A stretch of DNA of 64,000 bases from the NCBI GenBank assembly GCA_002415085.1, contig DIBV01000016.1, positions 86,517 through 150,516 of the forward strand, read 5' to 3'. The stretch comes from Arsukibacterium sp. UBA5043 (lineage in GTDB: Bacteria > Pseudomonadota > Gammaproteobacteria > Enterobacterales > Alteromonadaceae). The notes under the pieces were generated by a model. It made no database searches, had not been told where the DNA came from, and worked only from the letters and a program-made list of their open reading frames with translations. Made by a program: the position numbers and the translations under genes. Positions 1 to 64,000 of this stretch are shown one piece after another. Positions within the stretch are counted from its first letter, which is position 1. Each line of letters starts with the position of its first letter.

Positions 1-1
1 C

Positions 2-1024
2 GAGCTTGACCTGCAGCGTGAAGCCGCCAATGCCATTCAGTTGCGCCGTAATTTCGAAGGCTCTGACTCCTTATATATCCCTTACGTACATAGTGATTAC
101 AGCCGCCCCAATGTAATGGTGATGGAGCGCATCTACGGCATACCAGTGTCAGATATAGCGGCCCTGAATGCCCAGCAAACCGATATGGAACTGCTGGCTA
201 AACGTGGGGTAGAGGTTTTTTTTACCCAGGTATTTCGCGACAGCTTTTTTCATGCCGATATGCATCCGGGCAATATATTTGTGTCGCGTGAGCATCCGCA
301 CAACCCGAAATACATCGGTATAGATTGCGGTATTGTTGGCACCTTAAACAGTGAAGATAAACGTTACCTGGCTGAGAACTTTGTCGCTTTTTTTAACCGC
401 GACTATCGTAAAGTTGCTCAGCTGCACCTTGACTCTGGCTGGGTCCCGCTGGATACCAACGTGGAAGAGTTTGAAAGCGCTATCAGAACCGTCTGTGAGC
501 CTATCTTTCAGAAACCACTGGCAGAAATTTCGTTTGGCCACGTGTTACTGAACTTATTCAGCACAGCCCGCCGTTTTAATATGCAGGTTCAGCCGCAATT
601 AGTGCTGTTACAAAAAACGCTGCTGTATGTCGAAGGCCTGGGCCGCCAGCTTTATCCGCAACTGGATCTCTGGAAAACCGCCAAACCTTTCTTAGAAAGC
701 TGGGTAAAACAGCAAGTTGGTTTACCCGCATTGTGGCGCCAGGTTAAGGACAATGCGCCGTTCTGGGCAGAAAAACTGCCCCAAATGCCAACCTTGCTGC
801 ATCGTTATCTGGAACAAGGCCCCAAACAACAAGCAATGCTGTTACAACAGTTGCAGTTGCTGCAGCGCCAACAGGACAAAACCAACCGGCAAATTGTTGC
901 AGCAGCACTTGCAGCGGGCACCCTGATAAGTGGTACTATAGTGCTGAGTTTCGGGCCACTGTGGCTGGCCGGTGCGTTGCTGGGCGGGGCTATCTTTTTC
1001 GGTGCAAAAGCACTATTGTCATAA
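2..1024 (+). CDS. ubiB: UbiB, ubiquinone biosynthesis kinase-like protein (3' part)
   Basis: This is the C-terminal part of UbiB, the membrane-associated ABC1/ADCK/UbiB-family atypical kinase-like ATPase that supports ubiquinone synthesis. The reading frame is open from base 2, so the 5' end lies outside the window. The conserved kinase-like segments [10 protein letters not shown] and [11 protein letters not shown] (catalytic loop and metal-binding equivalent) are present. From memory the protein follows E. coli UbiB closely along this stretch. Two hydrophobic segments at the C-terminus are the expected membrane anchor. tatA follows 53 bp downstream in the usual ubiB-tatABC order, so co-transcription is likely. 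Confidence 0.95.
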
Positions 1025-1077
1025 ACATGTTGCAAACTGGCATAGCAACTTCAGCATAGATTACAGAGGTAATTATT

Positions 1078-1326
1078 ATGGGTTTTGGCGGCATTAGTAT
1101 TTGGCAATTGTTGATTGTTCTGGCAATTATCGTGTTGTTATTCGGCACCAAAAAATTACGCGGCATTGGCACGGACTTGGGTTCGGCTATCAAGGGGTTT
1201 CGCAGCTCGATAAAAGATGAACCCCCGGCAGAAGACGAAACACCCGAACAACTGGCAGAGCAAAAACGTACCCACAGCGATGGCCAGACCGAGTCAACTA
1301 AACAAACAGAGAAAGATAAAAGCTAA
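1078..1326 (+). CDS. tatA: TatA, Sec-independent translocase pore subunit
   Basis: TatA oligomerises to form the passage for folded twin-arginine substrates across the inner membrane. The 82-aa protein has the standard plan: an N-terminal transmembrane helix (about residues 7-22), the FGTKKLR hinge, an amphipathic helix (about 24-45) and a polar acidic/basic tail. The N-terminus [14 protein letters not shown] is typical. The ATG is preceded by an AGAGGT-type ribosome site. tatB starts directly after the stop codon, so the two are translated as a pair. Confidence 0.95.
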
Positions 1327-1695
1327 ATGGGCTTCTGGGAACTGCTGGTTATAGGGGTTATTGCCTTGCTGGTGCTGGGGCCTGAACGGTTACCCGGTGC
1401 CATCCGCAGTACCGTAAAAACCATCCGTAGTGTGAAACAGTTTGGCAGCCAGATGCAGGCGGAGCTTAGCGAAAACCTGCGGGTGCACGAGCTGCATCAG
1501 AAATTAAAAGATGCCGAAAGTAAAAACCTGCTTAACCTGACCCCGGATGAACAAGCCGCGCTGAACGAACTACGGGCGGCAGCGAAATCAGTAAACCCGC
1601 CGTCAGCGCCGGTGGCAGAACCGGCAGCAAACAAATCCACGGCGTCAGAACCTGGCGCTGATATTAAGTCTGTTGAAAACAAAAATGAAAACTAA
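1327..1695 (+). CDS. tatB: TatB, Tat substrate-receptor subunit
   Basis: TatB pairs with TatC to bind twin-arginine signal peptides. The 122-aa protein begins with one transmembrane helix followed by the conserved LGPERLPG hinge and an amphipathic helix, then a long charged and Ala/Pro-rich tail that is normally variable. It abuts tatA with no gap, and its 3' end overlaps tatC by 11 bp, which suggests translational coupling. LGPERLP rather than FGTKKL separates it from TatA. Confidence 0.95.
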
Positions 1696-2443
1696 ACCAG
1701 AAGCCGATAGTCTGCTTGGCCATCTACTGGAGTTACGCAACCGCTTGTTAAAATGCGTTATCGCAGTAATTGTAGTTTTTGCCTGTCTGGCCTATTTTGC
1801 TGCTGATATATACCAGGTGCTGGCAGCACCGCTTATTGCCGTGTTGCCCGAGGGCAGCAGTATGATTGCCACTGACGTTGCCGCGCCTTTTTTTGCGCCT
1901 TTTAAACTTACCTTTATCGTGGCTATATGTCTGGCTATTCCTTATATCTTGTTACAGGTTTGGCAGTTTATTGCCCCCGCCTTGTATGGCAAAGAAAAGC
2001 GTCTGGTCGCGCCTTTGGTGATCAGCAGCACCTTGCTATTTTACGCTGGTATTGCCTTTGCTTATTTTGTGGTATTTCCGCTGGTGTTTGCCTTTTTTAC
2101 CAGCGTAGCGCCCGTTGGTGTTACTGTTGCTACTGATATCAGTAGCTACCTCGATTTTGTGTTAAAGCTGTTTTTTGCTTTTGGTTTATCATTTGAAATT
2201 CCAGTGGCCATTTTGCTGCTGGTCTGGACTGGTACCGTTACTCCGGCCACCCTTGCCAGTAAAAGGCCCTATATTGTCGTTGGCGCTTTTGTGCTGGGAA
2301 TGCTGCTTACCCCGCCTGATGTGTTATCCCAGACCCTTCTGGCGGTGCCCATGTGGTTACTGTTTGAAGCAGGTTTATGGTTAAGCCGCTTTTATCAGCC
2401 AAGACCCGAGCCGGAACAAACTGCAGAGGAAGACCAACAATAA
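1685..2443 (+). CDS. tatC: TatC, Tat translocase core subunit
   Basis: TatC is the six-helix inner-membrane core that recognises the twin-arginine motif. The protein is 252 aa from the ATG at 1685; an in-frame TTG at 1673 could add four residues, but the ATG restores the usual [22 protein letters not shown] start. The family signatures LLGHLLELR near the N-terminus, the FxxPFKLTF loop and the LTPPDVLSQ segment are all present. It overlaps tatB by 11 bp and its stop overlaps the next start as TAATG. Confidence 0.96.
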
Positions 2444-2991
2444 TGAAAAAAATACTTTGCCTGTTCAGTACTTTGCTGATGATCACTACCAGCCTGCTTA
2501 GCCCTTTGGCACAAGCTAGCGAGCTGTCCGCTGCGCTTAACAAGTGCCGGCAACAGCAAAATTCTGTGAAACGACTGCTGTGCTATGATGAAATCAACCT
2601 GCAATTGACCACCCACTCAGCTGCTACTCCCGCCCCGGCTGATCACACTGCTCGACAAAGCGCCACAAGTCTGGCCCAACAGACAGCAGTAAACCGTAGC
2701 ACAGTGGTGGCTGGTACCATAGAAGCTGACGAAGACTTTGGCCTTGAACATAAGAAAATTGCTGAGAAACGGGTTGACCAGCTTTATGTGACCGTGAGCA
2801 ATATCAGCTATAGTCCGCACAAAGAGTTGATTGTAGAATTTGATAATGGTCAGATCTGGCGCCAATCAGACAATGGTTACTATAAAATTGCGGTTGGCGA
2901 ACAACATTATATTAAACGGGGTATGTTTAATTCATTTCGTCTGGGCAACGACGATAATAACCGAACTGTAAAGGTTCGCCGGGTCGATTAA
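2443..2991 (+). CDS. Secreted protein of unknown function in the tat operon
   Basis: I cannot name this 182-aa protein. It has a clear Sec signal peptide (charged start, hydrophobic core, LAQA before the mature SELSAAL). The mature N-terminus carries a C-x11-RLLCYDEI pattern, a short cysteine-pair motif also seen in several Gram-negative periplasmic proteins and type VI accessory proteins. The C-terminal half (about 115-182) looks like a small beta domain ending in a basic KVRRVD. A longer frame from 2377 exists, but the ATG at 2443 overlaps the tatC stop as TAATG and starts the signal peptide, so it is preferred. It lies between tatC and tatD, so a general envelope role is an inference from position only. 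Confidence 0.8.
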   Translation: MKKILCLFSTLLMITTSLLSPLAQASELSAALNKCRQQQNSVKRLLCYDEINLQLTTHSAATPAPADHTARQSATSLAQQTAVNRSTVVAGTIEADEDFGLEHKKIAEKRVDQLYVTVSNISYSPHKELIVEFDNGQIWRQSDNGYYKIAVGEQHYIKRGMFNSFRLGNDDNNRTVKVRRVD

Positions 2992-2992
2992 C

Positions 2993-3795
2993 ATGACTGA
3001 AACCGGCACGCATCCTGGCTGGTTCGACTGTGGCGTTAACCTGTTCAGTACACGGTTTGCCGGGATTGAACAGCAAATTCAGCGCCGCGCGCAGCAAGCC
3101 GGTGTTAACGGTTTACTCCTAATTGGCTCCGATATTGATGAGAGCCGTCAGAATCAGCAGTTTTGTATCACGCAGGGTGGTAGTTATACTACTGCCGGCG
3201 TGCACCCTCACCAGGCCGCTAATGTCGCCAATGATTGGCTGGAACAACTGGCGAGCCTGTTGGCGTTACCTGCTGTGGTTGCTGTTGGTGAGTGTGGCCT
3301 GGACTTTAATCGCGATTTTTCACCGCGGTTGCAGCAGCAATACGTTTTTGCCAGTCAGTTGCAACTGGCAAAAAACAAACAGAAACCTGTTTACCTACAT
3401 GAACGTGACGCGTTTACTACCCAATTGGGTATGCTAAAAGAGCAGCAAGTAAGCCATGGTGTTGCCCATTGTTTTACGGGTGACAGTAGTCAGCTGAAAG
3501 CTTATCTAGATTTAGGTCTTTATATAGGCGTTACCGGCTGGGTGTGTGACGAGCGCCGTGGTCAAAGCTTACAGCAGGCAATCCAGTATTTGCCGCTGGA
3601 TCGGATATTGCTGGAAACCGATGCACCTTATTTATTACCTCGAACCATTAAACCCCGCCCCAAATATAATGAACCGGCGCTGCTGCCAGTCATTGCCACT
3701 GAAATTTGTCGTTTAAAAAACATTAGCAGCCAGCAACTGGCACGCTGCACTACTGACAATGCCCGCAGGCTGTTCACACTTAACGGACTGCCGAC

Positions 3796-3799
<4 letters not shown>
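2993..3799 (+). CDS. tatD: TatD-family metal-dependent deoxyribonuclease
   Basis: TatD is a cytoplasmic TIM-barrel metal-dependent nuclease, not a Tat translocase component despite its name. The 268-aa protein shows TAGVHPHQ, GECGLDFNRDF, HCFTGD, the ITGWVCDERRG block and ETDAPYLLPR, which together supply the metal ligands. As in E. coli TatD the first position reads DCGVNL rather than the HxH of the YcfH branch, which supports tatD over ycfH. It starts 1 bp after the preceding stop and its stop overlaps the next start as ATGA. Confidence 0.93.
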
Positions 3800-7959
<4,160 letters not shown>

Positions 7960-8027
7960 AAGGTTCTCCGGACAGCGTTAATAATGAAAAGGTACTGAAG
8001 AATTAATAAAAGTGGACTGGGATCCGG

Positions 8028-9323
8028 TTATTTTTTGCTGGCAGCTAATTTGCCGTCAGCAAATAAGCCGCTGCTTATCGCAGTGGTACCCGCCACCGCG
8101 ACACTGCTTAAAATATCCCACTCGGCTTTTATCCAGGCCAGCACATCTTCCCAGTCTCTTTCTGTTTTTGTGCTGGCAGGTACACTATCCAGTACCGAAC
8201 GGAAGCACAGCAAAGCTTTTGCAGCCGAACATGACATAGCAAGATTCCCTGCGGTTTGCAGTGCTCCCTCACCCAGCGCTGTTATCTTTGCGGGGTTCTC
8301 CATCAGCTGACTCAACGCCGTCGCCAGAGCTGTGGATGTTTTCTGGCTGAGTAACAGACCATTCTGGTCATTTACCACCACTTCGCGGACGCCGGGAGCG
8401 TCAAAGGCCACGACCGGCAAGCCTGCAGCCATCGCCTCGGTCACTACCATTCCCTGGGTTTCGCTGGCCGAGGCAAATCCGAATATATCCATGGCGTGCA
8501 GCGCATCCGTCAGAGATTGCTGCTGCAGCACGCCGGCCATATGTAAGCGGTCAGCTATCCCTGCGTCTGCAAATATATGACGGATTGACTGTTCAGAAGG
8601 CCCTGCTCCCACGACCAGAAAGTGTGCCTTTGCGTGCGCACATAGCGCATCGGCCACTGCCTGGCTAAGTATTGTAAGATTTTTTTCCGGCGCTAAGCGG
8701 CCAAGATGGCCTATCACCATAGCATCTGCCGGAATGCCAAGTTGCTGACGGACCAAATTACCATCGCCCTTGGCAAACTTTTCCAGATACACCCCGGTCG
8801 GGATCACCCTGACCGGACTGGTCACACCCCGTTCGTGCAATAAGTCAGCAATACTCTGGCTTGGCGCAATAACCTGATCGCAGAGATTGGCGTACCGGGT
8901 TGCCAGCGCGATAGCAAAATGCTGCATGGTTTGCGAGTCACCCGGTACATAATGGGTATATTGCTCATACAGAGTATGGTGGGTAAAAACCAAGGGTAAC
9001 TTGCGATAGCGGGCGGTACGCAGGGCACTCATTCCCAATAGAAACGGGTGCTGGGAGTGAATAATATCGGGCTTAAATTCATCAAGGATCTGGCTGAGCT
9101 TGTCATGAAACGGCAATGCAACGGAGAAGTCAGTGGCATTAAAATTCTGAATGGCAGCAATGCGCACCACATCAGGTTCATGCTCAGGCATATTGGCAAA
9201 CTCCGGCGCCACGACCAATACCCGATGCCCCATCTTCCGGTATTCGGTTACAAATGCCTCAACCGAACGCGCCACCCCGCCCACATGCGGGGTATAGGTA
9301 TTGGTAAAGATGACAATATTCAT
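8028..9323 (-). CDS. GT4-family glycosyltransferase
   Basis: This 431-aa GT-B enzyme should transfer a sugar from an activated nucleotide donor with retention. The N-terminal PHVGGVARSVEAFV glycine loop, HSQHPF, THHTLYEQYTHYVP, IPTGVYLEKF, LGRLAPEKN and the EX7E motif in SETQGMVVTEAM are characteristic of the GT4 branch that includes diacylglycerol glucosyltransferases. About 60 residues after the GT4 fold (from about 370) are unusual and poorly conserved to my eye. Its ATG overlaps the stop of the glycosidase-like gene (ATGA). Acceptor identity cannot be read from sequence; a lipid acceptor is plausible. Confidence 0.87.
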   Translation of the reverse strand: MNIVIFTNTYTPHVGGVARSVEAFVTEYRKMGHRVLVVAPEFANMPEHEPDVVRIAAIQNFNATDFSVALPFHDKLSQILDEFKPDIIHSQHPFLLGMSALRTARYRKLPLVFTHHTLYEQYTHYVPGDSQTMQHFAIALATRYANLCDQVIAPSQSIADLLHERGVTSPVRVIPTGVYLEKFAKGDGNLVRQQLGIPADAMVIGHLGRLAPEKNLTILSQAVADALCAHAKAHFLVVGAGPSEQSIRHIFADAGIADRLHMAGVLQQQSLTDALHAMDIFGFASASETQGMVVTEAMAAGLPVVAFDAPGVREVVVNDQNGLLLSQKTSTALATALSQLMENPAKITALGEGALQTAGNLAMSCSAAKALLCFRSVLDSVPASTKTERDWEDVLAWIKAEWDILSSVAVAGTTAISSGLFADGKLAASKK

Positions 9324-11575
9324 CTGCTGGAGCTCCGTTTTATTAAATTGACATGTCCTGACGTTGCAGCTGCTACCGAGAGGCTCTGATAACCGGGCAG
9401 ACAGATCTCAAGCTGCGGTCCCTTTGCTTTATGCCAGTCTGCCTGCCACTGCAGCACAACATTTTCATCCTGCTGGCGAATTGTCAGACTAATACTGCCA
9501 AACCGGGTAGGCGCCGGTCCAAACCGGATAGCACTTTCACTGTTTAGCCAACGATCGGGCACGCCAGCCGCTAACACCAGATGGTCCTCTTCCTCGCGCA
9601 CAAAACAATTGCGGACCATCAACAGCCATTCGGCAGCGGCCCACACATGGTGGCCATCACCCATACAACCGCCCTTGGTAGCCGGATGAATCGCTTCCGG
9701 CCATTGACCGGTGGGCGATGCCAGCCCTGCTACAGCATCCATCAGCACCAGATAACGGGGATCATTATTTCGTAATAAAATCTGGGCAACATGCAGGGTT
9801 AAGTAAGCATTTAACCCTGAGTGAATCATATCCTGATAGAACGCATCCTGAACAAAACAGCGCTTCAGCAAAAATTCTACTGTGTCCAGCAAGCGGGGGT
9901 CGTCGGGGCGACACAATTGCACCGGATAACCAATAGCCAGCGAACCAATGGCACCGGCATCCAGCCGCCGGTAAGGTGATGCAGGCATACCAGGTCGCTT
10001 CAGCCGGCTGGCACATTGCTGCAGGCTGCTATCTATTGCCGCACTGAAATCCGCAGCAGCATCGGTAAATTCTTGTTGCAGCTTTGGTTCAACTTCTTTA
10101 AACAGGCTGGCGGCAGCCTGCAAACCAGCAACGCCCCAGAAGTCGTCCCAGTAATAGTAATCATTGGGGCCCAGATGCTCGGCGCTGAAACCGGCAGGCA
10201 ATAATCCGGCGTGCGGGGCGTCGAGCTTATCTGACAGCCGTTTATTGATTATCCAGCGCGCCCCCTTTTTCAGCGGGCTATGCCAGTCCGATGACAACTC
10301 GCGGCCGGTCAGTTCGACGTAGCGCTTAAGGATCCACAGTACTTCGCCATTAGCGTCCCACTCCCCCTCTTGCGAGCGAAAGTAACCGAGCAGGGTTTGC
10401 CTGGCAGGAAACTGCTGTAAAGCCCGGGCGGCGCGCTCGGTAAGACCCGCACACAATAACGCATGAATAATAAAAGCGGCATCTCTGAACCAGAACCGTT
10501 TGTAGGTGTAGGGCCCGGGATAGACGTCTTCGGGAGAATGCAGAATTAATGAGTTTATTGCGGCGTCATATAAAAATTGATATTGCGGATCCGGACACTG
10601 CAGCTGACAGCATTTTTGCTGCTCTGCCGGCCAGGCGTCTGCTTGCAATTGTGGCTGCGCCGCAGAGGTTAGCGGCACTGTTATTTCTATTTCATGCCAG
10701 TCATTCTCCGACATTTTGAATAACGCGGCAGCCGTGACCATACCCACATCACAGAGACCTTCTGTCTGTTGCTGCGCATCTGCAAGGTGAATATAGACAT
10801 CTCCTTGTTTATAGGCAGATACATGGTATCTGTCAGCTGGCCGGTTGAAATAAACGCGTTTCCGCTCATCAACCAGCCACTGATCATGTTGCCCGTTCAG
10901 CAATACCTTATGAATAAAACTGACCCCCTCAGGGTTTTGTGGACGCAATGCTAATACCAGATAGCCCGCTGTATCAGCTTTTGCTTTCAGGCGCATTTTT
11001 GCTACCGGCACACCGTCTTCCAGCGCTACCCAGGCGGTATTTTGTAAAATCATGCCCTGCTTGCGGCTGGTGGTGGTGATACTAACATCGCCGGCGACGG
11101 TCATTTGTTGCTGACTGTCGTCTGCCCGGGAGGGCAGCAGACAGTCTCCCTGCTCAGGCATAATCCAACCATCCAGCGACCAGCTGTCCAAAAATGGCGT
11201 GAGCAAACCCCGGGGGTCAACAATGGGTAGCTCAGGACAATCCGGGTAACCGATCGCAGTCCAGTTGCGATGAGTCAGGTTAATATGAGTAATGGAAAAT
11301 GCCCGGGGTATAAATGACTTATCATTTGGGTCAAACTGGCGTTCAATCCAGTACGGCCAAACCCAATCCAGGTTATGCTGAATAACCCGGCTGTTAATTA
11401 AACCGCGCGCGTGAAACACCACTCCGGCACGCAGCAGCTCGATCGGCTCGCCCACTTCAGAGGGTTGAGCAAAATTGTGTAATTTGGCCAGTAACGCCAC
11501 AGGATCAATAAAGCCATGCTTGTGGGCGACATAGCGCACCACGTACCGCCAGGGCAACCACTTTAACCAGGTCAT
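9320..11575 (-). CDS. Six-hairpin (alpha/alpha)6 glycoside hydrolase-like protein
   Basis: The 751-aa protein has an N-terminal beta-rich region (about 1-350) and a C-terminal helical toroid (about 355-690) of the kind found in glucoamylase and amylo-1,6-glucosidase-like enzymes, then a small beta tail. Visible landmarks are YKRFWFRDAAF, EGEWDANGEVLWILKRY, YYYWDDFWGVAGL and GQWPEAIHP, rich in acidic and aromatic residues suited to a sugar cleft. I cannot assign a CAZy family. No signal peptide is present, so a cytoplasmic role is expected. It overlaps the genes on both sides by ATGA junctions, so it is translationally coupled to the TVP38 protein and the glycosyltransferase. Confidence 0.75.
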   Translation of the reverse strand: MTWLKWLPWRYVVRYVAHKHGFIDPVALLAKLHNFAQPSEVGEPIELLRAGVVFHARGLINSRVIQHNLDWVWPYWIERQFDPNDKSFIPRAFSITHINLTHRNWTAIGYPDCPELPIVDPRGLLTPFLDSWSLDGWIMPEQGDCLLPSRADDSQQQMTVAGDVSITTTSRKQGMILQNTAWVALEDGVPVAKMRLKAKADTAGYLVLALRPQNPEGVSFIHKVLLNGQHDQWLVDERKRVYFNRPADRYHVSAYKQGDVYIHLADAQQQTEGLCDVGMVTAAALFKMSENDWHEIEITVPLTSAAQPQLQADAWPAEQQKCCQLQCPDPQYQFLYDAAINSLILHSPEDVYPGPYTYKRFWFRDAAFIIHALLCAGLTERAARALQQFPARQTLLGYFRSQEGEWDANGEVLWILKRYVELTGRELSSDWHSPLKKGARWIINKRLSDKLDAPHAGLLPAGFSAEHLGPNDYYYWDDFWGVAGLQAAASLFKEVEPKLQQEFTDAAADFSAAIDSSLQQCASRLKRPGMPASPYRRLDAGAIGSLAIGYPVQLCRPDDPRLLDTVEFLLKRCFVQDAFYQDMIHSGLNAYLTLHVAQILLRNNDPRYLVLMDAVAGLASPTGQWPEAIHPATKGGCMGDGHHVWAAAEWLLMVRNCFVREEEDHLVLAAGVPDRWLNSESAIRFGPAPTRFGSISLTIRQQDENVVLQWQADWHKAKGPQLEICLPGYQSLSVAAATSGHVNLIKRSSSR

Positions 11576-12345
11576 GCCAAAGGCTCCTTATCAGTGTTTT
11601 GCTTGGTATATTTGGTCAGCGCCCGGTTAGCCAGCCGATTCAGATAAATGATAACAACCACAGCGGCGATAAAACCACCAAGGTACAGGGCCCACTCCCA
11701 GCCCGAACGTTGCTGTGCACCAAATTCAAACGTCGTGATATCGGCCACTAACGAGCCCAGATACACGTTGTGAACAGTAAAGGGAATAAAACCAAGTAAC
11801 GAACCGGCAATATATCCGCGCAACGAGAACTGCGTTAAACCAAAAAAATAGTTTGAAATCTTGCTTGGGAAAAAAGGGATAAGGCGGGTGAGCATCACTA
11901 TCTTCCAGTCATTTTTACTCAGTTCTTCATTAACCAACTGTAGCTTTGCCCGGGCCATAATAAAGTGTCTTGCTCGCTGACCAAAGGTGTAACGCGCCAG
12001 CAAAAACGCTATGGTTGCACCCAGCGTTGTGCCCAGTACCACGTAAACCGAGCCCTGCACCACGCCAAATACAAAACCGGCACCTATGGTAAACAATGCC
12101 CCGGGTAACAGCAGCACCACGACCGCCGCCATAATCAATATAAACAGCAATGGCGCCCAGGCACCCTGCTGCTTAAACCACTCCAGCAATTTCAAAACCT
12201 CGGTATGGACGCCAAAATAAACCAGCAGGCCAAGCACCACAGCCACAAACAACACACTGCCTGCCATACCCAGTAAGGCTTTTCTGGTGCCGCTTTTCTG
12301 CTGCGGTCGCGTTGCTGTTTTGCTGTCACTGGCTACCGGGTCCAA
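11572..12345 (-). CDS. TVP38/TMEM64 (DedA-like) inner-membrane protein
   Basis: The 257-aa polytopic membrane protein has the TVP38/TMEM64 (SNARE-associated, VTT domain) signature: PGALFTIGAGFVFG, a GTTLGATIAFLLARYTFG re-entrant segment and a TRLIPFFPSKISNYFFGLT block. Members are linked to lipid scrambling or undecaprenyl-carrier recycling. About 30 polar residues precede the first helix. The start codon is TTG at 12345, supported by an AGAGGAG site 8 nt upstream; no ATG fits. It ends in an ATGA overlap with the glycosidase gene and begins 5 bp after the aminopeptidase stop. Confidence 0.87.
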   Translation of the reverse strand: MDPVASDSKTATRPQQKSGTRKALLGMAGSVLFVAVVLGLLVYFGVHTEVLKLLEWFKQQGAWAPLLFILIMAAVVVLLLPGALFTIGAGFVFGVVQGSVYVVLGTTLGATIAFLLARYTFGQRARHFIMARAKLQLVNEELSKNDWKIVMLTRLIPFFPSKISNYFFGLTQFSLRGYIAGSLLGFIPFTVHNVYLGSLVADITTFEFGAQQRSGWEWALYLGGFIAAVVVIIYLNRLANRALTKYTKQNTDKEPLA

Positions 12346-12350
12346 GATAG

Positions 12351-13259
12351 TTACTCCTCTGGCTCTATTGTCTGAAGAATTGCCCGCAGTGCAGCAAAGT
12401 TCTCAGGCTCACTGGCATCATGGGCCGCGTGTGGCGTAATGAGCAGCCGCGACTGTTGTAGCGCCCTGTCAAGCTGCCATGCGGAAGCACAGGGACAGAT
12501 GGAATCATAGCGGCCATGAACAATATCGATGGCAATGTCCTGCAAAGCAGCGCAGTGATCCAAAATGTAATCGTCTGCTATAAAACCATTATTGACGAAG
12601 TAATAACTGGCAAGCTGCGCCATGGGTAAGCTGGTCGTGGGATCACAGAATTCAGCAATTTTTTGCTGAGTTGGCGTTAAAAATGAATTCACAGCCTCCC
12701 ACCTGGCCCAGCTTTCAGCTGCGGCTTGCTGCTGACTGTTACTGCCGTTGTTTAACAGCTCATAGTAAGCCGCTACCGGCTGATCATGCGGGCCGATGGT
12801 ATCGATAAACTTCTGATATTCATCAGGATAAAGCTGATTTGCTCCCTGCAGGTAAAACCAGTCAAGTTCCTGTTGCCGGCATAAAAAGACGCCCCATAAG
12901 ATTAGCCGCAAAACATGTTGCGGATAGTGGATAGCGTAAAGCAAGCTCAGAGTGCTACCCCAGCTGCCGCCGGCCAGCATAAACTTGTCGATTGCCAGAG
13001 TACGGCGCAATAGCTCTACATCTGCAAGCAGCTTATCGGTGGTGTTGCCGTGCAACCGCCCGGCAAAATGACTACTGCCACATCCTCGCTGATCGATAAA
13101 AATCACCGGCCGGCGTAATCCGGCAAACAGCTTTTTATCACCAGGCCTGACGCCGGCTCCCGGGCCACCATGCAGAAACAGCAGCGGCGTAGCGCTGCGA
13201 ATATCGCCCTGAATTTGGTAATAAAGCTGATGGCCGTCACCAACATGAAGATATGGCAT
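12351..13259 (-). CDS. pip: Prolyl aminopeptidase (alpha/beta hydrolase)
   Basis: This 302-aa alpha/beta hydrolase should remove N-terminal proline from peptides in the cytoplasm. The oxyanion motif FLHGGPGAG, the IDQRGCGSS segment typical of proline iminopeptidases, the nucleophile elbow GGSWG (Ser99), HGRYDSICP for the Asp and the C-terminal HAAHDASEPE for the His are all present. The ATG carries a GGAG site. It is the first gene of the five-gene minus-strand run; the enzyme itself has no obvious link to the sugar genes that follow. Confidence 0.87.
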   Translation of the reverse strand: MPYLHVGDGHQLYYQIQGDIRSATPLLFLHGGPGAGVRPGDKKLFAGLRRPVIFIDQRGCGSSHFAGRLHGNTTDKLLADVELLRRTLAIDKFMLAGGSWGSTLSLLYAIHYPQHVLRLILWGVFLCRQQELDWFYLQGANQLYPDEYQKFIDTIGPHDQPVAAYYELLNNGSNSQQQAAAESWARWEAVNSFLTPTQQKIAEFCDPTTSLPMAQLASYYFVNNGFIADDYILDHCAALQDIAIDIVHGRYDSICPCASAWQLDRALQQSRLLITPHAAHDASEPENFAALRAILQTIEPEE

Positions 13260-13281
13260 CTTTACACTCCATGACTGTTAG

Positions 13282-13509
13282 CTAGCTGGCAACCCAGTTA
13301 CCGTCGTCATTCTTACGGTAACGCTGTTTCACTGCGGACCAGGCTACCTTATGTGCTACCTCTTCCCGATTGTCATCACCCTGCCGATCATCAGGGTTTT
13401 TATAGTCATCCCAGGCGCTGTTAAATGCCTTCTGGTATATCTCCTGAGCATGTTCTGGCAATACCTTCCGGACAGAATCGGGCAATTCACTGCGTTGATC
13501 ATACGGCAT
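13282..13509 (-). CDS. chaB: ChaB family protein
   Basis: This is a 75-aa cytoplasmic protein of the ChaB family, named for cation transport regulation in E. coli although the exact role is unclear. The segments LPDSVRKVLPEHAQEIYQKA, NSAWDDYK and HKVAWSAVKQRY match the conserved family core. Length and charge pattern are normal. The ATG has an AGGAG site. It stands alone, 22 bp upstream of pip on the same strand, and could be co-transcribed with it. Confidence 0.9.
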   Translation of the reverse strand: MPYDQRSELPDSVRKVLPEHAQEIYQKAFNSAWDDYKNPDDRQGDDNREEVAHKVAWSAVKQRYRKNDDGNWVAS

Positions 13510-13681
13510 CAGTACTCTCCTGCTGACAGCTGGTTGCTTTGGCTACTAATTTGTTACAAAAGCAAAGCACGTGCCAGCTTGCTGTACTAACTTCCATTGG
13601 CCGATTGGCCTCAAAATTGCACTTCCAGCAGTGAATAATGTTACGTGGCAAATATTGCCAGCAGAAAAACAGAAGGAGATC

Positions 13682-14305
13682 ATGATGAGATTACGGATTT
13701 TTTCACTGTCAGTCGTCGCCGCAGGCATGTTAGCGGGCTGTAACCCTGACCAACGCCCGGACACAGATCCGCTTCCTGACACAATGCCGGCCAGTGATGC
13801 CGCGCCCTTAGCCGAGCAGCCACGCTCACCCGCCAATGCAAACACCGACAGTAAAACGCTGATTGTTTATATGAATCGCGTTACAACAGATGAAGTTGGC
13901 GCCAGTGCAGGCACAATAACCGTTACCCAGCGTGGTGATGATTTGGTTTTCAGCCCTAACCTGATGGGCCTGAATCCCGGTAAGCATGGCTTTCATATCC
14001 ACCAGAATCCAAGCTGTGAACCTGAAGTAAAAGACGGTAAAAAGATTGCAGCCGCCGCCGCGGGTGGCCATTATGATCCAACGGATACCGGTCAGCACAC
14101 TGGCCCTGATGGAAACGGTCATAAAGGCGATTTGCCGATGCTGGTAGTTGATGATATGGGCGCTCAGCAGGATGTTACTATGCCGGGTTTAACGCTTAAC
14201 GATCTGCAAAATCGAGCGCTGGTAGTACATCAGGGCCAGGACGACTATTCGACTAACCCTGCTGGCGATAGCGGGCCACGTATTGCCTGTGGCGTTATTG
14301 ATTAA
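13682..14305 (+). CDS. sodC: Cu,Zn superoxide dismutase, predicted lipoprotein
   Basis: SodC converts superoxide to hydrogen peroxide and oxygen in the periplasm. The 207-aa protein has a lipoprotein signal peptide ending in MLAGC, a Pro/Asp-rich spacer (about 20-58) and a SodC domain (about 60-207). Copper and zinc ligands lie in HGFHIHQ, GGHYDP, GHKGDLP and LVVHQG; the disulfide cysteines are in PSCE and RIACG. The start at 13682 is chosen because AGAAGGAG lies 7 nt upstream and it opens the signal peptide; the frame continues further upstream without meaning. It is divergent from chaB. Confidence 0.94.
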   Translation: MMRLRIFSLSVVAAGMLAGCNPDQRPDTDPLPDTMPASDAAPLAEQPRSPANANTDSKTLIVYMNRVTTDEVGASAGTITVTQRGDDLVFSPNLMGLNPGKHGFHIHQNPSCEPEVKDGKKIAAAAAGGHYDPTDTGQHTGPDGNGHKGDLPMLVVDDMGAQQDVTMPGLTLNDLQNRALVVHQGQDDYSTNPAGDSGPRIACGVID

Positions 14306-14363
14306 TCAGCAATATTTACAACTGAGCACGGTAATAATTACCATAAAACCGGTTGGCAGCGCC

Positions 14364-15923
14364 TTACTTGATCAGAAGCTGCCAGCCAGCCAACTGTTGG
14401 TATTGTACTTCCTGCTCTAATTCAGCCCGCATCAACGGATGCTGTTCCAGCCAGTTCGCCGGCATATGCAAGTTCAGCGTTTCTGCTTTGGTGGTTATCC
14501 TGACTGCAGGCAGTACTTCGTGGCGGCGACGCATTGATAAGATTACCGCCAGACGCAAGATACGGGTCAGCCTTACTGTTAGCAGAACGGAGGTCATGGT
14601 TTGACGGGCAATCACTTCCCGGCTAATGTCGGCACGATGATTATGCACCAGCGCCATCACCAGCTGTTGCTGGGCCCGGGTAAAACCAGGTAAATCAGAA
14701 TGGTTAATAATATAAGCACCGTGATGATGGTGGTTTTTATACTCTATCAGTAAGCCAAGCTCGTGCAGGAGTGCTCCCGAGCGTAACATGCTCAGCCCTT
14801 CAAATTTGTCGACATCCCAGCGGCTTTGCAATTGGCCAGCCAATTCCACCGCCATATCTGCTACCCTTTCAGCATGGCGCTGATCGATAAAGTAGCGCAC
14901 CATTAAACTACTGACGGTGCGGTTACGCACATTGCTATGTTGCAGCTGTGGTAACATGCTGTACAACACACCTTCACGCAGGGCGCCACCCGATAACGTC
15001 ATGCCGTCAATATGTAATACCCGGAACAACGCGATTAAAATAGCTAAACCGGACGAAAAAACCTGCTTACGCTCCTGCGCCAGGCCGATTATATTCAGTT
15101 GCATAATCGGGCCACATGCCATGGCCTGCTGCATAATATCTTCCAGCTTTCTCAGGGTAATCACTTCATCTTTGCCCTGAGCCACCAGAATTTCCTGAAT
15201 GGCCTGCACGGTACCAGAGGCGCCTACGGCTATTTGCCAGCCTTTGGCCAGAAAGTCATTACTGATGGTTTGCACTTGCAGGACAGCAGCATCAATTGCC
15301 TGATTAAAATTGTCTTCACTTAATTCGCCATCGCCGAAATAGCGCTCCAGATAAGTGACACAGCCCATATTGAGGCTGGCCAGCAATTCAGGAGCATAGC
15401 CGCGCCCCACCACCACTTCAGTGCTGGCGCCGCCAATATCAATCACTAACCGGTTGGAGTCACAATTTGAGGTATGGGCCACGCCCAGATAGATAATCCG
15501 CGCTTCATCGGCACCGCTGATCACCCGGACTTTCTGGCCCAGAATAACTTCAGCTTCTTTCAGGAAGGTTTTAACATTCTGCGCCAACCGCAGCGTAGCG
15601 GTGCCAACAATCCGGATATTTGCCGCCGGTATATCCTGTAACCGCTCTGCAAATAACGCCAGGCATTCCCAGCCACGCTTCATGGCTTTACGGCTGAGCA
15701 CCAGATTATCGTTTAAACCGGCCGCCAGGCGAACTTTGCGTTTTACCCGGCCTATCACCTGCACAGAACCGCCCACCACTTTTACCATCAGCATATGGAA
15801 GCTGTTAGAGCCCAGATCAATCACCGCATAGATATCACTATGCGGTGACGTGTCGCCAGAATGGTCCGCCGTTACCGGCGGCACAGGGTTAACGGGGGCG
15901 GCTGCGGGGATTTCTTGGGCCAT
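14364..15923 (-). CDS. gppA: GppA/Ppx-type pppGpp or polyphosphate phosphohydrolase
   Basis: The protein belongs to the Ppx/GppA exopolyphosphatase family and probably converts pppGpp to ppGpp and/or degrades polyphosphate. The ASKHA phosphate loops [13 protein letters not shown] and [14 protein letters not shown] are intact, followed by a helical HD-like C-terminal domain containing [18 protein letters not shown]. The start is uncertain: the ATG at 15923 overlaps rhlB by 35 bp, while a GTG at 15959 overlaps by 71 bp. Both leave a 30-40-residue Pro/Ala-rich extension before the first loop. The rhlB-gppA order is conserved in enterics and supports gppA over ppx. Confidence 0.88.
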
Positions 15924-17175
15924 TGCTGCTGCGTCCACTGTTGCCACGGCCAGGGCCACTACGAGCCTGACCCGGGCGGCGACGTACCCGTGGTTTCGGT
16001 ACGGTTAAATCGTCAAGCAAGGCAGTAGCATCATACTGAGTTAGCGCTATAGTGTGTTTAATATAGTCTTCAATAGCAGTTAAATTCAGGGCATAACGCT
16101 CACAGGCAAAGCTAATCGCTTTGCCGCTTTCACCGGCACGGCCAGTACGACCAATCCGGTGTACGTAGTCTTCACAATCGTCGGGTAAGTCGAAATTGAA
16201 AACATGGCTGACTTTAGGAATATGTAAACCCCGGGCGGCAACATCGGTTGCGACCAGAATATCCAGTTTGCCGGTGGTAAAATCATCCAGAATTTTCAGC
16301 CGTTTTTTCTGAATTACATCGCCTGTCAGCATGCCAACCCGGTGGCCATCGGCCTCCAGCCAGGCATAAACATCTTCACAGGCGTGCTTAGTGTTAGCAA
16401 ACACAATGGCTTTATCAGGCCAGTCTTCTTCCATCAGCGTCAATAGCAACTTCATTTTATGCTCATGCGCCGGGTAAAACAGCTCTTCACTAATCTGGCT
16501 ACCGGTCATCTCATCCGGCGCGACGTGAATATGCACTGGCTCGTTCATTTTTTCAAACGCCAGCTCCTGCACCTTGTACGATAAGGTGGCAGAAAATAAT
16601 AAACTTAACCGTTCCGTCGCCGGCGGCATCCGGTTAAACATAAAACGAATGTCTTTTATAAAGCCTAAGTCAAACATCCGGTCTGCTTCATCCAGTACAA
16701 CAACCTGAATTTGATCAAGCTCATACAAGCCCTGTTTAAGGTAATCTATCAGCCGGCCAGTAGTGCCAATCAGAATATCTACGCCTTGTTGCAATAATTG
16801 GCGTTGAGTATCGTAACCTTCACCCCCATATATTAAGCCAAGACGTAAATTGGTTTTCTGAGCCAGCATTACTGCATCGTTATGGATCTGCACAGCCAGT
16901 TCCCGCGTAGGAGCCATAATAATGGCACGTGGCTGTCCTGAACCTTTTGGTTCATGGTTTAGCAAGTAATGAAAAGTTGCTGTTAAAAAAGCCAGGGTTT
17001 TTCCGGTGCCGGTTTGGGCCTGACCCGCTATATCTTTACCTGCAAGCGCCAGGGGTAAACACTGAGCTTGAATTGGCGTACAATAGCTGTAACCTTGCGC
17101 CGCTAAAGCGTCAAGAACCTGTGGTGCCAATGCGAAATCGGCAAATTTATGTGAGGTTAAGTGAGTTTTATTCAT
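15889..17175 (-). CDS. rhlB: ATP-dependent RNA helicase RhlB
   Basis: RhlB is the DEAD-box helicase associated with the RNA degradosome and mRNA turnover. The 428-aa protein shows the Q motif region, AQTGTGKT (motif I), PTRELA (Ia), [11 protein letters not shown] (II), SAT (III) and [10 protein letters not shown] (VI), then a basic Arg/Gly/Pro-rich tail of about 35 residues typical of RNA binding. It is divergent from trxA with about 100 bp between starts. The 3' end overlaps gppA. Confidence 0.95.
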
Positions 17176-17276
17176 ACCTGCCTAGCATAACTGTTACGCT
17201 TGCAATAAGAAACAGCCACGTTTAAATTGATAACACATTTTTGCAGTGTAACTGCACAGCCTGAACGGAGAAATAG

Positions 17277-17603
17277 ATGAGCGAACAAATTTTACAGGTT
17301 TCTGACGACAGTTTTGAAACTGATGTTTTAAAAGCCGAAGCGCCGGTACTGGTCGACTTCTGGGCAGAATGGTGTGGCCCTTGTAAAATGATCGCACCGA
17401 TTCTGGAAGACGTTGCGGCAGAATACAGCGGCAAAGTCAGTATTGCTAAAGTAAATATTGACCAAAACCCGAATACCCCGCCAAAATTTGGTATTCGTGG
17501 TATTCCAACTTTACTGTTGTTTAAGAATGGTCAGGTTGCCGCGACCAAAGTTGGCGCGCTATCAAAAACGCAATTAAAAGAGTTTTTAGATAGCAATATC
17601 TGA
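17277..17603 (+). CDS. trxA: Thioredoxin 1
   Basis: TrxA is the general cytoplasmic protein disulfide reductase. The 108-aa protein has the WCGPC active site, the buried Asp in VDFWAEW, and the cis-proline in GIPTLLLF, all as in E. coli thioredoxin. The ATG has a GGAG site. It is monocistronic by appearance, with a strong terminator immediately downstream, and lies upstream of rho as in many Gammaproteobacteria. Confidence 0.97.
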
Positions 17604-17612
17604 AAATGACTG

Positions 17613-17639
17613 AAAAGGCGTATTTTTGTACGCCTTTTT
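17613..17639 (+). terminator. Rho-independent terminator after trxA
   Basis: A perfect 10-bp stem AAAAGGCGTA/TACGCCTTTT encloses a TTTTTG loop and runs into a T tract, starting 9 bp after the trxA stop. This is a classic intrinsic terminator and separates trxA from rho. Confidence 0.92.
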
Positions 17640-17794
17640 GCTGTTGCCCGCTGGACGTGCCAAACATCTGCTGCTATTGTGTGGCTAAGCAAATATCTTA
17701 AACCACGCTTGTCTGTCGAATAAACCAACTTCCAAACCTTTGTTATCGAGCCGATAAGCATTTTCTGTTTTTACCAACAAGAACCCATCAAACT

Positions 17795-19060
17795 ATGCAT
17801 TTAACAGAACTGAAACTGAAACCAATTAGCGAACTGGTTGATTTGGCCGAGTCCATGGGCCAGGAAAACATGGCCCGCCTGCGTAAACAAGACATTATCT
17901 TCGCAATATTAAAAGCCCACGCTAAAAACGGTGAAGAAATTTTCGGCGCAGGGGTATTGGAAATTCTGCAGGATGGTTTTGGTTTCTTACGTTCGTCTGA
18001 CAGCTCTTACTTAGCTGGTCCGGATGATATTTACGTATCACCCAGCCAGATCCGCCGCTTTAACCTGCGTACCGGTGACAGCATTTCTGGTTTAATTAGG
18101 CCACCGAAAGAAGGTGAGCGCTATTTTGCGCTGCTAAAAGTTAATGAAGTTAACTTCGGCCGGCCAGAACAGGCCCGCAATAAGATTTTATTCGAAAACT
18201 TAACCGCCCTGCATGCCAATTCGCGGCTGCGGATGGAGCGCGGTAACGGTAGCCGGGAAGATATTACCGCCCGGGTACTGGATTTAGCCTCTCCAATCGG
18301 CCGTGGCCAGCGTGGTTTAATTGTCGCACCGCCGAAAGCCGGTAAAACGATTTTGCTGCAAAATATCGCCCAGTCTATTGCCGCTAACCATCCTGAATGT
18401 GTATTGATGGTATTGTTGATTGACGAGCGCCCGGAAGAAGTAACGGAAATGCAGCGGCTGGTAAAAGGTGAAGTTATTGCCTCAACCTTCGACGAACCTG
18501 CAAGTCGCCATGTTCAGGTAGCTGAAATGGTGATTGAAAAAGCCAAACGACTGGTCGAACACAAAAAAGACGTGATTATCCTGCTCGACTCTATTACCCG
18601 CTTAGCCCGGGCTTATAACACTGTTATTCCAAGCTCTGGCAAAGTGCTTACCGGTGGTGTCGATGCCAATGCTCTGCATAAGCCGAAGCGTTTCTTTGGT
18701 GCCGCCCGTAACGTAGAAGAAGGCGGCAGCTTAACCATTATCGCTACCGCGCTGGTGGATACCGGTTCGAAAATGGACGAAGTCATTTACGAAGAATTTA
18801 AAGGCACCGGCAACATGGAGCTGCATTTATCACGCAAAATTGCTGAACGCCGCATTTTCCCGGCTATTGACTTTAACCGTTCAGGTACCCGTCGTGAAGA
18901 GCTGCTGGCGTCGCCGGAAGAGCTGCAAAAAATGTGGATCCTGCGCAAAATCCTGCACCCGATGGACGAAAGCGACTGTATGGAGTTTTTAATCGATAAG
19001 TTATCGATGACCAAAACCAACGATGAGTTTTTCGACTCGATGAAACGGCAAAAATCATAA
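17795..19060 (+). CDS. rho: Transcription termination factor Rho
   Basis: Rho is the hexameric RNA-dependent ATPase that terminates transcription. The 421-aa protein carries the N-terminal RNA-binding domain with DGFGFLRS and the [19 protein letters not shown] stretch, the Walker A segment APPKAGKT, Walker [17 protein letters not shown], the Q loop and the [11 protein letters not shown] region. It follows E. coli Rho nearly residue for residue from memory. About 155 bp of leader follows the trxA terminator, long enough for the usual autogenous control, though no specific site is evident. Confidence 0.98.
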
Positions 19061-19065
19061 CGCTT

Positions 19066-19092
19066 AAAACCGGCCTTCGCGCCGGTTTTTTT
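19066..19092 (+). terminator. Rho-independent terminator after rho
   Basis: AAAACCGGC/GCCGGTTTT forms a 9-bp stem with a CTTCGC loop, followed by a T run. It begins 5 bp after the rho stop codon. Confidence 0.92.
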
Positions 19093-19140
19093 ATCGCTGC
19101 AATAAAGTACCCGGTTTTGTAATAACCTAAGGACAAAGCA

Positions 19141-20436
19141 ATGACACCCCCTCGCATCGTAGTTATTGGCGGTGGTGCCGGCGGCCTGGAACTGGCTACC
19201 CGGCTGGGCAATAAACTGGGCCGGAGAAAACGCGCCCATATCACGCTGGTTGATCGTAACCATACCCATATCTGGAAACCGCTGCTGCATGAAGTCGCTA
19301 CCGGCACCCTCGATGTCGAAATTGACCAGCTGAGTTACCGGGCCCACGCCGCCAGTCATGGTTTTGAGTTTCAGTTAGGCAAATTTACCGATATTAATCG
19401 CGAGCAACGCACGATTACCCTGGCAGCCATTGCCTCTGCAGACGGCGAACAATTACTGGCCGAGCGTACGCTTAAGTATGATTACCTGGTGTTAGCCATC
19501 GGTAGTATATCCAATCACTTTAATACCCCGGGTGTGGCAGAGCATTGTATTTTTCTGGACAGTCCGGCGCAGGCACATCGTTTTCAACGCCGCTTACTTG
19601 ATGCCTATCTGAAGCTGAACTCACCGGAGCACCCAAAAGACAAACTGAATATCGCGATTGTTGGCGGCGGTGCCACCGGTGTGGAACTCGCTGCCGAGCT
19701 TTTCCATGCAGCAGCAGAGCTGAATTTATACGGATTTGCTGATTTACGCTCAGAGCGTTTAAATATTCATCTGGTGGAAGCCGGGCCTCGTATTTTACCG
19801 GCTTTGCCTGAGCGTATTGCCAGTGCAGCTCATAAAGAGCTGCTAAAGCTTGGCGTCGACGTGCGGGTTAATACCCGGGTCACCGCCGCTGATTGTCATG
19901 GCTTGCAATTAGGCGACGAGCAACTGGATGCCGAACTAATGGTTTGGGCTGCCGGCATCAAGGCAGCTGATTTTATGCAGGGGCTGGCGGGGCTGGAAAG
20001 TAACCGGCTCAATCAGCTGGTGGTAAACCCCATGCTGCAAAGCAGCCGTGACCCCAGCATTTATGTGATTGGTGATTGTGCCGCCTGCCCGTTGGCCGAC
20101 GGTAAATGGGTACCGCCGCGGGCTCAGTCAGCACATCAAATGGCTAGCCTGGTCGCGAAAAACCTGATCGCCTCCCTGAACGACAAGCCCTTGCATACCT
20201 TCCAATACAAAGATCATGGCTCACTAATCTCTTTAAGCCGGTTTGGTACCGTAGGCAGTTTAATGGGTAACCTGATAGGAGGGGCGATGATGATTGAAGG
20301 CCGGATTGCCCGACTAGCTTATATCTCGTTGTACCGGATGCACCAGGTTGCTTTGCACGGCTGGCTGAAAATGCTGGTTATTTCACTCGTTGCCCGCATT
20401 AACCGCATCGTCCGACCACGGCTTAAATTGCACTAG
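19141..20436 (+). CDS. ndh: Type II NADH:quinone oxidoreductase
   Basis: NDH-2 is a non-pumping flavoprotein that passes electrons from NADH to quinone at the inner membrane face. The 431-aa protein has the FAD-binding Rossmann motif [13 protein letters not shown] at the N-terminus, the NADH-binding [17 protein letters not shown] in the middle, the FAD-contacting YVIGDCAA segment, and a C-terminal amphipathic region (about 385-425) for membrane attachment. It is flanked by terminators on both sides and so is probably monocistronic. Confidence 0.93.
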
Positions 20437-20447
20437 CGGCCGTTACT

Positions 20448-20477
20448 GCAAAGGGCCTGTTTTAACAGGCCCTTTGC
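20448..20477. terminator. Bidirectional terminator between ndh and deoA
   Basis: GCAAAGGGCCTGTT is followed at once by its inverted copy AACAGGCCCTTTGC with two T residues between, a 14-bp near-perfect palindrome in the gap between the converging ndh and deoA genes. The arm order allows it to act on both strands, although the terminal T tracts are short. Confidence 0.75.
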
Positions 20478-20493
20478 TAACGCCAGGTTATCT

Positions 20494-21810
20494 TTAACCA
20501 ATCGTATGGTGAACCAGAACTGATTTTTCTGAAGTTTCAACGTCAATACTCAGTGCCTGCAGGTATTCGTTGCGGGCAGTTTCAGCCGCTGCTGCGCTGG
20601 CTGCATGAACGGTCGCCAGCCTGTCGCCCTGCTTAACCTTGCTACCTGTTGCCATAATATGGCTAAAGCCCACCGCCGGGTTAATTTGCTGGCTGGGATG
20701 AGACCGCCCACCGCCTAAGCGAACCACCGCCATCCCCAGGCCAACGGTATTGTGATAATTTACATATCCTGGTTGCGTCGCAACAATATCCTGCACTACG
20801 GGAGCGCTGGCTAAATACTGCTGCGGCTTTTCCAGCAAGTCTGCCGGACCGCCAAGCTCTGCCACCATTTTGCTGAATATTTCTGCTGCTTTGCCCGAAC
20901 TTAAGCTTTGCTCCAGTGCCGCTATTGCCGAGGCTTTATCAGCATGCAGGCCACCCAGCATCAGCATATTGGCGCCAAGCTCCAACGTGAGTTGGTGCAG
21001 TCTTGGCTCGCGGTATTTACCTGTTAAATAATCCAGAGTTTCAATAACTTCCAGCGCATTGCCCGCTGTGCTGCCTAAAATCTGGTTCATGTCGCTGATT
21101 AAAGCCCGGGTGGCAACACCGGCACCGGTGGCGGTATTAACTATACTGGTTGCTAAGGCACTGGCATCATTGGCAGTGGCCATAATGGCGCCATTACCGA
21201 CTTTGACATCCATCACCAGCGCATCGAGACCTTCAGATAATTTTTTCGATAAAATAGAGGCGGTGATCAGCGGGATAGATTCTACCGTGGCGGTAACGTC
21301 GCGAATACCGTACAAGCGACGATCTGCCGGCGCTAATTCACTGCTCTGACCAACAATCACACAGCCCAGCTGCGGCAATAATTGCTCAATCCGGCTTAAA
21401 CTCTGGGTACAGCTATAGCCTGGTATACTTTCCAGTTTATCTACCGTGCCGCCGGTATGGCCAAGGCCGCGTCCGGCAATACTTGGCATAAAGGCGCCAC
21501 AAGCAGCGACCATCGGTGCCAGCATCAGGGTGACTTTATCACCGACGCCGCCGGTACTGTGCTTATCCACTACCGGGCCATTTACGCGCCCCTGCCAGTT
21601 AAGCACCGTGCCGGAATCGCGCATGGCTAATGTCAGTTCGACAATTTCACTTACCGCCATCCCATTTAAATAAATGGCCATCGCCAGTGCTGCTGCCTGG
21701 CTGTCACTGAAGCTATCATCTGTTAAGCCCTGAACGAACTGGCGGATCTCGGCATGACTTAACGGCTTGCCGTTACGTTTGGTTTTAATAATTTCCTGAG
21801 GAATAGCCAT
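20494..21810 (-). CDS. deoA: Thymidine phosphorylase
   Basis: DeoA cleaves thymidine with phosphate to thymine and deoxyribose 1-phosphate in pyrimidine salvage. The 438-aa protein contains the family signature SGTVLNW, the phosphate and nucleoside site VDKHSTGGVGDKVTL and GRGLGHTGGTVDKLESI, and the C-terminal alpha/beta domain. It begins 2 bp after the cdd stop, so the two salvage enzymes form an operon. No deoC, deoB or deoD is adjacent. Confidence 0.96.
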   Translation of the reverse strand: MAIPQEIIKTKRNGKPLSHAEIRQFVQGLTDDSFSDSQAAALAMAIYLNGMAVSEIVELTLAMRDSGTVLNWQGRVNGPVVDKHSTGGVGDKVTLMLAPMVAACGAFMPSIAGRGLGHTGGTVDKLESIPGYSCTQSLSRIEQLLPQLGCVIVGQSSELAPADRRLYGIRDVTATVESIPLITASILSKKLSEGLDALVMDVKVGNGAIMATANDASALATSIVNTATGAGVATRALISDMNQILGSTAGNALEVIETLDYLTGKYREPRLHQLTLELGANMLMLGGLHADKASAIAALEQSLSSGKAAEIFSKMVAELGGPADLLEKPQQYLASAPVVQDIVATQPGYVNYHNTVGLGMAVVRLGGGRSHPSQQINPAVGFSHIMATGSKVKQGDRLATVHAASAAAAETARNEYLQALSIDVETSEKSVLVHHTIG

Positions 21811-21812
21811 AA

Positions 21813-22244
21813 TTAACTGTCCTTACTGATTTTTTCGCTGGCAGCCAGATAAGTAGGGGTAAAAGCATCGGGTAACAATTGCTGCAGGTTCCAGCTTTGC
21901 TGCTGGCCTAAATGGTTGCTACTGGCAATAGGCGCATCCGGCATGAAAAATTCGGCAATTATCTGACGGCATATACCGCAAGGGGGGGTCAGCTTAGCTT
22001 GCGGGGTATACACCAGCAACGCGACAAATTTGCGTTCACCAGCCACTACCGCTGCGGCGATGGCATTACGCTCGGCACAAACAGTGCCGCCGTAGGAGGC
22101 ATTTTCGACATTACAACCAGCATAAATCTGGCCACTTTCGGCCTGTACAGCCACACCAACCGGAAACTGACTATAGGGAGCATAGGCCTGCTCAGAGGCC
22201 GCTTTGGCGGCAGCATTCAGTGCTGCCCAATTAATTGCTGTCAC
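21813..22244 (-). CDS. cdd: Cytidine deaminase
   Basis: Cdd deaminates cytidine and deoxycytidine to uridines, feeding DeoA. The 143-aa length indicates the short homotetrameric class. The zinc site motifs CAERNA and PPCGICRQ (catalytic Glu in the first, three Cys in total) and NVENASYG substrate contacts are present. The start is GTG at 22244 with an AGG 9 nt upstream. It is the first gene of the cdd-deoA pair and is divergent from a LysR-type regulator 134 bp away. Confidence 0.95.
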   Translation of the reverse strand: MTAINWAALNAAAKAASEQAYAPYSQFPVGVAVQAESGQIYAGCNVENASYGGTVCAERNAIAAAVVAGERKFVALLVYTPQAKLTPPCGICRQIIAEFFMPDAPIASSNHLGQQQSWNLQQLLPDAFTPTYLAASEKISKDS

Positions 22245-22378
22245 GCGGGATAACCTGCTAAATTACGGCCGTACAGTGTTGCCGCGAAATGGTTGCAGGT
22301 CAAGCCTGTTAATACGCTTGAGATAAAGCGAAATTAACGACATCATTACGTTGCCATTTTATTTAGGTAATACCGAAC

Positions 22379-23266
22379 ATGACAATACACACGCCACTTC
22401 GCGGCTTGCGCTGTTTTTGCGTTGCAGCAGAGTGTTTAAGTTTTAAGGAAACCGCCAAGCAGCTGTATTTAACCCCCTCAGCGGTCAGCCACCAGATAAA
22501 ACAACTGGAAGATAACTTAAACCTCAGCTTGTTTGAGCGTAAAACCCGCGCCATAGCGTTAACCGAGACCGGCAAACGCTTTTATCAGGAAGTGCAACCG
22601 CTGCTGGCCCAGCTGGCCGATACCATTGCCCAGTTCAGTCAGGTTGAACGGATGCAGGAAGTCAGCATTTCGATGCCGGAGTTTTTTGCCAGCGAACTGT
22701 TTGTACCCAAGCTTATTGGCTGGTCGGCGCAATATCCGAATATAAATTTAAAGCTGGAAACGGTGAAATCACGCCGCGACAGCCCGAAATACACTGATTT
22801 GTCTATTGTTCTATCTGGTAAAAAGCCCGAGGGTATGCAGGCTTACGATTTATTTCCAATAAGCTATGTGCCCGCCTGCAACCCCAAGCTGTATGAGCAA
22901 ATTCATGGCAAAAGTTACCGGGCGCTGGAGAAAACCCCGCTCATTCTGCATCAGGCGCGGCCACATGCCTGGCATCAGTGGGCTGAACATGTCGGCTATC
23001 ATAACTTTAAGCCAAAGCAGATTATTCAGCTCGACAGTATGTTCAGCGTGGCCCGCGCCGCTCAGCAAGGGTTAGGCGTTGCACTTATTCCACTGCCCAT
23101 CAGCCAGAGCTGGTTCAGCAGCGGCAGCCTGGTACGGCTGTTTGAACAGGAGTTGTTAAGCCGCGATCGCTATTACTTAGTGCGCCATGATGACGACGCT
23201 AACCGGCCGGAAATTCAGTTGCTGATTGACTGGGTATTAAAGAGTTTTCAGCCAGCCCACGGCTAA
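22379..23266 (+). CDS. LysR-type transcriptional regulator (GcvA-like)
   Basis: The 295-aa protein has an N-terminal winged helix-turn-helix (about residues 8-66; LSFKETAKQLYLTPSAVSHQ) and a periplasmic-binding-protein-like effector domain. The opening PLRGLRCFCVAAECLSF resembles the GcvA/AmpR subgroup. The ligand is unknown. It is divergent from cdd-deoA, which makes those genes candidate targets, but LysR regulators of pyrimidine salvage are uncommon and this is only positional. The effector domain shows no truncation. Confidence 0.9.
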   Translation: MTIHTPLRGLRCFCVAAECLSFKETAKQLYLTPSAVSHQIKQLEDNLNLSLFERKTRAIALTETGKRFYQEVQPLLAQLADTIAQFSQVERMQEVSISMPEFFASELFVPKLIGWSAQYPNINLKLETVKSRRDSPKYTDLSIVLSGKKPEGMQAYDLFPISYVPACNPKLYEQIHGKSYRALEKTPLILHQARPHAWHQWAEHVGYHNFKPKQIIQLDSMFSVARAAQQGLGVALIPLPISQSWFSSGSLVRLFEQELLSRDRYYLVRHDDDANRPEIQLLIDWVLKSFQPAHG

Positions 23267-23411
23267 AACCCGCTGCTGTTAACCGTGTTCGCATAGCAGC
23301 CTTTTATGACAGTTACAGGGCGTTCAGCGCGAAGTATAGGTGAATTTTCTTAACCTATCGGTGTGATTTATCTCGTTTGTCAGACCAGTTGCTACTGGCT
23401 AAAGTATCCCT

Positions 23412-23448
23412 GTCGCCGCAAAAACTTTCCCTACGAAAGGCCGGTGAC
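23412..23448 (+). promoter_or_regulatory. Structured 5' leader of the TPR gene
   Basis: GTCGCC and GGTGAC can pair (with one G-U) around a second stem CTTTC/GAAAG with a CCTAC loop, leaving an unpaired GCAAAAA strand. The element ends 28 bp before the TPR start codon. It superficially recalls small riboswitch folds, but I could not match it to a known class. Confidence 0.35.
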
Positions 23449-23476
23449 CCAAATTTAAACCAAGGGAGAATACGAC

Positions 23477-24001
23477 ATGACATTCACAGCCAAAAAATTT
23501 GCTACCGCCGTGGCACTGAGCGTGCTGGCCTCAAGTCCATTTCTCGCTTCAGCTGCGAGCAATGGTTACAAAATGGTGTTAATTGAAGACACCCCGGGCG
23601 TCACGACCATTCAGGCAGGTCAGTTACAGCAAGGCATCAGCGAAGTAACCAACTATCGCGGTGCTGAAGCAGACAGCTTCTCATTACACATGAGCCTGTG
23701 CGTCGCTTACAGCCGCTTAAACCAGATTGATCTGGCCCAAAGCGCCTGCAACAAGGCAGTAAGCCTGGCACAAACTACCCCGGCATTACCAACCGACGCC
23801 AAACGCGAAATGCGTGCCCTGGCTTACAGCAACCGCGGTGTAATGCACGTACTGGCCAGCGACAAAGTCGCTGCGCTGGAAGATTTTAAACGCGCAGTAT
23901 CGTTAAATACCAACGATATTAACCAGCACAACCTGGCACGCTTAACCGCCGATATTAATGGCGTTGAAACCAATCAAATCGCGTATAACAGCGCTGAATA
24001 A
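23477..24001 (+). CDS. Secreted TPR-repeat protein
   Basis: The 174-aa protein has a Sec signal peptide (cleavage after about residue 26, SAASNG) and then a short region before two tetratricopeptide-like repeats (about 70-97 and 112-145; YSNRGVMHVLASDKVAALEDFKRAVSLN is a good match to the TPR pattern). Such proteins act as periplasmic protein-binding scaffolds; the partner is unknown. A GGGAGA site precedes the ATG. It is bounded by its own structured leader and a strong terminator, so it is a single-gene unit. Confidence 0.87.
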   Translation: MTFTAKKFATAVALSVLASSPFLASAASNGYKMVLIEDTPGVTTIQAGQLQQGISEVTNYRGAEADSFSLHMSLCVAYSRLNQIDLAQSACNKAVSLAQTTPALPTDAKREMRALAYSNRGVMHVLASDKVAALEDFKRAVSLNTNDINQHNLARLTADINGVETNQIAYNSAE

Positions 24002-24064
24002 GCTGTTTTAAGCGAAAACTGTTTTAACTGTAACAAGTTTTACCCCGTTTTACCCTCGTCCTTT

Positions 24065-24092
24065 GCCCGGTTAATTTAACCGGGCTTTTTTT
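24065..24092 (+). terminator. Rho-independent terminator after the TPR gene
   Basis: GCCCGGTT/AACCGGGC forms an 8-bp stem (extendable by AA/TT) followed by seven T residues. Confidence 0.92.
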
Positions 24093-24167
24093 ATTTTTAT
24101 GATCGTAGCTGTGTTGTACCTGATTGAATAGTCAGGCGTATGTTTCATGATACGCAATAAATTAAAG

Positions 24168-24458
24168 TTAGCCGTCGGACAGCGGATCCAAGCTATAAAA
24201 CACATTTATAAAGCGCTGAATGATAAAAACCAGCAGTAGCGACAGCCCCATCGCGCTTAGAAAATCTAACTTTAGAATGGCAGTTGCCAGAACTCCGGTT
24301 ATGCCACCAATTACGCCAGAGCTCCAGACCATTGGCCCTCGCTTTGGCAAAAAATCCTGCTGGCAATGCTTACAGGTACCGTAAAATTTGTAAATAAGCA
24401 CCAATCTGTCACGCAGCTGTATATCTTGCTGACAATGCGGACACTGTTCAATCAGCAT
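24168..24458 (-). CDS. Small zinc-ribbon membrane protein at the end of peptide cassette 1
   Basis: I do not recognise this 96-aa protein. The N-terminal half carries two CxxC knuckles (CPHC and CKHC, about 22 residues apart), a probable zinc ribbon. The C-terminal half has two hydrophobic helices (about 47-65 and 68-85). The ATG at 24458 is preceded by CGGAGGT, so a TTG six codons upstream is not needed. It starts 57 bp after the C39 transporter stop on the same strand and may belong to the cassette as an accessory or immunity protein, but it could equally be a housekeeping neighbour. Confidence 0.7.
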   Translation of the reverse strand: MLIEQCPHCQQDIQLRDRLVLIYKFYGTCKHCQQDFLPKRGPMVWSSGVIGGITGVLATAILKLDFLSAMGLSLLLVFIIQRFINVFYSLDPLSDG

Positions 24459-24514
24459 TAGCAACCTCCGGTGCAAACTGCTGTAGTTCTCTTTCTGTAC
24501 GCATCTATTCCCTA

Positions 24515-26620
24515 CTAAGCACTTTGTTCGACCACTGGCTTCGGCAAGCCAAATTTTGCTTTGTACGCTTTGGTGACATCCCGCAGCTTACCGTTATGCA
24601 GTTGCATAATGCGCTCGGCATTTACAATGGTTTGTGGCCGGTGGGCGATGATGATTCTGGTCATATTTAGTTGTTTAATCGCCTGGTTTACATAGCGCTC
24701 CAGCTGCACATCTAAATGGCTGGTGGCTTCATCCATAAACAGTATTTTTGGTTTACGATATAGTGCCCTTGCCAGCAATAACCGCTGTTTCTGGCCGCCC
24801 GATAACGAACTGCCCATATCACCGACCAGGCTGTTATAGCCCATTTGCATGGTTGAAATATCCTGATGAATACCCGCCAGTTGAGCACTGGCCATAACCT
24901 GCTGCATATCCATCTGGCTGTCAAAAAAGCTGATATTCTCGGCAAGGGTACCCGACATTAACTGATCATCCTGCATTACTGCGGCAATTTGGCTACGGTA
25001 GTTGCGCAAGCCAAAGTGGCCGACATCAATCCCATCAACTTTTACTTTACCGGATGTTGCTGGCATTAAACCCAGCATAATTTTCATTAAACTGGTTTTA
25101 CCGGTACCAGATGGACCAATAATCGCAATATTGTCGCCAGCTTTAACGTTAAGGCTCAGGTTTTCAAACAGCAGCGGATCGGTGTCAGCGTAACGAAAAC
25201 TCACCCCTTCCAAAACTAACCCTCCGGTTAACTCCTTGCCATCAATACTATTGCCTTCGTCTTCTTTCTCGGTCAGGGCAATATCGGCTAATCGCTCCAA
25301 ATGCAGCTTAGTCATTTTAATCTGTACTATCAGGCCAATTAAGCTACTCATCCGGCCGGTAAACTGGCTTTTGTACGCAACAAAGGCAAACATCATTCCA
25401 ACGGTCATATCTCCGGCCATCACTAAGTGGGCCGCCAGATAGATAATTAAAATACCCTCAATGCCAAACAATAATTGATTGACCACCCCGGCACTGATGC
25501 CCCACTTGGCCAACCTGAAACCGACATTAATGGTTTCAGTATGGCGGTTTTGCCATAGGTTAAGCCGCTGCACTTCCTGGCCAAATAGCTTTAAACTTTG
25601 AATACCGCGTATCGACTCCATAAACACGCTTTGCTCTTTAGCCGAGGTAATAATGCTTTCTTCAGTCAACTTACGCATTGGCCAATAAAATGCCCAGCGC
25701 ACCAACGCATACAGCAGCACTACAACGACCACCACCAGGCTTAGCTGCGGGCTATACAGATACATCATGGCGAAAACAATAACTACCATAATGCCATCCA
25801 GCAGCCCTTCAACCAGGCTGGTGGTTAATAATGATTGAATAGCCGATAGCGAGCCAAAGCGTGAAGTAATATCTCCCATATGGCGCTTTTCGAAAAATGG
25901 TACAGGCAAATGCAGCAAGTGGCGGAACAGGTTAGTTACCATTTGCATACTCATCATGGTGCCAAGGTGCAGCGCTATCCAGCTACGCAACACCCCCACC
26001 ACCATTTGAATCAGCATCAGTAAACCAAAACCCAATGCCAGCACCATTAGTAAAGGCTTATCATGACTAACCAATACTTCATCAACTACCAGCTGCGTAT
26101 AATATGGCGAGGCAAGGGCAAAAATTTGTAAAATTAACGATAGAGCAAACAGCTTTACCAGGGCTGGCACTACGCCACGTATATTGGTCCAGAATGCGGT
26201 GAGGCCGAGCTTTACCCGCTCATCAACCTTTTTAAACTCACTGGTGGGTGTCAGCTCCAGTGCTACCCCGGTAAAGGCTTTATCCACTTCCTTAAATGAC
26301 AAGCGCCGCTCGCCCATGGCCGGGTCCAGAATAGTAATGCCATTGCGATGCACTTTCTTTAGTACCACAAAATGGTTCATTTCCCAGTGTAAAATGCAAG
26401 GCGTTTGCAGCTTGGCTAAGTCATCCAACTCCAGTTTTAATGCACGGCCAGTCATATTTAACTGGTTAGCCAGCAGCATTAACTGCTGCATATTGGCGCC
26501 TTTTAGCGACACACTATAGCGGCTGCGTAATGTGGTTAAATCCAGCTGATGGCCATGATAATTGGCCACCATAGCCATACAGGCCAGGCCGCATTCAGCT
26601 GATTCGGTTTGTAGTATCAT
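24515..26620 (-). CDS. C39-peptidase ABC transporter (bacteriocin exporter), cassette 1
   Basis: This 701-aa protein should cleave a double-glycine leader and export the mature peptide across the inner membrane. The N-terminal C39 peptidase (about 1-125) has the catalytic set Cys10 in ESAECGLAC, His83 in NHFVVLK and Asp99 in ILDP. A six-helix ABC membrane domain (about 160-440) follows, then the ATPase with GPSGTGKTS, LSGGQKQR and ILFMDEATSHLD. A stop codon lies immediately upstream in frame, so only nine residues precede the catalytic Cys, shorter than in the second exporter of this window. It is 77 bp downstream of the small membrane protein and serves the GG-leader peptide gene of the same operon. 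Confidence 0.93.
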   Translation of the reverse strand: MILQTESAECGLACMAMVANYHGHQLDLTTLRSRYSVSLKGANMQQLMLLANQLNMTGRALKLELDDLAKLQTPCILHWEMNHFVVLKKVHRNGITILDPAMGERRLSFKEVDKAFTGVALELTPTSEFKKVDERVKLGLTAFWTNIRGVVPALVKLFALSLILQIFALASPYYTQLVVDEVLVSHDKPLLMVLALGFGLLMLIQMVVGVLRSWIALHLGTMMSMQMVTNLFRHLLHLPVPFFEKRHMGDITSRFGSLSAIQSLLTTSLVEGLLDGIMVVIVFAMMYLYSPQLSLVVVVVVLLYALVRWAFYWPMRKLTEESIITSAKEQSVFMESIRGIQSLKLFGQEVQRLNLWQNRHTETINVGFRLAKWGISAGVVNQLLFGIEGILIIYLAAHLVMAGDMTVGMMFAFVAYKSQFTGRMSSLIGLIVQIKMTKLHLERLADIALTEKEDEGNSIDGKELTGGLVLEGVSFRYADTDPLLFENLSLNVKAGDNIAIIGPSGTGKTSLMKIMLGLMPATSGKVKVDGIDVGHFGLRNYRSQIAAVMQDDQLMSGTLAENISFFDSQMDMQQVMASAQLAGIHQDISTMQMGYNSLVGDMGSSLSGGQKQRLLLARALYRKPKILFMDEATSHLDVQLERYVNQAIKQLNMTRIIIAHRPQTIVNAERIMQLHNGKLRDVTKAYKAKFGLPKPVVEQSA

Positions 26621-26697
26621 TTATTTTATATCACAAGATTGATGCGAATTAGCATAACAATGCAAAACAATACTTTTTTTCTGGACATAGTACATCG

Positions 26698-26952
26698 TTA
26701 CTTGCCTTTCCCGTACTTAGCGATCACAAGTGAGTGAACATATGTTGCAGAAACAATAATCACTGTAAAGAAAAGCGCTTTAACTATTGACGAAACTACT
26801 GCATCTGGAAATTTCAAATAGAATGAGTAAGAATTGACCACAAAAATCAAAACGCAGGTATAAATGATTTTTTTATGCTCTTTTTTTGCAAATAAAGGGG
26901 ACAAAATAATTATGGCAATAAACACATTAATGAAAATGAAAAGGAGTGACAT
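26698..26952 (-). CDS. Small hydrophobic protein, candidate immunity protein
   Basis: This 84-aa protein has three predicted membrane helices (about 2-22, 30-47 and 56-76) separated by Lys-rich loops and no other domain. It sits between the GG-leader peptide gene and its exporter, the usual place for a bacteriocin immunity gene, and its base composition is clearly more A/T-rich than its neighbours. The ATG at 26952 has an AGGAAAG site; a TTG six codons upstream is less likely. Immunity function is inferred from size, topology and position only; there is no sequence family I can name. Confidence 0.65.
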   Translation of the reverse strand: MSLLFIFINVFIAIIILSPLFAKKEHKKIIYTCVLIFVVNSYSFYLKFPDAVVSSIVKALFFTVIIVSATYVHSLVIAKYGKGK

Positions 26953-26972
26953 GATTTTCTCTTTCCTCAAGT

Positions 26973-27015
26973 TTTCTGAGTACTCACTCAGAAAGCAGGG
27001 AGCTATCCCTGCTTT
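26973..27015 (-). other. Two overlapping hairpins between precursor and immunity candidate
   Basis: TTTCTGAG/CTCAGAAA (26973-26994) and AAAGCAGGG/CCCTGCTTT (26992-27015) are perfect inverted repeats that share three bases, so they compete. No T run follows on the minus strand. A transcript-stabilising or partial attenuation role after the precursor gene is possible. Confidence 0.5.
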
Positions 27016-27033
27016 AAAAAATATATTTGAGTA

Positions 27034-27414
27034 TTAATTTGGAGCGTGAGGCACTACAGCGGTAATGACACCAACACCTGCTACACTTGTTCCGCCTACC
27101 ACTGAGGTGTACACCTGACCAGCTACACGTAGCCCGGTTGTTGCAAGAGCCGCGCCTGAACCAAGCAATACTCCAGAAACTACTCCTCCAGCCACACCTG
27201 CTCCAATGCTCTCGCCTTTAAATGCAGCAGCAACACCACCAATGAATCCACCTAAAATACCACCAGCAACACTAGTAATAATAAATTGATTATCTCCACT
27301 CATATCCATGGCTGACGGGCTAGTTAGATTTGTGATTGGAGCATCACTGCCGTTGCTTGCCTGATATACACCACCACTAACCACTTCAACTTGATCAAAT
27401 GTTAACTCTTGCAT
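27034..27414 (-). CDS. Double-glycine-leader bacteriocin-like precursor peptide
   Basis: The 126-aa product opens with the 15-residue leader MQELTFDQVEVVSGG. Hydrophobic residues at -12, -7 and -4 and GG at -2/-1 match the C39 leader consensus seen in colicin V-type microcins. The predicted mature part is about 111 residues, with a polar N-terminus (to about residue 45) and then a long Gly/Ala/Val-rich hydrophobic stretch with many GxxxG-like steps (GGILGGFIGG, GAGVAGGVVSG). There is no cysteine, and no modification enzyme belongs to this cassette, so an unmodified pore-forming class II microcin is the best reading. The ATG has an AGGAGA site. The operon supplies an adaptor upstream and exporter downstream. 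Confidence 0.87.
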   Translation of the reverse strand: MQELTFDQVEVVSGGVYQASNGSDAPITNLTSPSAMDMSGDNQFIITSVAGGILGGFIGGVAAAFKGESIGAGVAGGVVSGVLLGSGAALATTGLRVAGQVYTSVVGGTSVAGVGVITAVVPHAPN

Positions 27415-27466
27415 AGTATCTCTCCTTGAGATGCTTTTAAGTTTAAAGGTTTGCTCTGTTTCAGAG

Positions 27467-28717
27467 CTATAAGCGCCCTTTCAGGCTTAAAATCGGCTCA
27501 AACAACCAGGCTAACAGACTGCGTTGTTCCAGCACGATATCTGCGCTTAACAGCATGCCCGATTGCAGCGGGACTGTGTTGCCATAAGCGCGGATCAGTT
27601 GCGAATCCAGTGCTACCTGTACCCGATACACTGGCTCCTGTACGGCGACAGGCATATCGACTTCGTTGGGAAGCACGATAGCCTGCGCCGTTTTTATTAC
27701 TTGCCCTTCATACAAGCCAAAACGCTGGTACGGAAAGGCATCAAAGCGTAAGCGGGTGCGCTGACCCGGCATTACAAAGCCGTAGGCACGGGTCGGCACC
27801 AGCAAAATGGCTTGCAGCTGAGCGTTGTCGGGCATAATGGTTAATAGCGGCAAGCCGACCCGCACATTATTGCCAATTTCTGCTACCAGGTTGGTAACCC
27901 GGCCACTGATAGGCGCGGTAATCAGCATTTCGCCGCGGGCATTAAGCTCGGTTTGTTGTTGCTGCAGGCGGGAAATATCGCTATCCAGCAGCGCCAGTTG
28001 CTGCTCTCGCTCGCTGGGCAGGCGCTGCAGCAGGCCGCTTAGCTGGGCTAGCTGGGCTTTGTGGTTTTGTTCATTGGCATTAAGTTCGGCCAGTTGCTGG
28101 CGAATATTCAACACCAGTTCCTGTTGTTGTTGCAGCTCGGTAGTGGAAATAGCACCGCGTTTATGCAGCCCCTGAAAATCCTGCTGGCGCTGTTGATTTA
28201 ACTGCAGCCGTTGTTGCAACAATTGCTGCTGGGCAGCAATATCATCCAGTAAATTATGGCTTAGGGTTAAGCGATTGCGATACTCAGTTTCCTGCTGGCT
28301 AAACTGACTGACCAATTGTTGCTTGCGTAAGGTAACCAGCTCAGTTTGCTGCACCAGGCCCTGAAACAAAGTGCCGGTCAGGCTGTCGCCAGCCGATAAA
28401 TGCTCGGGAATGGTTACTAACGCCAGGCGATCGCCGGCCTTAACCTGCTGGCCGTCTTCAACAAACACTTGCTGAATAACCCCGGCGCGGGATGACACGA
28501 CTTTGGCCAGACCAATATCGGGTTTCAGGTAACCGGTTACGGTTTCTTTGCGGTTAAAAGAGGTAACACTAAGGAACACCACAATAGCCACCACCACACA
28601 GAGTAAAATAGTGGTTAGCACTGTGCTGCTAAGCGGCTGGGCAATAATTACATCGCCATCTAAACGCGCGCTCTGCTGCTTAACAGCATTAGCGCGAAAC
28701 AATCCCTGTTCTGCCAC
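27467..28717 (-). CDS. HlyD-family membrane fusion protein, cassette 1
   Basis: This 416-aa periplasmic adaptor links the C39 exporter to an outer-membrane TolC-type channel. It has one N-terminal transmembrane helix (about 30-50), a lipoyl-like half (about 58-105), a long Gln-rich coiled coil (about 120-275) and the matching C-terminal lipoyl and beta-barrel part (SGRVTNLVAEIGNNVRVG onward). The start is GTG at 28717, with GAGG very close upstream, so the exact start is uncertain. It is the first gene of the cassette, ahead of the precursor. No TolC gene is present in the window. Confidence 0.92.
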   Translation of the reverse strand: MAEQGLFRANAVKQQSARLDGDVIIAQPLSSTVLTTILLCVVVAIVVFLSVTSFNRKETVTGYLKPDIGLAKVVSSRAGVIQQVFVEDGQQVKAGDRLALVTIPEHLSAGDSLTGTLFQGLVQQTELVTLRKQQLVSQFSQQETEYRNRLTLSHNLLDDIAAQQQLLQQRLQLNQQRQQDFQGLHKRGAISTTELQQQQELVLNIRQQLAELNANEQNHKAQLAQLSGLLQRLPSEREQQLALLDSDISRLQQQQTELNARGEMLITAPISGRVTNLVAEIGNNVRVGLPLLTIMPDNAQLQAILLVPTRAYGFVMPGQRTRLRFDAFPYQRFGLYEGQVIKTAQAIVLPNEVDMPVAVQEPVYRVQVALDSQLIRAYGNTVPLQSGMLLSADIVLEQRSLLAWLFEPILSLKGRL

Positions 28718-29086
28718 AACAACCTCAAACTTCTATTGTGTTTACAATACTGCAAACTTTGTAAGTTCGAGCAAGCTAATATGTTTCAATTTAATACACA
28801 ATAATTTGTTATATTCTTTTTTGTTATATTAATATTGCTTAATCAACAAATTAACAGGGGGGGGGGTAGTAAAATCAGGTACTTATCAGCAGTACATTTG
28901 GCCTCTAAAAAATTGCAGAACACTGATCGCTTAAATTTCGACCAAGCAATATCCGGCCGACCAGGCTAAACGCAGTTACATTTTACGTGACTAATCCCTG
29001 CTTAACGCTTTTTTAGCATTGCAGACGGCTATCGGGTTTGCGATTATGCAGCCCTGCTTTTATCTTTTCAATTAACGGTGCGCCTG
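28718..29086. other. Long A/T-rich intergenic region between cassette 1 and mtnK
   Basis: This 369-bp gap separates divergent genes and must hold both promoters. Bases 28735-28855 are strongly A/T-rich. A run of ten G residues follows at 28857-28866. I found no convincing open reading frame, tRNA or intrinsic terminator in it, and no clear riboswitch before mtnK. Confidence 0.7.
28857..28866. repeat. G(10) homopolymer tract
   Basis: Ten consecutive G residues stand in otherwise A/T-rich intergenic DNA, about 140 bp upstream of the hlyD start and 220 bp upstream of mtnK. Such tracts are prone to slippage in replication and in sequencing. Confidence 0.9.
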
Positions 29087-30289
29087 ATGAGTGAGTACAA
29101 AACCTTCAATGCCGATGACGCTATCGCCTTTGCCGATGAACACAGCGAATTGTTTGGCGAGCATAGCAAGCTCAGCGCGGTTGAATTAACAGACGGCGAT
29201 CAAAACCTGGTTTTTAGGATCGAGAATGATAAAGGTACCTCGCTGATTGTAAAACAAGCTCTACCTTACGCCCACCTGATGGGTGAAAGCTGGCCACTGA
29301 CCACCGATCGGTCGCGGATTGAAGCCGAAGTGCTGAAATTACACCGACGGTTTTGCCCGCAGCATACGGTTGAAGTACGTTATTTTGACCCGATAGCCTG
29401 CGCCATGCTAATGGAAGACCTGGACGACTACCGGATATTACGTGCCGAACTGATCGACGGCAAAAAATTTAACCATCTAGCGCCACAAATGGCCAGCTAT
29501 ATGGCAAATACCTTATTTTACACCAGCGATTTTGTGCTGAGCAGCGAACATAAAAAAGCCGAAGTTGCCCGTTTTTTAAACCCGGAACTGTGCCTGATCA
29601 CAGAAGATTTATTTTTTACCGACCCTTACTGCAATCATGAACGCAATAACATTGAACCATCGATGCTGGAAAAAGCGAAAACACTTTGGCATGACGATGC
29701 CTTAAAAGCAGAGGTTGCCGCATTAAAAGCCAGTTTTCTAAGTAAGCCTCAGGCGTTATTACATGGCGATTTACACAGTGGCAGCGTGTTTATTAACAGC
29801 GATAACTGCAAAGTAATTGATGCCGAATTTGGCTTTTTTGGCCCGATAGGCTTTGATGTTGGCAGCTTGCTGGGCAACTTACTTATTAACTATTTAGCCT
29901 GCCCTGGCTTACAGGACGCAGCTGATTGCACCAGCCAGCAGGCCTATTTACTGGAGCAAGCTGAACAGCTGTGGCTGGATTTCAGCGAGACATTTACTGA
30001 ATTGATGAGCCGGGAGACCCAGGACCCGGCGCTGGAAAGCAGCTTGTATCAGCAACGCTTTTTACAGCAGGTATTTAGCGATACAGCCGGCTATGCCGGC
30101 TGTGAGCTGATTCGACGGACGGTAGGCCTGGCGCATGCGGCAGATATTGACAGTATCAGCGATGCTGGTAAGCGGGCGCAGTGTCAGCGAAATGCGTTAA
30201 AGCTGGGTCGGGAGCTGATTATGCAGCGCTCAGATTTAAATAATATCAGCCAGTTACTTAATTTAGTGCGCTATCAGCAGTCTGACTGA
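29087..30289 (+). CDS. mtnK: S-methyl-5-thioribose kinase
   Basis: MtnK phosphorylates methylthioribose in the methionine salvage pathway. The 400-aa protein has a choline-kinase-like fold with the nucleotide loop LTDGDQNLVFRI, a MEDLDDYR hinge, the catalytic loop LLHGDLHSGSVF and the metal-binding DAEFGFFGPIGFD. The ATG at 29087 is preferred to a GTG three codons upstream. No mtnA or other salvage gene lies beside it, so it is an isolated housekeeping gene splitting the two parts of the peptide island. Confidence 0.93.
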   Translation: MSEYKTFNADDAIAFADEHSELFGEHSKLSAVELTDGDQNLVFRIENDKGTSLIVKQALPYAHLMGESWPLTTDRSRIEAEVLKLHRRFCPQHTVEVRYFDPIACAMLMEDLDDYRILRAELIDGKKFNHLAPQMASYMANTLFYTSDFVLSSEHKKAEVARFLNPELCLITEDLFFTDPYCNHERNNIEPSMLEKAKTLWHDDALKAEVAALKASFLSKPQALLHGDLHSGSVFINSDNCKVIDAEFGFFGPIGFDVGSLLGNLLINYLACPGLQDAADCTSQQAYLLEQAEQLWLDFSETFTELMSRETQDPALESSLYQQRFLQQVFSDTAGYAGCELIRRTVGLAHAADIDSISDAGKRAQCQRNALKLGRELIMQRSDLNNISQLLNLVRYQQSD

Positions 30290-30356
30290 TCGCGCCAATT
30301 AGCCGTTGGGTCTAGCCCGCCTGACGTATTTTACATCTACTTACAATTAATCAACT

Positions 30357-30405
30357 CTGGCAGCCATAACCGGCTGTCAGGCCAGTTTAGCTTGTGGCAA
30401 ACTGG
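30357..30405 (+). other. Tandem hairpins in the leader of the ABC exporter operon
   Basis: CTGGCAGCC/GGCTGTCAG (one G-U, 30357-30380) and CCAGTTT/AAACTGG (30382-30405) form two adjacent inverted repeats shortly before the ATPase start. No T tract follows. They could be an operator or a leader structure. Confidence 0.4.
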
Positions 30406-30435
30406 AGCGATTCTAACCACAAGCAGGTTGAGCAG

Positions 30436-31128
30436 ATGATTACGGCGAAAGCCCTTTATAAAAACTTTGGCAGTGGCGATAGCCAGGTACAGGCGCTGCG
30501 TAATGTCAGCCTGGACATTGCTGAAAACGAATTTGTTGCCGTGATGGGTAGCTCAGGTTCAGGTAAGTCGACTCTGATGAATATTCTTGGTTGCCTGGAC
30601 ACGCCAAGTGCCGGCCAATATCAACTGGCAGGCCAGGTCATTGGCCAGTTGGATGATGTCAGCCTGTCGGCGATGCGTAATCAGCATATTGGTTTTATTT
30701 TTCAGTCGTTTCACTTATTACCCAGACTTACCGCTGCCCAGAATGTGGCATTGCCATTACGCTACACTGATATTGCCCCGGAGCAGGCTATCGCCCGGGC
30801 CAATGATTTGCTGGATCAGGTGGGGCTGGGCCATCGCAAAGACCATAAGCCCCATGAAATGTCAGGTGGTCAGCGCCAGCGCGTGGCCATTGCCCGGGCT
30901 CTGGTAAACCGGCCTAAAGTGATTTTTGCCGATGAACCTACCGGCAATCTGGATAGCAAAACCTCCAAAGAGATCATGCAGCTGCTGTGTGACTTACACC
31001 AGCAGGGCAATACTATTGTTATGGTCACCCATGAAGATGAAATCGCTGCCTATGCCGGCCGCGTGATCCGGATGCGTGATGGTCAGATAACGGAGGACAG
31101 CGCATGTTCAAACGCACGTTCAGCATAG
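30436..31128 (+). CDS. ABC exporter ATP-binding protein (MacB/LolD type)
   Basis: This 230-aa ATPase powers the permease encoded at the end of the same operon. Motifs are complete: GSSGSGKST (Walker A), the Q loop FIFQSFHLLPRLTA, MSGGQRQRVAIARAL (signature) and VIFADEPTGNLDSKT (Walker B), with the TGNLDS ending typical of the MacB/LolD/FtsE class. The ATG at 30436 gives the normal length; a GTG at 30394 would add 14 residues without family similarity. Its 3' end overlaps the first adaptor by 25 bp. Confidence 0.92.
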   Translation: MITAKALYKNFGSGDSQVQALRNVSLDIAENEFVAVMGSSGSGKSTLMNILGCLDTPSAGQYQLAGQVIGQLDDVSLSAMRNQHIGFIFQSFHLLPRLTAAQNVALPLRYTDIAPEQAIARANDLLDQVGLGHRKDHKPHEMSGGQRQRVAIARALVNRPKVIFADEPTGNLDSKTSKEIMQLLCDLHQQGNTIVMVTHEDEIAAYAGRVIRMRDGQITEDSACSNARSA

Positions 31129-32087
31129 TATTTCTGGCTGTCGGCCAGTTAAGTTTCAGTGCCTTCAGCACCGCGGACACCACCGGCAATAGTGAGTTAC
31201 CGTTACTACTCACCGGAACCTTACAATCAGCTGACCGCCAGAGTGTGGTTGCCCCGATGAGTGATAACTGGCGGGTACAGGTGCAATGGCTGCAAAATGA
31301 AAGTGAGCCGGTGAAAACCGGCGATTTGATTGCAGTATTTGACGCTGGTAATACCCAGGCCCAGATTGAACAGTTGAAAAGCAGCTTAGTTAACCATGAA
31401 GAGCGGCTAAATCAGTTGAAAAGTGAGCATAAACAAAGTGTGATGGAAGCAGAGTATGAGCTGAATCGCCGCCAGCTGCTGCTGGAAAAAGCCGGTATCG
31501 ATGCCGGCGTACCTAAGGCAAATTTAAGCTTATACGACTTCGAGCAATATCAACTGGAACAAAAGCGGGCGCGCACGGAAGCCAGCAAGGCGGCAGAACA
31601 ATTAGCCGTTGCCAGGATCACCGCCGATGCCGCATTAACCAAGCAACAGTTGCTTATAAAACAAACCCAGGCTGAGCTAACGGACGCTGAAAATGTGCTA
31701 AGCCGGATGAGTGTTTACGCTACCCAGGATGGCAATATCAGTTATGGCAACCACCCCTGGTATGGTACCAAAATATATGCCGGCGTTACGGCGCAGCCGG
31801 GTTGGCTGATTGCTGAACTGAACCGCAAAGACAATTTATATATTGAAGCCTGGGTGCATGAAACGGATTTACCGCGCCTGCAGCAGGCCGATGCGCTGCA
31901 GGCACGGTTTGATATTGCCCCCGACCAACCTTTCACTGTTACTCTCAGTGAGTTAGCTAATCAGGGCGAGAAACGCCAGAGTTGGGGTAATGCCCTGTAT
32001 TATAAAGCTTCATTTACCGCCGCCCAGCTGCCTGTTACCAGTCCGATGCTGGGTATGGGCATGTTAATAGAGGTAGCGGCAAAGTGA
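31104..32087 (+). CDS. Periplasmic adaptor 1 of the MacB-like exporter
   Basis: The 327-aa protein is an HlyD/RND-type membrane fusion protein with a cleavable Sec signal (about 1-25) and no lipobox. A lipoyl-like beginning (GTLQSADRQSVVAP), a coiled coil (about 85-195) and beta-barrel-like parts follow. It is unusual in beginning the mature chain almost directly with the lipoyl strand. It overlaps the ATPase gene at its start and the next adaptor by GTGA at its end, which points to coupled translation. Confidence 0.85.
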   Translation: MFKRTFSIVFLAVGQLSFSAFSTADTTGNSELPLLLTGTLQSADRQSVVAPMSDNWRVQVQWLQNESEPVKTGDLIAVFDAGNTQAQIEQLKSSLVNHEERLNQLKSEHKQSVMEAEYELNRRQLLLEKAGIDAGVPKANLSLYDFEQYQLEQKRARTEASKAAEQLAVARITADAALTKQQLLIKQTQAELTDAENVLSRMSVYATQDGNISYGNHPWYGTKIYAGVTAQPGWLIAELNRKDNLYIEAWVHETDLPRLQQADALQARFDIAPDQPFTVTLSELANQGEKRQSWGNALYYKASFTAAQLPVTSPMLGMGMLIEVAAK

Positions 32088-33115
32088 CTTTATCAAACCC
32101 AAAACCATACCAGTACTGCCTTAGCGCGGTATTATGCACCTTGCTGCTGAGCGCTTGTCAGCCGGAACGCGTCCAGGATAGCACCAGTGCTGTTGTCAGC
32201 TATGTCCGTGCCACCGGCGAGTTAACCGCCGCTAATTCATTTAAAGCCTCGCCACCCAGCGTCAGCAATATGTGGCAATATAATATTAAGCAGTTAGCAC
32301 CGGAAAGCAGCATGTTAACCGAAGGCACCGTAGTGGTGGCGTTTGACGGCCAGCGGCTGACCGACGAGCTGAATAACAAAAATATTGAACTGAAAAGTGC
32401 CGAGCAGGAACTGGCCAACCGTTTGCGCAGCGACGAGCAGACATTTGAAGAGTTGAAACTGACCCTGGCCGAGCGGAAAATGGAATATGATCGCGAGCAA
32501 CGTAAAGCCGAGATTGTTGACCAGTCGACCTCTGCTAATGACCGGCGTAAAGCCCAAATAGACTTTACCATTGCCGACAACCAATACCAGCTGGCTCAGG
32601 CGAGGCTGGCCAGCCATCAGCAACAGCGCCAGGCTGAAGAGCAAATGCTGCTGGCAAAAGTCAGTCGCTTGCAGTCAGAGGTTAGCCAGCTGCAACGCAA
32701 TATCGCCAGTATGCAGGTTAAAGCCCCCTTTGCCGGTGTCATGGTCTACAGCATTGGTTTTGACGGCGAGAAATTTTCAGTTGGCGACAGTGCCCAGTTT
32801 GGTCAGCCGGTTGCCGAAGTTAGCCAGCTGGACAGCCTGTATGTTAAAGCCGAAATTGACGAGATCGATTTAAAACAGCTGCAACCAGGATTAGCGGTTG
32901 AAGTTACACTGGATGCTTATCCGGAGCGACGATTTAATGGCGTACTGCAAAGCCTGGGCAACGCAGTGCGGGATAAATCTAACGACAACCTGCGCCGGGT
33001 AGTCGATGCCAGTGTCAGCCTGACCAATCTGGATACCGAGCTGATGCGCCCTGGTATGTCGGCCCGTCTTAATATCAGTCTGGGCAACCTGCAGGGAGAG
33101 CCGAATGAAAACTAA
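32084..33115 (+). CDS. Periplasmic adaptor 2 of the MacB-like exporter, lipoprotein
   Basis: The 343-aa protein has a lipoprotein signal peptide ending LLLSAC and the HlyD-type order lipoyl strand, coiled coil (about 95-205), lipoyl strand (VKAPFAGVMVY) and beta-barrel. The start codon is GTG at 32084, overlapping the previous stop as GTGA. It overlaps the third adaptor by 11 bp. Three different adaptors in one operon are not usual for MacAB, where a single MacA suffices. Confidence 0.87.
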   Translation: MTLSNPKPYQYCLSAVLCTLLLSACQPERVQDSTSAVVSYVRATGELTAANSFKASPPSVSNMWQYNIKQLAPESSMLTEGTVVVAFDGQRLTDELNNKNIELKSAEQELANRLRSDEQTFEELKLTLAERKMEYDREQRKAEIVDQSTSANDRRKAQIDFTIADNQYQLAQARLASHQQQRQAEEQMLLAKVSRLQSEVSQLQRNIASMQVKAPFAGVMVYSIGFDGEKFSVGDSAQFGQPVAEVSQLDSLYVKAEIDEIDLKQLQPGLAVEVTLDAYPERRFNGVLQSLGNAVRDKSNDNLRRVVDASVSLTNLDTELMRPGMSARLNISLGNLQGEPNEN

Positions 33116-34304
33116 GTGTTATCGACTGCTGCCGGCCACAGTTACCTTTGGCCTGCTCGTTTTATCGGGCTGTGCTGAGCCCGAGCTACAGGTACCGGTA
33201 TATAAAGTAGCACCCGCCACTCTGGTGCATAAGGTGCATACTGAAGGTGAATTATTTGCGGTAAATTCGGTAACTATTAATGCGCCGCGTAATGTGCAGG
33301 GCCCACGTTTTATTGCCAGCTTGGCCCGCGAATACACCAGGGTTGAACCTGGTGATGTGGTGGTAACTTTCGATGCCACTCAGCTGGAGCGCTCGCAGCG
33401 TAAAGCCAGCTCCAGCCTTAGCAGTGTGCTGGCCGACGAGCAGCAAAAACTGGCTGAACAAAATAACGAGCAAAAAGGCCTGGGGCTGGATCAATCTCTG
33501 ATAGCGCAGGAATTCCGTTTTGCCGATCAGTTCAGTATTGACGATGTGCAAATTCGTTCAAAGCTGGAAATTCTTGATTCGATGCAAAATAAAGAATATC
33601 TCGGCGAGAAAAAACAATATCTGGGCTGGCAGGAACAAAGTTTCAGTCAGCGCAGTAGTGGCGAGCTAGAACTGCTTCAGCTGCAACGCGGCCAGCAACA
33701 AAGCCTGCTGCAACAGGCCGAAACTGGTTTAGCCGCGCTGGAAGTCAAAGCGCCACACGCTGGTATTTTGCTGTTCGATACCAACTGGCGCGGTGAAAAG
33801 CCAGAAGTAGGCGGCATGGTGTTTCCTGGCTTTAAAATAGGCAGCATTCCCGATCTAAGCCTGCAGCATCTGAAATTACAGGTTATCGAACAAGAGGCCA
33901 TTGGGCTGGCAGCAGAGCAGCGGGTGACATTTTATCTGGCCGCCTGGCCCGATACGGTGCTTAACGGTAAAATTGTTTCCGTTGGCGCGATAGCGCAATC
34001 GCGCGAGCGACGCGACCCGCGTAAATATATCGAAGTCATTGTCGCACCCGAGCAACAAGACCCCCGCTTTATGCCTGGTATTAAAGCTATTGCCACTCTG
34101 TGGGTAAACGAAAAACCTGAAATATTAAAAGTACCACTGCAAGCCATTTTTAGTGAACAACAGCAGCTGTATGTTTACAAACGCAATGGCAGCACTTTTG
34201 TCAGACAACCCATCAGTCTGGGTAGTAAAAGCCTGAGCCATGCTGAGATCAGCAGTGGTATCGCCGCCGGCGATGAAATTGCCCTTGTTAACCCGGAAAG
34301 CTGA
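33105..34304 (+). CDS. Periplasmic adaptor 3 of the MacB-like exporter, lipoprotein
   Basis: This 399-aa protein has a lipoprotein signal ending VLSGC, two lipoyl half motifs (the second VKAPHAGILLFD), a Gln-rich coiled coil (about 100-205), a beta-barrel and a membrane-proximal domain at the C-terminus. It is the longest of the three adaptors and the only one with the full RND/MacA-like C-terminal domain. It ends 4 bp before the permease ATG. Confidence 0.88.
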   Translation: MKTKCYRLLPATVTFGLLVLSGCAEPELQVPVYKVAPATLVHKVHTEGELFAVNSVTINAPRNVQGPRFIASLAREYTRVEPGDVVVTFDATQLERSQRKASSSLSSVLADEQQKLAEQNNEQKGLGLDQSLIAQEFRFADQFSIDDVQIRSKLEILDSMQNKEYLGEKKQYLGWQEQSFSQRSSGELELLQLQRGQQQSLLQQAETGLAALEVKAPHAGILLFDTNWRGEKPEVGGMVFPGFKIGSIPDLSLQHLKLQVIEQEAIGLAAEQRVTFYLAAWPDTVLNGKIVSVGAIAQSRERRDPRKYIEVIVAPEQQDPRFMPGIKAIATLWVNEKPEILKVPLQAIFSEQQQLYVYKRNGSTFVRQPISLGSKSLSHAEISSGIAAGDEIALVNPES

Positions 34305-34308
34305 AGCC

Positions 34309-35544
34309 ATGAAACATACACCTCTGATTAAAGACACCCTGGCCGAACTGGCTCAGCATAAATTGCGCACTTTTCTGACCCTGCTGGGTATGATCTTCGG
34401 CGTGGGCGCTGTGATTGCGATGCTGAATATCGGTGAGGGTGCTGAACGTGAAGCATTAAAAACCATTGAAACCATGGGCTTGCGCAATCTAATTGTGGAA
34501 GGCCGCAAATTTGATGAAAAAACCCTGCAAGAGCAGCGCAAGCACTCGCTGGGCCTGAACCAAAGCGACATTGATGCTGCCGTAGCCACCATTCCCGGCG
34601 TAACCTCTTACAGCGCTGAGCGCACCCTGGATACCTACGGCATCTACGGCCACAAGGGCAAAAGTGATGGTATTGCGCTTGGGGTGTCACCCAGTTATAT
34701 GGCGTTAAGTAAGCTGCAGTTTGTTGCCGGTCGCAACTTTACCGAACAGGAAAATCGCTACGCCGCCCAGGTGGCCATTTTAGGTGCCCGGGTGGCGCAA
34801 AGCTTATTTCCCGATGGCGATGCGCTTGGTAAGCCAGTAAAGGTTAACCATGTCTGGTTACAAGTTGTGGGTGTACTGGCCGAGCCCTATGCCGGCAGTA
34901 ATGAATTTCAGGGCATTAAACTGGGCGGCGAGCAAAATCAATTGTTTATGCCACTGAACACCGCCCAGACCCGCTTTAAAGCCGAGCCGCTAACTGCCGA
35001 GCTTACCTCATTCCGGCTGCAACTGAGCGAGGATGCCAATAATGCGTTAAGCGCCAGGGCGCTGGATTTTTTGCTAAAGCAGCGCCATAACGACATCGAC
35101 GATTACAACATTATTGTGCCGGCTGCTTTACTGGCACAGCAAAAGCAAACCCAACAGATATTCAATATTGTGATGTCGTGCGTCGCTGGCATTTCACTAT
35201 TAGTCGGCGGCATTGGCATTATGAATATCATGCTGGCGACGGTACTGGAGCGTACCAAGGAAATTGGCCTGCTACGGGCCATCGGTGCCACCCGGCGCGA
35301 TATTAAAATTCAGTTTGTGGCCGAAAGCTTTGCTATCGCCATTCTTGGCGGCCTGCTCGGTATCGTATTTGGCATCTTGCTGTCGGAGCTTATCGCCTTT
35401 TACTCCGACTGGGCCGTTAGCTGGTCACTGTTAGCAATTGGTTTGTCATTTAGTATCTGCGCCCTGATTGGCGTGGCCTTTGGCGTGTATCCGGCCATTA
35501 AAGCCTCAGAACTGGACCCGATAACGGCGCTGCAAAGTGAATAG
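34309..35544 (+). CDS. MacB/FtsX-type ABC permease
   Basis: The 411-aa permease has one N-terminal transmembrane helix (about 20-42, with the FLTLLGMIFGVGAVIAML motif), a large periplasmic domain (about 50-285) and three C-terminal helices, including the SLLVGGIGIMNIMLATVLER and EIGLLRAIGATRRDI segments of the MacB mechanotransmission family. The ATG at 34309 is chosen over upstream in-frame codons that fall inside the preceding adaptor. It is the last gene of the operon and converges on the lanthipeptide operon. The substrate may be a peptide, siderophore or toxin. Confidence 0.9.
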   Translation: MKHTPLIKDTLAELAQHKLRTFLTLLGMIFGVGAVIAMLNIGEGAEREALKTIETMGLRNLIVEGRKFDEKTLQEQRKHSLGLNQSDIDAAVATIPGVTSYSAERTLDTYGIYGHKGKSDGIALGVSPSYMALSKLQFVAGRNFTEQENRYAAQVAILGARVAQSLFPDGDALGKPVKVNHVWLQVVGVLAEPYAGSNEFQGIKLGGEQNQLFMPLNTAQTRFKAEPLTAELTSFRLQLSEDANNALSARALDFLLKQRHNDIDDYNIIVPAALLAQQKQTQQIFNIVMSCVAGISLLVGGIGIMNIMLATVLERTKEIGLLRAIGATRRDIKIQFVAESFAIAILGGLLGIVFGILLSELIAFYSDWAVSWSLLAIGLSFSICALIGVAFGVYPAIKASELDPITALQSE

Positions 35545-35560
35545 CTAAGTGTAATAATTT

Positions 35561-35632
35561 GCCAGTAGCACTATAATTCGGTTTTACAGGACGTACTGGC
35601 AACATATCAATCGTAAGTCGCTAATAGTGCTA
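35561..35632. other. Interlaced inverted repeats between two convergent operons
   Basis: GCCAGTA/TACTGGC (35561-35600) and TAGCACTAT/ATAGTGCTA (35566-35632) are perfect inverted repeats whose left arms overlap, lying in the gap between the exporter permease and the second C39 transporter. Neither is followed by a T run, so termination is only a possibility. Confidence 0.4.
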
Positions 35633-37714
35633 GCCAAGTTCTATTACCCTATCAACAGAGGCTATGGTTTCCGGGCGATGAGCAATAACAATTCTTGTGA
35701 TGTTTAAATTTTTAATGGCATTACTGACATAGGATTCTGTTTTAGTATCCAGATGACTGGTAGCTTCATCCATAAATAAAATGCGTGGTTGGCGATAAAG
35801 TGCTCTGGCCAACAGGATCCGCTGTTTCTGCCCTCCAGATAGGGCCGATCCCATATCGCCAATAAGGCTGTTATAGCCCATTGGCATCTGCTCGATATCC
35901 TGGTGCACCGCAGCCATTTGAGCACACTCCAGTACTCTGGCCATATCTGGCTGCTCTTCAAAAAATACAATATTGTCGCGAATAGAGCCCGACAACAGCT
36001 GGTCATCCTGCATGACGGCTGCAATTTGTCGACGATAATTGGCCAGCCCCAGCTGTTGCAGAGGCATACCATCAACCAATACTTCACCGTCACTGGGTAG
36101 CAGTAACCCCAGCATGATTTTCATCAACGTAGTTTTGCCACAACCTGAAGGACCGACCAAGGCTATAGATTCACCTGCCTGAATCGTCAGGCTGACATTT
36201 TGTAATACAGGGCGCGTTGTATCGCTATAAGCGAATTGAATACCCCGAAGTTCCATATTACCAGCCAGTAGTTTCTGTTCACGCTCTTGCTCCGGATGTA
36301 CATTTTCCTTTGTTGTCAGTGCGATATCACCTAAGCGTTCAAAGTGAAGACTAAGCATTCTAAACTCAATCAGTTTTTCAATTAGCCGCGCCATCCGATC
36401 CATAAACTGAGTTTTGTAAGCCATAAAAGCAAACAGCATACCCGTGCTAAAGCCACCTGCCAGAATTAGATGGGCGGCCAGATAAACAACCAATATATTT
36501 TCAATACCAAAAAGTAGCCGGTTCACTGTTTGATATGAGATATTGAATACGCCAAGCCTGATAGATTGATTTGTCGCTTCAACAAAATGATGTTGCCAGA
36601 TACTTTCCCGCTTAACCTCAGAACCAAATAGTTTTATGGTTTGAATACCGCGAACAGTCTCCATAAAATTTGAATTCTCTTTCGCCAAGGCAAGAATTTC
36701 TTGTTCTGATACAGCCCGCAGTGAATGATACATCGCCAATCTGAATAGGGCGTAAACTAACACCGCGGCCAACACTACCATGCTTAACATCGGGCTATAA
36801 ATCAGAATAACCACCAAAATGGCCATTGCCATCAAGCCATCAATTAATGCTTCAATCATGCCTGTAGTCAGTAGTTCTCTAACCTGTCGCAGCGAACCAA
36901 AACGCGATACCACGTCACCCATATGGCGCTTTTCAAAGTAATTTAATGGCAAGCGCACTAAGTGGTGGAACAGATTGCCGGACATTTGAATATTCATTAA
37001 ATTGCTAAAATGCAGCATGACAAAACCCCGCAACGCGCTTGTAGCAATTTCAAACAACAACACTAATGAAAAACCTAAGGCCAACACCAACAGCAGACTG
37101 GTGTCATTACTTAATATCACATCGTCAATTACCAGTTGCATATAATAAGGAGCGATCAGGGTGAACACCTGCAGCAATATTGACAGCGTAAATAGCAAAA
37201 CAAGGGAGCGTTTAAGTCCAGAAATTTTTGACCAGAAATTTGATAACCCTAACCTGCGTTGTCCCTCTTTCAGTTTAAATTCATTTGTAGGTGTTAACTC
37301 CAGAACGACGCCAGTAAAATGTTTTCCTGCCTCTGCCAGGCTCAGTTTGCGGATTCCGAATGCAGGATCTTGGATGACAATATGCTTAGCGTGTACTGCT
37401 TTAAGCACCACAAAATGGTTGAGATCCCAATGCAAAATGCAAGGAAGCTTTAAGGCTGGCAGATCTTCTAATTCGATACGCAACGGCCGGGATGTTAGCT
37501 GTAGTCTTTCGGCAAAATTCATCAAATCAAGCAGCGTGCAACCTTCAATCGATAGTGAAAACTTCTGCCGCAATTCATTTAAATTCGCTTTATAGCCGTA
37601 GAAGCCAGCCACCATCGCCATACAAGCCAGTCCACACTCAGCGGCTTCTGTCTGATGGATCATGGGCAAGCGGCTGCCTTGCCAAAAAGTCAGTTTTTCG
37701 GTCAATGCCTGCAC
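35630..37714 (-). CDS. C39-peptidase ABC transporter of the lanthipeptide cluster
   Basis: The 694-aa protein is predicted to remove the lanthipeptide leader and export the core. The C39 domain (about 1-140) has Cys27 in EAAECGLAC, His100 in NHFVVLK and Asp116 in IQDP. The membrane domain (about 165-455) and the ATPase with GPSGCGKTT, LSGGQKQR and ILFMDEATSHLD follow. It begins with GTG at 37714, sharing one base with the hlyD stop; this start gives a normal pre-peptidase segment. It is clearly paralogous to the exporter of cassette 1 but ends about 25 residues earlier, directly after AHRPETI...VIELG. Confidence 0.93.
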   Translation of the reverse strand: MQALTEKLTFWQGSRLPMIHQTEAAECGLACMAMVAGFYGYKANLNELRQKFSLSIEGCTLLDLMNFAERLQLTSRPLRIELEDLPALKLPCILHWDLNHFVVLKAVHAKHIVIQDPAFGIRKLSLAEAGKHFTGVVLELTPTNEFKLKEGQRRLGLSNFWSKISGLKRSLVLLFTLSILLQVFTLIAPYYMQLVIDDVILSNDTSLLLVLALGFSLVLLFEIATSALRGFVMLHFSNLMNIQMSGNLFHHLVRLPLNYFEKRHMGDVVSRFGSLRQVRELLTTGMIEALIDGLMAMAILVVILIYSPMLSMVVLAAVLVYALFRLAMYHSLRAVSEQEILALAKENSNFMETVRGIQTIKLFGSEVKRESIWQHHFVEATNQSIRLGVFNISYQTVNRLLFGIENILVVYLAAHLILAGGFSTGMLFAFMAYKTQFMDRMARLIEKLIEFRMLSLHFERLGDIALTTKENVHPEQEREQKLLAGNMELRGIQFAYSDTTRPVLQNVSLTIQAGESIALVGPSGCGKTTLMKIMLGLLLPSDGEVLVDGMPLQQLGLANYRRQIAAVMQDDQLLSGSIRDNIVFFEEQPDMARVLECAQMAAVHQDIEQMPMGYNSLIGDMGSALSGGQKQRILLARALYRQPRILFMDEATSHLDTKTESYVSNAIKNLNITRIVIAHRPETIASVDRVIELG

Positions 37715-38955
37715 TACATCTGTCCTTTTATACTGTAAATCGGATCAAACAGCCATTGCAGCAAACTCCGGCGCTCGGTAATAACATCGCCATCTAGCGT
37801 CATGCCAGCCCTTAACGGTAGCTCGCGGTTGTAAGCCTGTATCTGCTGCGAGCTCAGTTGCACCCGAACTCTATAACTTGGCTCCTGGAGAGTAATGTCC
37901 GCAACTTCTTCAGGCATGAGTACCGTGTGGCTTACTTCATTCACCCGCCCTAATTGCACACCGAAACGCTCATAAGGAAAAGCGTGAAAACGCAGCCGGA
38001 CATCCTGGCCGGGTTCAATAAAAGCAACGGCACTTGTGGGTACATAAACAATGGCTTCTAATTCAGCGCCCTCTGGAAGCAAGCTTAAAACAATACTACC
38101 AGCGTTAATGAAATAACCTGGCCCAGGCAAAATACCACTGATCGTCCCCGCTTTAGGTGCTCTGATCATGCTGCTTTGTTCATGCTGCAGGCGTGTAAGT
38201 TGATTCCGAAGTTCTGAAATTTGGTTATCTAACTGTGCCACGGTAGCTTGATGGTCTATTGGTAGCTGTTTTTGCAGGCTTTGCTGCTGCTTTAATTGTT
38301 CTTCCAGCGTCAGTCGCTGACCTTGCAACACTTGCTCCTGCTGCTGCAATGCCAGCAACGTATCTTGTTGCCGGCTTAACTCCAGATTCGAAATAAAACC
38401 GGTACCTGAAAGCTGGGAAACCTGCTTAACTAACCGTTGATTTAACTCCAGCCGCTGTTGAAAAGTCGCTTGCTGCTGCAATACCTGGTTAAGCTGCAAC
38501 TGCGCACTGACATTACGCTCTATAATATCTTGCTCGCGGATACGCTGACTGGCGATTTCCTGTTGTTTTTGCCGTTGCAGATTTGACAGAATAGCGCCGA
38601 GCTCCTTTTTTAGTGATGCATTCAGCTCAGTTTGTTCAGATGAAAAGTGCTGCATAGTTAGCTCTATCAGAGGTTGGCCCGCTTTCACCTTCTCCCCTTC
38701 TTTAACCAGAAGCTTTTGTACAGTGCCTGCCTGAGATGTTTGAATCCGAATTACACCTTGCTCAGGCTGCAAAACGCCAAACACAACCGTTTTGCGCGCA
38801 TAACTTCCACTGAGTAGAAAAATGAATGAGCAGACCACAACAAAGAGGATCAAACCAGTTAGCCAGTAAAAAGCAGGTACCTGCACCAGGCTAACCTCGC
38901 CCTGCATTCGCGACGTTTGCTGATTGAGCACTTGTTCACGGAATAGAGATTTCAT
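37714..38955 (-). CDS. HlyD-family membrane fusion protein of the lanthipeptide cluster
   Basis: The 413-aa adaptor has one transmembrane helix (about 30-50), lipoyl halves (GTVQKLLVKEGEKVKAG and APKAGTISGILPGPG) around a long Gln-rich coiled coil (about 105-270), and a beta-barrel ending in the LLQWLFDPIYSIKGQM tail. The cassette 1 adaptor ends in a very similar LLAWLFEPILSLKGRL, so the two adaptors are paralogues. It should bridge its C39 exporter to a TolC-like channel. It starts 104 bp after lanB and shares one base with the exporter start. Confidence 0.92.
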   Translation of the reverse strand: MKSLFREQVLNQQTSRMQGEVSLVQVPAFYWLTGLILFVVVCSFIFLLSGSYARKTVVFGVLQPEQGVIRIQTSQAGTVQKLLVKEGEKVKAGQPLIELTMQHFSSEQTELNASLKKELGAILSNLQRQKQQEIASQRIREQDIIERNVSAQLQLNQVLQQQATFQQRLELNQRLVKQVSQLSGTGFISNLELSRQQDTLLALQQQEQVLQGQRLTLEEQLKQQQSLQKQLPIDHQATVAQLDNQISELRNQLTRLQHEQSSMIRAPKAGTISGILPGPGYFINAGSIVLSLLPEGAELEAIVYVPTSAVAFIEPGQDVRLRFHAFPYERFGVQLGRVNEVSHTVLMPEEVADITLQEPSYRVRVQLSSQQIQAYNRELPLRAGMTLDGDVITERRSLLQWLFDPIYSIKGQM

Positions 38956-39059
38956 AGAGATTTAATCGTGTTCAACAGAAATTTGCCCTTTGCCATCCTA
39001 CCAGAAGGTTCAGCGACACACGCAATGATTAACCCATTCAGGCGTATTACTGCCATGCG

Positions 39060-42000
39060 CTAATGCAACTCTTGGCGGGACTGACAAGATAGATAGTATC
39101 GACGAAGAAAATCGTACACCACGAACTCCTGCTCCCGACCATAAGCTTTAAAAATACGATTATTAAACATATGCAGTAAAGAATGCAGCAAAATGTCCAA
39201 CGTACAGCTAAGTTGATTGCTATTTTCTAGCGCTAAAAGCTGCAACACTGCTGGCTGCAATTGCTGCAAAAATTGTTGCCGGACTTTCAACATTTGTGGT
39301 CTCGGCTGTTCAGCAGAACCATATTCCATCGCCTGAAAGTCCTGGCGCAGCTGCTGCTGACAATCACGAAATTTCAAACCCAATTGACTACGCAATTTGG
39401 CGTGTTCCTGAAACTCCTGCCCAAAGCTTTCCCGTAAACCGCTTATCAATTTTAGCTTTTGGGACAAGTCATACCCAAAGGCATCCAGCATTGTATCAAT
39501 TCCCAGCAGGGCCATGCGCCATCGCACTGATTCTCCATGTTCAGAAATTAATTGCAGACTACTGAGAACAAACTCACTGTCAGCTTGAAATATTTGTTCA
39601 CAGTACAGCATCGCAATGTCACCACCATAACGCTCGACTTCTCGCTGGTAAGTGAATACTTCAATTTTACTGATCCGCTGGCAACTCAGCCATGACGCTA
39701 ACTGCTTTTGTAAAAGGGGAAGTAATTGACCGCACAGCGCCGCAGGCTCACCAAATAATCTCAACCTCAAGTGCCAATCTGGATCGGCATAACGAATGAA
39801 AAACCAGCTTTTAACAAGCCCCTGCTGACAATACTGGCGCAGGAACGGTGTTAAACTTTCAATAAGCACTAGCTCAGCGGTACTGTTTGCGGCATAGATT
39901 TTCAGGCTTAGCCATTCAGAACCGGGTGCAAAGTAGCGCTGCACAGTCATATCAAGCTGTTTTGCCGGATTCGGATGTAACGTTTCGAATGGAGCAGCCT
40001 GAGGATTCAACATGGGAACAAGAATTTCATGGGCAAAATTCCCTTCGTCGTTCACTACTGCACTTTCATATTGCATCGCCAACGACTCTTTTAGCTTAAT
40101 CCGCGGTTGCCCTGCTGTTTCGCATAATAACAGGTCGATCATAGCCGGATTATGTAAATCGACTATCAAGACATTATCGCTAATCGCATAGCAAACATAA
40201 CGGCAAAGCTGGTATCGTTGCGCAATAGCATCCCATGCTTCTCGCTGCCATTGATTATTTACCACTAACGCTTCCAGCATACTGCGATCTATTTGCCATT
40301 GCGCTTCGTGTAAAATCACATTATCCAGTTGTATCCGCGGCTGATAATCCATCTGCGAAAAGTTTGCAGGGCTGCTAAAGTGCGGCAATCGTCCTTGCTG
40401 ATGTTGTAGAACGCATAGAAAACGGTATACGCCGAGACTTCGACCTGAATAGTTATGGGCAGACGTTAATCGAGGAACAATTTGCTTATTTAAACGCTTT
40501 GACCATAACTTAACCTGGCCTGCTTCGACAAATACATAAAGGTCCTGCACAGGGATTTGTCTTTCATCAGGTGAAACCGTATCCGCCAGAAAAACAATTT
40601 CATAATTTCGCAAAGGCGGCCTGGCTATAACATTACCAGGGCGGCCATCGGGCATATGCACAACTTCAGCAAAAATCACCGTTGGCGATAGCGCCTCTTC
40701 AGCGGCCAAGTATTGACGGACCTGCTGCAGGAGCTCACTATTTAGGTGGCAAAAGCGCCCCAGTAAATTTGCACCGGAGGGACCGGAGCAACCATGAAAG
40801 TGGATTAAGGGCTGCCTGTTGTCATCTAAATAATAACTTATATTAAGTGCATATGATGACGGAAGCTTCTGCCAAAGAGCTACTCTATCGGTATCTTTTA
40901 GAATCTCGTTACTGCTCAGCTGAATACAATTCACTCTTCCCTGGTGCTGCATGGCATTTACCACAAGTTGCTCTAATGGGTTTTGAGGCTGGCCCGGGGA
41001 CTCATGATGGCGGTTGGCAATATTTATTCCGGCAAGTAATGGCGTTTCATAGCCGGTTTCTGCCGAAAACGGAATGCCACTCTCTTCATCAAGCAACGGT
41101 AACAATGGTACGAATTGTCCTTCGAATCGCTGCTGGAAACTAGTAACAAATGCCTTAAAAGGACTATCTCTTTTCCCTGACTGGGCTTTTAAAGCAAGTA
41201 CAGTGTTTTCCAATATAGTCAGGAGGCTGCGATCGAGTTGGCAGTGCTTCATCGCACGCCAACTATCTGTTTGAAAAAGCTTATTTTCCGAAACAGGATA
41301 TGGCAATTGCTTTAATTGAGTTACTACGGTTTGATAATCGTTTGGCTCTGCAGCACCTTTTTGGTCAAGGACTTCCAGCTGGTCTAATACCGCCTGCAAT
41401 AACTCTCCATCCCGCTTGTTTTCTACTTGCAATAACTGCCGTACAAATGCCTGATCTGGCTGCCCACTGGTGAGTGGCAATTTCAACTCAGCAACCAAAA
41501 CTTGCTCTTTAATCAGCTGCTGGATGTAGTTTTCGATGTCTGCTTTGCTCGCCTCTGGATATTCCTGACCGAATAACTGTGCCAGTTTAGATTCCGATTG
41601 CCCCTCTCCAGATAGGCGAAGCATAGATTCTAAAGCTTCATCCAGCTCAACCGAGCTAAGACGATAGTGACGCTGTGAAGATTGGTAAGATTCAATATAG
41701 TGTAAATATGAACCCAACCGATATAAGGTAGTGTTGGGTTTATAACATAACTGCCGTCTACCTTCCTCGCTTTGCGCCCATTGCTGTTGAATCGTACTCA
41801 GATAAAACATATCCAGCCGGGTTTTGCGGCTATCTTGTTGCAAATCTTCAGGCTTGAAATTACTTGAGTCAGACAAACTGCCGACGGCGACTCCGGAAAA
41901 CAAGCCAAAAGGTGTCGGCCTGCTGCACATCCGAATCAGATATTTCAATAATGCAGTCGTTACCTTGCGACCTGATTTGCTTTCAGGCTTATCGCGCCAG

Positions 42001-42191
42001 ATTTCAAGCCGTTCAGCTAAGGAAGGGCTAGCTAAATAAATAGCCTCTAAAATACCAGGAGTGGCAAGCCAGCCCGACAAGTAATCGTTCAAAGATAGCG
42101 CTGAACCAGGAAGATCTTTGATTTTATTCAAGCTCAGCCGTGGTACCCGAACTACAATAAAATCAGCCAAACATTCAGTTTTACTGCCCAT
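39060..42191 (-). CDS. lanB: Full-length LanB lanthipeptide dehydratase
   Basis: LanB enzymes glutamylate Ser/Thr of the precursor using glutamyl-tRNA and then eliminate glutamate to give Dha/Dhb. At 1043 aa this is a single-chain enzyme with both halves. The glutamylation domain (about 1-720) has the family motif RPTPFGLFSGVAVG at 91-104. The elimination domain (about 755-1040) has IRYADPDWHLRLRL (about 799-812), EVERYGG (about 851-857) and NNRIFKAYGREQE near 1010. The ATG carries an AAAGGT site and lies 24 bp after lanC. Proteobacterial full-length LanB genes beside a C39 exporter are uncommon in my knowledge. Confidence 0.93.
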   Translation of the reverse strand: MGSKTECLADFIVVRVPRLSLNKIKDLPGSALSLNDYLSGWLATPGILEAIYLASPSLAERLEIWRDKPESKSGRKVTTALLKYLIRMCSRPTPFGLFSGVAVGSLSDSSNFKPEDLQQDSRKTRLDMFYLSTIQQQWAQSEEGRRQLCYKPNTTLYRLGSYLHYIESYQSSQRHYRLSSVELDEALESMLRLSGEGQSESKLAQLFGQEYPEASKADIENYIQQLIKEQVLVAELKLPLTSGQPDQAFVRQLLQVENKRDGELLQAVLDQLEVLDQKGAAEPNDYQTVVTQLKQLPYPVSENKLFQTDSWRAMKHCQLDRSLLTILENTVLALKAQSGKRDSPFKAFVTSFQQRFEGQFVPLLPLLDEESGIPFSAETGYETPLLAGINIANRHHESPGQPQNPLEQLVVNAMQHQGRVNCIQLSSNEILKDTDRVALWQKLPSSYALNISYYLDDNRQPLIHFHGCSGPSGANLLGRFCHLNSELLQQVRQYLAAEEALSPTVIFAEVVHMPDGRPGNVIARPPLRNYEIVFLADTVSPDERQIPVQDLYVFVEAGQVKLWSKRLNKQIVPRLTSAHNYSGRSLGVYRFLCVLQHQQGRLPHFSSPANFSQMDYQPRIQLDNVILHEAQWQIDRSMLEALVVNNQWQREAWDAIAQRYQLCRYVCYAISDNVLIVDLHNPAMIDLLLCETAGQPRIKLKESLAMQYESAVVNDEGNFAHEILVPMLNPQAAPFETLHPNPAKQLDMTVQRYFAPGSEWLSLKIYAANSTAELVLIESLTPFLRQYCQQGLVKSWFFIRYADPDWHLRLRLFGEPAALCGQLLPLLQKQLASWLSCQRISKIEVFTYQREVERYGGDIAMLYCEQIFQADSEFVLSSLQLISEHGESVRWRMALLGIDTMLDAFGYDLSQKLKLISGLRESFGQEFQEHAKLRSQLGLKFRDCQQQLRQDFQAMEYGSAEQPRPQMLKVRQQFLQQLQPAVLQLLALENSNQLSCTLDILLHSLLHMFNNRIFKAYGREQEFVVYDFLRRYYLSCQSRQELH

Positions 42192-42215
42192 TTTATACCT
42201 TTCTTATTATTATTT

Positions 42216-43409
42216 TCAGGCTAGCAGTAGCGCGTCAGCCCAATCCGGTGCAATACCTTGTCTGGCGAGTAAACAAAGCCCAATTCCCGAATAACCTTCT
42301 AACAAACCTCTGTCCTCAACCAGCTGGCCAGCTTTATTAGCATAAAAGCCCTTCTTGTTATCTTTTTTTATCCGGGCTAAGGTATTTTCTAACCAGTAAT
42401 CTGACGCAACTTTAAACTCAGGCTTAGGGATGATGTCGTTAAGCAACTGAAATATTAACATTAACCCAGAACTGCCATGGCAAATCCCAGCGTCATGGAC
42501 CATAGCACTATCTTCTCTGCGCTGCGCCGCATGAACACCTAAGTTGCAAGCAAAATCTATTAAATCCTGGCGTCCCAAGGCTTTTCCGGCTCTTGCCAAG
42601 GTAAGTGCGATAGTGAGGTCACCGTAGCACCATCCTAAACGACTTGGCTGATTCTCTTCAGCACAATTAGAAAAAAGGCTGCCTGTCTTTCCAGCGGGTA
42701 GCTGTTGTTGAATCAACCAGTTACACCCGTCTGACACCAACTTCTTAGCCTTCTGACCAGAATCAGGATGAGCAACTGCAGGTAATAACGCGCATATTAT
42801 TGCGGGTACACCATGCGCTAGTCCCAAATTGTGTTCAGGTTTGTCGGGATTCGCTTTATCAAAGCGATAAATTGACGTAGCGGGTGTTGACCAAGTACAG
42901 GTATCGGCGCTTTTGTATATTGCGCATTCTGAGAGTCGATTGATAATAATCCGGTAAAGCTCCACCCCACGTTCGTGCCGGAGGCGCCGCTCTGCGAAAA
43001 CAGCAATTCCGCTTAGCCCTAAAACAAATTCAATCTCACCGTGCCACACTGGGGTCTGTTTTAATACCGATGTGATGTATTCCTCTATCTCTTGATTAAT
43101 CTCAGGATCATAACCTTCATTTTGTTCAGTAAGCAGCAACTCCATTAACCAGCCATAACCTGCTAAACCATAACCAAAATTAATATTATTTCCCATTAAA
43201 GGGATGCTATCTATCAATTGATCGAGTTGCAGTTGGAATTGGGATGTTTCAAGCTGATATAGCGATGATTTCGCCGCATACCAATGAAACAGAAGATGTC
43301 CTGGCGTGCCCGTAAGCAATGATAAATTTTTTGTTATAGAAGCATCAGTAGATTGCGTAGCATCAATTAGCCTTTGAATAACACTCTGAATTTCAGATTC
43401 ATACTTCAA
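42216..43409 (-). CDS. lanC: LanC lanthipeptide cyclase
   Basis: LanC catalyses addition of Cys thiols to dehydrated residues, forming lanthionine and methyllanthionine rings. The 397-aa protein is an (alpha/alpha) toroid with the zinc ligands Cys261 (WCYGD), Cys310 and His311 (CHGSSG), and the catalytic-site GLAHG (His199). The remaining G-rich repeats (GYGLAGYGWL, LGLSGIAVF, EGYSGIGLCLLA) are typical. No ATG is available near the start; TTG at 43409 with an upstream TGAGAA is the best choice, which suggests weaker translation than the precursor. It lies 190 bp after the precursor gene. Confidence 0.94.
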   Translation of the reverse strand: MKYESEIQSVIQRLIDATQSTDASITKNLSLLTGTPGHLLFHWYAAKSSLYQLETSQFQLQLDQLIDSIPLMGNNINFGYGLAGYGWLMELLLTEQNEGYDPEINQEIEEYITSVLKQTPVWHGEIEFVLGLSGIAVFAERRLRHERGVELYRIIINRLSECAIYKSADTCTWSTPATSIYRFDKANPDKPEHNLGLAHGVPAIICALLPAVAHPDSGQKAKKLVSDGCNWLIQQQLPAGKTGSLFSNCAEENQPSRLGWCYGDLTIALTLARAGKALGRQDLIDFACNLGVHAAQRREDSAMVHDAGICHGSSGLMLIFQLLNDIIPKPEFKVASDYWLENTLARIKKDNKKGFYANKAGQLVEDRGLLEGYSGIGLCLLARQGIAPDWADALLLA

Positions 43410-43553
43410 AATAATTCTCAGAACTTACGTCTTGTTAATCACGGCGTTACCTAACGCGAATCAAATAATGTTAAATTATATGTACATTATTCGCTATAAC
43501 TTACTTTTAAAACCCGCTTTGTAACCGTCCAGGTTATAGTCACTGAGCAAAAG

Positions 43554-43588
43554 CTGACATGCCTACATTGTGAACGTAAGCATGTCAG
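43554..43588 (-). other. Possible attenuator between lanthipeptide precursor and lanC
   Basis: CTGACATGC/GCATGTCAG is a perfect 9-bp stem lying 12 bp after the precursor stop codon. On the minus strand it is followed by CTTTTGC, a short T run. This would suit partial termination giving more precursor than enzyme mRNA. Confidence 0.55.
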
Positions 43589-43599
43589 ATACTAATTAC

Positions 43600-43788
43600 T
43601 TAGTATTGCTTACAAGTGTAAACAGTGGTGCAGTCATTGAAAGACATCAGCGTCAAAGTACCACCACCAGCTACCTGAGGAGTCAATTCGTTAGGAAGCA
43701 CCTTGTTGTCAGGCGTCATATCCTGAGGCAATACTTTGTTATCATTAGATAAATTTGCAAGCTCAACTTTTTTGAAATTTAATTTCAT
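43600..43788 (-). CDS. lanA: Lanthipeptide precursor (LanA)
   Basis: The 62-aa product has a leader (about 1-42) ending QVAGG and a 20-residue core GTLTLMSFNDCTTVYTCKQY. The core holds one Ser, five Thr and two Cys; Ser49-x3-Cys53 and Thr55-x3-Cys59 would give two equal-sized rings, leaving Thr44, 46, 54 and 58 as possible Dhb. The leader contains an 11-residue tandem repeat, DNKVLPQDMTP then DNKVLPNELTP (16-26 and 27-37), and an LNFKKVEL segment near the N-terminus that could serve as the LanB recognition element. GG with a Val at -4 suits C39 cleavage, though the E-L pair is one residue out of register with the usual consensus. The ATG at 43788 has an AAGGA site; the longer upstream reading is rejected. 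Confidence 0.88.
   Translation of the reverse strand: MKLNFKKVELANLSNDNKVLPQDMTPDNKVLPNELTPQVAGGGTLTLMSFNDCTTVYTCKQY
43678..43743 (-). repeat. 33-bp tandem duplication inside the lanthipeptide leader
   Basis: Two adjacent 33-bp units (43678-43710 and 43711-43743) agree at 23 of 33 positions by direct comparison and encode the two DNKVLP-containing 11-mers of the leader. The protein repeat is better kept than the DNA. Confidence 0.85.
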
Positions 43789-43807
43789 AACATGTTCCTT
43801 CTTATAA

Positions 43808-43855
43808 TTAGTTCTAAAATATTTATGTTGCAAATCGCTAAGCAACAAGAACTAA
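43808..43855 (-). other. Nested inverted repeat in the lanA leader
   Basis: TTAGTTCT and AGAACTAA flank an inner TGTTGC/GCAACA pair, giving an interrupted hairpin just upstream of the lanA ribosome site and reaching into the predicted -10 region. It could be an operator or an mRNA-stabilising leader. Confidence 0.5.
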
Positions 43856-43882
43856 TAATACACAAATTTAAATCACTGGCAA
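43855..43882 (-). promoter_or_regulatory. Predicted sigma-70 promoter of the lanthipeptide operon
   Basis: On the minus strand TTGCCA (43882-43877) and TATTAT (43860-43855) are separated by 16 bp, five of six matches to each consensus hexamer. A transcript starting near 43848 would have a 60-nt leader before lanA. Confidence 0.5.
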
Positions 43883-44026
43883 CAAATTAGTATTTTGATA
43901 AAACAAGATAAACATCCGACGCCAAAACATCACCGCAATTCAACATAACTGATTAAATTACAAGCTTCGCACACCATTGCTCAGTATGGCGACATTAAAC
44001 GCAGCACATCAATGCCACACACTTGA

Positions 44027-44626
44027 CTAATATTTAACACTACAGCCATAAGGACGGGTAACGGCCGGGTCCGGTGTATTGCCGGCCAGTACGGCTTTGG
44101 CGGCGTTGGCAAAGTACGGCGTAGCTTTGGCAATATCATCCACTTTAGCGGATGGGATACTGTCGATGCCGCCCATATACTGCAGTACACCGTTTTTATC
44201 GATAACATACATATGTGGCGTGGTCTTCGCGTCATACGCTTTGCCCATAACGCCCGTCTCATCGAACAGAATTGCGGTGGGCGCCGCCTTGCGATTGCTG
44301 GTTAGCTCTGCTGCTTTGGCGCTGTCTACATGGCCCTGCTTGCCCGGTGCTGACGAGATCACACTAAGCCAGACTACGTCTTTGGCCTGCATATCTTTTT
44401 GCAGCTGCTGCATATTGCCGCTGTAATGTTTGACCACAAACGGACAGTCGTGATTAGTCCATTCCAATACCACGTTTTTACCGGCAAAATCTTGCAGGCT
44501 ATGGCTTTGGCCATTTGCATCTTTCACCGTAAAATCCGGCGCTGGCTGGCCAACTTGTGGCGCCGCAGCAAGTGTAGCGGCAAAAAGCATGGCACCAGCG
44601 GAAACAACGAGTTTTGCTAATTTCAT
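44027..44626 (-). CDS. Periplasmic redoxin (AhpC/TSA-like thioredoxin-fold protein)
   Basis: The 199-aa protein has a Sec signal peptide (about 1-23) and a thioredoxin/peroxiredoxin-like domain beginning VGQPAPDFTVKDANG. The redox motif is TNHDCPFVVKHY, with a single Cys in place of CxxC; cis-proline lies in KTTPHMYVID. It starts 48 bp after the DsbD-like gene on the same strand, so it is a plausible electron acceptor of that reductase. The ATG at 44626 with AGGAG is used rather than a codon nine bases upstream. Confidence 0.86.
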   Translation of the reverse strand: MKLAKLVVSAGAMLFAATLAAAPQVGQPAPDFTVKDANGQSHSLQDFAGKNVVLEWTNHDCPFVVKHYSGNMQQLQKDMQAKDVVWLSVISSAPGKQGHVDSAKAAELTSNRKAAPTAILFDETGVMGKAYDAKTTPHMYVIDKNGVLQYMGGIDSIPSAKVDDIAKATPYFANAAKAVLAGNTPDPAVTRPYGCSVKY

Positions 44627-44674
44627 AGATATCACTCCTGTTGTGTGATTGATTACAACTTAATTGTTGGCAGC

Positions 44675-46783
44675 TTATTGCTGACTTATCGACTCAAATG
44701 TTTGCCTGAGAGTATCAGGTGTTAAAATTTGCGGCAGCACTTGTGGCGGCTGCCCTGGCCAGTACAACACGTATAGCGGCACACCATCACGCTGATACTG
44801 CTGCAAATAAGCAGTAATATCGCTGTCGCGGCGGGTCCAGTCACCCTTTAAGTAACTGACATTATATTGGCTGAGCGCTGCTTTGCTGCGCTCGGTATTC
44901 AATGCTACCCGCTCGTTTACCAGGCAGGTAATACACCAGTCGGCGGTCATGTTCACCAGTACCGGTTTACCCTGCTGGCGCAGTGCACTGAGTTTATCAG
45001 CAGACCAGCTTTGCCAGTGTTGCGCCTTATTATCGGCGTGCGAACTAATATTTGCTTCAGGGTGCAGCTTAGCCCCCTGCCACAGAATAACGAGCGCCAG
45101 TAATAACAAGCCCAGTGCCGTCAGCTTGTTGAACCCGCCAGCACCCAGTTGCACCCTGCCCCATAGCCATATCGCTGCAGCCAACGACACCATACCAATC
45201 ATTAATATTGCCATAGCATCGATACCGGCCTGGCGGCCAAATACCCATAGCAACCACACTGCACTTAAATAAAGGGGCCAGGCCAACAGCTGCTTTAGCG
45301 TATCCATCCAGGCGCCGGGTTTGGGTAACAGCCGTGCCAGCGCCGGAATATATGCCAGCAATAAAAATGGTAATGCCATGCCAAGACCCAGCGCGGCAAA
45401 TACCAGTAAAGCGACGAGCGGACTTTGGGTTACTGCATAACCGAGCGCGGTGCCCATAAACGGCGCCGTACAGGGGCTGGCGACCACCACTGCCAGTACT
45501 CCGGTAAAAAATGAGCCTTTGCCGCCACTTTTTGCAGTGAGAGCACCACCGGTATTCATTAAGCCCAGGCCAAACTGCACCAGGCCGGATAAGCTTAAGC
45601 CCAGCGCCAGTAATAAATAGACCAGCAGAGCAACCAGTAACGGGCTTTGCAGCTGAAACCCCCAACCAATCACGTTGCCGGCCGCACGAAGTGCGATCAG
45701 CAAACCGGCTAATGCCAGAAAGCTTAGTACCACCCCTGCCGCATAAAATAAGGCGTCACGGCGCTGAAGTTGCCGTTGCTGGCTGTTAGCAGCGATACTT
45801 AGCGCTTTGAGCGACAATACCGGAAACACACAAGGCATTAAATTCAGGATCAGGCCACCACCGGCGGCCATCAGTAAAATTAGCCAGAAGCTGTTTGGGC
45901 TGAGCGTGCCACCCGTCACCAGAATCTCGGTAGTACCGCTGGCCAGCAGATCCTGTTGCCGCTGCTGAAAATAAACGGTGTAACCCTGGCCAGTCGCATC
46001 GACCAGTACAACTTCGGCCTGCTCTGGTGCACTGCTAAAGTAGGTATTTAACGCCTGTTGCAATAATAGGCGGTCGTGTTGCGGTATCAGCTGCTGCGGT
46101 GCAGCATGGTCAACTAACTCGCCAGCGGCCACAAAAAACGCCACTGGCGGTTGAGGCAGTTGATCATTTAACACGGCTGAGAACGCGCCACCACTTATAC
46201 TGTAGTCGCCGGTAAAGCCGGTATCAATGGGCAGGGCCGCACGGGCCTTGTTAAATAGTGGCTGCTGGCTGGTTGCCAATTCGGTCTGGTCGGCAACGGC
46301 TATTGTCAGTTCAAAGCTGGCATCAGCCGGAATGCAAATTTCCTCACATACCAACCAGTCAACATCAGCCATGATGGTGAGCGTGTCGTGAGTATAATCA
46401 GGCGGTAGAGTGATATTGCTCAGTAACAACGTCTGGCCGGCGTAACCATAATTAACCAGCGGCGGTATGAGAAAAGCTTCAGGCGTTGGCCACTGAATAT
46501 CAGCAGTCTGGACCCCGGCAGGCACCTGCCAGTTAATAATGGAAGGCAACCCCGAGTCGCCGGGGTTTTGCCAGTAGGTATGCCAGCCAGGGTCGGGCTC
46601 AAAATGCAGCAGCACAGCAATAGTCTGGCCTGGTGCAACCGTGCGGTACTCGCTTACCAGCTCAGCTTTAATGTGCTTAGCTTGCTGCCAGCCGCTGCTG
46701 CTGGCATGCAATGAAAAACTTGCCAGTATGCTGCTCAACGCCAAAGCGGCGCTCAGTAGCAACCCGCTACGTAATCGGATCAT
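44675..46783 (-). CDS. DsbD/ScsB-like thiol:disulfide interchange protein
   Basis: This 702-aa protein should carry electrons from cytoplasmic thioredoxin across the inner membrane to periplasmic partners. It has a signal peptide, an N-terminal periplasmic beta domain (about 30-280; redox pair in WLVCEEICIP), a DsbD-type membrane domain with the two key cysteines in LMPCVFPVLSLKA and VASPCTAPFMG, and a C-terminal thioredoxin-like domain with ADWCITCLVN. The large N-terminal domain resembles ScsB more than classical DsbD. The ATG has an AGAGGT site. The adjacent redoxin is the likely client. Confidence 0.9.
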   Translation of the reverse strand: MIRLRSGLLLSAALALSSILASFSLHASSSGWQQAKHIKAELVSEYRTVAPGQTIAVLLHFEPDPGWHTYWQNPGDSGLPSIINWQVPAGVQTADIQWPTPEAFLIPPLVNYGYAGQTLLLSNITLPPDYTHDTLTIMADVDWLVCEEICIPADASFELTIAVADQTELATSQQPLFNKARAALPIDTGFTGDYSISGGAFSAVLNDQLPQPPVAFFVAAGELVDHAAPQQLIPQHDRLLLQQALNTYFSSAPEQAEVVLVDATGQGYTVYFQQRQQDLLASGTTEILVTGGTLSPNSFWLILLMAAGGGLILNLMPCVFPVLSLKALSIAANSQQRQLQRRDALFYAAGVVLSFLALAGLLIALRAAGNVIGWGFQLQSPLLVALLVYLLLALGLSLSGLVQFGLGLMNTGGALTAKSGGKGSFFTGVLAVVVASPCTAPFMGTALGYAVTQSPLVALLVFAALGLGMALPFLLLAYIPALARLLPKPGAWMDTLKQLLAWPLYLSAVWLLWVFGRQAGIDAMAILMIGMVSLAAAIWLWGRVQLGAGGFNKLTALGLLLLALVILWQGAKLHPEANISSHADNKAQHWQSWSADKLSALRQQGKPVLVNMTADWCITCLVNERVALNTERSKAALSQYNVSYLKGDWTRRDSDITAYLQQYQRDGVPLYVLYWPGQPPQVLPQILTPDTLRQTFESISQQ

Positions 46784-46979
46784 TGTGTTACCTCTTTATC
46801 GGCCGTACGTTATTAAGCCACTAAAGTTCAAAAAAAGTGCACTGAATGCGGTTTTATTACGCCAAAAACAGCAAAATTTACGACAAAATGCTATATTGGT
46901 GCTGCTTTATTCTGTGGCCAGTCGTGATCACTCCGGCTAGTCTGAACCCACCCCAGTGATGATATGAAGGTTAAACTTA

Positions 46980-49229
46980 ATGAAAGGCATGAAAAAGTCT
47001 GCTCTGAATCTGGCAATTTGCGCTGGTTTGTTTGGCGCTGCAAGTTTTGCTGCGATGGCACAAACTGAGGAAAATAACAGCGAGCAAAAAGATAATAAGC
47101 TGGAAACCATAACCATTACGGCGCAGAAACGCAGCCAGAGTATCCAGGAAGTGCCTATTTCGGTAGCGACCATCAGCCAGGATCGTTTTAACGCCATTTT
47201 TTCCGGCGGCGATGATATTACCGCGCTGGCGGTAAAAGTTCCTGGTTTGTATGCTGAAACATCCAATGGCCGTGCTGCACCGCGCTTTTATATTCGTGGT
47301 TTAGGGAATACCGATTTTGATTTAGCGGCTTCCCAGCCAGTGTCTATTGTTATGGACGAAGTGGTAATGGAGAACGTGATATTAAAAAGCTTTCCATTAT
47401 TTGACATGCAGGCAGTGGAAGTTATCCGCGGCCCGCAGGGCACCTTGTTTGGCCGTAACACCACTGCCGGTATTATTAAGTTTGATACGGTTAAGCCACG
47501 CCAGGAATTTGATGGTTACTTTAAGACCAGTGTGGGCAGCCTGGGCATGATGAATGCGGAAGGTGCCATCGGCGGCGGCTTGACCGATGAGTTATCTGCG
47601 CGGCTTTCGTTAATGTCTAACCACCGTGACGACTGGGTCAGCAATAGCTTCTACGGTAATAACGATGTCATGGGCGGCTACGATGAAAAAGCCGGCCGGG
47701 TACAGTTTTTATATGAAGGTGCTGGTTTTGATGCCCTGCTAAACCTGCATGCCCGCAATTATGACGGCACTTCCACCTTATTCCGGGCCAATATTTTAAG
47801 CCCGGGCAGTAACGAGCTCAATGACAACTATGATCGTGATTCGGTAGCGTACAACGAAGGGCGTAATAACCCGCAAAGCTATGATGGCTGGGGCGGTTCA
47901 TTAAAAATGGACTTTGAGCTTAAGGATATGACCCTAACCAGTATTTCAGCGGTGGAGAAAGCCGATGGCGGTGGTATTGGCGATATTGACGGCGGCAACC
48001 CGACCGGCCCTGACTTTATTTTGTTTCAGGCGGTAACCGAAGACCAGTTAAAAGATTTAAAGCAATTCACGCAGGAAGTTCGCTTAGCCAGTGACACCCG
48101 TGATGCATTAAGTTGGCAGGTAGGTGGTTTCTATTTCGATTCATCATTTGGCGTAAACAGTATTGATGGTTACTTTGGTGCCACGGAAGTGTTCCATGGC
48201 AATACCAGCTGGGCTGTATTTGGCCAGAGCTCTTATAAAGTAGATGACAAACTGGATATCACTGCCGGTATCCGCTACACCGACGATGAAAAAACCTTTT
48301 ACGTTGGCGAGCAAAACGTTAATGGTTTTGCACTGGTAACCGGTGATGCAAGAGTTCAGCAGTATGATCCGATTAAAGTGTCTGACGATCAGATCAGCTG
48401 GGAGCTAAGTGCTAACTATCGATTAACTGACAAAACCAGTTTATTTGCCCGCGCAGCTGATGGCTTCCGTGCCCAGTCTATTCAGGGTCGTGATGTCGCG
48501 TTTGAAGCGCCACCATCAGTAGCTGAATCAGAAACCATTATGTCTTATGAAGTCGGTGCTAAGTCAGACTTACTGGATAACACCCTGCGCTTAAACGGCG
48601 CCTTGTTTTACTACACCATAGACGACATTCAGCTGTCAGCAATTGGTGGTGAAACGCAGGGTAACCAGCTGATCAACGCTAACAAAGGCGTAGGCTACGG
48701 CTTTGAAATCGACTTTGACTGGCGTGCTACGCCGTACTTCACCCTTGGCGGTGGTTTCAGTTATAACCATACTGAACTACAAGATGACTCTTTAACAGTA
48801 GCCTACTGTGGCGCACTAAATCAGAGCTTCCAACCATACTGTACGCCTCTGGACCCAAGCGCCGGTGACAATCTGGTATTTATTGATGGTAACCCGTTCC
48901 CACAGGCACCGGAAACCATTCTGACCTTAAATGGCCGTTACGACTTCCCAATCGAAAGTGGTGAAATTTATATTTACGCCGATTATCAGTTACAGGGCGA
49001 AACTAACCTGTTTCTGTATGAATCAGCCGAGTTTAACTCGGACAATAACTTCGAAGCGGGCATAAGGGTGGCGTATATCAACTATGCACACAATTATGAA
49101 GTGGGCTTTTTTGGTCGCAATATTACCGATGAAGATAACCTCAAAGGTGCGATCGACTTCAACAACCTGACTGGTTTTGTTAATGAACCGCGGGTATTGG
49201 GCGTTGATTTCAGAATCAGCTTCTACTAA
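46980..49229 (+). CDS. TonB-dependent outer-membrane receptor
   Basis: The 749-aa protein has a signal peptide (cleavage near AMAQ, about residue 28), a TonB-box-like LETITITAQKR, a plug domain with VEVIRGPQGTLFGRNTTAG, and a 22-strand barrel ending in a terminal aromatic (RISFY). The plug resembles receptors annotated for complex carbohydrates or vitamins in Alteromonadales and sphingomonads rather than a siderophore type, but the ligand cannot be assigned. No transporter or enzyme partner is adjacent. A strong terminator follows. Confidence 0.92.
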   Translation: MKGMKKSALNLAICAGLFGAASFAAMAQTEENNSEQKDNKLETITITAQKRSQSIQEVPISVATISQDRFNAIFSGGDDITALAVKVPGLYAETSNGRAAPRFYIRGLGNTDFDLAASQPVSIVMDEVVMENVILKSFPLFDMQAVEVIRGPQGTLFGRNTTAGIIKFDTVKPRQEFDGYFKTSVGSLGMMNAEGAIGGGLTDELSARLSLMSNHRDDWVSNSFYGNNDVMGGYDEKAGRVQFLYEGAGFDALLNLHARNYDGTSTLFRANILSPGSNELNDNYDRDSVAYNEGRNNPQSYDGWGGSLKMDFELKDMTLTSISAVEKADGGGIGDIDGGNPTGPDFILFQAVTEDQLKDLKQFTQEVRLASDTRDALSWQVGGFYFDSSFGVNSIDGYFGATEVFHGNTSWAVFGQSSYKVDDKLDITAGIRYTDDEKTFYVGEQNVNGFALVTGDARVQQYDPIKVSDDQISWELSANYRLTDKTSLFARAADGFRAQSIQGRDVAFEAPPSVAESETIMSYEVGAKSDLLDNTLRLNGALFYYTIDDIQLSAIGGETQGNQLINANKGVGYGFEIDFDWRATPYFTLGGGFSYNHTELQDDSLTVAYCGALNQSFQPYCTPLDPSAGDNLVFIDGNPFPQAPETILTLNGRYDFPIESGEIYIYADYQLQGETNLFLYESAEFNSDNNFEAGIRVAYINYAHNYEVGFFGRNITDEDNLKGAIDFNNLTGFVNEPRVLGVDFRISFY

Positions 49230-49245
49230 ATAGTACTCGCTTGAT

Positions 49246-49278
49246 AAAAACCGCCCGGCGTTAACCGGGCGGTTTTTT
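49246..49278 (+). terminator. Rho-independent terminator after the TonB receptor
   Basis: AAAAACCGCCCGG/CCGGGCGGTTTTT forms a 13-bp stem with a CGTTAA loop and runs into a T tract, 17 bp after the stop. Confidence 0.93.
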
Positions 49279-49391
49279 TATTTCCTGTTTTAAGTGCTAT
49301 CCGACGTTTCGAACTTGCTTTTCTCTGTATTGCCGTTTTAGCCTGAAGGTATCAGCGCAACTTTACAGAACTGACAACCCAGAGAACCTCA

Positions 49392-50468
49392 ATGGCCGAT
49401 TTTCGCAGTGATACCGTAACCCAACCCAGCGCGGCAATGCGCCACGCCATGCATGATGCTGCGCTGGGCGATGATGTGTTTAACGACGACCCAACCACCC
49501 TTGAGCTGCAACGCTATGCTGCTGAGCTGCTGGGCTTTGACGCCGCGCTGTTTGCGCCCAGTGGCACCCAGACTAACTTAATCGCCATGATGAGCCACTG
49601 CCAGCGTGGTGATGAGGCCATTGTTGGTCAGCAATGGCACACCTACAAATGGGAAGCGGGCGGTATGGCGGTACTGGGCTCCATTCAGCCACAGCCCCTG
49701 GAGTTACAAAGCGATGGCACGCTGGCGCTTGACGATATCGCCGCAGCTATCAAACCTGACGACCCTCATTTTGCCCGCACCCGCTTAATTGTGATTGAGA
49801 ATACCGTCGGTGGTAAGGTATTACCGCTAGGTTATATGCGCGATGTCGCAGCACTAGCCAAAGAAAAAGGCCTGAAATGTCATATTGACGGGGCCCGGCT
49901 GATGAATGCGGCGGTGGCGCTGGCACCCGATCACCAGCTAAGCCCCTGGCAAATGGCCCGCCAATTATGTCAGGGTTATGACTCGGTATCTTTATGTTTA
50001 TCTAAAGGCCTGGGCTGCCCGGTCGGTTCGCTACTGCTGGGCTCAACAGATTTTATTCAACAGGCAAAACGGGTCAGAAAAATGCTCGGCGGCGGCATGC
50101 GCCAGACCGGTGTGCTAACCGCTGCCGGCCTTTATGCGCTTAAACACAATATTGACAGGCTGGCCGACGACCATGGCAATGCTCAGCTTTTGGCTGACGG
50201 CTTAAGCCAGCTGGCCCGCCAATTGCCTACGCTGAGCTCGCTGACAGTGATCGCACCGCAAACCAATATCGTATTTACCGATGTGGATCCCGTGCTGGCT
50301 GATGGCTTGCTACCTTATCTGGCTGATATGGGTATTAAGGTTACCGCCAGTCGTTATCATGCTGCCCGGGGGACGCTGATGCGGCTGCGCTGGGTATGTC
50401 ATCTGGATATCAGCCGCCGCCAGATAGAGCAGACCTTAACGTTAGTTCGCCAATTTTCGATGAAATAA
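49392..50468 (+). CDS. ltaE: Low-specificity L-threonine aldolase
   Basis: This PLP enzyme cleaves L-threonine and L-allo-threonine to glycine and acetaldehyde. The 358-aa protein shows FRSDTVTQP at the N-terminus, APSGTQTN, HIDGARLMNAA and the cofactor lysine in CLSKGLGCPVGS. Length is slightly above the 333-aa E. coli enzyme. It lies between two independent units and has its own leader; no glycine or threonine pathway gene is nearby. Confidence 0.94.
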   Translation: MADFRSDTVTQPSAAMRHAMHDAALGDDVFNDDPTTLELQRYAAELLGFDAALFAPSGTQTNLIAMMSHCQRGDEAIVGQQWHTYKWEAGGMAVLGSIQPQPLELQSDGTLALDDIAAAIKPDDPHFARTRLIVIENTVGGKVLPLGYMRDVAALAKEKGLKCHIDGARLMNAAVALAPDHQLSPWQMARQLCQGYDSVSLCLSKGLGCPVGSLLLGSTDFIQQAKRVRKMLGGGMRQTGVLTAAGLYALKHNIDRLADDHGNAQLLADGLSQLARQLPTLSSLTVIAPQTNIVFTDVDPVLADGLLPYLADMGIKVTASRYHAARGTLMRLRWVCHLDISRRQIEQTLTLVRQFSMK

Positions 50469-50557
50469 GCTTAGCACTTGAAAGCCTGCAGCGAGCTATC
50501 CGGTCTGCTTTAGTAACCGAACAAGTTCAGTAGCCAAAGCAACTGCAGGAAAATTTG

Positions 50558-51874
50558 ATGAAATATCTGAGTTTTATTGTCGCATTATTACTATCCTTGC
50601 TGGTATTTTCAGCATTAAATGCCCCGGCGCGGGAATTACCCGCTGCCAGCCCGATTAAGCCAGAGCAACTGGCGTCGGACATGCCGCTTACTGCTCAGCT
50701 GGACACTATAGTACTGGGTTCAGGCTGCTTTTGGGGTGCTGAGATGCGCTACGAAAAGCTGGCTGGTGTCGTTGATGCCGTATCCGGTTATGCAGATGGT
50801 AAAGGAGTGGAGCCGAATTATCGGGCTATTACAAAGCATAGTAATAAAATGAACCCCAACAACCATGCTGAAGTGGTACAGGTAACGTTTAATCCGCAAC
50901 AAATCAGCCTTGAAACCTTGCTGCAACATTACTTTGAAAGTCATGACCCGACCCAGCTTAACCGCCAGGGTAATGATGTCGGCACCCAGTACCGCTCCAT
51001 TATTCTGACCAACAGCGCCGAGCAATACGCTCGGGCTGAGGCAGTGATGCAGCAGTATCAGCCGTTATTAACCGCCGCCGGCTATGGCCAGATTGTGACG
51101 CAGTTAAAACCGCTGTCAGAATTTTTTCCAGCCGAGGCGTATCATCAGGATTATATTGCCAAAAACCCGAATGGTTACTGCCCGGATCACTCCACCGGGG
51201 TGCGCTTTAACCGCGATACGCCAGCACAGACTGCAGCAGTGGATAACAGCGCAATGCTAAACGGCAAGCACATTTTGGTGATCGATTCTGAAAGCTACTG
51301 TCCATATTGCGAAAAGTTTAAAGCAGAGGTTGCCAGCACCTACATGGGTGACATTCCGATGCATTTCCGGTTTGCCAGCCAGCTTAAGGACTTGTCAATT
51401 ACATCACCAACCTGGGCTACACCTACTATTATATTGCTCCAAGATGGCCAAGAGGTTTATAGCCGACAGGGCTTCTTGTCTGCGGATGAGTTTTATTTGC
51501 TGTTAGGTAAATTTAAACTGGGTGACAGTGAGGCATTCGATGTGGCTTTTGATGAGGGAACTGATCAGCGGTTTTGCAAAGAATATGAAATATTTAACAA
51601 CACCCCCGATGGCGTTTTCATCGATAAACTCAGTGGTGCACCACTATTTGACACCCGCGATCGCTTTAACTCAAATAGTGGCTGGTTATCCTTTACCAGA
51701 CCGGTTAAGGATGCCGTGGTCGAAAAACCGGATAACCGTTATGGCATACGCCGCACAGAGATCCGCGCTAAAGTTTCCGGCATTCATTTAGGCCACGTGT
51801 TTAATGACGGCCCCAATGGTCGTCCCCGCTATTGCATCAACGCCACTGTGCTGGAGTTTAAACCACGGACATAA
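50558..51874 (+). CDS. MsrA-thioredoxin-MsrB fusion, exported methionine sulfoxide reductase
   Basis: The 438-aa protein repairs both S- and R-methionine sulfoxide. It has an N-terminal signal or anchor helix (about 4-22), MsrA (about 48-215; catalytic Cys57 in GSGCFWGAE), a thioredoxin-like domain (about 232-320; CPYC at 248-251, cis-Pro in ATPTII) and MsrB (about 335-435; NSNSGWLSF and catalytic Cys426 in RYCIN). The four zinc cysteines of classical MsrB are replaced: DKLS at 356-359 and AKVS at 404-407. Neisseria PilB has the order thioredoxin-MsrA-MsrB; here the electron-donor domain lies in the middle. The ATG at 50558 follows GCAGGA; a TTG just upstream is less likely. Confidence 0.9.
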   Translation: MKYLSFIVALLLSLLVFSALNAPARELPAASPIKPEQLASDMPLTAQLDTIVLGSGCFWGAEMRYEKLAGVVDAVSGYADGKGVEPNYRAITKHSNKMNPNNHAEVVQVTFNPQQISLETLLQHYFESHDPTQLNRQGNDVGTQYRSIILTNSAEQYARAEAVMQQYQPLLTAAGYGQIVTQLKPLSEFFPAEAYHQDYIAKNPNGYCPDHSTGVRFNRDTPAQTAAVDNSAMLNGKHILVIDSESYCPYCEKFKAEVASTYMGDIPMHFRFASQLKDLSITSPTWATPTIILLQDGQEVYSRQGFLSADEFYLLLGKFKLGDSEAFDVAFDEGTDQRFCKEYEIFNNTPDGVFIDKLSGAPLFDTRDRFNSNSGWLSFTRPVKDAVVEKPDNRYGIRRTEIRAKVSGIHLGHVFNDGPNGRPRYCINATVLEFKPRT

Positions 51875-51876
51875 GA

Positions 51877-53232
51877 TCAGGCCCCGTTGCCAGCGGGGCT
51901 GTTGTTAGTGGCTGGCAGTAAGTTCTGCTCTGATGACTGGCTTAGCTCTTCATTCAGCTGCTGCTCAATAGTGGTGTCGGCGCTAACGTCTACCGCCGCG
52001 GCAACCGAGTCGGCTACCACCGGGCTTTTCGCCATTTTTGCGGGTTCATTATTATTCTGCTCAGTGCTTTTTGCTGTCATATCAGCCATATGGATCCGGT
52101 AGATAGGCTCTGGCATTTCAATACCGGCTTGATCAAAGGCGGTTTTCACCAGGCGAATTGCTTCGCTGCGGGCTTTTAAAAAATCGGTCTGCCGTTGGTC
52201 AATCCAGGCCAGCACCCGCACGGTTACTGCGCTGTCACCCAGCTCCAGCACCAGAACCCGGGGCCGGGGTTCAGCCAGAATGCCGGGCATATCGGCTAAC
52301 GTGCTTATTGCCAACGCTCTTACCCTGACCAGATCAAGCTCTACCGATACACCAACATTAAATTCAAAGCGGCGCAGTGGATTGCGGGTGAAATTGGTCA
52401 TCGGTGAGGTAATTATCTGACTGTTAGGAATGCGTAAATGATTGCCGTCTAAGGTCATTAGCACCGTATCGCGCGAGGTTAGCCGCATCACTTTGCCGGT
52501 CATGTCGTCAACCTGAATAAAATCACCAATGGCAAAAGGGTTGCGGGTGCTGAGCAGTACCCCGGCCAGATAGTTTTCGACAATATTGCGAAAAGCAAAC
52601 CCCAGCGCGATACCAATAACACCGGCTACTCCCAGCATGGCACTAACCAGTGCGGTGGCATCAAGCAGTTCCAGCGCAATTAAAATACCAATACTGGTAA
52701 CAATCAACCGCACAAAACGCATACCGAGGTTGGTGGCCAATTCGCTAAGGCCGACCCGGCGCAATAAAGCATTGCGCCTCGATAGCCAACTGCCCAGCAA
52801 TGAAAACAGCACAACGGCCAGCACAGCGAGTAACAACAACGGTAACATTTGCACTGTAGTGCCGAGCATCTCCCGGAATTTTTCGGCAGCCGGCGCCAGG
52901 CGCGAGCGCACTGCCAATTGTTCCTGTAACTGATTTTGAACATGAACCACCCCTTCCAGCCTGTTGGCAATGGTGGTTATTTCATTTCTCAGCTGAGCGC
53001 TGGCGACCTCACCCTGCAGGGTGACAACTCCGGCCTGCACCGTTATTTCAATATGCTCCAAACCAGAGATTGACCCGGTTATCTGTGTTAAGCGGGTGGC
53101 AATCTCTTGATCCTGCGGCGCATTAACAACTTTTATTTCCGTGGCAGGTTGCCCGTTGTCACTCTGCTGAGCAACAACGCCGGGGCATCCCCAGATGCCA
53201 ATGAATAGTATCAGTAATAACCATTGCCGCAT
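51877..53232 (-). CDS. MscS-family mechanosensitive channel with BON domain
   Basis: The 451-aa protein should gate ions and small solutes in response to membrane tension. It has a signal peptide, a periplasmic BON-like domain (about 45-105; ITVQAGVVTLQGEV), three transmembrane helices including the pore-lining LGVAGVIGIALGFAFRN, the MscS beta domain (GDFIQVDDMTGKVMRL) and a C-terminal alpha/beta domain, followed by a low-complexity Ala/Ser/Gln tail (about 390-451). It converges on the Msr fusion with 2 bp between stops. The ATG has a strong GGAGGGA site. Confidence 0.92.
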   Translation of the reverse strand: MRQWLLLILFIGIWGCPGVVAQQSDNGQPATEIKVVNAPQDQEIATRLTQITGSISGLEHIEITVQAGVVTLQGEVASAQLRNEITTIANRLEGVVHVQNQLQEQLAVRSRLAPAAEKFREMLGTTVQMLPLLLLAVLAVVLFSLLGSWLSRRNALLRRVGLSELATNLGMRFVRLIVTSIGILIALELLDATALVSAMLGVAGVIGIALGFAFRNIVENYLAGVLLSTRNPFAIGDFIQVDDMTGKVMRLTSRDTVLMTLDGNHLRIPNSQIITSPMTNFTRNPLRRFEFNVGVSVELDLVRVRALAISTLADMPGILAEPRPRVLVLELGDSAVTVRVLAWIDQRQTDFLKARSEAIRLVKTAFDQAGIEMPEPIYRIHMADMTAKSTEQNNNEPAKMAKSPVVADSVAAAVDVSADTTIEQQLNEELSQSSEQNLLPATNNSPAGNGA

Positions 53233-53315
53233 TATCCCTCCGGCTTAAGCCTATTTTTCAGTAAGCTAACTATAGCAGCCTGTTGGCTACGGCTCACGGT
53301 TATAGCTGCAGCTGG

Positions 53316-55946
53316 TTATCCCGAGTTACGCATGCCTGCAGCGATACCGGCGATACTGACCATCAACGCCCGGCTGATCATCGGATTTACCCGCTCAGGC
53401 TGATGACGGACCCGGTTTAACAGTTCAGCCTGCAAAATATGCAGCGGGTCAACATAGGTATTGCGCAGCATAATCGACTCGCGGATCCAGCTCTCGTTGG
53501 CCATCAGGGTGTCGCTATGGATAAGCTTTAACAGCAATTCACGGTCGGCGGTTAACTGTGACCTGAGCTCCTGCCCTAAATGCTGTAACTCTTCCGGCAC
53601 CAGTACCTTGTCATAGTAGGCAGCAATTTCAACGTCGGCTTTTAAAAATACCATTTCCAGCATCGACATCCGGGTGGCGAAAAACGGCCATTGCTGCTGC
53701 ATTTCATCCAGCAGTGCTGTTTTATTCTGTTCACTGGCTTTAGCCAGCGCTGAGCCGGCACCCAGCCAGGCTGGCAGCATTAAGCGGTTTTGCGACCAGG
53801 CAAATTGCCACGGTATCGCCCGCAGGCTTTCCACGCCGCCAGTCGGGTTACGCTTGGCTGGCCGGCTGCCCAGCGGCAACTGGCCCAGCTCCTGCTCAGG
53901 TGTGGCGGCACGAAAATAAGCCACAAAGTCTTTATTGTGGCGCACCACGGCACGATAAGCTTCACATGAGTCGTCGGCCAGCTGCTGCATCATTTCGCGC
54001 CAGCTTTGCCTAGGCACCGGCGGCGGCAGCAATAAGCCTTCCAGCACAGCACTGGCATACAGCGCCAGGCTGCGCTGCGCTAGTTTTGGCAAACCAAATT
54101 TAAAGCGGATCATCTCGCCTTGTTCGGTAACCCGCAGCCCGCCGGCCAGCGAGCCCGGTGGTTGCGATAAAATAGCCGCATGGGCCGGGCCGCCGCCACG
54201 GCCAATAGTGCCGCCGCGGCCATGAAACAGGGTTAGTTGAACTTTGGCCTGCTGGCAAATGGCCACTAAGGCTTCCTGAGCGCTATACTGGGCCCAGGCG
54301 GCGGCAAAAACGCCAGCGTCTTTGGCCGAGTCAGAGTAACCAATCATTACTTCCTGTTTGCCGTTGATGTAACCGCGATACCAGTCGATACTGAGCAAGC
54401 GCTGCATGCAATCCGGTGCATTCTGCAAGTCGCTTAACGTTTCAAACAGTGGCGCTACCGGCATCGGGAAACTGCTACCGGCTTCTTTGAGCAATAATTG
54501 CACCGCCAGCACATCAGAGGGTTTTCCGGCCATCGAAATGACGTAGGTACTCAGGGCTTCGCTGCCATGGCGGGCCACGATGTCACAAGTGTCCAGTACC
54601 TCCTGAGCATCGTCAGACGGCTGCCAGTGTTTTGGAAATAATGGCCGGCGGTTGGCCAGTTCAGCCAGCAAAAAGGCCTGGCGGGCGCTTTCGTCCCAGG
54701 CGCTGTAATCGCCCAAGCCAAGATGCCGGGTTAATTCAGCAAATACCTGAGCATGGCGGCCGGCATCCTGACGGATATCCAGCTTTAACAGGGTTAAACC
54801 AAACGCATAGGCGCGGCGGATGGTATCCAGCAAGCGGCCATTGGCGATCACAGCCATACCGCAGTCGAGCAATGACTGGTAACACAACAGTAAGGGTTGC
54901 AGCAGTTGTTTATTGTGCCAGATTAAGTTGTCTGGCCGCTGCAGCCGGTCATGTTTCAGCGCCTCGGTTAGCCAGTCGCGACTGCGCAGCAGGCCACTTT
55001 GCAACTGGTTCAGCACCAGCCGATAAGGCTCACTGGCCTCACCCGCTGCTGCCCGCAGCGCATCATTAGCTTGCGACATCGACAATTCACTGCTGAGATT
55101 ATCTAAATCTGCGGCAAATAAATCGGCAGCTTTCCAACGGCTTAGCAACAGCACCTGGCGGGTTACTTTGGCGGTAACAAAGGGGTTACCGTCACGATCG
55201 CCGCCCATCCAGGATGAAAACTTTACCGGCGCCGCGTCCGGTGCCAGGCCCAAACCTGTCGCGCTCAGCAGTTTCTGATCCAGCTCCCGTAAAAAGTCCG
55301 GAATGGCTTGCCATAACGAGCTTTCGATCACCGCAAAACCTGATTTGGCTTCATCAACCGGCGTCGGTCGTTGCTCCCGAATTTCATTGGTGTGCCAGGC
55401 CTGAGCAATAAGTTCGCTTAATCTCATTTCTACTTGTTGTTGCCGGGTCGCAGGTAAATCCTGTTCCAGTTCAGTTAAGCAGCCGGCAATCTCCGTCAGT
55501 TTATGAATAAGCGTGCGGCGCGACACTTCAGTGGGGTGGGCGGTCAGCACCAGCTCAATGGACAAATCCGCTACTGCTTTCTTAACCTGGTCGCCGGCAA
55601 TTTTTTTGTCGTCGAGCAAATTGAATAATTCGTGAAGTGGCTCCGGTTTCTCAATGCTGGCGTGGCCAATCCGACTGATGGTGTGATGCTGTTCGGCTAA
55701 ATTAGCCAGGTTTAAAAACTGGGCAAAAGCGCGGGCCACTGGCAATAATTCATCGTCGCTCAGGCTACGCAGTACCTGTTTCAGCTTATCGGCCTGCAGC
55801 TCTTCTCCCTGGCGCGCCGCCTTGGAAAGCATCCGGATTTGCTCGACCCGTTCCAGTAAGGCATCACCCAGCTGGTTACGAATCGTGTCACCCAGCTGAG
55901 TACCCAGCAAGCCAACATTAGTTTTTAGTGCAGCGTAATGGTCCAT
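53316..55946 (-). CDS. ppc: Phosphoenolpyruvate carboxylase
   Basis: Ppc carboxylates phosphoenolpyruvate to oxaloacetate, refilling the TCA cycle. The 876-aa protein matches the usual bacterial length. Catalytic His lies in VLTAHPTEVSRRT, and FSSWMGGDRDGNPFVT, GYSDSAKDAG and FHGRGGTIGRGGGP are the standard substrate loops. The C-terminus RNSG is the canonical ending (MRNTG-type). The ATG has a GGAGAC site. It is monocistronic by spacing. Confidence 0.97.
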   Translation of the reverse strand: MDHYAALKTNVGLLGTQLGDTIRNQLGDALLERVEQIRMLSKAARQGEELQADKLKQVLRSLSDDELLPVARAFAQFLNLANLAEQHHTISRIGHASIEKPEPLHELFNLLDDKKIAGDQVKKAVADLSIELVLTAHPTEVSRRTLIHKLTEIAGCLTELEQDLPATRQQQVEMRLSELIAQAWHTNEIREQRPTPVDEAKSGFAVIESSLWQAIPDFLRELDQKLLSATGLGLAPDAAPVKFSSWMGGDRDGNPFVTAKVTRQVLLLSRWKAADLFAADLDNLSSELSMSQANDALRAAAGEASEPYRLVLNQLQSGLLRSRDWLTEALKHDRLQRPDNLIWHNKQLLQPLLLCYQSLLDCGMAVIANGRLLDTIRRAYAFGLTLLKLDIRQDAGRHAQVFAELTRHLGLGDYSAWDESARQAFLLAELANRRPLFPKHWQPSDDAQEVLDTCDIVARHGSEALSTYVISMAGKPSDVLAVQLLLKEAGSSFPMPVAPLFETLSDLQNAPDCMQRLLSIDWYRGYINGKQEVMIGYSDSAKDAGVFAAAWAQYSAQEALVAICQQAKVQLTLFHGRGGTIGRGGGPAHAAILSQPPGSLAGGLRVTEQGEMIRFKFGLPKLAQRSLALYASAVLEGLLLPPPVPRQSWREMMQQLADDSCEAYRAVVRHNKDFVAYFRAATPEQELGQLPLGSRPAKRNPTGGVESLRAIPWQFAWSQNRLMLPAWLGAGSALAKASEQNKTALLDEMQQQWPFFATRMSMLEMVFLKADVEIAAYYDKVLVPEELQHLGQELRSQLTADRELLLKLIHSDTLMANESWIRESIMLRNTYVDPLHILQAELLNRVRHQPERVNPMISRALMVSIAGIAAGMRNSG

Positions 55947-56085
55947 TAGGTTGTCTCCATGGTGACAGTTAGCACTACCCTAGCCTGTTCTTAATTGGTA
56001 CTCAACACTGATAGATTACCAAAGCAGCAACGAGATTGGTCAGACCAAATTACCAGGACGATTTAAATCATTTTGCTAATGAGCG

Positions 56086-56113
56086 GGAATAAATCGTCAG
56101 GCTGGGCCGTTAT
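56086..56113 (+). promoter_or_regulatory. ECF-type promoter for the Ala-rich protein/barrel operon
   Basis: GGAATA (56086-56091) and CGTTAT (56108-56113) are separated by 16 bp and end 36 bp before the start codon. Both hexamers and the spacing are identical to the element upstream of the ECF sigma gene at 59243. Confidence 0.7.
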
Positions 56114-56149
56114 CGCTATGTCAATCACGACAAAACGAGGAACATGACC

Positions 56150-56881
56150 ATGAAAAAGATATTAACCCCTACTTTAATTGCCTTAGCGTGTTTGTCAGCC
56201 TTTGGCCACGCAGCAGATGTTGCCGTTGCCGCGCAAAGCAATAACGATGTTCAGTTAAGCGTTAGTCAGCAACCAATGGCCACCAGCCCACTGCAGGTAT
56301 CCGGTTCAGCCAGCAGCAACCAGCAAGCCCAGGCACAAGCGAGCCCGGCGCCTGCGCCGGTGGCCGGTTCGGCAGAAACTGACAACAGCGGCGAAACCGA
56401 TGCTGAAGTTGATACCACTGCCCAAAATGAGTCAGACGACAGCGAATCAGCAACCATGCCTGAAACCTCGTTAGCCAGCAATGTTAACAGCACTACCACC
56501 AATCTGGTTGCCAACCTTGGCAATAGTAGCACAGCTCTATTAACCGACAGCTCGGCTCTGGTCGACCAAACCGTCGCCGTGGCCGCGACTTTAACCGGCG
56601 CAACCTCTGCAGCAGTCAATGCTAATACTGAATTGGCCAGCGCTGTGAGCGGCAATGCCAACAGCGCCCTGAGCTCGGTCGCTGCCCAAGCCAGTAACCA
56701 GTTGTCCGCTGCGTTAACAACCGACACCAGCGGTGCCGTTCAGCAGCAGATTATGGCTGACGCCAGCCAAATGCTGCAACAAAGCGCAAACGCTGAAGTT
56801 GCCCAAAGCGTTACTCAGGCAGTAAATGCCCAAGTCAGCAACACGGTGCGTAACACCATTAATTTATCAACCGGACTGTAA
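56150..56881 (+). CDS. Secreted Ala/Ser/Asn-rich low-complexity protein
   Basis: I do not recognise this protein family. It is 243 aa with a Sec signal peptide (about 1-22, ending GHAAD), a Gln/Ala/Pro-rich and then acidic spacer (about 30-105), and an Ala/Ser/Thr/Asn-rich helical region (about 110-243) with many small residues and no cysteine. The composition suggests an extended or coiled surface or periplasmic protein. Two ATGs are possible; the second (56150) sits 9 nt from GAGG and is preferred to 56144, which is too close. It is co-directional with the barrel gene and shares the sigma-type promoter. Confidence 0.75.
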   Translation: MKKILTPTLIALACLSAFGHAADVAVAAQSNNDVQLSVSQQPMATSPLQVSGSASSNQQAQAQASPAPAPVAGSAETDNSGETDAEVDTTAQNESDDSESATMPETSLASNVNSTTTNLVANLGNSSTALLTDSSALVDQTVAVAATLTGATSAAVNANTELASAVSGNANSALSSVAAQASNQLSAALTTDTSGAVQQQIMADASQMLQQSANAEVAQSVTQAVNAQVSNTVRNTINLSTGL

Positions 56882-56886
56882 GGCTT

Positions 56887-56914
56887 AATAAGCGCCGCTT
56901 GTGCGGCGCTTATT
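56887..56914 (+). other. Intercistronic hairpin between the Ala-rich protein and barrel genes
   Basis: A perfect 12-bp stem AATAAGCGCCGC/GCGGCGCTTATT with a TTGT loop starts 5 bp after the stop codon. There is no T run, so it may protect the upstream mRNA or terminate only partly, favouring expression of the secreted protein over the barrel. Confidence 0.7.
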
Positions 56915-56932
56915 GTATGCAGGAGAGAAATT

Positions 56933-57832
56933 ATGGCGCTTATTCAACGATGCGTACTGATCACCTTAGCGCACACGGCAATTTTTGGCAGTGGGTTAAG
57001 TCATGGTGCTGAGCCACTTAGTGTTACGGGCAAAGCCCGGCTTGGCGGTGAATATCAGTCAAATGTTAATGTCAGTGCATTGCAGCAAGCCAGTGGCCAG
57101 GCAGACAGTGCCACATTACTGGAAGCGGAACTGGCAGCAAGCTGGCAGGCAAGCGCTAACATTAAACTTGATGCCGGTTACAGTATCCAAAATAAAGCTT
57201 ATCGGCAGGCGAGTGACTTTAATACCCGTTTGCAGCTGGCTTATGTCGATGCCAGTTACCAACTGGGCCAGCATAGTGTTGGCGCCAATATTTATCATGC
57301 CAACGCTCAGCTGGATAGCGCAGCGTTTCTTAAGCTTAATCAGGCGAGTTTATACACAATGGTAAGTGGCAGTGACACCTGGTTTATCCGCCCGGCACTG
57401 ACCATGGCCAAAAAAGAGTTTGCCCGCAATGATGAGCGTGACGCCAGCACATTCAGTGCCAGTGCTGACAGCTTCTGGTTTTCTGAGTCTGGCCAGCATT
57501 TTTTTTCGATAGGTCTGGTATGGGAAGATGAAAGCAGCCGCGATAATGTGTTCAGCTATACCGCACCAGGGGCAAGAGCTAAACTCTCCAATCGTTTTAC
57601 ACTTTGGCAATATCAGCAGCAGCTACAACTTGGCGCCAGGGTAAGTCAACGCGACTATCAAACTGCTGAGCGCGCTGATACCCAGGCTGTCGTAGAGGCA
57701 AGCTGGCAAGTCAGTCTAAATCAGCATTTTGCAGTCATAGGTAAAGTTGAACATGGTGATTTCAGCTCTACCATAGACAGTGCAGATTACCGGGAAACCC
57801 GCACCGCTTTATTACTTCAGCTCGGTTTTTAA
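56933..57832 (+). CDS. Predicted outer-membrane beta-barrel protein
   Basis: The 299-aa protein has a signal peptide (about 1-26, ending SHGAE) and alternating polar/hydrophobic strands throughout, ending LLLQLGF with the terminal Phe expected for BAM-dependent insertion. The GGEYQSNVNV opening resembles barrels of the DUF560/Slam-like and related porin groups, but no TPR domain is present, so that assignment is weak. About 12-14 strands can be drawn. It follows the Ala-rich secreted gene after a hairpin, and its 3' end overlaps the convergent subtilase by 21 bp. Confidence 0.8.
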   Translation: MALIQRCVLITLAHTAIFGSGLSHGAEPLSVTGKARLGGEYQSNVNVSALQQASGQADSATLLEAELAASWQASANIKLDAGYSIQNKAYRQASDFNTRLQLAYVDASYQLGQHSVGANIYHANAQLDSAAFLKLNQASLYTMVSGSDTWFIRPALTMAKKEFARNDERDASTFSASADSFWFSESGQHFFSIGLVWEDESSRDNVFSYTAPGARAKLSNRFTLWQYQQQLQLGARVSQRDYQTAERADTQAVVEASWQVSLNQHFAVIGKVEHGDFSSTIDSADYRETRTALLLQLGF

Positions 57833-59170
57833 TGGCGCAGCAATTAAGCCATATCCAAACTGAGGATCCTTACCTTGCCCGCCTAAATCGCGGGCTTGTG
57901 CAATTAATCGCTGGCGAATTTGTGCCAACGTTATTGTTGGTTGCTGCGCCCGTAAACAGGCTATTGCAGCACTAACCACAGGCGTAGCTATTGACGTACC
58001 ACTTTGCGCAGCGACATCGCCACCTGCTCGCAGTGCGCTCACTTTTACTCCTGGTGCGGCAAAATCAATATAATCTCCCTGATTGGCCCAACGATACAGT
58101 TGCAGCTGCTGATCAACCGCTGTTACTGCCAGCACATCAGCATAGGCGGCTGGAAACAATGGCGCAGCGGCTGGGCCACCATTGCCTGCTGCCGCCACCA
58201 GTATTATCTGCTGCGCTGCTAACTGCCTTACCACTGCCGCCAGCACCGGGTTATCAGGCCCGGTCAGGCTCATATTAATCACCGTTACCTGTTCACTGGC
58301 AAGCCAGTTTAGCGCCTTAACAATATGAGAAAGCGTCGCTGATTGCTGATAAAGGTTGCTTGGATAGAATGCGCCAGCACTGTATAAGTGCAATTGAGGC
58401 AACAACGGCGAATTATTATGCTGCCCGGCCAATACCCCGGCTATCGCCGTGCCATGACCATAACTTTGTGCCATATCAGCAGGGAGGAAGTTATGCTGCG
58501 CAATGGTTAACTGACCGGACTGCTGTTGCAATGCCGGATGGCCCAGCGCAATTGCTGTATCCACCATGCCCAGTGTCACCGGTATATTGCACATCGCCGC
58601 ACGATCATTTGCCGATGTTGACTGCTCGTTCGATAGGGCTAGCTGGGGTTGGTACACATGGTTTCGCCCGGCCAGGGTTGTCAGCTCGGTTTTTAGTTTA
58701 TGGTCTAAGGCGGTGGCTGAATCCAGTTCTGCTGGCACCTTAATATTGACCAGCCGTAAGCCCAATGCTTCCAGATGATCTTCAGATTGCACCAGAGCCG
58801 GCACCTGCGGCCAGCGAGCAATTAATTGCTGCCACTCGCTAATGCTGACTAATAACAACCATTCCCGCTCTATTGCCCGAAACCCATGCTCTACCTCAAC
58901 TTCACGCCAGCGAACTTCGCCGCTTTGATTCAATACCTCCAGGGTTTGGGGTAGTACAGTTAACGGATCAGGTAAGGCTGCTTTTTCAGCTAACTGCTGT
59001 GTTAACTTATGCTGTTGCAATACCCGTTGCTGAGCCTGCGCTGCTGCCCGCTGTACAGGATCAGTGATTTGCGGCAATATCTGTGGCAACGTTTCTGTTG
59101 GCAATATCTGGCTATGGGTTTGCAACCCAACCATCAGCATAATAGCGCTAAAAATAAAATGTCGTTGCAT
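57812..59170 (-). CDS. Secreted S8 (subtilisin-like) serine protease
   Basis: The 452-aa protein has a signal peptide (about 1-20), an N-terminal region of about 160 residues that may act as a propeptide or inhibitor, and an S8 catalytic domain (about 195-445). The triad is Asp in LGMVDTAIALGHP, His in YGHGTAIAGVLAG and Ser in SGTSIATPVVSAA, with the oxyanion Asn in AAAGNGG. It lacks an obvious membrane anchor or C-terminal sorting domain. It diverges from the sigma-factor gene, and a GGAATT/CGTTTA element faces it. Confidence 0.9.
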   Translation of the reverse strand: MQRHFIFSAIMLMVGLQTHSQILPTETLPQILPQITDPVQRAAAQAQQRVLQQHKLTQQLAEKAALPDPLTVLPQTLEVLNQSGEVRWREVEVEHGFRAIEREWLLLVSISEWQQLIARWPQVPALVQSEDHLEALGLRLVNIKVPAELDSATALDHKLKTELTTLAGRNHVYQPQLALSNEQSTSANDRAAMCNIPVTLGMVDTAIALGHPALQQQSGQLTIAQHNFLPADMAQSYGHGTAIAGVLAGQHNNSPLLPQLHLYSAGAFYPSNLYQQSATLSHIVKALNWLASEQVTVINMSLTGPDNPVLAAVVRQLAAQQIILVAAAGNGGPAAAPLFPAAYADVLAVTAVDQQLQLYRWANQGDYIDFAAPGVKVSALRAGGDVAAQSGTSIATPVVSAAIACLRAQQPTITLAQIRQRLIAQARDLGGQGKDPQFGYGLIAAPLKTELK

Positions 59171-59206
59171 GATAATCCCTGTAACTTAAGCCTGTTGTTA
59201 CAACAT

Positions 59207-59233
59207 TAAACGGCTGGCATCAAAAAAAATTCC
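59207..59233 (-). promoter_or_regulatory. ECF-like promoter facing the subtilase gene
   Basis: On the minus strand GGAATT (59233-59228) and CGTTTA (59212-59207) are 15 bp apart, a near match to the GGAATA-N16-CGTTAT elements of this locus. It lies 37 bp before the subtilase start and back to back with the sigma gene promoter. Confidence 0.5.
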
Positions 59234-59242
59234 CTGGATGAT

Positions 59243-59270
59243 GGAATAACTTTTCCTGCTGAACCGTTAT
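59243..59270 (+). promoter_or_regulatory. ECF-type autoregulatory promoter of the sigma gene
   Basis: GGAATA (59243-59248), 16-bp spacer and CGTTAT (59265-59270) fit the GGAA...CGT pattern of ECF sigma promoters and lie 27 bp before the sigma start codon. The same sequence and spacing occur at 56086. Confidence 0.7.
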
Positions 59271-59297
59271 CAGGGTAAACAGGAGTATAACCTAACC

Positions 59298-59783
59298 ATG
59301 AAAGCAGAACTAAAACTACTATTGCCAGCACTACGTCGCTTTGCTTACTCGCTGACAGGCAGTATGGCCGACGCCGACGACCTGCTGCAAAACACCGTGC
59401 TGCGCTTACTGGATTCGCCGCCTGCTACCGGAATCCCCCTGCCACAATGGGCCTTTAAAATTTGCCGTAATATCTGGATAGATGATTACCGGGCCCAAAA
59501 AGTCAGGCAGCAGGCCGCAAATAAAACCGAGCTCCAGCAGGAAAACTTTACTGACGGTGAGCAGGACATGCTTAACGATATTCAATTGGCTGAGGTCAAT
59601 ACCGCGATGAACACGCTGCCGGATGAACAACGCGAAGTGTTGTCATTGGTCGCGGTGCAGGGTTTGAGTTATAACGAGGCAGCAAACATACTGGCTATTC
59701 CGGCAGGAACGATTATGAGCCGGTTAGCCAGAGCCCGGGTAGCCATGGTTAACGCCTTACAACAAAAAGGAACCCTGGCATGA
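59298..59783 (+). CDS. ECF-family RNA polymerase sigma factor
   Basis: This 161-aa protein has sigma region 2 (about 8-75; SMADADDLLQNTVLRLL and WAFKICRNIWIDDYR) and region 4 (about 105-155; LPDEQREVLSLVAVQGLSYNEAANILAIPAGTI as helix-turn-helix), and no region 1 or 3, as usual for ECF factors. The start is ATG at 59298 with AGGAG 12 nt upstream. Its stop overlaps the anti-sigma start by ATGA, the standard coupling. Likely targets within the window are its own promoter, the subtilase and the secreted-protein/barrel operon. Confidence 0.93.
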   Translation: MKAELKLLLPALRRFAYSLTGSMADADDLLQNTVLRLLDSPPATGIPLPQWAFKICRNIWIDDYRAQKVRQQAANKTELQQENFTDGEQDMLNDIQLAEVNTAMNTLPDEQREVLSLVAVQGLSYNEAANILAIPAGTIMSRLARARVAMVNALQQKGTLA

Positions 59784-60499
59784 AAATTTCTGATGAAATG
59801 CTATCTGCTTTTTTAGATGCGGCGTTACCCGAGCACGAAATGGAGCAGGTAAGACAACAGCTAATGCACGATGAGCAACTGACAGAACGCATGGCCGACT
59901 TGGCGATGGTTGACAGCCTGGTGTTGCAGCATTACCAGCAAATTGACCAGCAGCCCATGCCAGCAGGCGTGCTACAGCTACTGGATAATAATGAAAAACC
60001 CGCAAGCGCTAATGTCGTGGCGTTTCCATGGTGGCGCCGGGCACAACAGCATGTGCAGCAACACGCAGCCGCCGTAGCCTGTATCGCCTTATTTGCCGGT
60101 TATGGCCTGTCGCAACTAAGCGAGCAACGGCAAGGTACGTTGACCACACTTAATAGTGAGGTAGCACAGTTGTTAAGCAGCGCGCCTAGTGGCCACTCTT
60201 ATGCTATTGCCCAACAGCAATTCATTCCACAATTAAGCTTTATCAGTCAGCAAGGTGATTTTTGCCGGCAATATACGCTGCAAGATAACAAGGTACAAAG
60301 CGAGAATATTGCCTGTCGCACTCAAGATAAATGGGTACTGCAAGCGTCGCTGAGCACTGAACGGAACCTCGCTGCTGGCAATTATCAGACGGCAACGGGC
60401 GGACATGCTCTGGATAACGTTCTGGATAGCCTAATGGCCGGCCCGGCACTAAGCCAGGCGGCAGAAAAGCAATATTTAACTGACCGTAACACTCAATAA
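59780..60499 (+). CDS. Membrane-spanning anti-sigma factor
   Basis: This 239-aa protein is the probable partner that holds the ECF sigma at the membrane. The N-terminus MKISDEMLSAFLDAALPEHEMEQVRQQL resembles the anti-sigma fold of the RseA/ChrR/FecR-like group, without a clear HxxxCxxC zinc motif. One transmembrane helix lies at about 93-112, followed by a periplasmic domain (about 113-239) with two cysteines that could form a disulfide. It overlaps the sigma gene by 4 bp. The periplasmic domain is the natural place for a signal or for cleavage. Confidence 0.85.
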   Translation: MKISDEMLSAFLDAALPEHEMEQVRQQLMHDEQLTERMADLAMVDSLVLQHYQQIDQQPMPAGVLQLLDNNEKPASANVVAFPWWRRAQQHVQQHAAAVACIALFAGYGLSQLSEQRQGTLTTLNSEVAQLLSSAPSGHSYAIAQQQFIPQLSFISQQGDFCRQYTLQDNKVQSENIACRTQDKWVLQASLSTERNLAAGNYQTATGGHALDNVLDSLMAGPALSQAAEKQYLTDRNTQ

Positions 60500-60514
60500 A
60501 AGCAGAGGTATATA

Positions 60515-60997
60515 ATGAAACAACTAATGAGCGTTTTAATGATATTTACTGCGTTATTATTATCGGCTTGCAGCAGCCAGCCCGATTACCGGGCGGCCCG
60601 CGGCAGTGGCTATGGTTATAGCGAGCAACAAATTAATGATAATTATTACCGTGTGGTATTTAAAGCCCGTGGCGACGACAGTGGTAAAGCCAAAGCATAT
60701 GCACTTCGCCGCGCCGCCGAACTTACAGCGGAGCAAGGTTATGACTGGTTTGTGGTGGTGGACAAAGAAACCATGACTGAGCGGCAACGTGATAGCGATA
60801 ACCGGCTGGGTGCCAGTTATCAAACCACCACAGTACAGGATTGCGGCCTGCTGGGATGTCGCAGCCGCACCGTGCAACAACCCTCTTATGAGATGGGTTT
60901 AGCTGCCAATACCCATGATCAGGTTGAGTCTGTACTGGAGATCAGGATGGGTAAAGGCATCATGCCTGCAGGAGCAAACAGCTATCCGGCCAGATAA
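60515..60997 (+). CDS. CC0125/CC1285-type lipoprotein
   Basis: This 160-aa protein has a lipobox LLSACSS and the pattern GYGYSEQQINDNYYRVVFKA then KAKAYALRRAAELTAEQGYDWFVVVDKE that I associate with a family of small envelope lipoproteins of unknown role. Two further cysteines lie in DCGLLGCRS. It is 15 bp after the anti-sigma gene with its own AGAGG site and is likely co-transcribed, which places it in the same envelope regulon. Confidence 0.82.
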   Translation: MKQLMSVLMIFTALLLSACSSQPDYRAARGSGYGYSEQQINDNYYRVVFKARGDDSGKAKAYALRRAAELTAEQGYDWFVVVDKETMTERQRDSDNRLGASYQTTTVQDCGLLGCRSRTVQQPSYEMGLAANTHDQVESVLEIRMGKGIMPAGANSYPAR

Positions 60998-61008
60998 ATG
61001 CTGGGTTA

Positions 61009-62436
61009 TTACTGCTGGTCTTGATAGACCATAACAGCATTTTTACCCTGTTGTTTTACCTGATACAACGCATTGTCGGCACATTTTAATAGGTCGTCCA
61101 GTTCTACGTCCTGCTCTGAGTCGACAATGCAAACGCCAATACTAATGGTGAATGGTTGTATCGCAATACCTTCTACGGGCGGCTTCACCTTGCTAAATTG
61201 CTCTGCCAGTTTTTGCCGAAAGCGATTGAGTGTCATAACAACATCGTCTGCTTTGTCAAACAGCATAGCTAAGCCAAATTCTTCACCTCCGAGCCGACCA
61301 ATAATATCTTCTGCCCGAAAGAAATCTTTCATGCAGCTCGCCAGTAAATTTAATGAACTATCCCCTGCCGCATGACCATATTGGTCGTTAATTTTCTTAA
61401 AATCGTCAACATCAATCATTGCTACCGCCAGTTGCTGACGCTTTCGCCTGGCCAGACTAAGAATTGCAGCACTCATCTCCAAAAAGTAGCGACGGTTGGG
61501 AATGTTCGTCAGCGCGTCGTAATAAGCTAACCGTTGTAATTTGGTATTGGCATTTTTTAATTCAATTGTTCGCTGCCGGACAGCATTTTGCAGATTTTCT
61601 TTTAATTGTTTCAGGTCTCTATTACGCTTTTCAAGTTGCTCAGCATAAAACGTTTGCTCTGTTACGTCCCGTTGGATAGCGGCAAAGTGAGTTACCACCC
61701 CATCCCGGTTTTTTAGCGGAATGATGTTCATATCCAGAAAATAGGGCTTACCTGTTTTAGAATAATTTAGCAGCACCTCCCGTACTGGAAGCTTTTGGCG
61801 TAGCGCGGATTTGATGCGAACTCTGGTCGCCTGATCAGTGAATTTACCCTGCAACAACCGTGGTGTTTCACCAATCACTTCTTGCGCCGTGTATCCGGTC
61901 AGGTTTTCAAAAGCTTTATTAACGTAAACGATAGCTGGGCCAGCCGGCTCATCCAGTTCATCAGCGTCAGTAACAATAACGATGTCTTCCGCATTCTGAA
62001 CTATTTGTTCAAAAGAAAATAATGTCGTGACATCTTCCATCTCAAATAACGTGACAACGATAAAAGCCATCTTTGATTCTTCAGACTTTTCAATGACGGC
62101 ATTTACTTTAAACCAGTTAGTTTCATCATGATCAAAATCAATTACCCCAATCACATAGTTATAAAGTGATGACTCAGAGGCTTTTACTTTATTGACCGGA
62201 AACTCAGACACATGCAGTTGCCGGTGGTGCTCATCAAGCATATGCCAGCGCGGATCCATCGCTGTTGAACCAATAAGCTGTTCATAAGTTAAATGCAACA
62301 TCGATAATGCGGTCGGATTGGCGTACACCACTGTGGTATCCCATTGGTGGACAATAACGCCGATGCCCACTGAATCGATTAAACGGGCAAAGTCGATATT
62401 ACTCAGTTCAGGCTGATTTTGCTTTCCCTGCACCAT
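61009..62436 (-). CDS. PAS-PAS-GGDEF diguanylate cyclase
   Basis: This 475-aa cytoplasmic protein is predicted to make cyclic di-GMP under PAS control. The first PAS (about 15-130) and second PAS/PAC (about 145-270; ENLTGYTAQEVIGETPRLLQG, ending RDVTEQ) are followed by a coiled coil (about 275-315) and a GGDEF domain (about 318-470) with the active GGEEF loop and DVDDFKKINDQYGH. The second PAS resembles a LOV domain, but the photoactive Cys of the GxNCRFLQ motif is replaced (GETPRLLQ). The ATG at 62436 is chosen over a TTG 20 codons upstream. Confidence 0.9.
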   Translation of the reverse strand: MVQGKQNQPELSNIDFARLIDSVGIGVIVHQWDTTVVYANPTALSMLHLTYEQLIGSTAMDPRWHMLDEHHRQLHVSEFPVNKVKASESSLYNYVIGVIDFDHDETNWFKVNAVIEKSEESKMAFIVVTLFEMEDVTTLFSFEQIVQNAEDIVIVTDADELDEPAGPAIVYVNKAFENLTGYTAQEVIGETPRLLQGKFTDQATRVRIKSALRQKLPVREVLLNYSKTGKPYFLDMNIIPLKNRDGVVTHFAAIQRDVTEQTFYAEQLEKRNRDLKQLKENLQNAVRQRTIELKNANTKLQRLAYYDALTNIPNRRYFLEMSAAILSLARRKRQQLAVAMIDVDDFKKINDQYGHAAGDSSLNLLASCMKDFFRAEDIIGRLGGEEFGLAMLFDKADDVVMTLNRFRQKLAEQFSKVKPPVEGIAIQPFTISIGVCIVDSEQDVELDDLLKCADNALYQVKQQGKNAVMVYQDQQ

Positions 62437-62617
62437 GATCTCAACATCGCTGCTTAGGTTTATGTACTTAAGTATAAGGTGTAGTACAAAAATCAACTAA
62501 TGTCAGTGTCATGCGTTTCTGGCACTGTTTTCATCTGCAAGACCAACCTTATGGGTCGCTGGGCAAAACACTATTCCTTGGTATACTGTTGCCAGACTAA
62601 CACCTGGAACATGACTA

Positions 62618-63334
62618 ATGCGCACACCAGCTACTACCCCACACCGCCCGGCTAAACAGAAAAAGTCTGGTTTTTTCAGCAATATGATTTTTAATATTGT
62701 GTTGCCAGCAGTAATACTCAGCCGCTTCAGCAGCGAAGAAACATTGGGTCCGGTTTGGGGGGTGGTGGTTGCACTGGCCTTCCCGCTATTGTTTGGCTTA
62801 TGGGAGCTACTGCAGTCTGGCAAGGTTAATTTTTATTCAATACTCGGCATTATCAGCGTATTACTGACCGGTGGCATCAGCTTATTGCAGCTGGACCCGT
62901 CCTATATCGCCGTTAAAGAGGCCATGATCCCGGCAATTATTGGCATTATTGTGCTGATAAGCCAGTACACACCCTACCCGCTGGTGAAAAAACTGCTGAT
63001 TAACCCCGATTTGCTGGATACCGACAAGCTGTATCAGGCACTGGCGGCCCGACAAAACCGCGAGCTGTTTGAGCAGCGCGTAGCCCGCGCCGGTTATATC
63101 GTGGCGTCGGCGTTTTTTGTCTCAGCCGTGCTTAATTATGTGCTGGCCAAAGCCATTGTCGTCAGCCAACCGGGCACCACGGCTTATGCCGAGGAGCTGG
63201 GCCGGATGACCTGGCTCAGCTACCCGGTTATTATGCTGCCGGTCATGGTAATGCTGATGGGTGCCATTATTTATATGTTCAGCCAGATTGGTAAATTAAC
63301 CCGGCAATCACTGGAAGACTTTATTCTGCAGTAG
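62618..63334 (+). CDS. VC0807-like inner-membrane protein of unknown function
   Basis: The 238-aa protein has five or six membrane helices (about 22-40, 45-65, 75-92, 100-118, 160-182 and 205-228). The FFSNMIFNIVLPAVIL opening resembles a family annotated VC0807 in Vibrio and relatives, from memory. The cytoplasmic loop LLINPDLLDTDKLYQALA and the following segment are polar. No enzymatic or transport motif is evident. Its 3' end overlaps the convergent channel gene by 14 bp. Confidence 0.75.
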   Translation: MRTPATTPHRPAKQKKSGFFSNMIFNIVLPAVILSRFSSEETLGPVWGVVVALAFPLLFGLWELLQSGKVNFYSILGIISVLLTGGISLLQLDPSYIAVKEAMIPAIIGIIVLISQYTPYPLVKKLLINPDLLDTDKLYQALAARQNRELFEQRVARAGYIVASAFFVSAVLNYVLAKAIVVSQPGTTAYAEELGRMTWLSYPVIMLPVMVMLMGAIIYMFSQIGKLTRQSLEDFILQ

Positions 63335-64000
63335 GCTTTTTCAGCTCGCTGCGAAGCTGTTGCAACTCCTGTTGCAGCTGCTGCATTTGTTGCAATAACT
63401 GCTGTTGAGTAGCCTGCTCGGCATCATGCTCCACTTTATGCTCTTCATCGTGCATGCTTTGTACGGCATTGACGATAACGGCAATAAACAGGTTAAGCAT
63501 GGTAAAGGTGGCAATAAGAATAAAGGGGACAAAAAACGCCCAGGCATAGGGAAACTCAGCAATCACCGGCCGGGCAATGCCCATTGACCAGCTTTCCAGG
63601 GTCATGATCTGAAACAGGGTATAGAGCGACGCGCCGAGACTGCCAAACCAGTCTGGAAAGGCCTCACCAAATAACTTGGTTACCATTACCGCCGCCACGT
63701 AATAAATGAGCCCCAGCACCATGGCGATAGACAACATACCGTTCAGTGACTTTATTAAGGCCCCGACAATTTTGCGCATCGACGGTACAAAAGTCAGTAC
63801 CCTTAGCACCCTTAATACCCGCAGCGCCCGCAATACCGCAAAAGGCCCGCTGGCCGGTACCAGTGCAATACCCACCACGATGAAATCAAAAATGCTCCAG
63901 CCATCTTTAAAAAACGCCAGCCGGTGGACATAAATCCGCGAGCCAATTTCCAGCACAAACACCGCCAGAATAATTTTATCAAACAGCAACAGCGCCGGGC
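63321..64000 (-). CDS. Voltage-gated sodium channel, NaChBac/NavAb type (3' part)
   Basis: The frame is open to the window edge, so the N-terminus is missing. The visible part begins in S2 (FDKIILAVFVLEI), then S3, an S4 voltage sensor with repeated Arg at every third position (RALRVLRVLRVLTFV), S5, the pore with the selectivity filter TLESWSM identical to that of NavAb, and S6 (FIPFILIATFTMLNLF-like). A C-terminal Gln/Leu-rich coiled coil (about last 45 residues) is the expected tetramer assembly domain. It is convergent with the upstream membrane-protein gene. A role in sodium entry or motility is known for relatives. Confidence 0.92.
   Translation of the reverse strand, partial: PALLLFDKIILAVFVLEIGSRIYVHRLAFFKDGWSIFDFIVVGIALVPASGPFAVLRALRVLRVLRVLTFVPSMRKIVGALIKSLNGMLSIAMVLGLIYYVAAVMVTKLFGEAFPDWFGSLGASLYTLFQIMTLESWSMGIARPVIAEFPYAWAFFVPFILIATFTMLNLFIAVIVNAVQSMHDEEHKVEHDAEQATQQQLLQQMQQLQQELQQLRSELKKPTAE

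Follow-up and report, generated by a model that had tools for sequence, protein, structure and literature searches.

Class I lanthipeptide precursors that combine an LxLxKx5L leader motif, a double-glycine (GG) site and a C39 protease were described for Bacteroidetes by Walker et al. 2020 (PMC7268733), and a figure legend in PMC10885120 underlines hydrophobic residues at positions -4, -7 and -12 of PCAT leaders. Gammaproteobacterial class I lanthipeptides are also in print: viridisins and thalassomonasins from Thalassomonas (10.1021/acssynbio.2c00480, 10.1111/jam.15491) according to the review PMC11433236, the Pseudoalteromonas pseudorosins (10.1021/acschembio.3c00135) as named in PMC12819058, and PciA, likewise from Pseudoalteromonas (PMC9993889). 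For P. viridis BBR56, PMC11015633 describes a class I region comprising LANC_like, both LanB domains, peptidase_C39, an ABC transporter and an MFP subunit.

In a stretch of 64,000 nucleotides from Arsukibacterium sp. UBA5043, hereafter the window, a class I lanthipeptide-type operon occupies positions 43788-35630 of the minus strand. Its five genes, all intact open reading frames, are ordered LanA, LanC, LanB, HlyD adaptor and C39 ABC transporter, as the first-pass annotation had read them, and the catalytic residues that we checked are present.

43600..43788, minus strand: LanA precursor, 62 aa (open reading frame; leader aligned to the precursors of 12 relatives)
43554..43588, minus strand: 16-pair stem-loop in the lanA-lanC gap (terminator-like site and fold z-score)
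42216..43409, minus strand: LanC cyclase, 397 aa (PF05147, E 1.8e-34; zinc ligands; putative TTG start)
39060..42191, minus strand: LanB dehydratase, 1043 aa, with glutamylation and elimination domains (PF04738, PF14028; NisB-aligned residues)
37714..38955, minus strand: HlyD-type periplasmic adaptor, 413 aa (PF13437, PF16576)
35630..37714, minus strand: C39 peptidase/ABC transporter (LanT), 694 aa (PF03412, E 1.8e-36; PF00664, PF00005)

The operon is a real gene set whose conservation exceeds chance. We put at about 0.9 the probability that it is a complete class I lanthipeptide system of the GG-leader, C39-export type, with the chemistry and export proposed below; its product is likely a class I lanthipeptide of roughly 20 residues, with a double-glycine cut predicted during export. 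The gene combination is not new, and systems of this kind have been reported from related bacteria. The first-pass annotation had considered a gammaproteobacterial example little described, a view that finds no support since the LxLxKx5L, GG and C39 combination, gammaproteobacterial class I systems and the BBR56 region are, as far as the sources cited above describe them, already published. Its remark that some Bacteroidetes class I clusters share part of this logic agrees with Walker et al.: as described there, those clusters have in common with ours LanB and LanC, the leader motif, the GG site and the C39 protease, whereas the host here is a gammaproteobacterium and the transporter falls in another clade than the two Bacteroidota PCATs that we sampled. 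The Pseudoalteromonas systems (pseudorosins, PciA, BBR56) are class I like the window operon, a likeness taken from their published descriptions. The locus extends this set by one gammaproteobacterial cluster that is complete and intact, has a short core with two Cys, and allows both cut site and mass to be predicted.

Both LanB domains lie in one 1043-aa protein (PF04738, E 1.4e-127; PF14028, E 3.6e-61). Residues aligned to NisB R87, R784, R786, E823 and R826, whose catalytic roles in NisB we take as given, were invariant in 38 of 38 rows (the window's own included), as were the histidine of the LLHMFNNR motif and the arginine equivalent to R83 (window R87). Aligned to 8byk, LanC showed its zinc ligands C261, C310 and H311 invariant in 37/37 rows, again counting that of the window. 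In other RiPP pathways, LanB-like proteins that are small or split have a glutamylation-only or non-lanthionine role, and LanB and LanC could by analogy serve such a system here. This is, however, highly improbable, since LanB is full length, the elimination-domain residues, whose loss had earlier been named as grounds for rejecting a lanthipeptide assignment, are present throughout the 38 rows, the zinc ligands are kept in all 37, and the LanA core holds six Ser/Thr and two Cys. A LanB with two domains, a LanC with zinc ligands and a precursor with a leader and a Ser/Thr/Cys core thus place the operon in class I.

The LanA leader ends in TPQVAGG, leaving a predicted 20-residue core, GTLTLMSFNDCTTVYTCKQY. 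For this core we calculate a monoisotopic mass of 2288.016 without modification and of 2179.953 after six dehydrations; two rings would require at least two dehydrations (2251.995). No family in NCBIfam or Pfam matched the precursor. Its leader could nevertheless be aligned with 12 precursors picked from loci of homologous LanBs, giving 11 invariant columns over 13 sequences, and the GG pair was in register and invariant in all 13. We count the leader as carrying the LxLxKx5L motif: it reads LNFKKVELANL, that is LxFxKx5L, one change (F for the second L) from the published form, and the second Leu is present in all 12 aligned relatives. At the PCAT-leader positions, -4 Val and -12 Leu fit, while -7 is Thr and does not. 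In one relative, L025, the orthologous core reads ..SF.DCTT..CKQ., and relaxed precursor searches found no LanA beside lanB in several loci, L031-L038 among these.

An AAGGA stands before the lanA start, and the lanA-lanC gap contains one terminator-like site against a shuffle mean of 0.3. The fold of 43500-43605 has a z-score of -4.97, with an equally good one in 0 of 200 shuffles; the stem-loop is probably a partial terminator or stabiliser. Promoter-like sites around lanA (3 found, 2.3 expected) were no better than chance. This last result, an in-frame stop codon in the leader of a precursor-like ORF of the relative L022, and an operon GC of 0.446 against 0.502 for the remaining window, which suggests a mobile and dispensable island, would be compatible with a decaying or silent operon without a lanthipeptide product. 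With five intact ORFs, the checked catalytic residues in place, AAGGA ahead of lanA and the stem-loop 3' of it, we nonetheless hold this to be improbable and retain the reading of a working lanthipeptide system.

Nisin-type class I clusters carry an S8 protease, LanP, and a transporter without C39, whereas the window transporter has a C39 domain. Accompaniment of the homologues by LanP had been raised earlier as an observation that could overturn the assignment, and a PF00082 search of eight genomes gave no S8 match in the 10 kb on either side of lanB, as far as the contigs reach (those of G185 and G110 stop short of 10 kb on one side). The single S8 gene of the window lies at 57848-58579, 14 kb from lanA, and a regex search for subtilase motifs, a weaker test run without a positive control, gave no match. 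There is no LanM dehydratase domain among the Pfam matches of the operon, and the LanM model matched LanC through its cyclase end only, below the cut-off, so that the operon does not qualify as class II. With GG at the end of the leader and a C39 protease in the cluster, it has the anatomy of the GG-leader C39 subgroup of Walker et al., although that subgroup was described for Bacteroidetes and the window LanB clade lies elsewhere. The gene anatomy hence favors the combination first proposed for this locus, namely, class I LanB and LanC with predicted GG/C39 cleavage and HlyD-assisted export, and no adjacent LanP.

In the LanB tree (34 rows: 30 of the 38 LanBs and 4 references), the window protein belongs to a 29-row clade with an SH-aLRT support of 99; 28 rows come from the family of the host, which takes in Alkalimonas, and one from another family of the class. 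This clade stood apart from four Bacteroidota rows and one Cupriavidus row in what was a quick tree with long branches flagged. Among the matches listed, six Bacteroidota plasmid proteins (H1-H5, H8) are 26-33% identical to the window LanB.

The C39 residues Q21, C27, H100 and D116 were invariant in 30/30 aligned rows, the window's own included, and the domain resembles the solved double-glycine protease domain 6mpz (E 1.1e-23). The transporter tree comprised 29 rows of a 35-row set that included 22 of the 30 aligned LanTs, four fragments and two long rows being dropped and CvaB lying outside the tree. In it, a 25-row clade contains the window transporter together with gammaproteobacterial microcin-type exporters, including that of Shewanella MR-1, and is split with a support of 100/100 from four rows (two Bacteroidota PCATs, L053 and L054). 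By sequence, the exporter thus groups with microcin-type C39/HlyD transporters and not with the two sampled Bacteroidota PCATs, and its pairing with HlyD makes it CvaAB-like. Likening export to that by a class II LanT, as the first-pass annotation had done, was imprecise, and we dropped a class II assignment of the exporter given this placement. The window transporter is 43.6% identical to CvaB of E. coli, also a C39 ABC transporter, and 54.7% identical to the Shewanella MR-1 megaplasmid exporter, which is likewise paired with HlyD. The colicin V exporter carries a GG peptide and not a lanthipeptide; the GG peptides of the Shewanella exporter are annotated as bacteriocin-like, not as lanthipeptides, whereas the window cargo is a predicted lanthipeptide.

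A second C39/HlyD exporter locus lies 9 kb away in the window, with its own GG peptide, which is unmodified and Gly-rich (27034-27414). The exporter of the operon might therefore be shared, serving other GG peptides such as this one, and vice versa, which would be compatible with the lanthipeptide reading. The second transporter is 54% identical to LanT, both fall in the same 25-row clade as the Shewanella MR-1 exporter, and in one Thalassomonas-like genome a transporter of the LanT clade (L081) is encoded apart from lanB. Each peptide is, however, linked to its own C39 transporter and HlyD, and the two HlyDs share only 34% identity; sharing thus seems rather unlikely. We found no outer-membrane partner in the window, and the TolC-like family PF02321 matched 10 domains in other parts of the genome.

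Under the preferred reading of a complete lanthipeptide system, LanB would glutamylate Ser/Thr residues of the LanA core from glutamyl-tRNA and then eliminate glutamate, and LanC would couple the two Cys to residues so dehydrated. On the transporter, the C39 domain would bind this modified precursor and cut it after TPQVAGG, the product passing from the ABC transporter through the HlyD adaptor to an outer-membrane protein of the TolC type whose gene lies elsewhere in the genome. We infer this chemistry, cut site and route, as well as an antibacterial role, from the gene content.

Of 395 genomes sampled from the family, 36 (that of the host included) carry LanB, as do 2 of 369 in a class-wide draw, the host's own genome being one of the two. 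A C39 transporter accompanies LanB homologues in 28 of the 36 stretches fetched around LanB, and LanC, LanB, HlyD and C39-LanT were each covered at >50% in 25 of the 36 (G073 has a further, partial LanB match, which was left out). A contig scan of the genomes gave an Alkalimonas MAG as the single named relative. Linkage of the C39 exporter to lanB is not universal, because the Thalassomonas-like loci L044-L047 (genus g14), which share the leader type and have a related LanB (44% identical), have neither a C39 transporter nor an HlyD next to lanB in the fetched stretch; their genomes carry C39 genes elsewhere. From precursor numbers, Cys counts (4, 2 and 2 in L044; 3 and 2 in L046 and L047) and core lengths, these would be viridisin/thalassomonasin-type clusters. 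Their leader counts, 31 to GG and 26, speak against this identity, the review giving 29 residues for thalassomonasins and 25 for VdsA1 (PMC11433236). So taken, the Thalassomonas systems share the leader type with the window operon but differ in their cores and in having no C39/HlyD beside lanB.

Two loci of the genus Alkalimonas are 93-98% identical in flanks and exporter, but only 68% in LanB and 57% in LanC, so that the biosynthetic genes look exchangeable between relatives. L025 holds two LanA-LanC pairs with one LanB and one exporter. Tentatively, and at somewhat less than even odds, the gammaproteobacterial systems may be modular: a microcin-type exporter and a leader, both conserved, would form a chassis whose place on the chromosome is fixed in one lineage, and biosynthetic cassettes of LanA-LanC(-LanB) would be exchanged within it, each LanC being tuned to its own core. 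A LanC simply evolving faster than LanB does not hold in L027-L030, which share one core type and are 91-95% identical in LanC and 85-94% in LanB. The core test covered 12 units, leaving aside L050-L054, loci lacking a found LanA, and sequences nearly identical to those of L028 and L045; the L024 precursor was typed at the far locus end, away from LanC, and some typed cores are offset by one Gly in their cut register. At L025 3592-4575, a guessed ATP-grasp enzyme had no Pfam match and was discarded. Such relatives provide a natural set of LanCs whose divergence goes along with that of their cores, against an exporter and a leader that change less, and this set could show whether cyclase or substrate decides the ring pattern. 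In the LanC tree (25 of the 37 rows), L024 and L026 form long branches, so that the rate of LanC change may have shifted in these two loci.

The lan operon of the window, as delineated by ORF and domain searches, consists of five genes running from 43788 to 35630, all on the minus strand, which encode the precursor LanA, the cyclase LanC, the dehydratase LanB, an HlyD adaptor and LanT, a C39 ABC transporter. Its neighbors are as follows.

44027-46783: TlpA-like gene and DsbD-like gene, upstream of the lan operon
30394-35544, plus strand: MacAB-like exporter (ABC ATPase, three adaptor-like proteins and FtsX permease), downstream of the lan operon and convergent with it

A scan for terminator-like sites combined with folding placed a 16-pair stem-loop between lanA and lanC, as would be expected if the precursor transcript is to exceed those of the enzymes. 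The GC content of 35630-43788 is 0.446 versus 0.502 for the remaining window, in line with transfer. In L026, a locus from a relative, the lan genes also have members of the MacAB-like set as neighbors, namely the permease and two of the three adaptors. An S8 peptidase match at 57848-58579 (minus strand), 14 kb from lanA, was not adopted as LanP, the leader protease of nisin-type clusters; in genome G063, an S8 match in an ORF of similar length is on a different contig from lanB.

We then examined the catalytic residues, among which the first-pass annotation had described the C39 Cys/His/Asp triad as intact. With the window's own proteins counted, Gln, Cys, His and Asp of the C39 domain were unchanged throughout the 30 aligned rows, and so were the zinc ligands in all 37 LanC rows. 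In LanB, the positions aligned to R83, R87, R784, R786, E823 and R826 of the reference NisB were unchanged in 38 of 38, and no row lacked the elimination-domain residues. We take these NisB residues to be those serving glutamylation and elimination, roles for which a term search of PMC7296275 yielded no mention. The histidine of the LLHMFNNR motif in LanB was likewise invariant, the NisB alignment stopping short of it.

Of 395 genomes sampled from the family, 36, representing 11 of 52 genera, had a LanB match (E up to 1e-20), against 2 of 369 in a class-wide draw, the window's own genome being counted both times. Around LanB, we collected 36 stretches of at most 20 kb from 35 other genomes. 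A C39 LanT accompanied the homologous LanB in 28 of these stretches, and LanC, LanB, HlyD and LanT occurred together, each over more than half coverage, in 25. The stretches without LanT were L043 to L047 and L055 to L057; of these, L055 comes from a contig of just 5 kb, and in L057 LanB was matched in pieces only. In the L043 genome, lanB and a C39 gene are about 12 kb apart; the Thalassomonas-like L044 to L047 have none beside lanB in the fetched stretches, and their genomes carry C39 genes elsewhere. In one Thalassomonas-like genome, a transporter of the LanT clade (L081) was seen away from lanB.

The gene set had also been proposed to be little described in gammaproteobacteria, which does not agree with published work. 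Bacteroidetes class I precursors have an LxLxKx5L leader and GG, often with a C39 protease in the cluster (Walker et al., PMC7268733); Thalassomonas viridisins and thalassomonasins are type I lanthipeptides (PMC11433236); Pseudoalteromonas pseudorosins A to C have been named (PMC12819058); a Pseudoalteromonas citrea lanthipeptide has been expressed in E. coli (PMC9993889); and peptidase_C39 and an MFP subunit are listed for a P. viridis class I region (PMC11015633). Because class I, GG/C39 and gammaproteobacterial examples are thus already in print, we do not regard the gene set as little described. The window operon is a real, intact and ordinary member of a described kind, with a product mass amenable to testing. 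Among the papers listed by our literature searches, none dealt with exactly this cluster.

In an alignment of the window LanA with 12 precursors from relatives, selected among those found, eleven columns were invariant: M1, L3, K7, L13, S14, D16, P21, T36, G41, G42 and a Cys column within the core. Since the window LanA is in register with these precursors, cleavage is predicted after TPQVAGG. With this cut, the residues at -4 (Val) and -12 (Leu) would suit a C39 peptidase-containing ABC transporter (PCAT), but the one at -7 (Thr) would depart from the hydrophobic positions -4, -7 and -12 that PMC10885120 marks by underlining PCAT leaders in a figure legend. The window LanA and one precursor of L025, a locus probably from Alkalimonas, have an orthologous core and share an 11-residue leader insertion, apparently a tandem duplication (DNKVLPQDMTP-DNKVLPNELTP, with identity at 23 of 33 bases).

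The window LanT is 54% identical to the C39 transporter of a second export locus in the window, 43.6% to E. coli CvaB and 54.7% to a C39 transporter of the Shewanella MR-1 megaplasmid, which likewise adjoins an HlyD, along with two bacteriocin-like peptides. The second locus, which looks like a microcin-type bacteriocin locus, is composed as follows.

24515-28717, minus strand: whole second C39 export locus
28717-27467, minus strand: HlyD
27414-27034, minus strand: Gly-rich peptide, 126 aa, with GG leader (no match in Pfam or NCBIfam)
26970-26698, minus strand: small protein, 90 aa, possibly an immunity protein
26620-24515, minus strand: C39 ABC transporter

A 29-row tree, which has few references (CvaB not among them) and flagged long branches meeting within each side (L058/L086 and L051/L078), separated 25 rows, including the window LanT and these microcin-type exporters, from four others, namely a pair of PCATs from Bacteroidota plus LanT of L053 and of L054, with support of 100/100. 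By this split, two sampled family members have a Bacteroidota-type transporter, and the remaining LanTs in the tree, including the window's, belong to the microcin-type side.

L022 and L025, from the same genus and with the same flanks, are 94.6% identical in TlpA, 92.7% in DsbD, 94.2% in HlyD and 97.7% in LanT, while LanB and LanC reach just 67.8 and 57.0%, respectively, so the biosynthetic genes seem to have been replaced at the same site. For the window and L024, also of one genus, identities were 88% (LanT), 84% (HlyD), 67% (LanB) and 37% (LanC). L025 has two LanA-LanC pairs (9426-12735) next to a single LanB, the LanCs being 44% identical. A six-locus clade had support of 99 with LanB, yet the LanC data rejected it (p-AU 0.013, quick tree). 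Given LanB identity, core similarity correlated with LanC identity (partial r 0.40, reached in 13 of 5,000 permutations) over 12 units, a small set of related units picked by where LanAs were found and including three long-branched LanC rows; we therefore hold with moderate confidence that core similarity tracks LanC identity beyond LanB identity. Among the titles listed in a literature search, none was on such an exchange pattern. This apparent modularity may merit more attention than the original claim.

Between LanB and HlyD, L025 also carries (3592-6238) a 327-aa protein without a match in a Pfam search, a protein whose match to ChaN/Tiki was weak and did not reach the cut-off, and a pair of short peptides, of which one contains GG; another peptide using the same exporter is perhaps encoded here. 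In L022, a precursor-like ORF (5826-6065) has its leader broken by an in-frame stop codon and is followed by an alpha/beta hydrolase-like gene.
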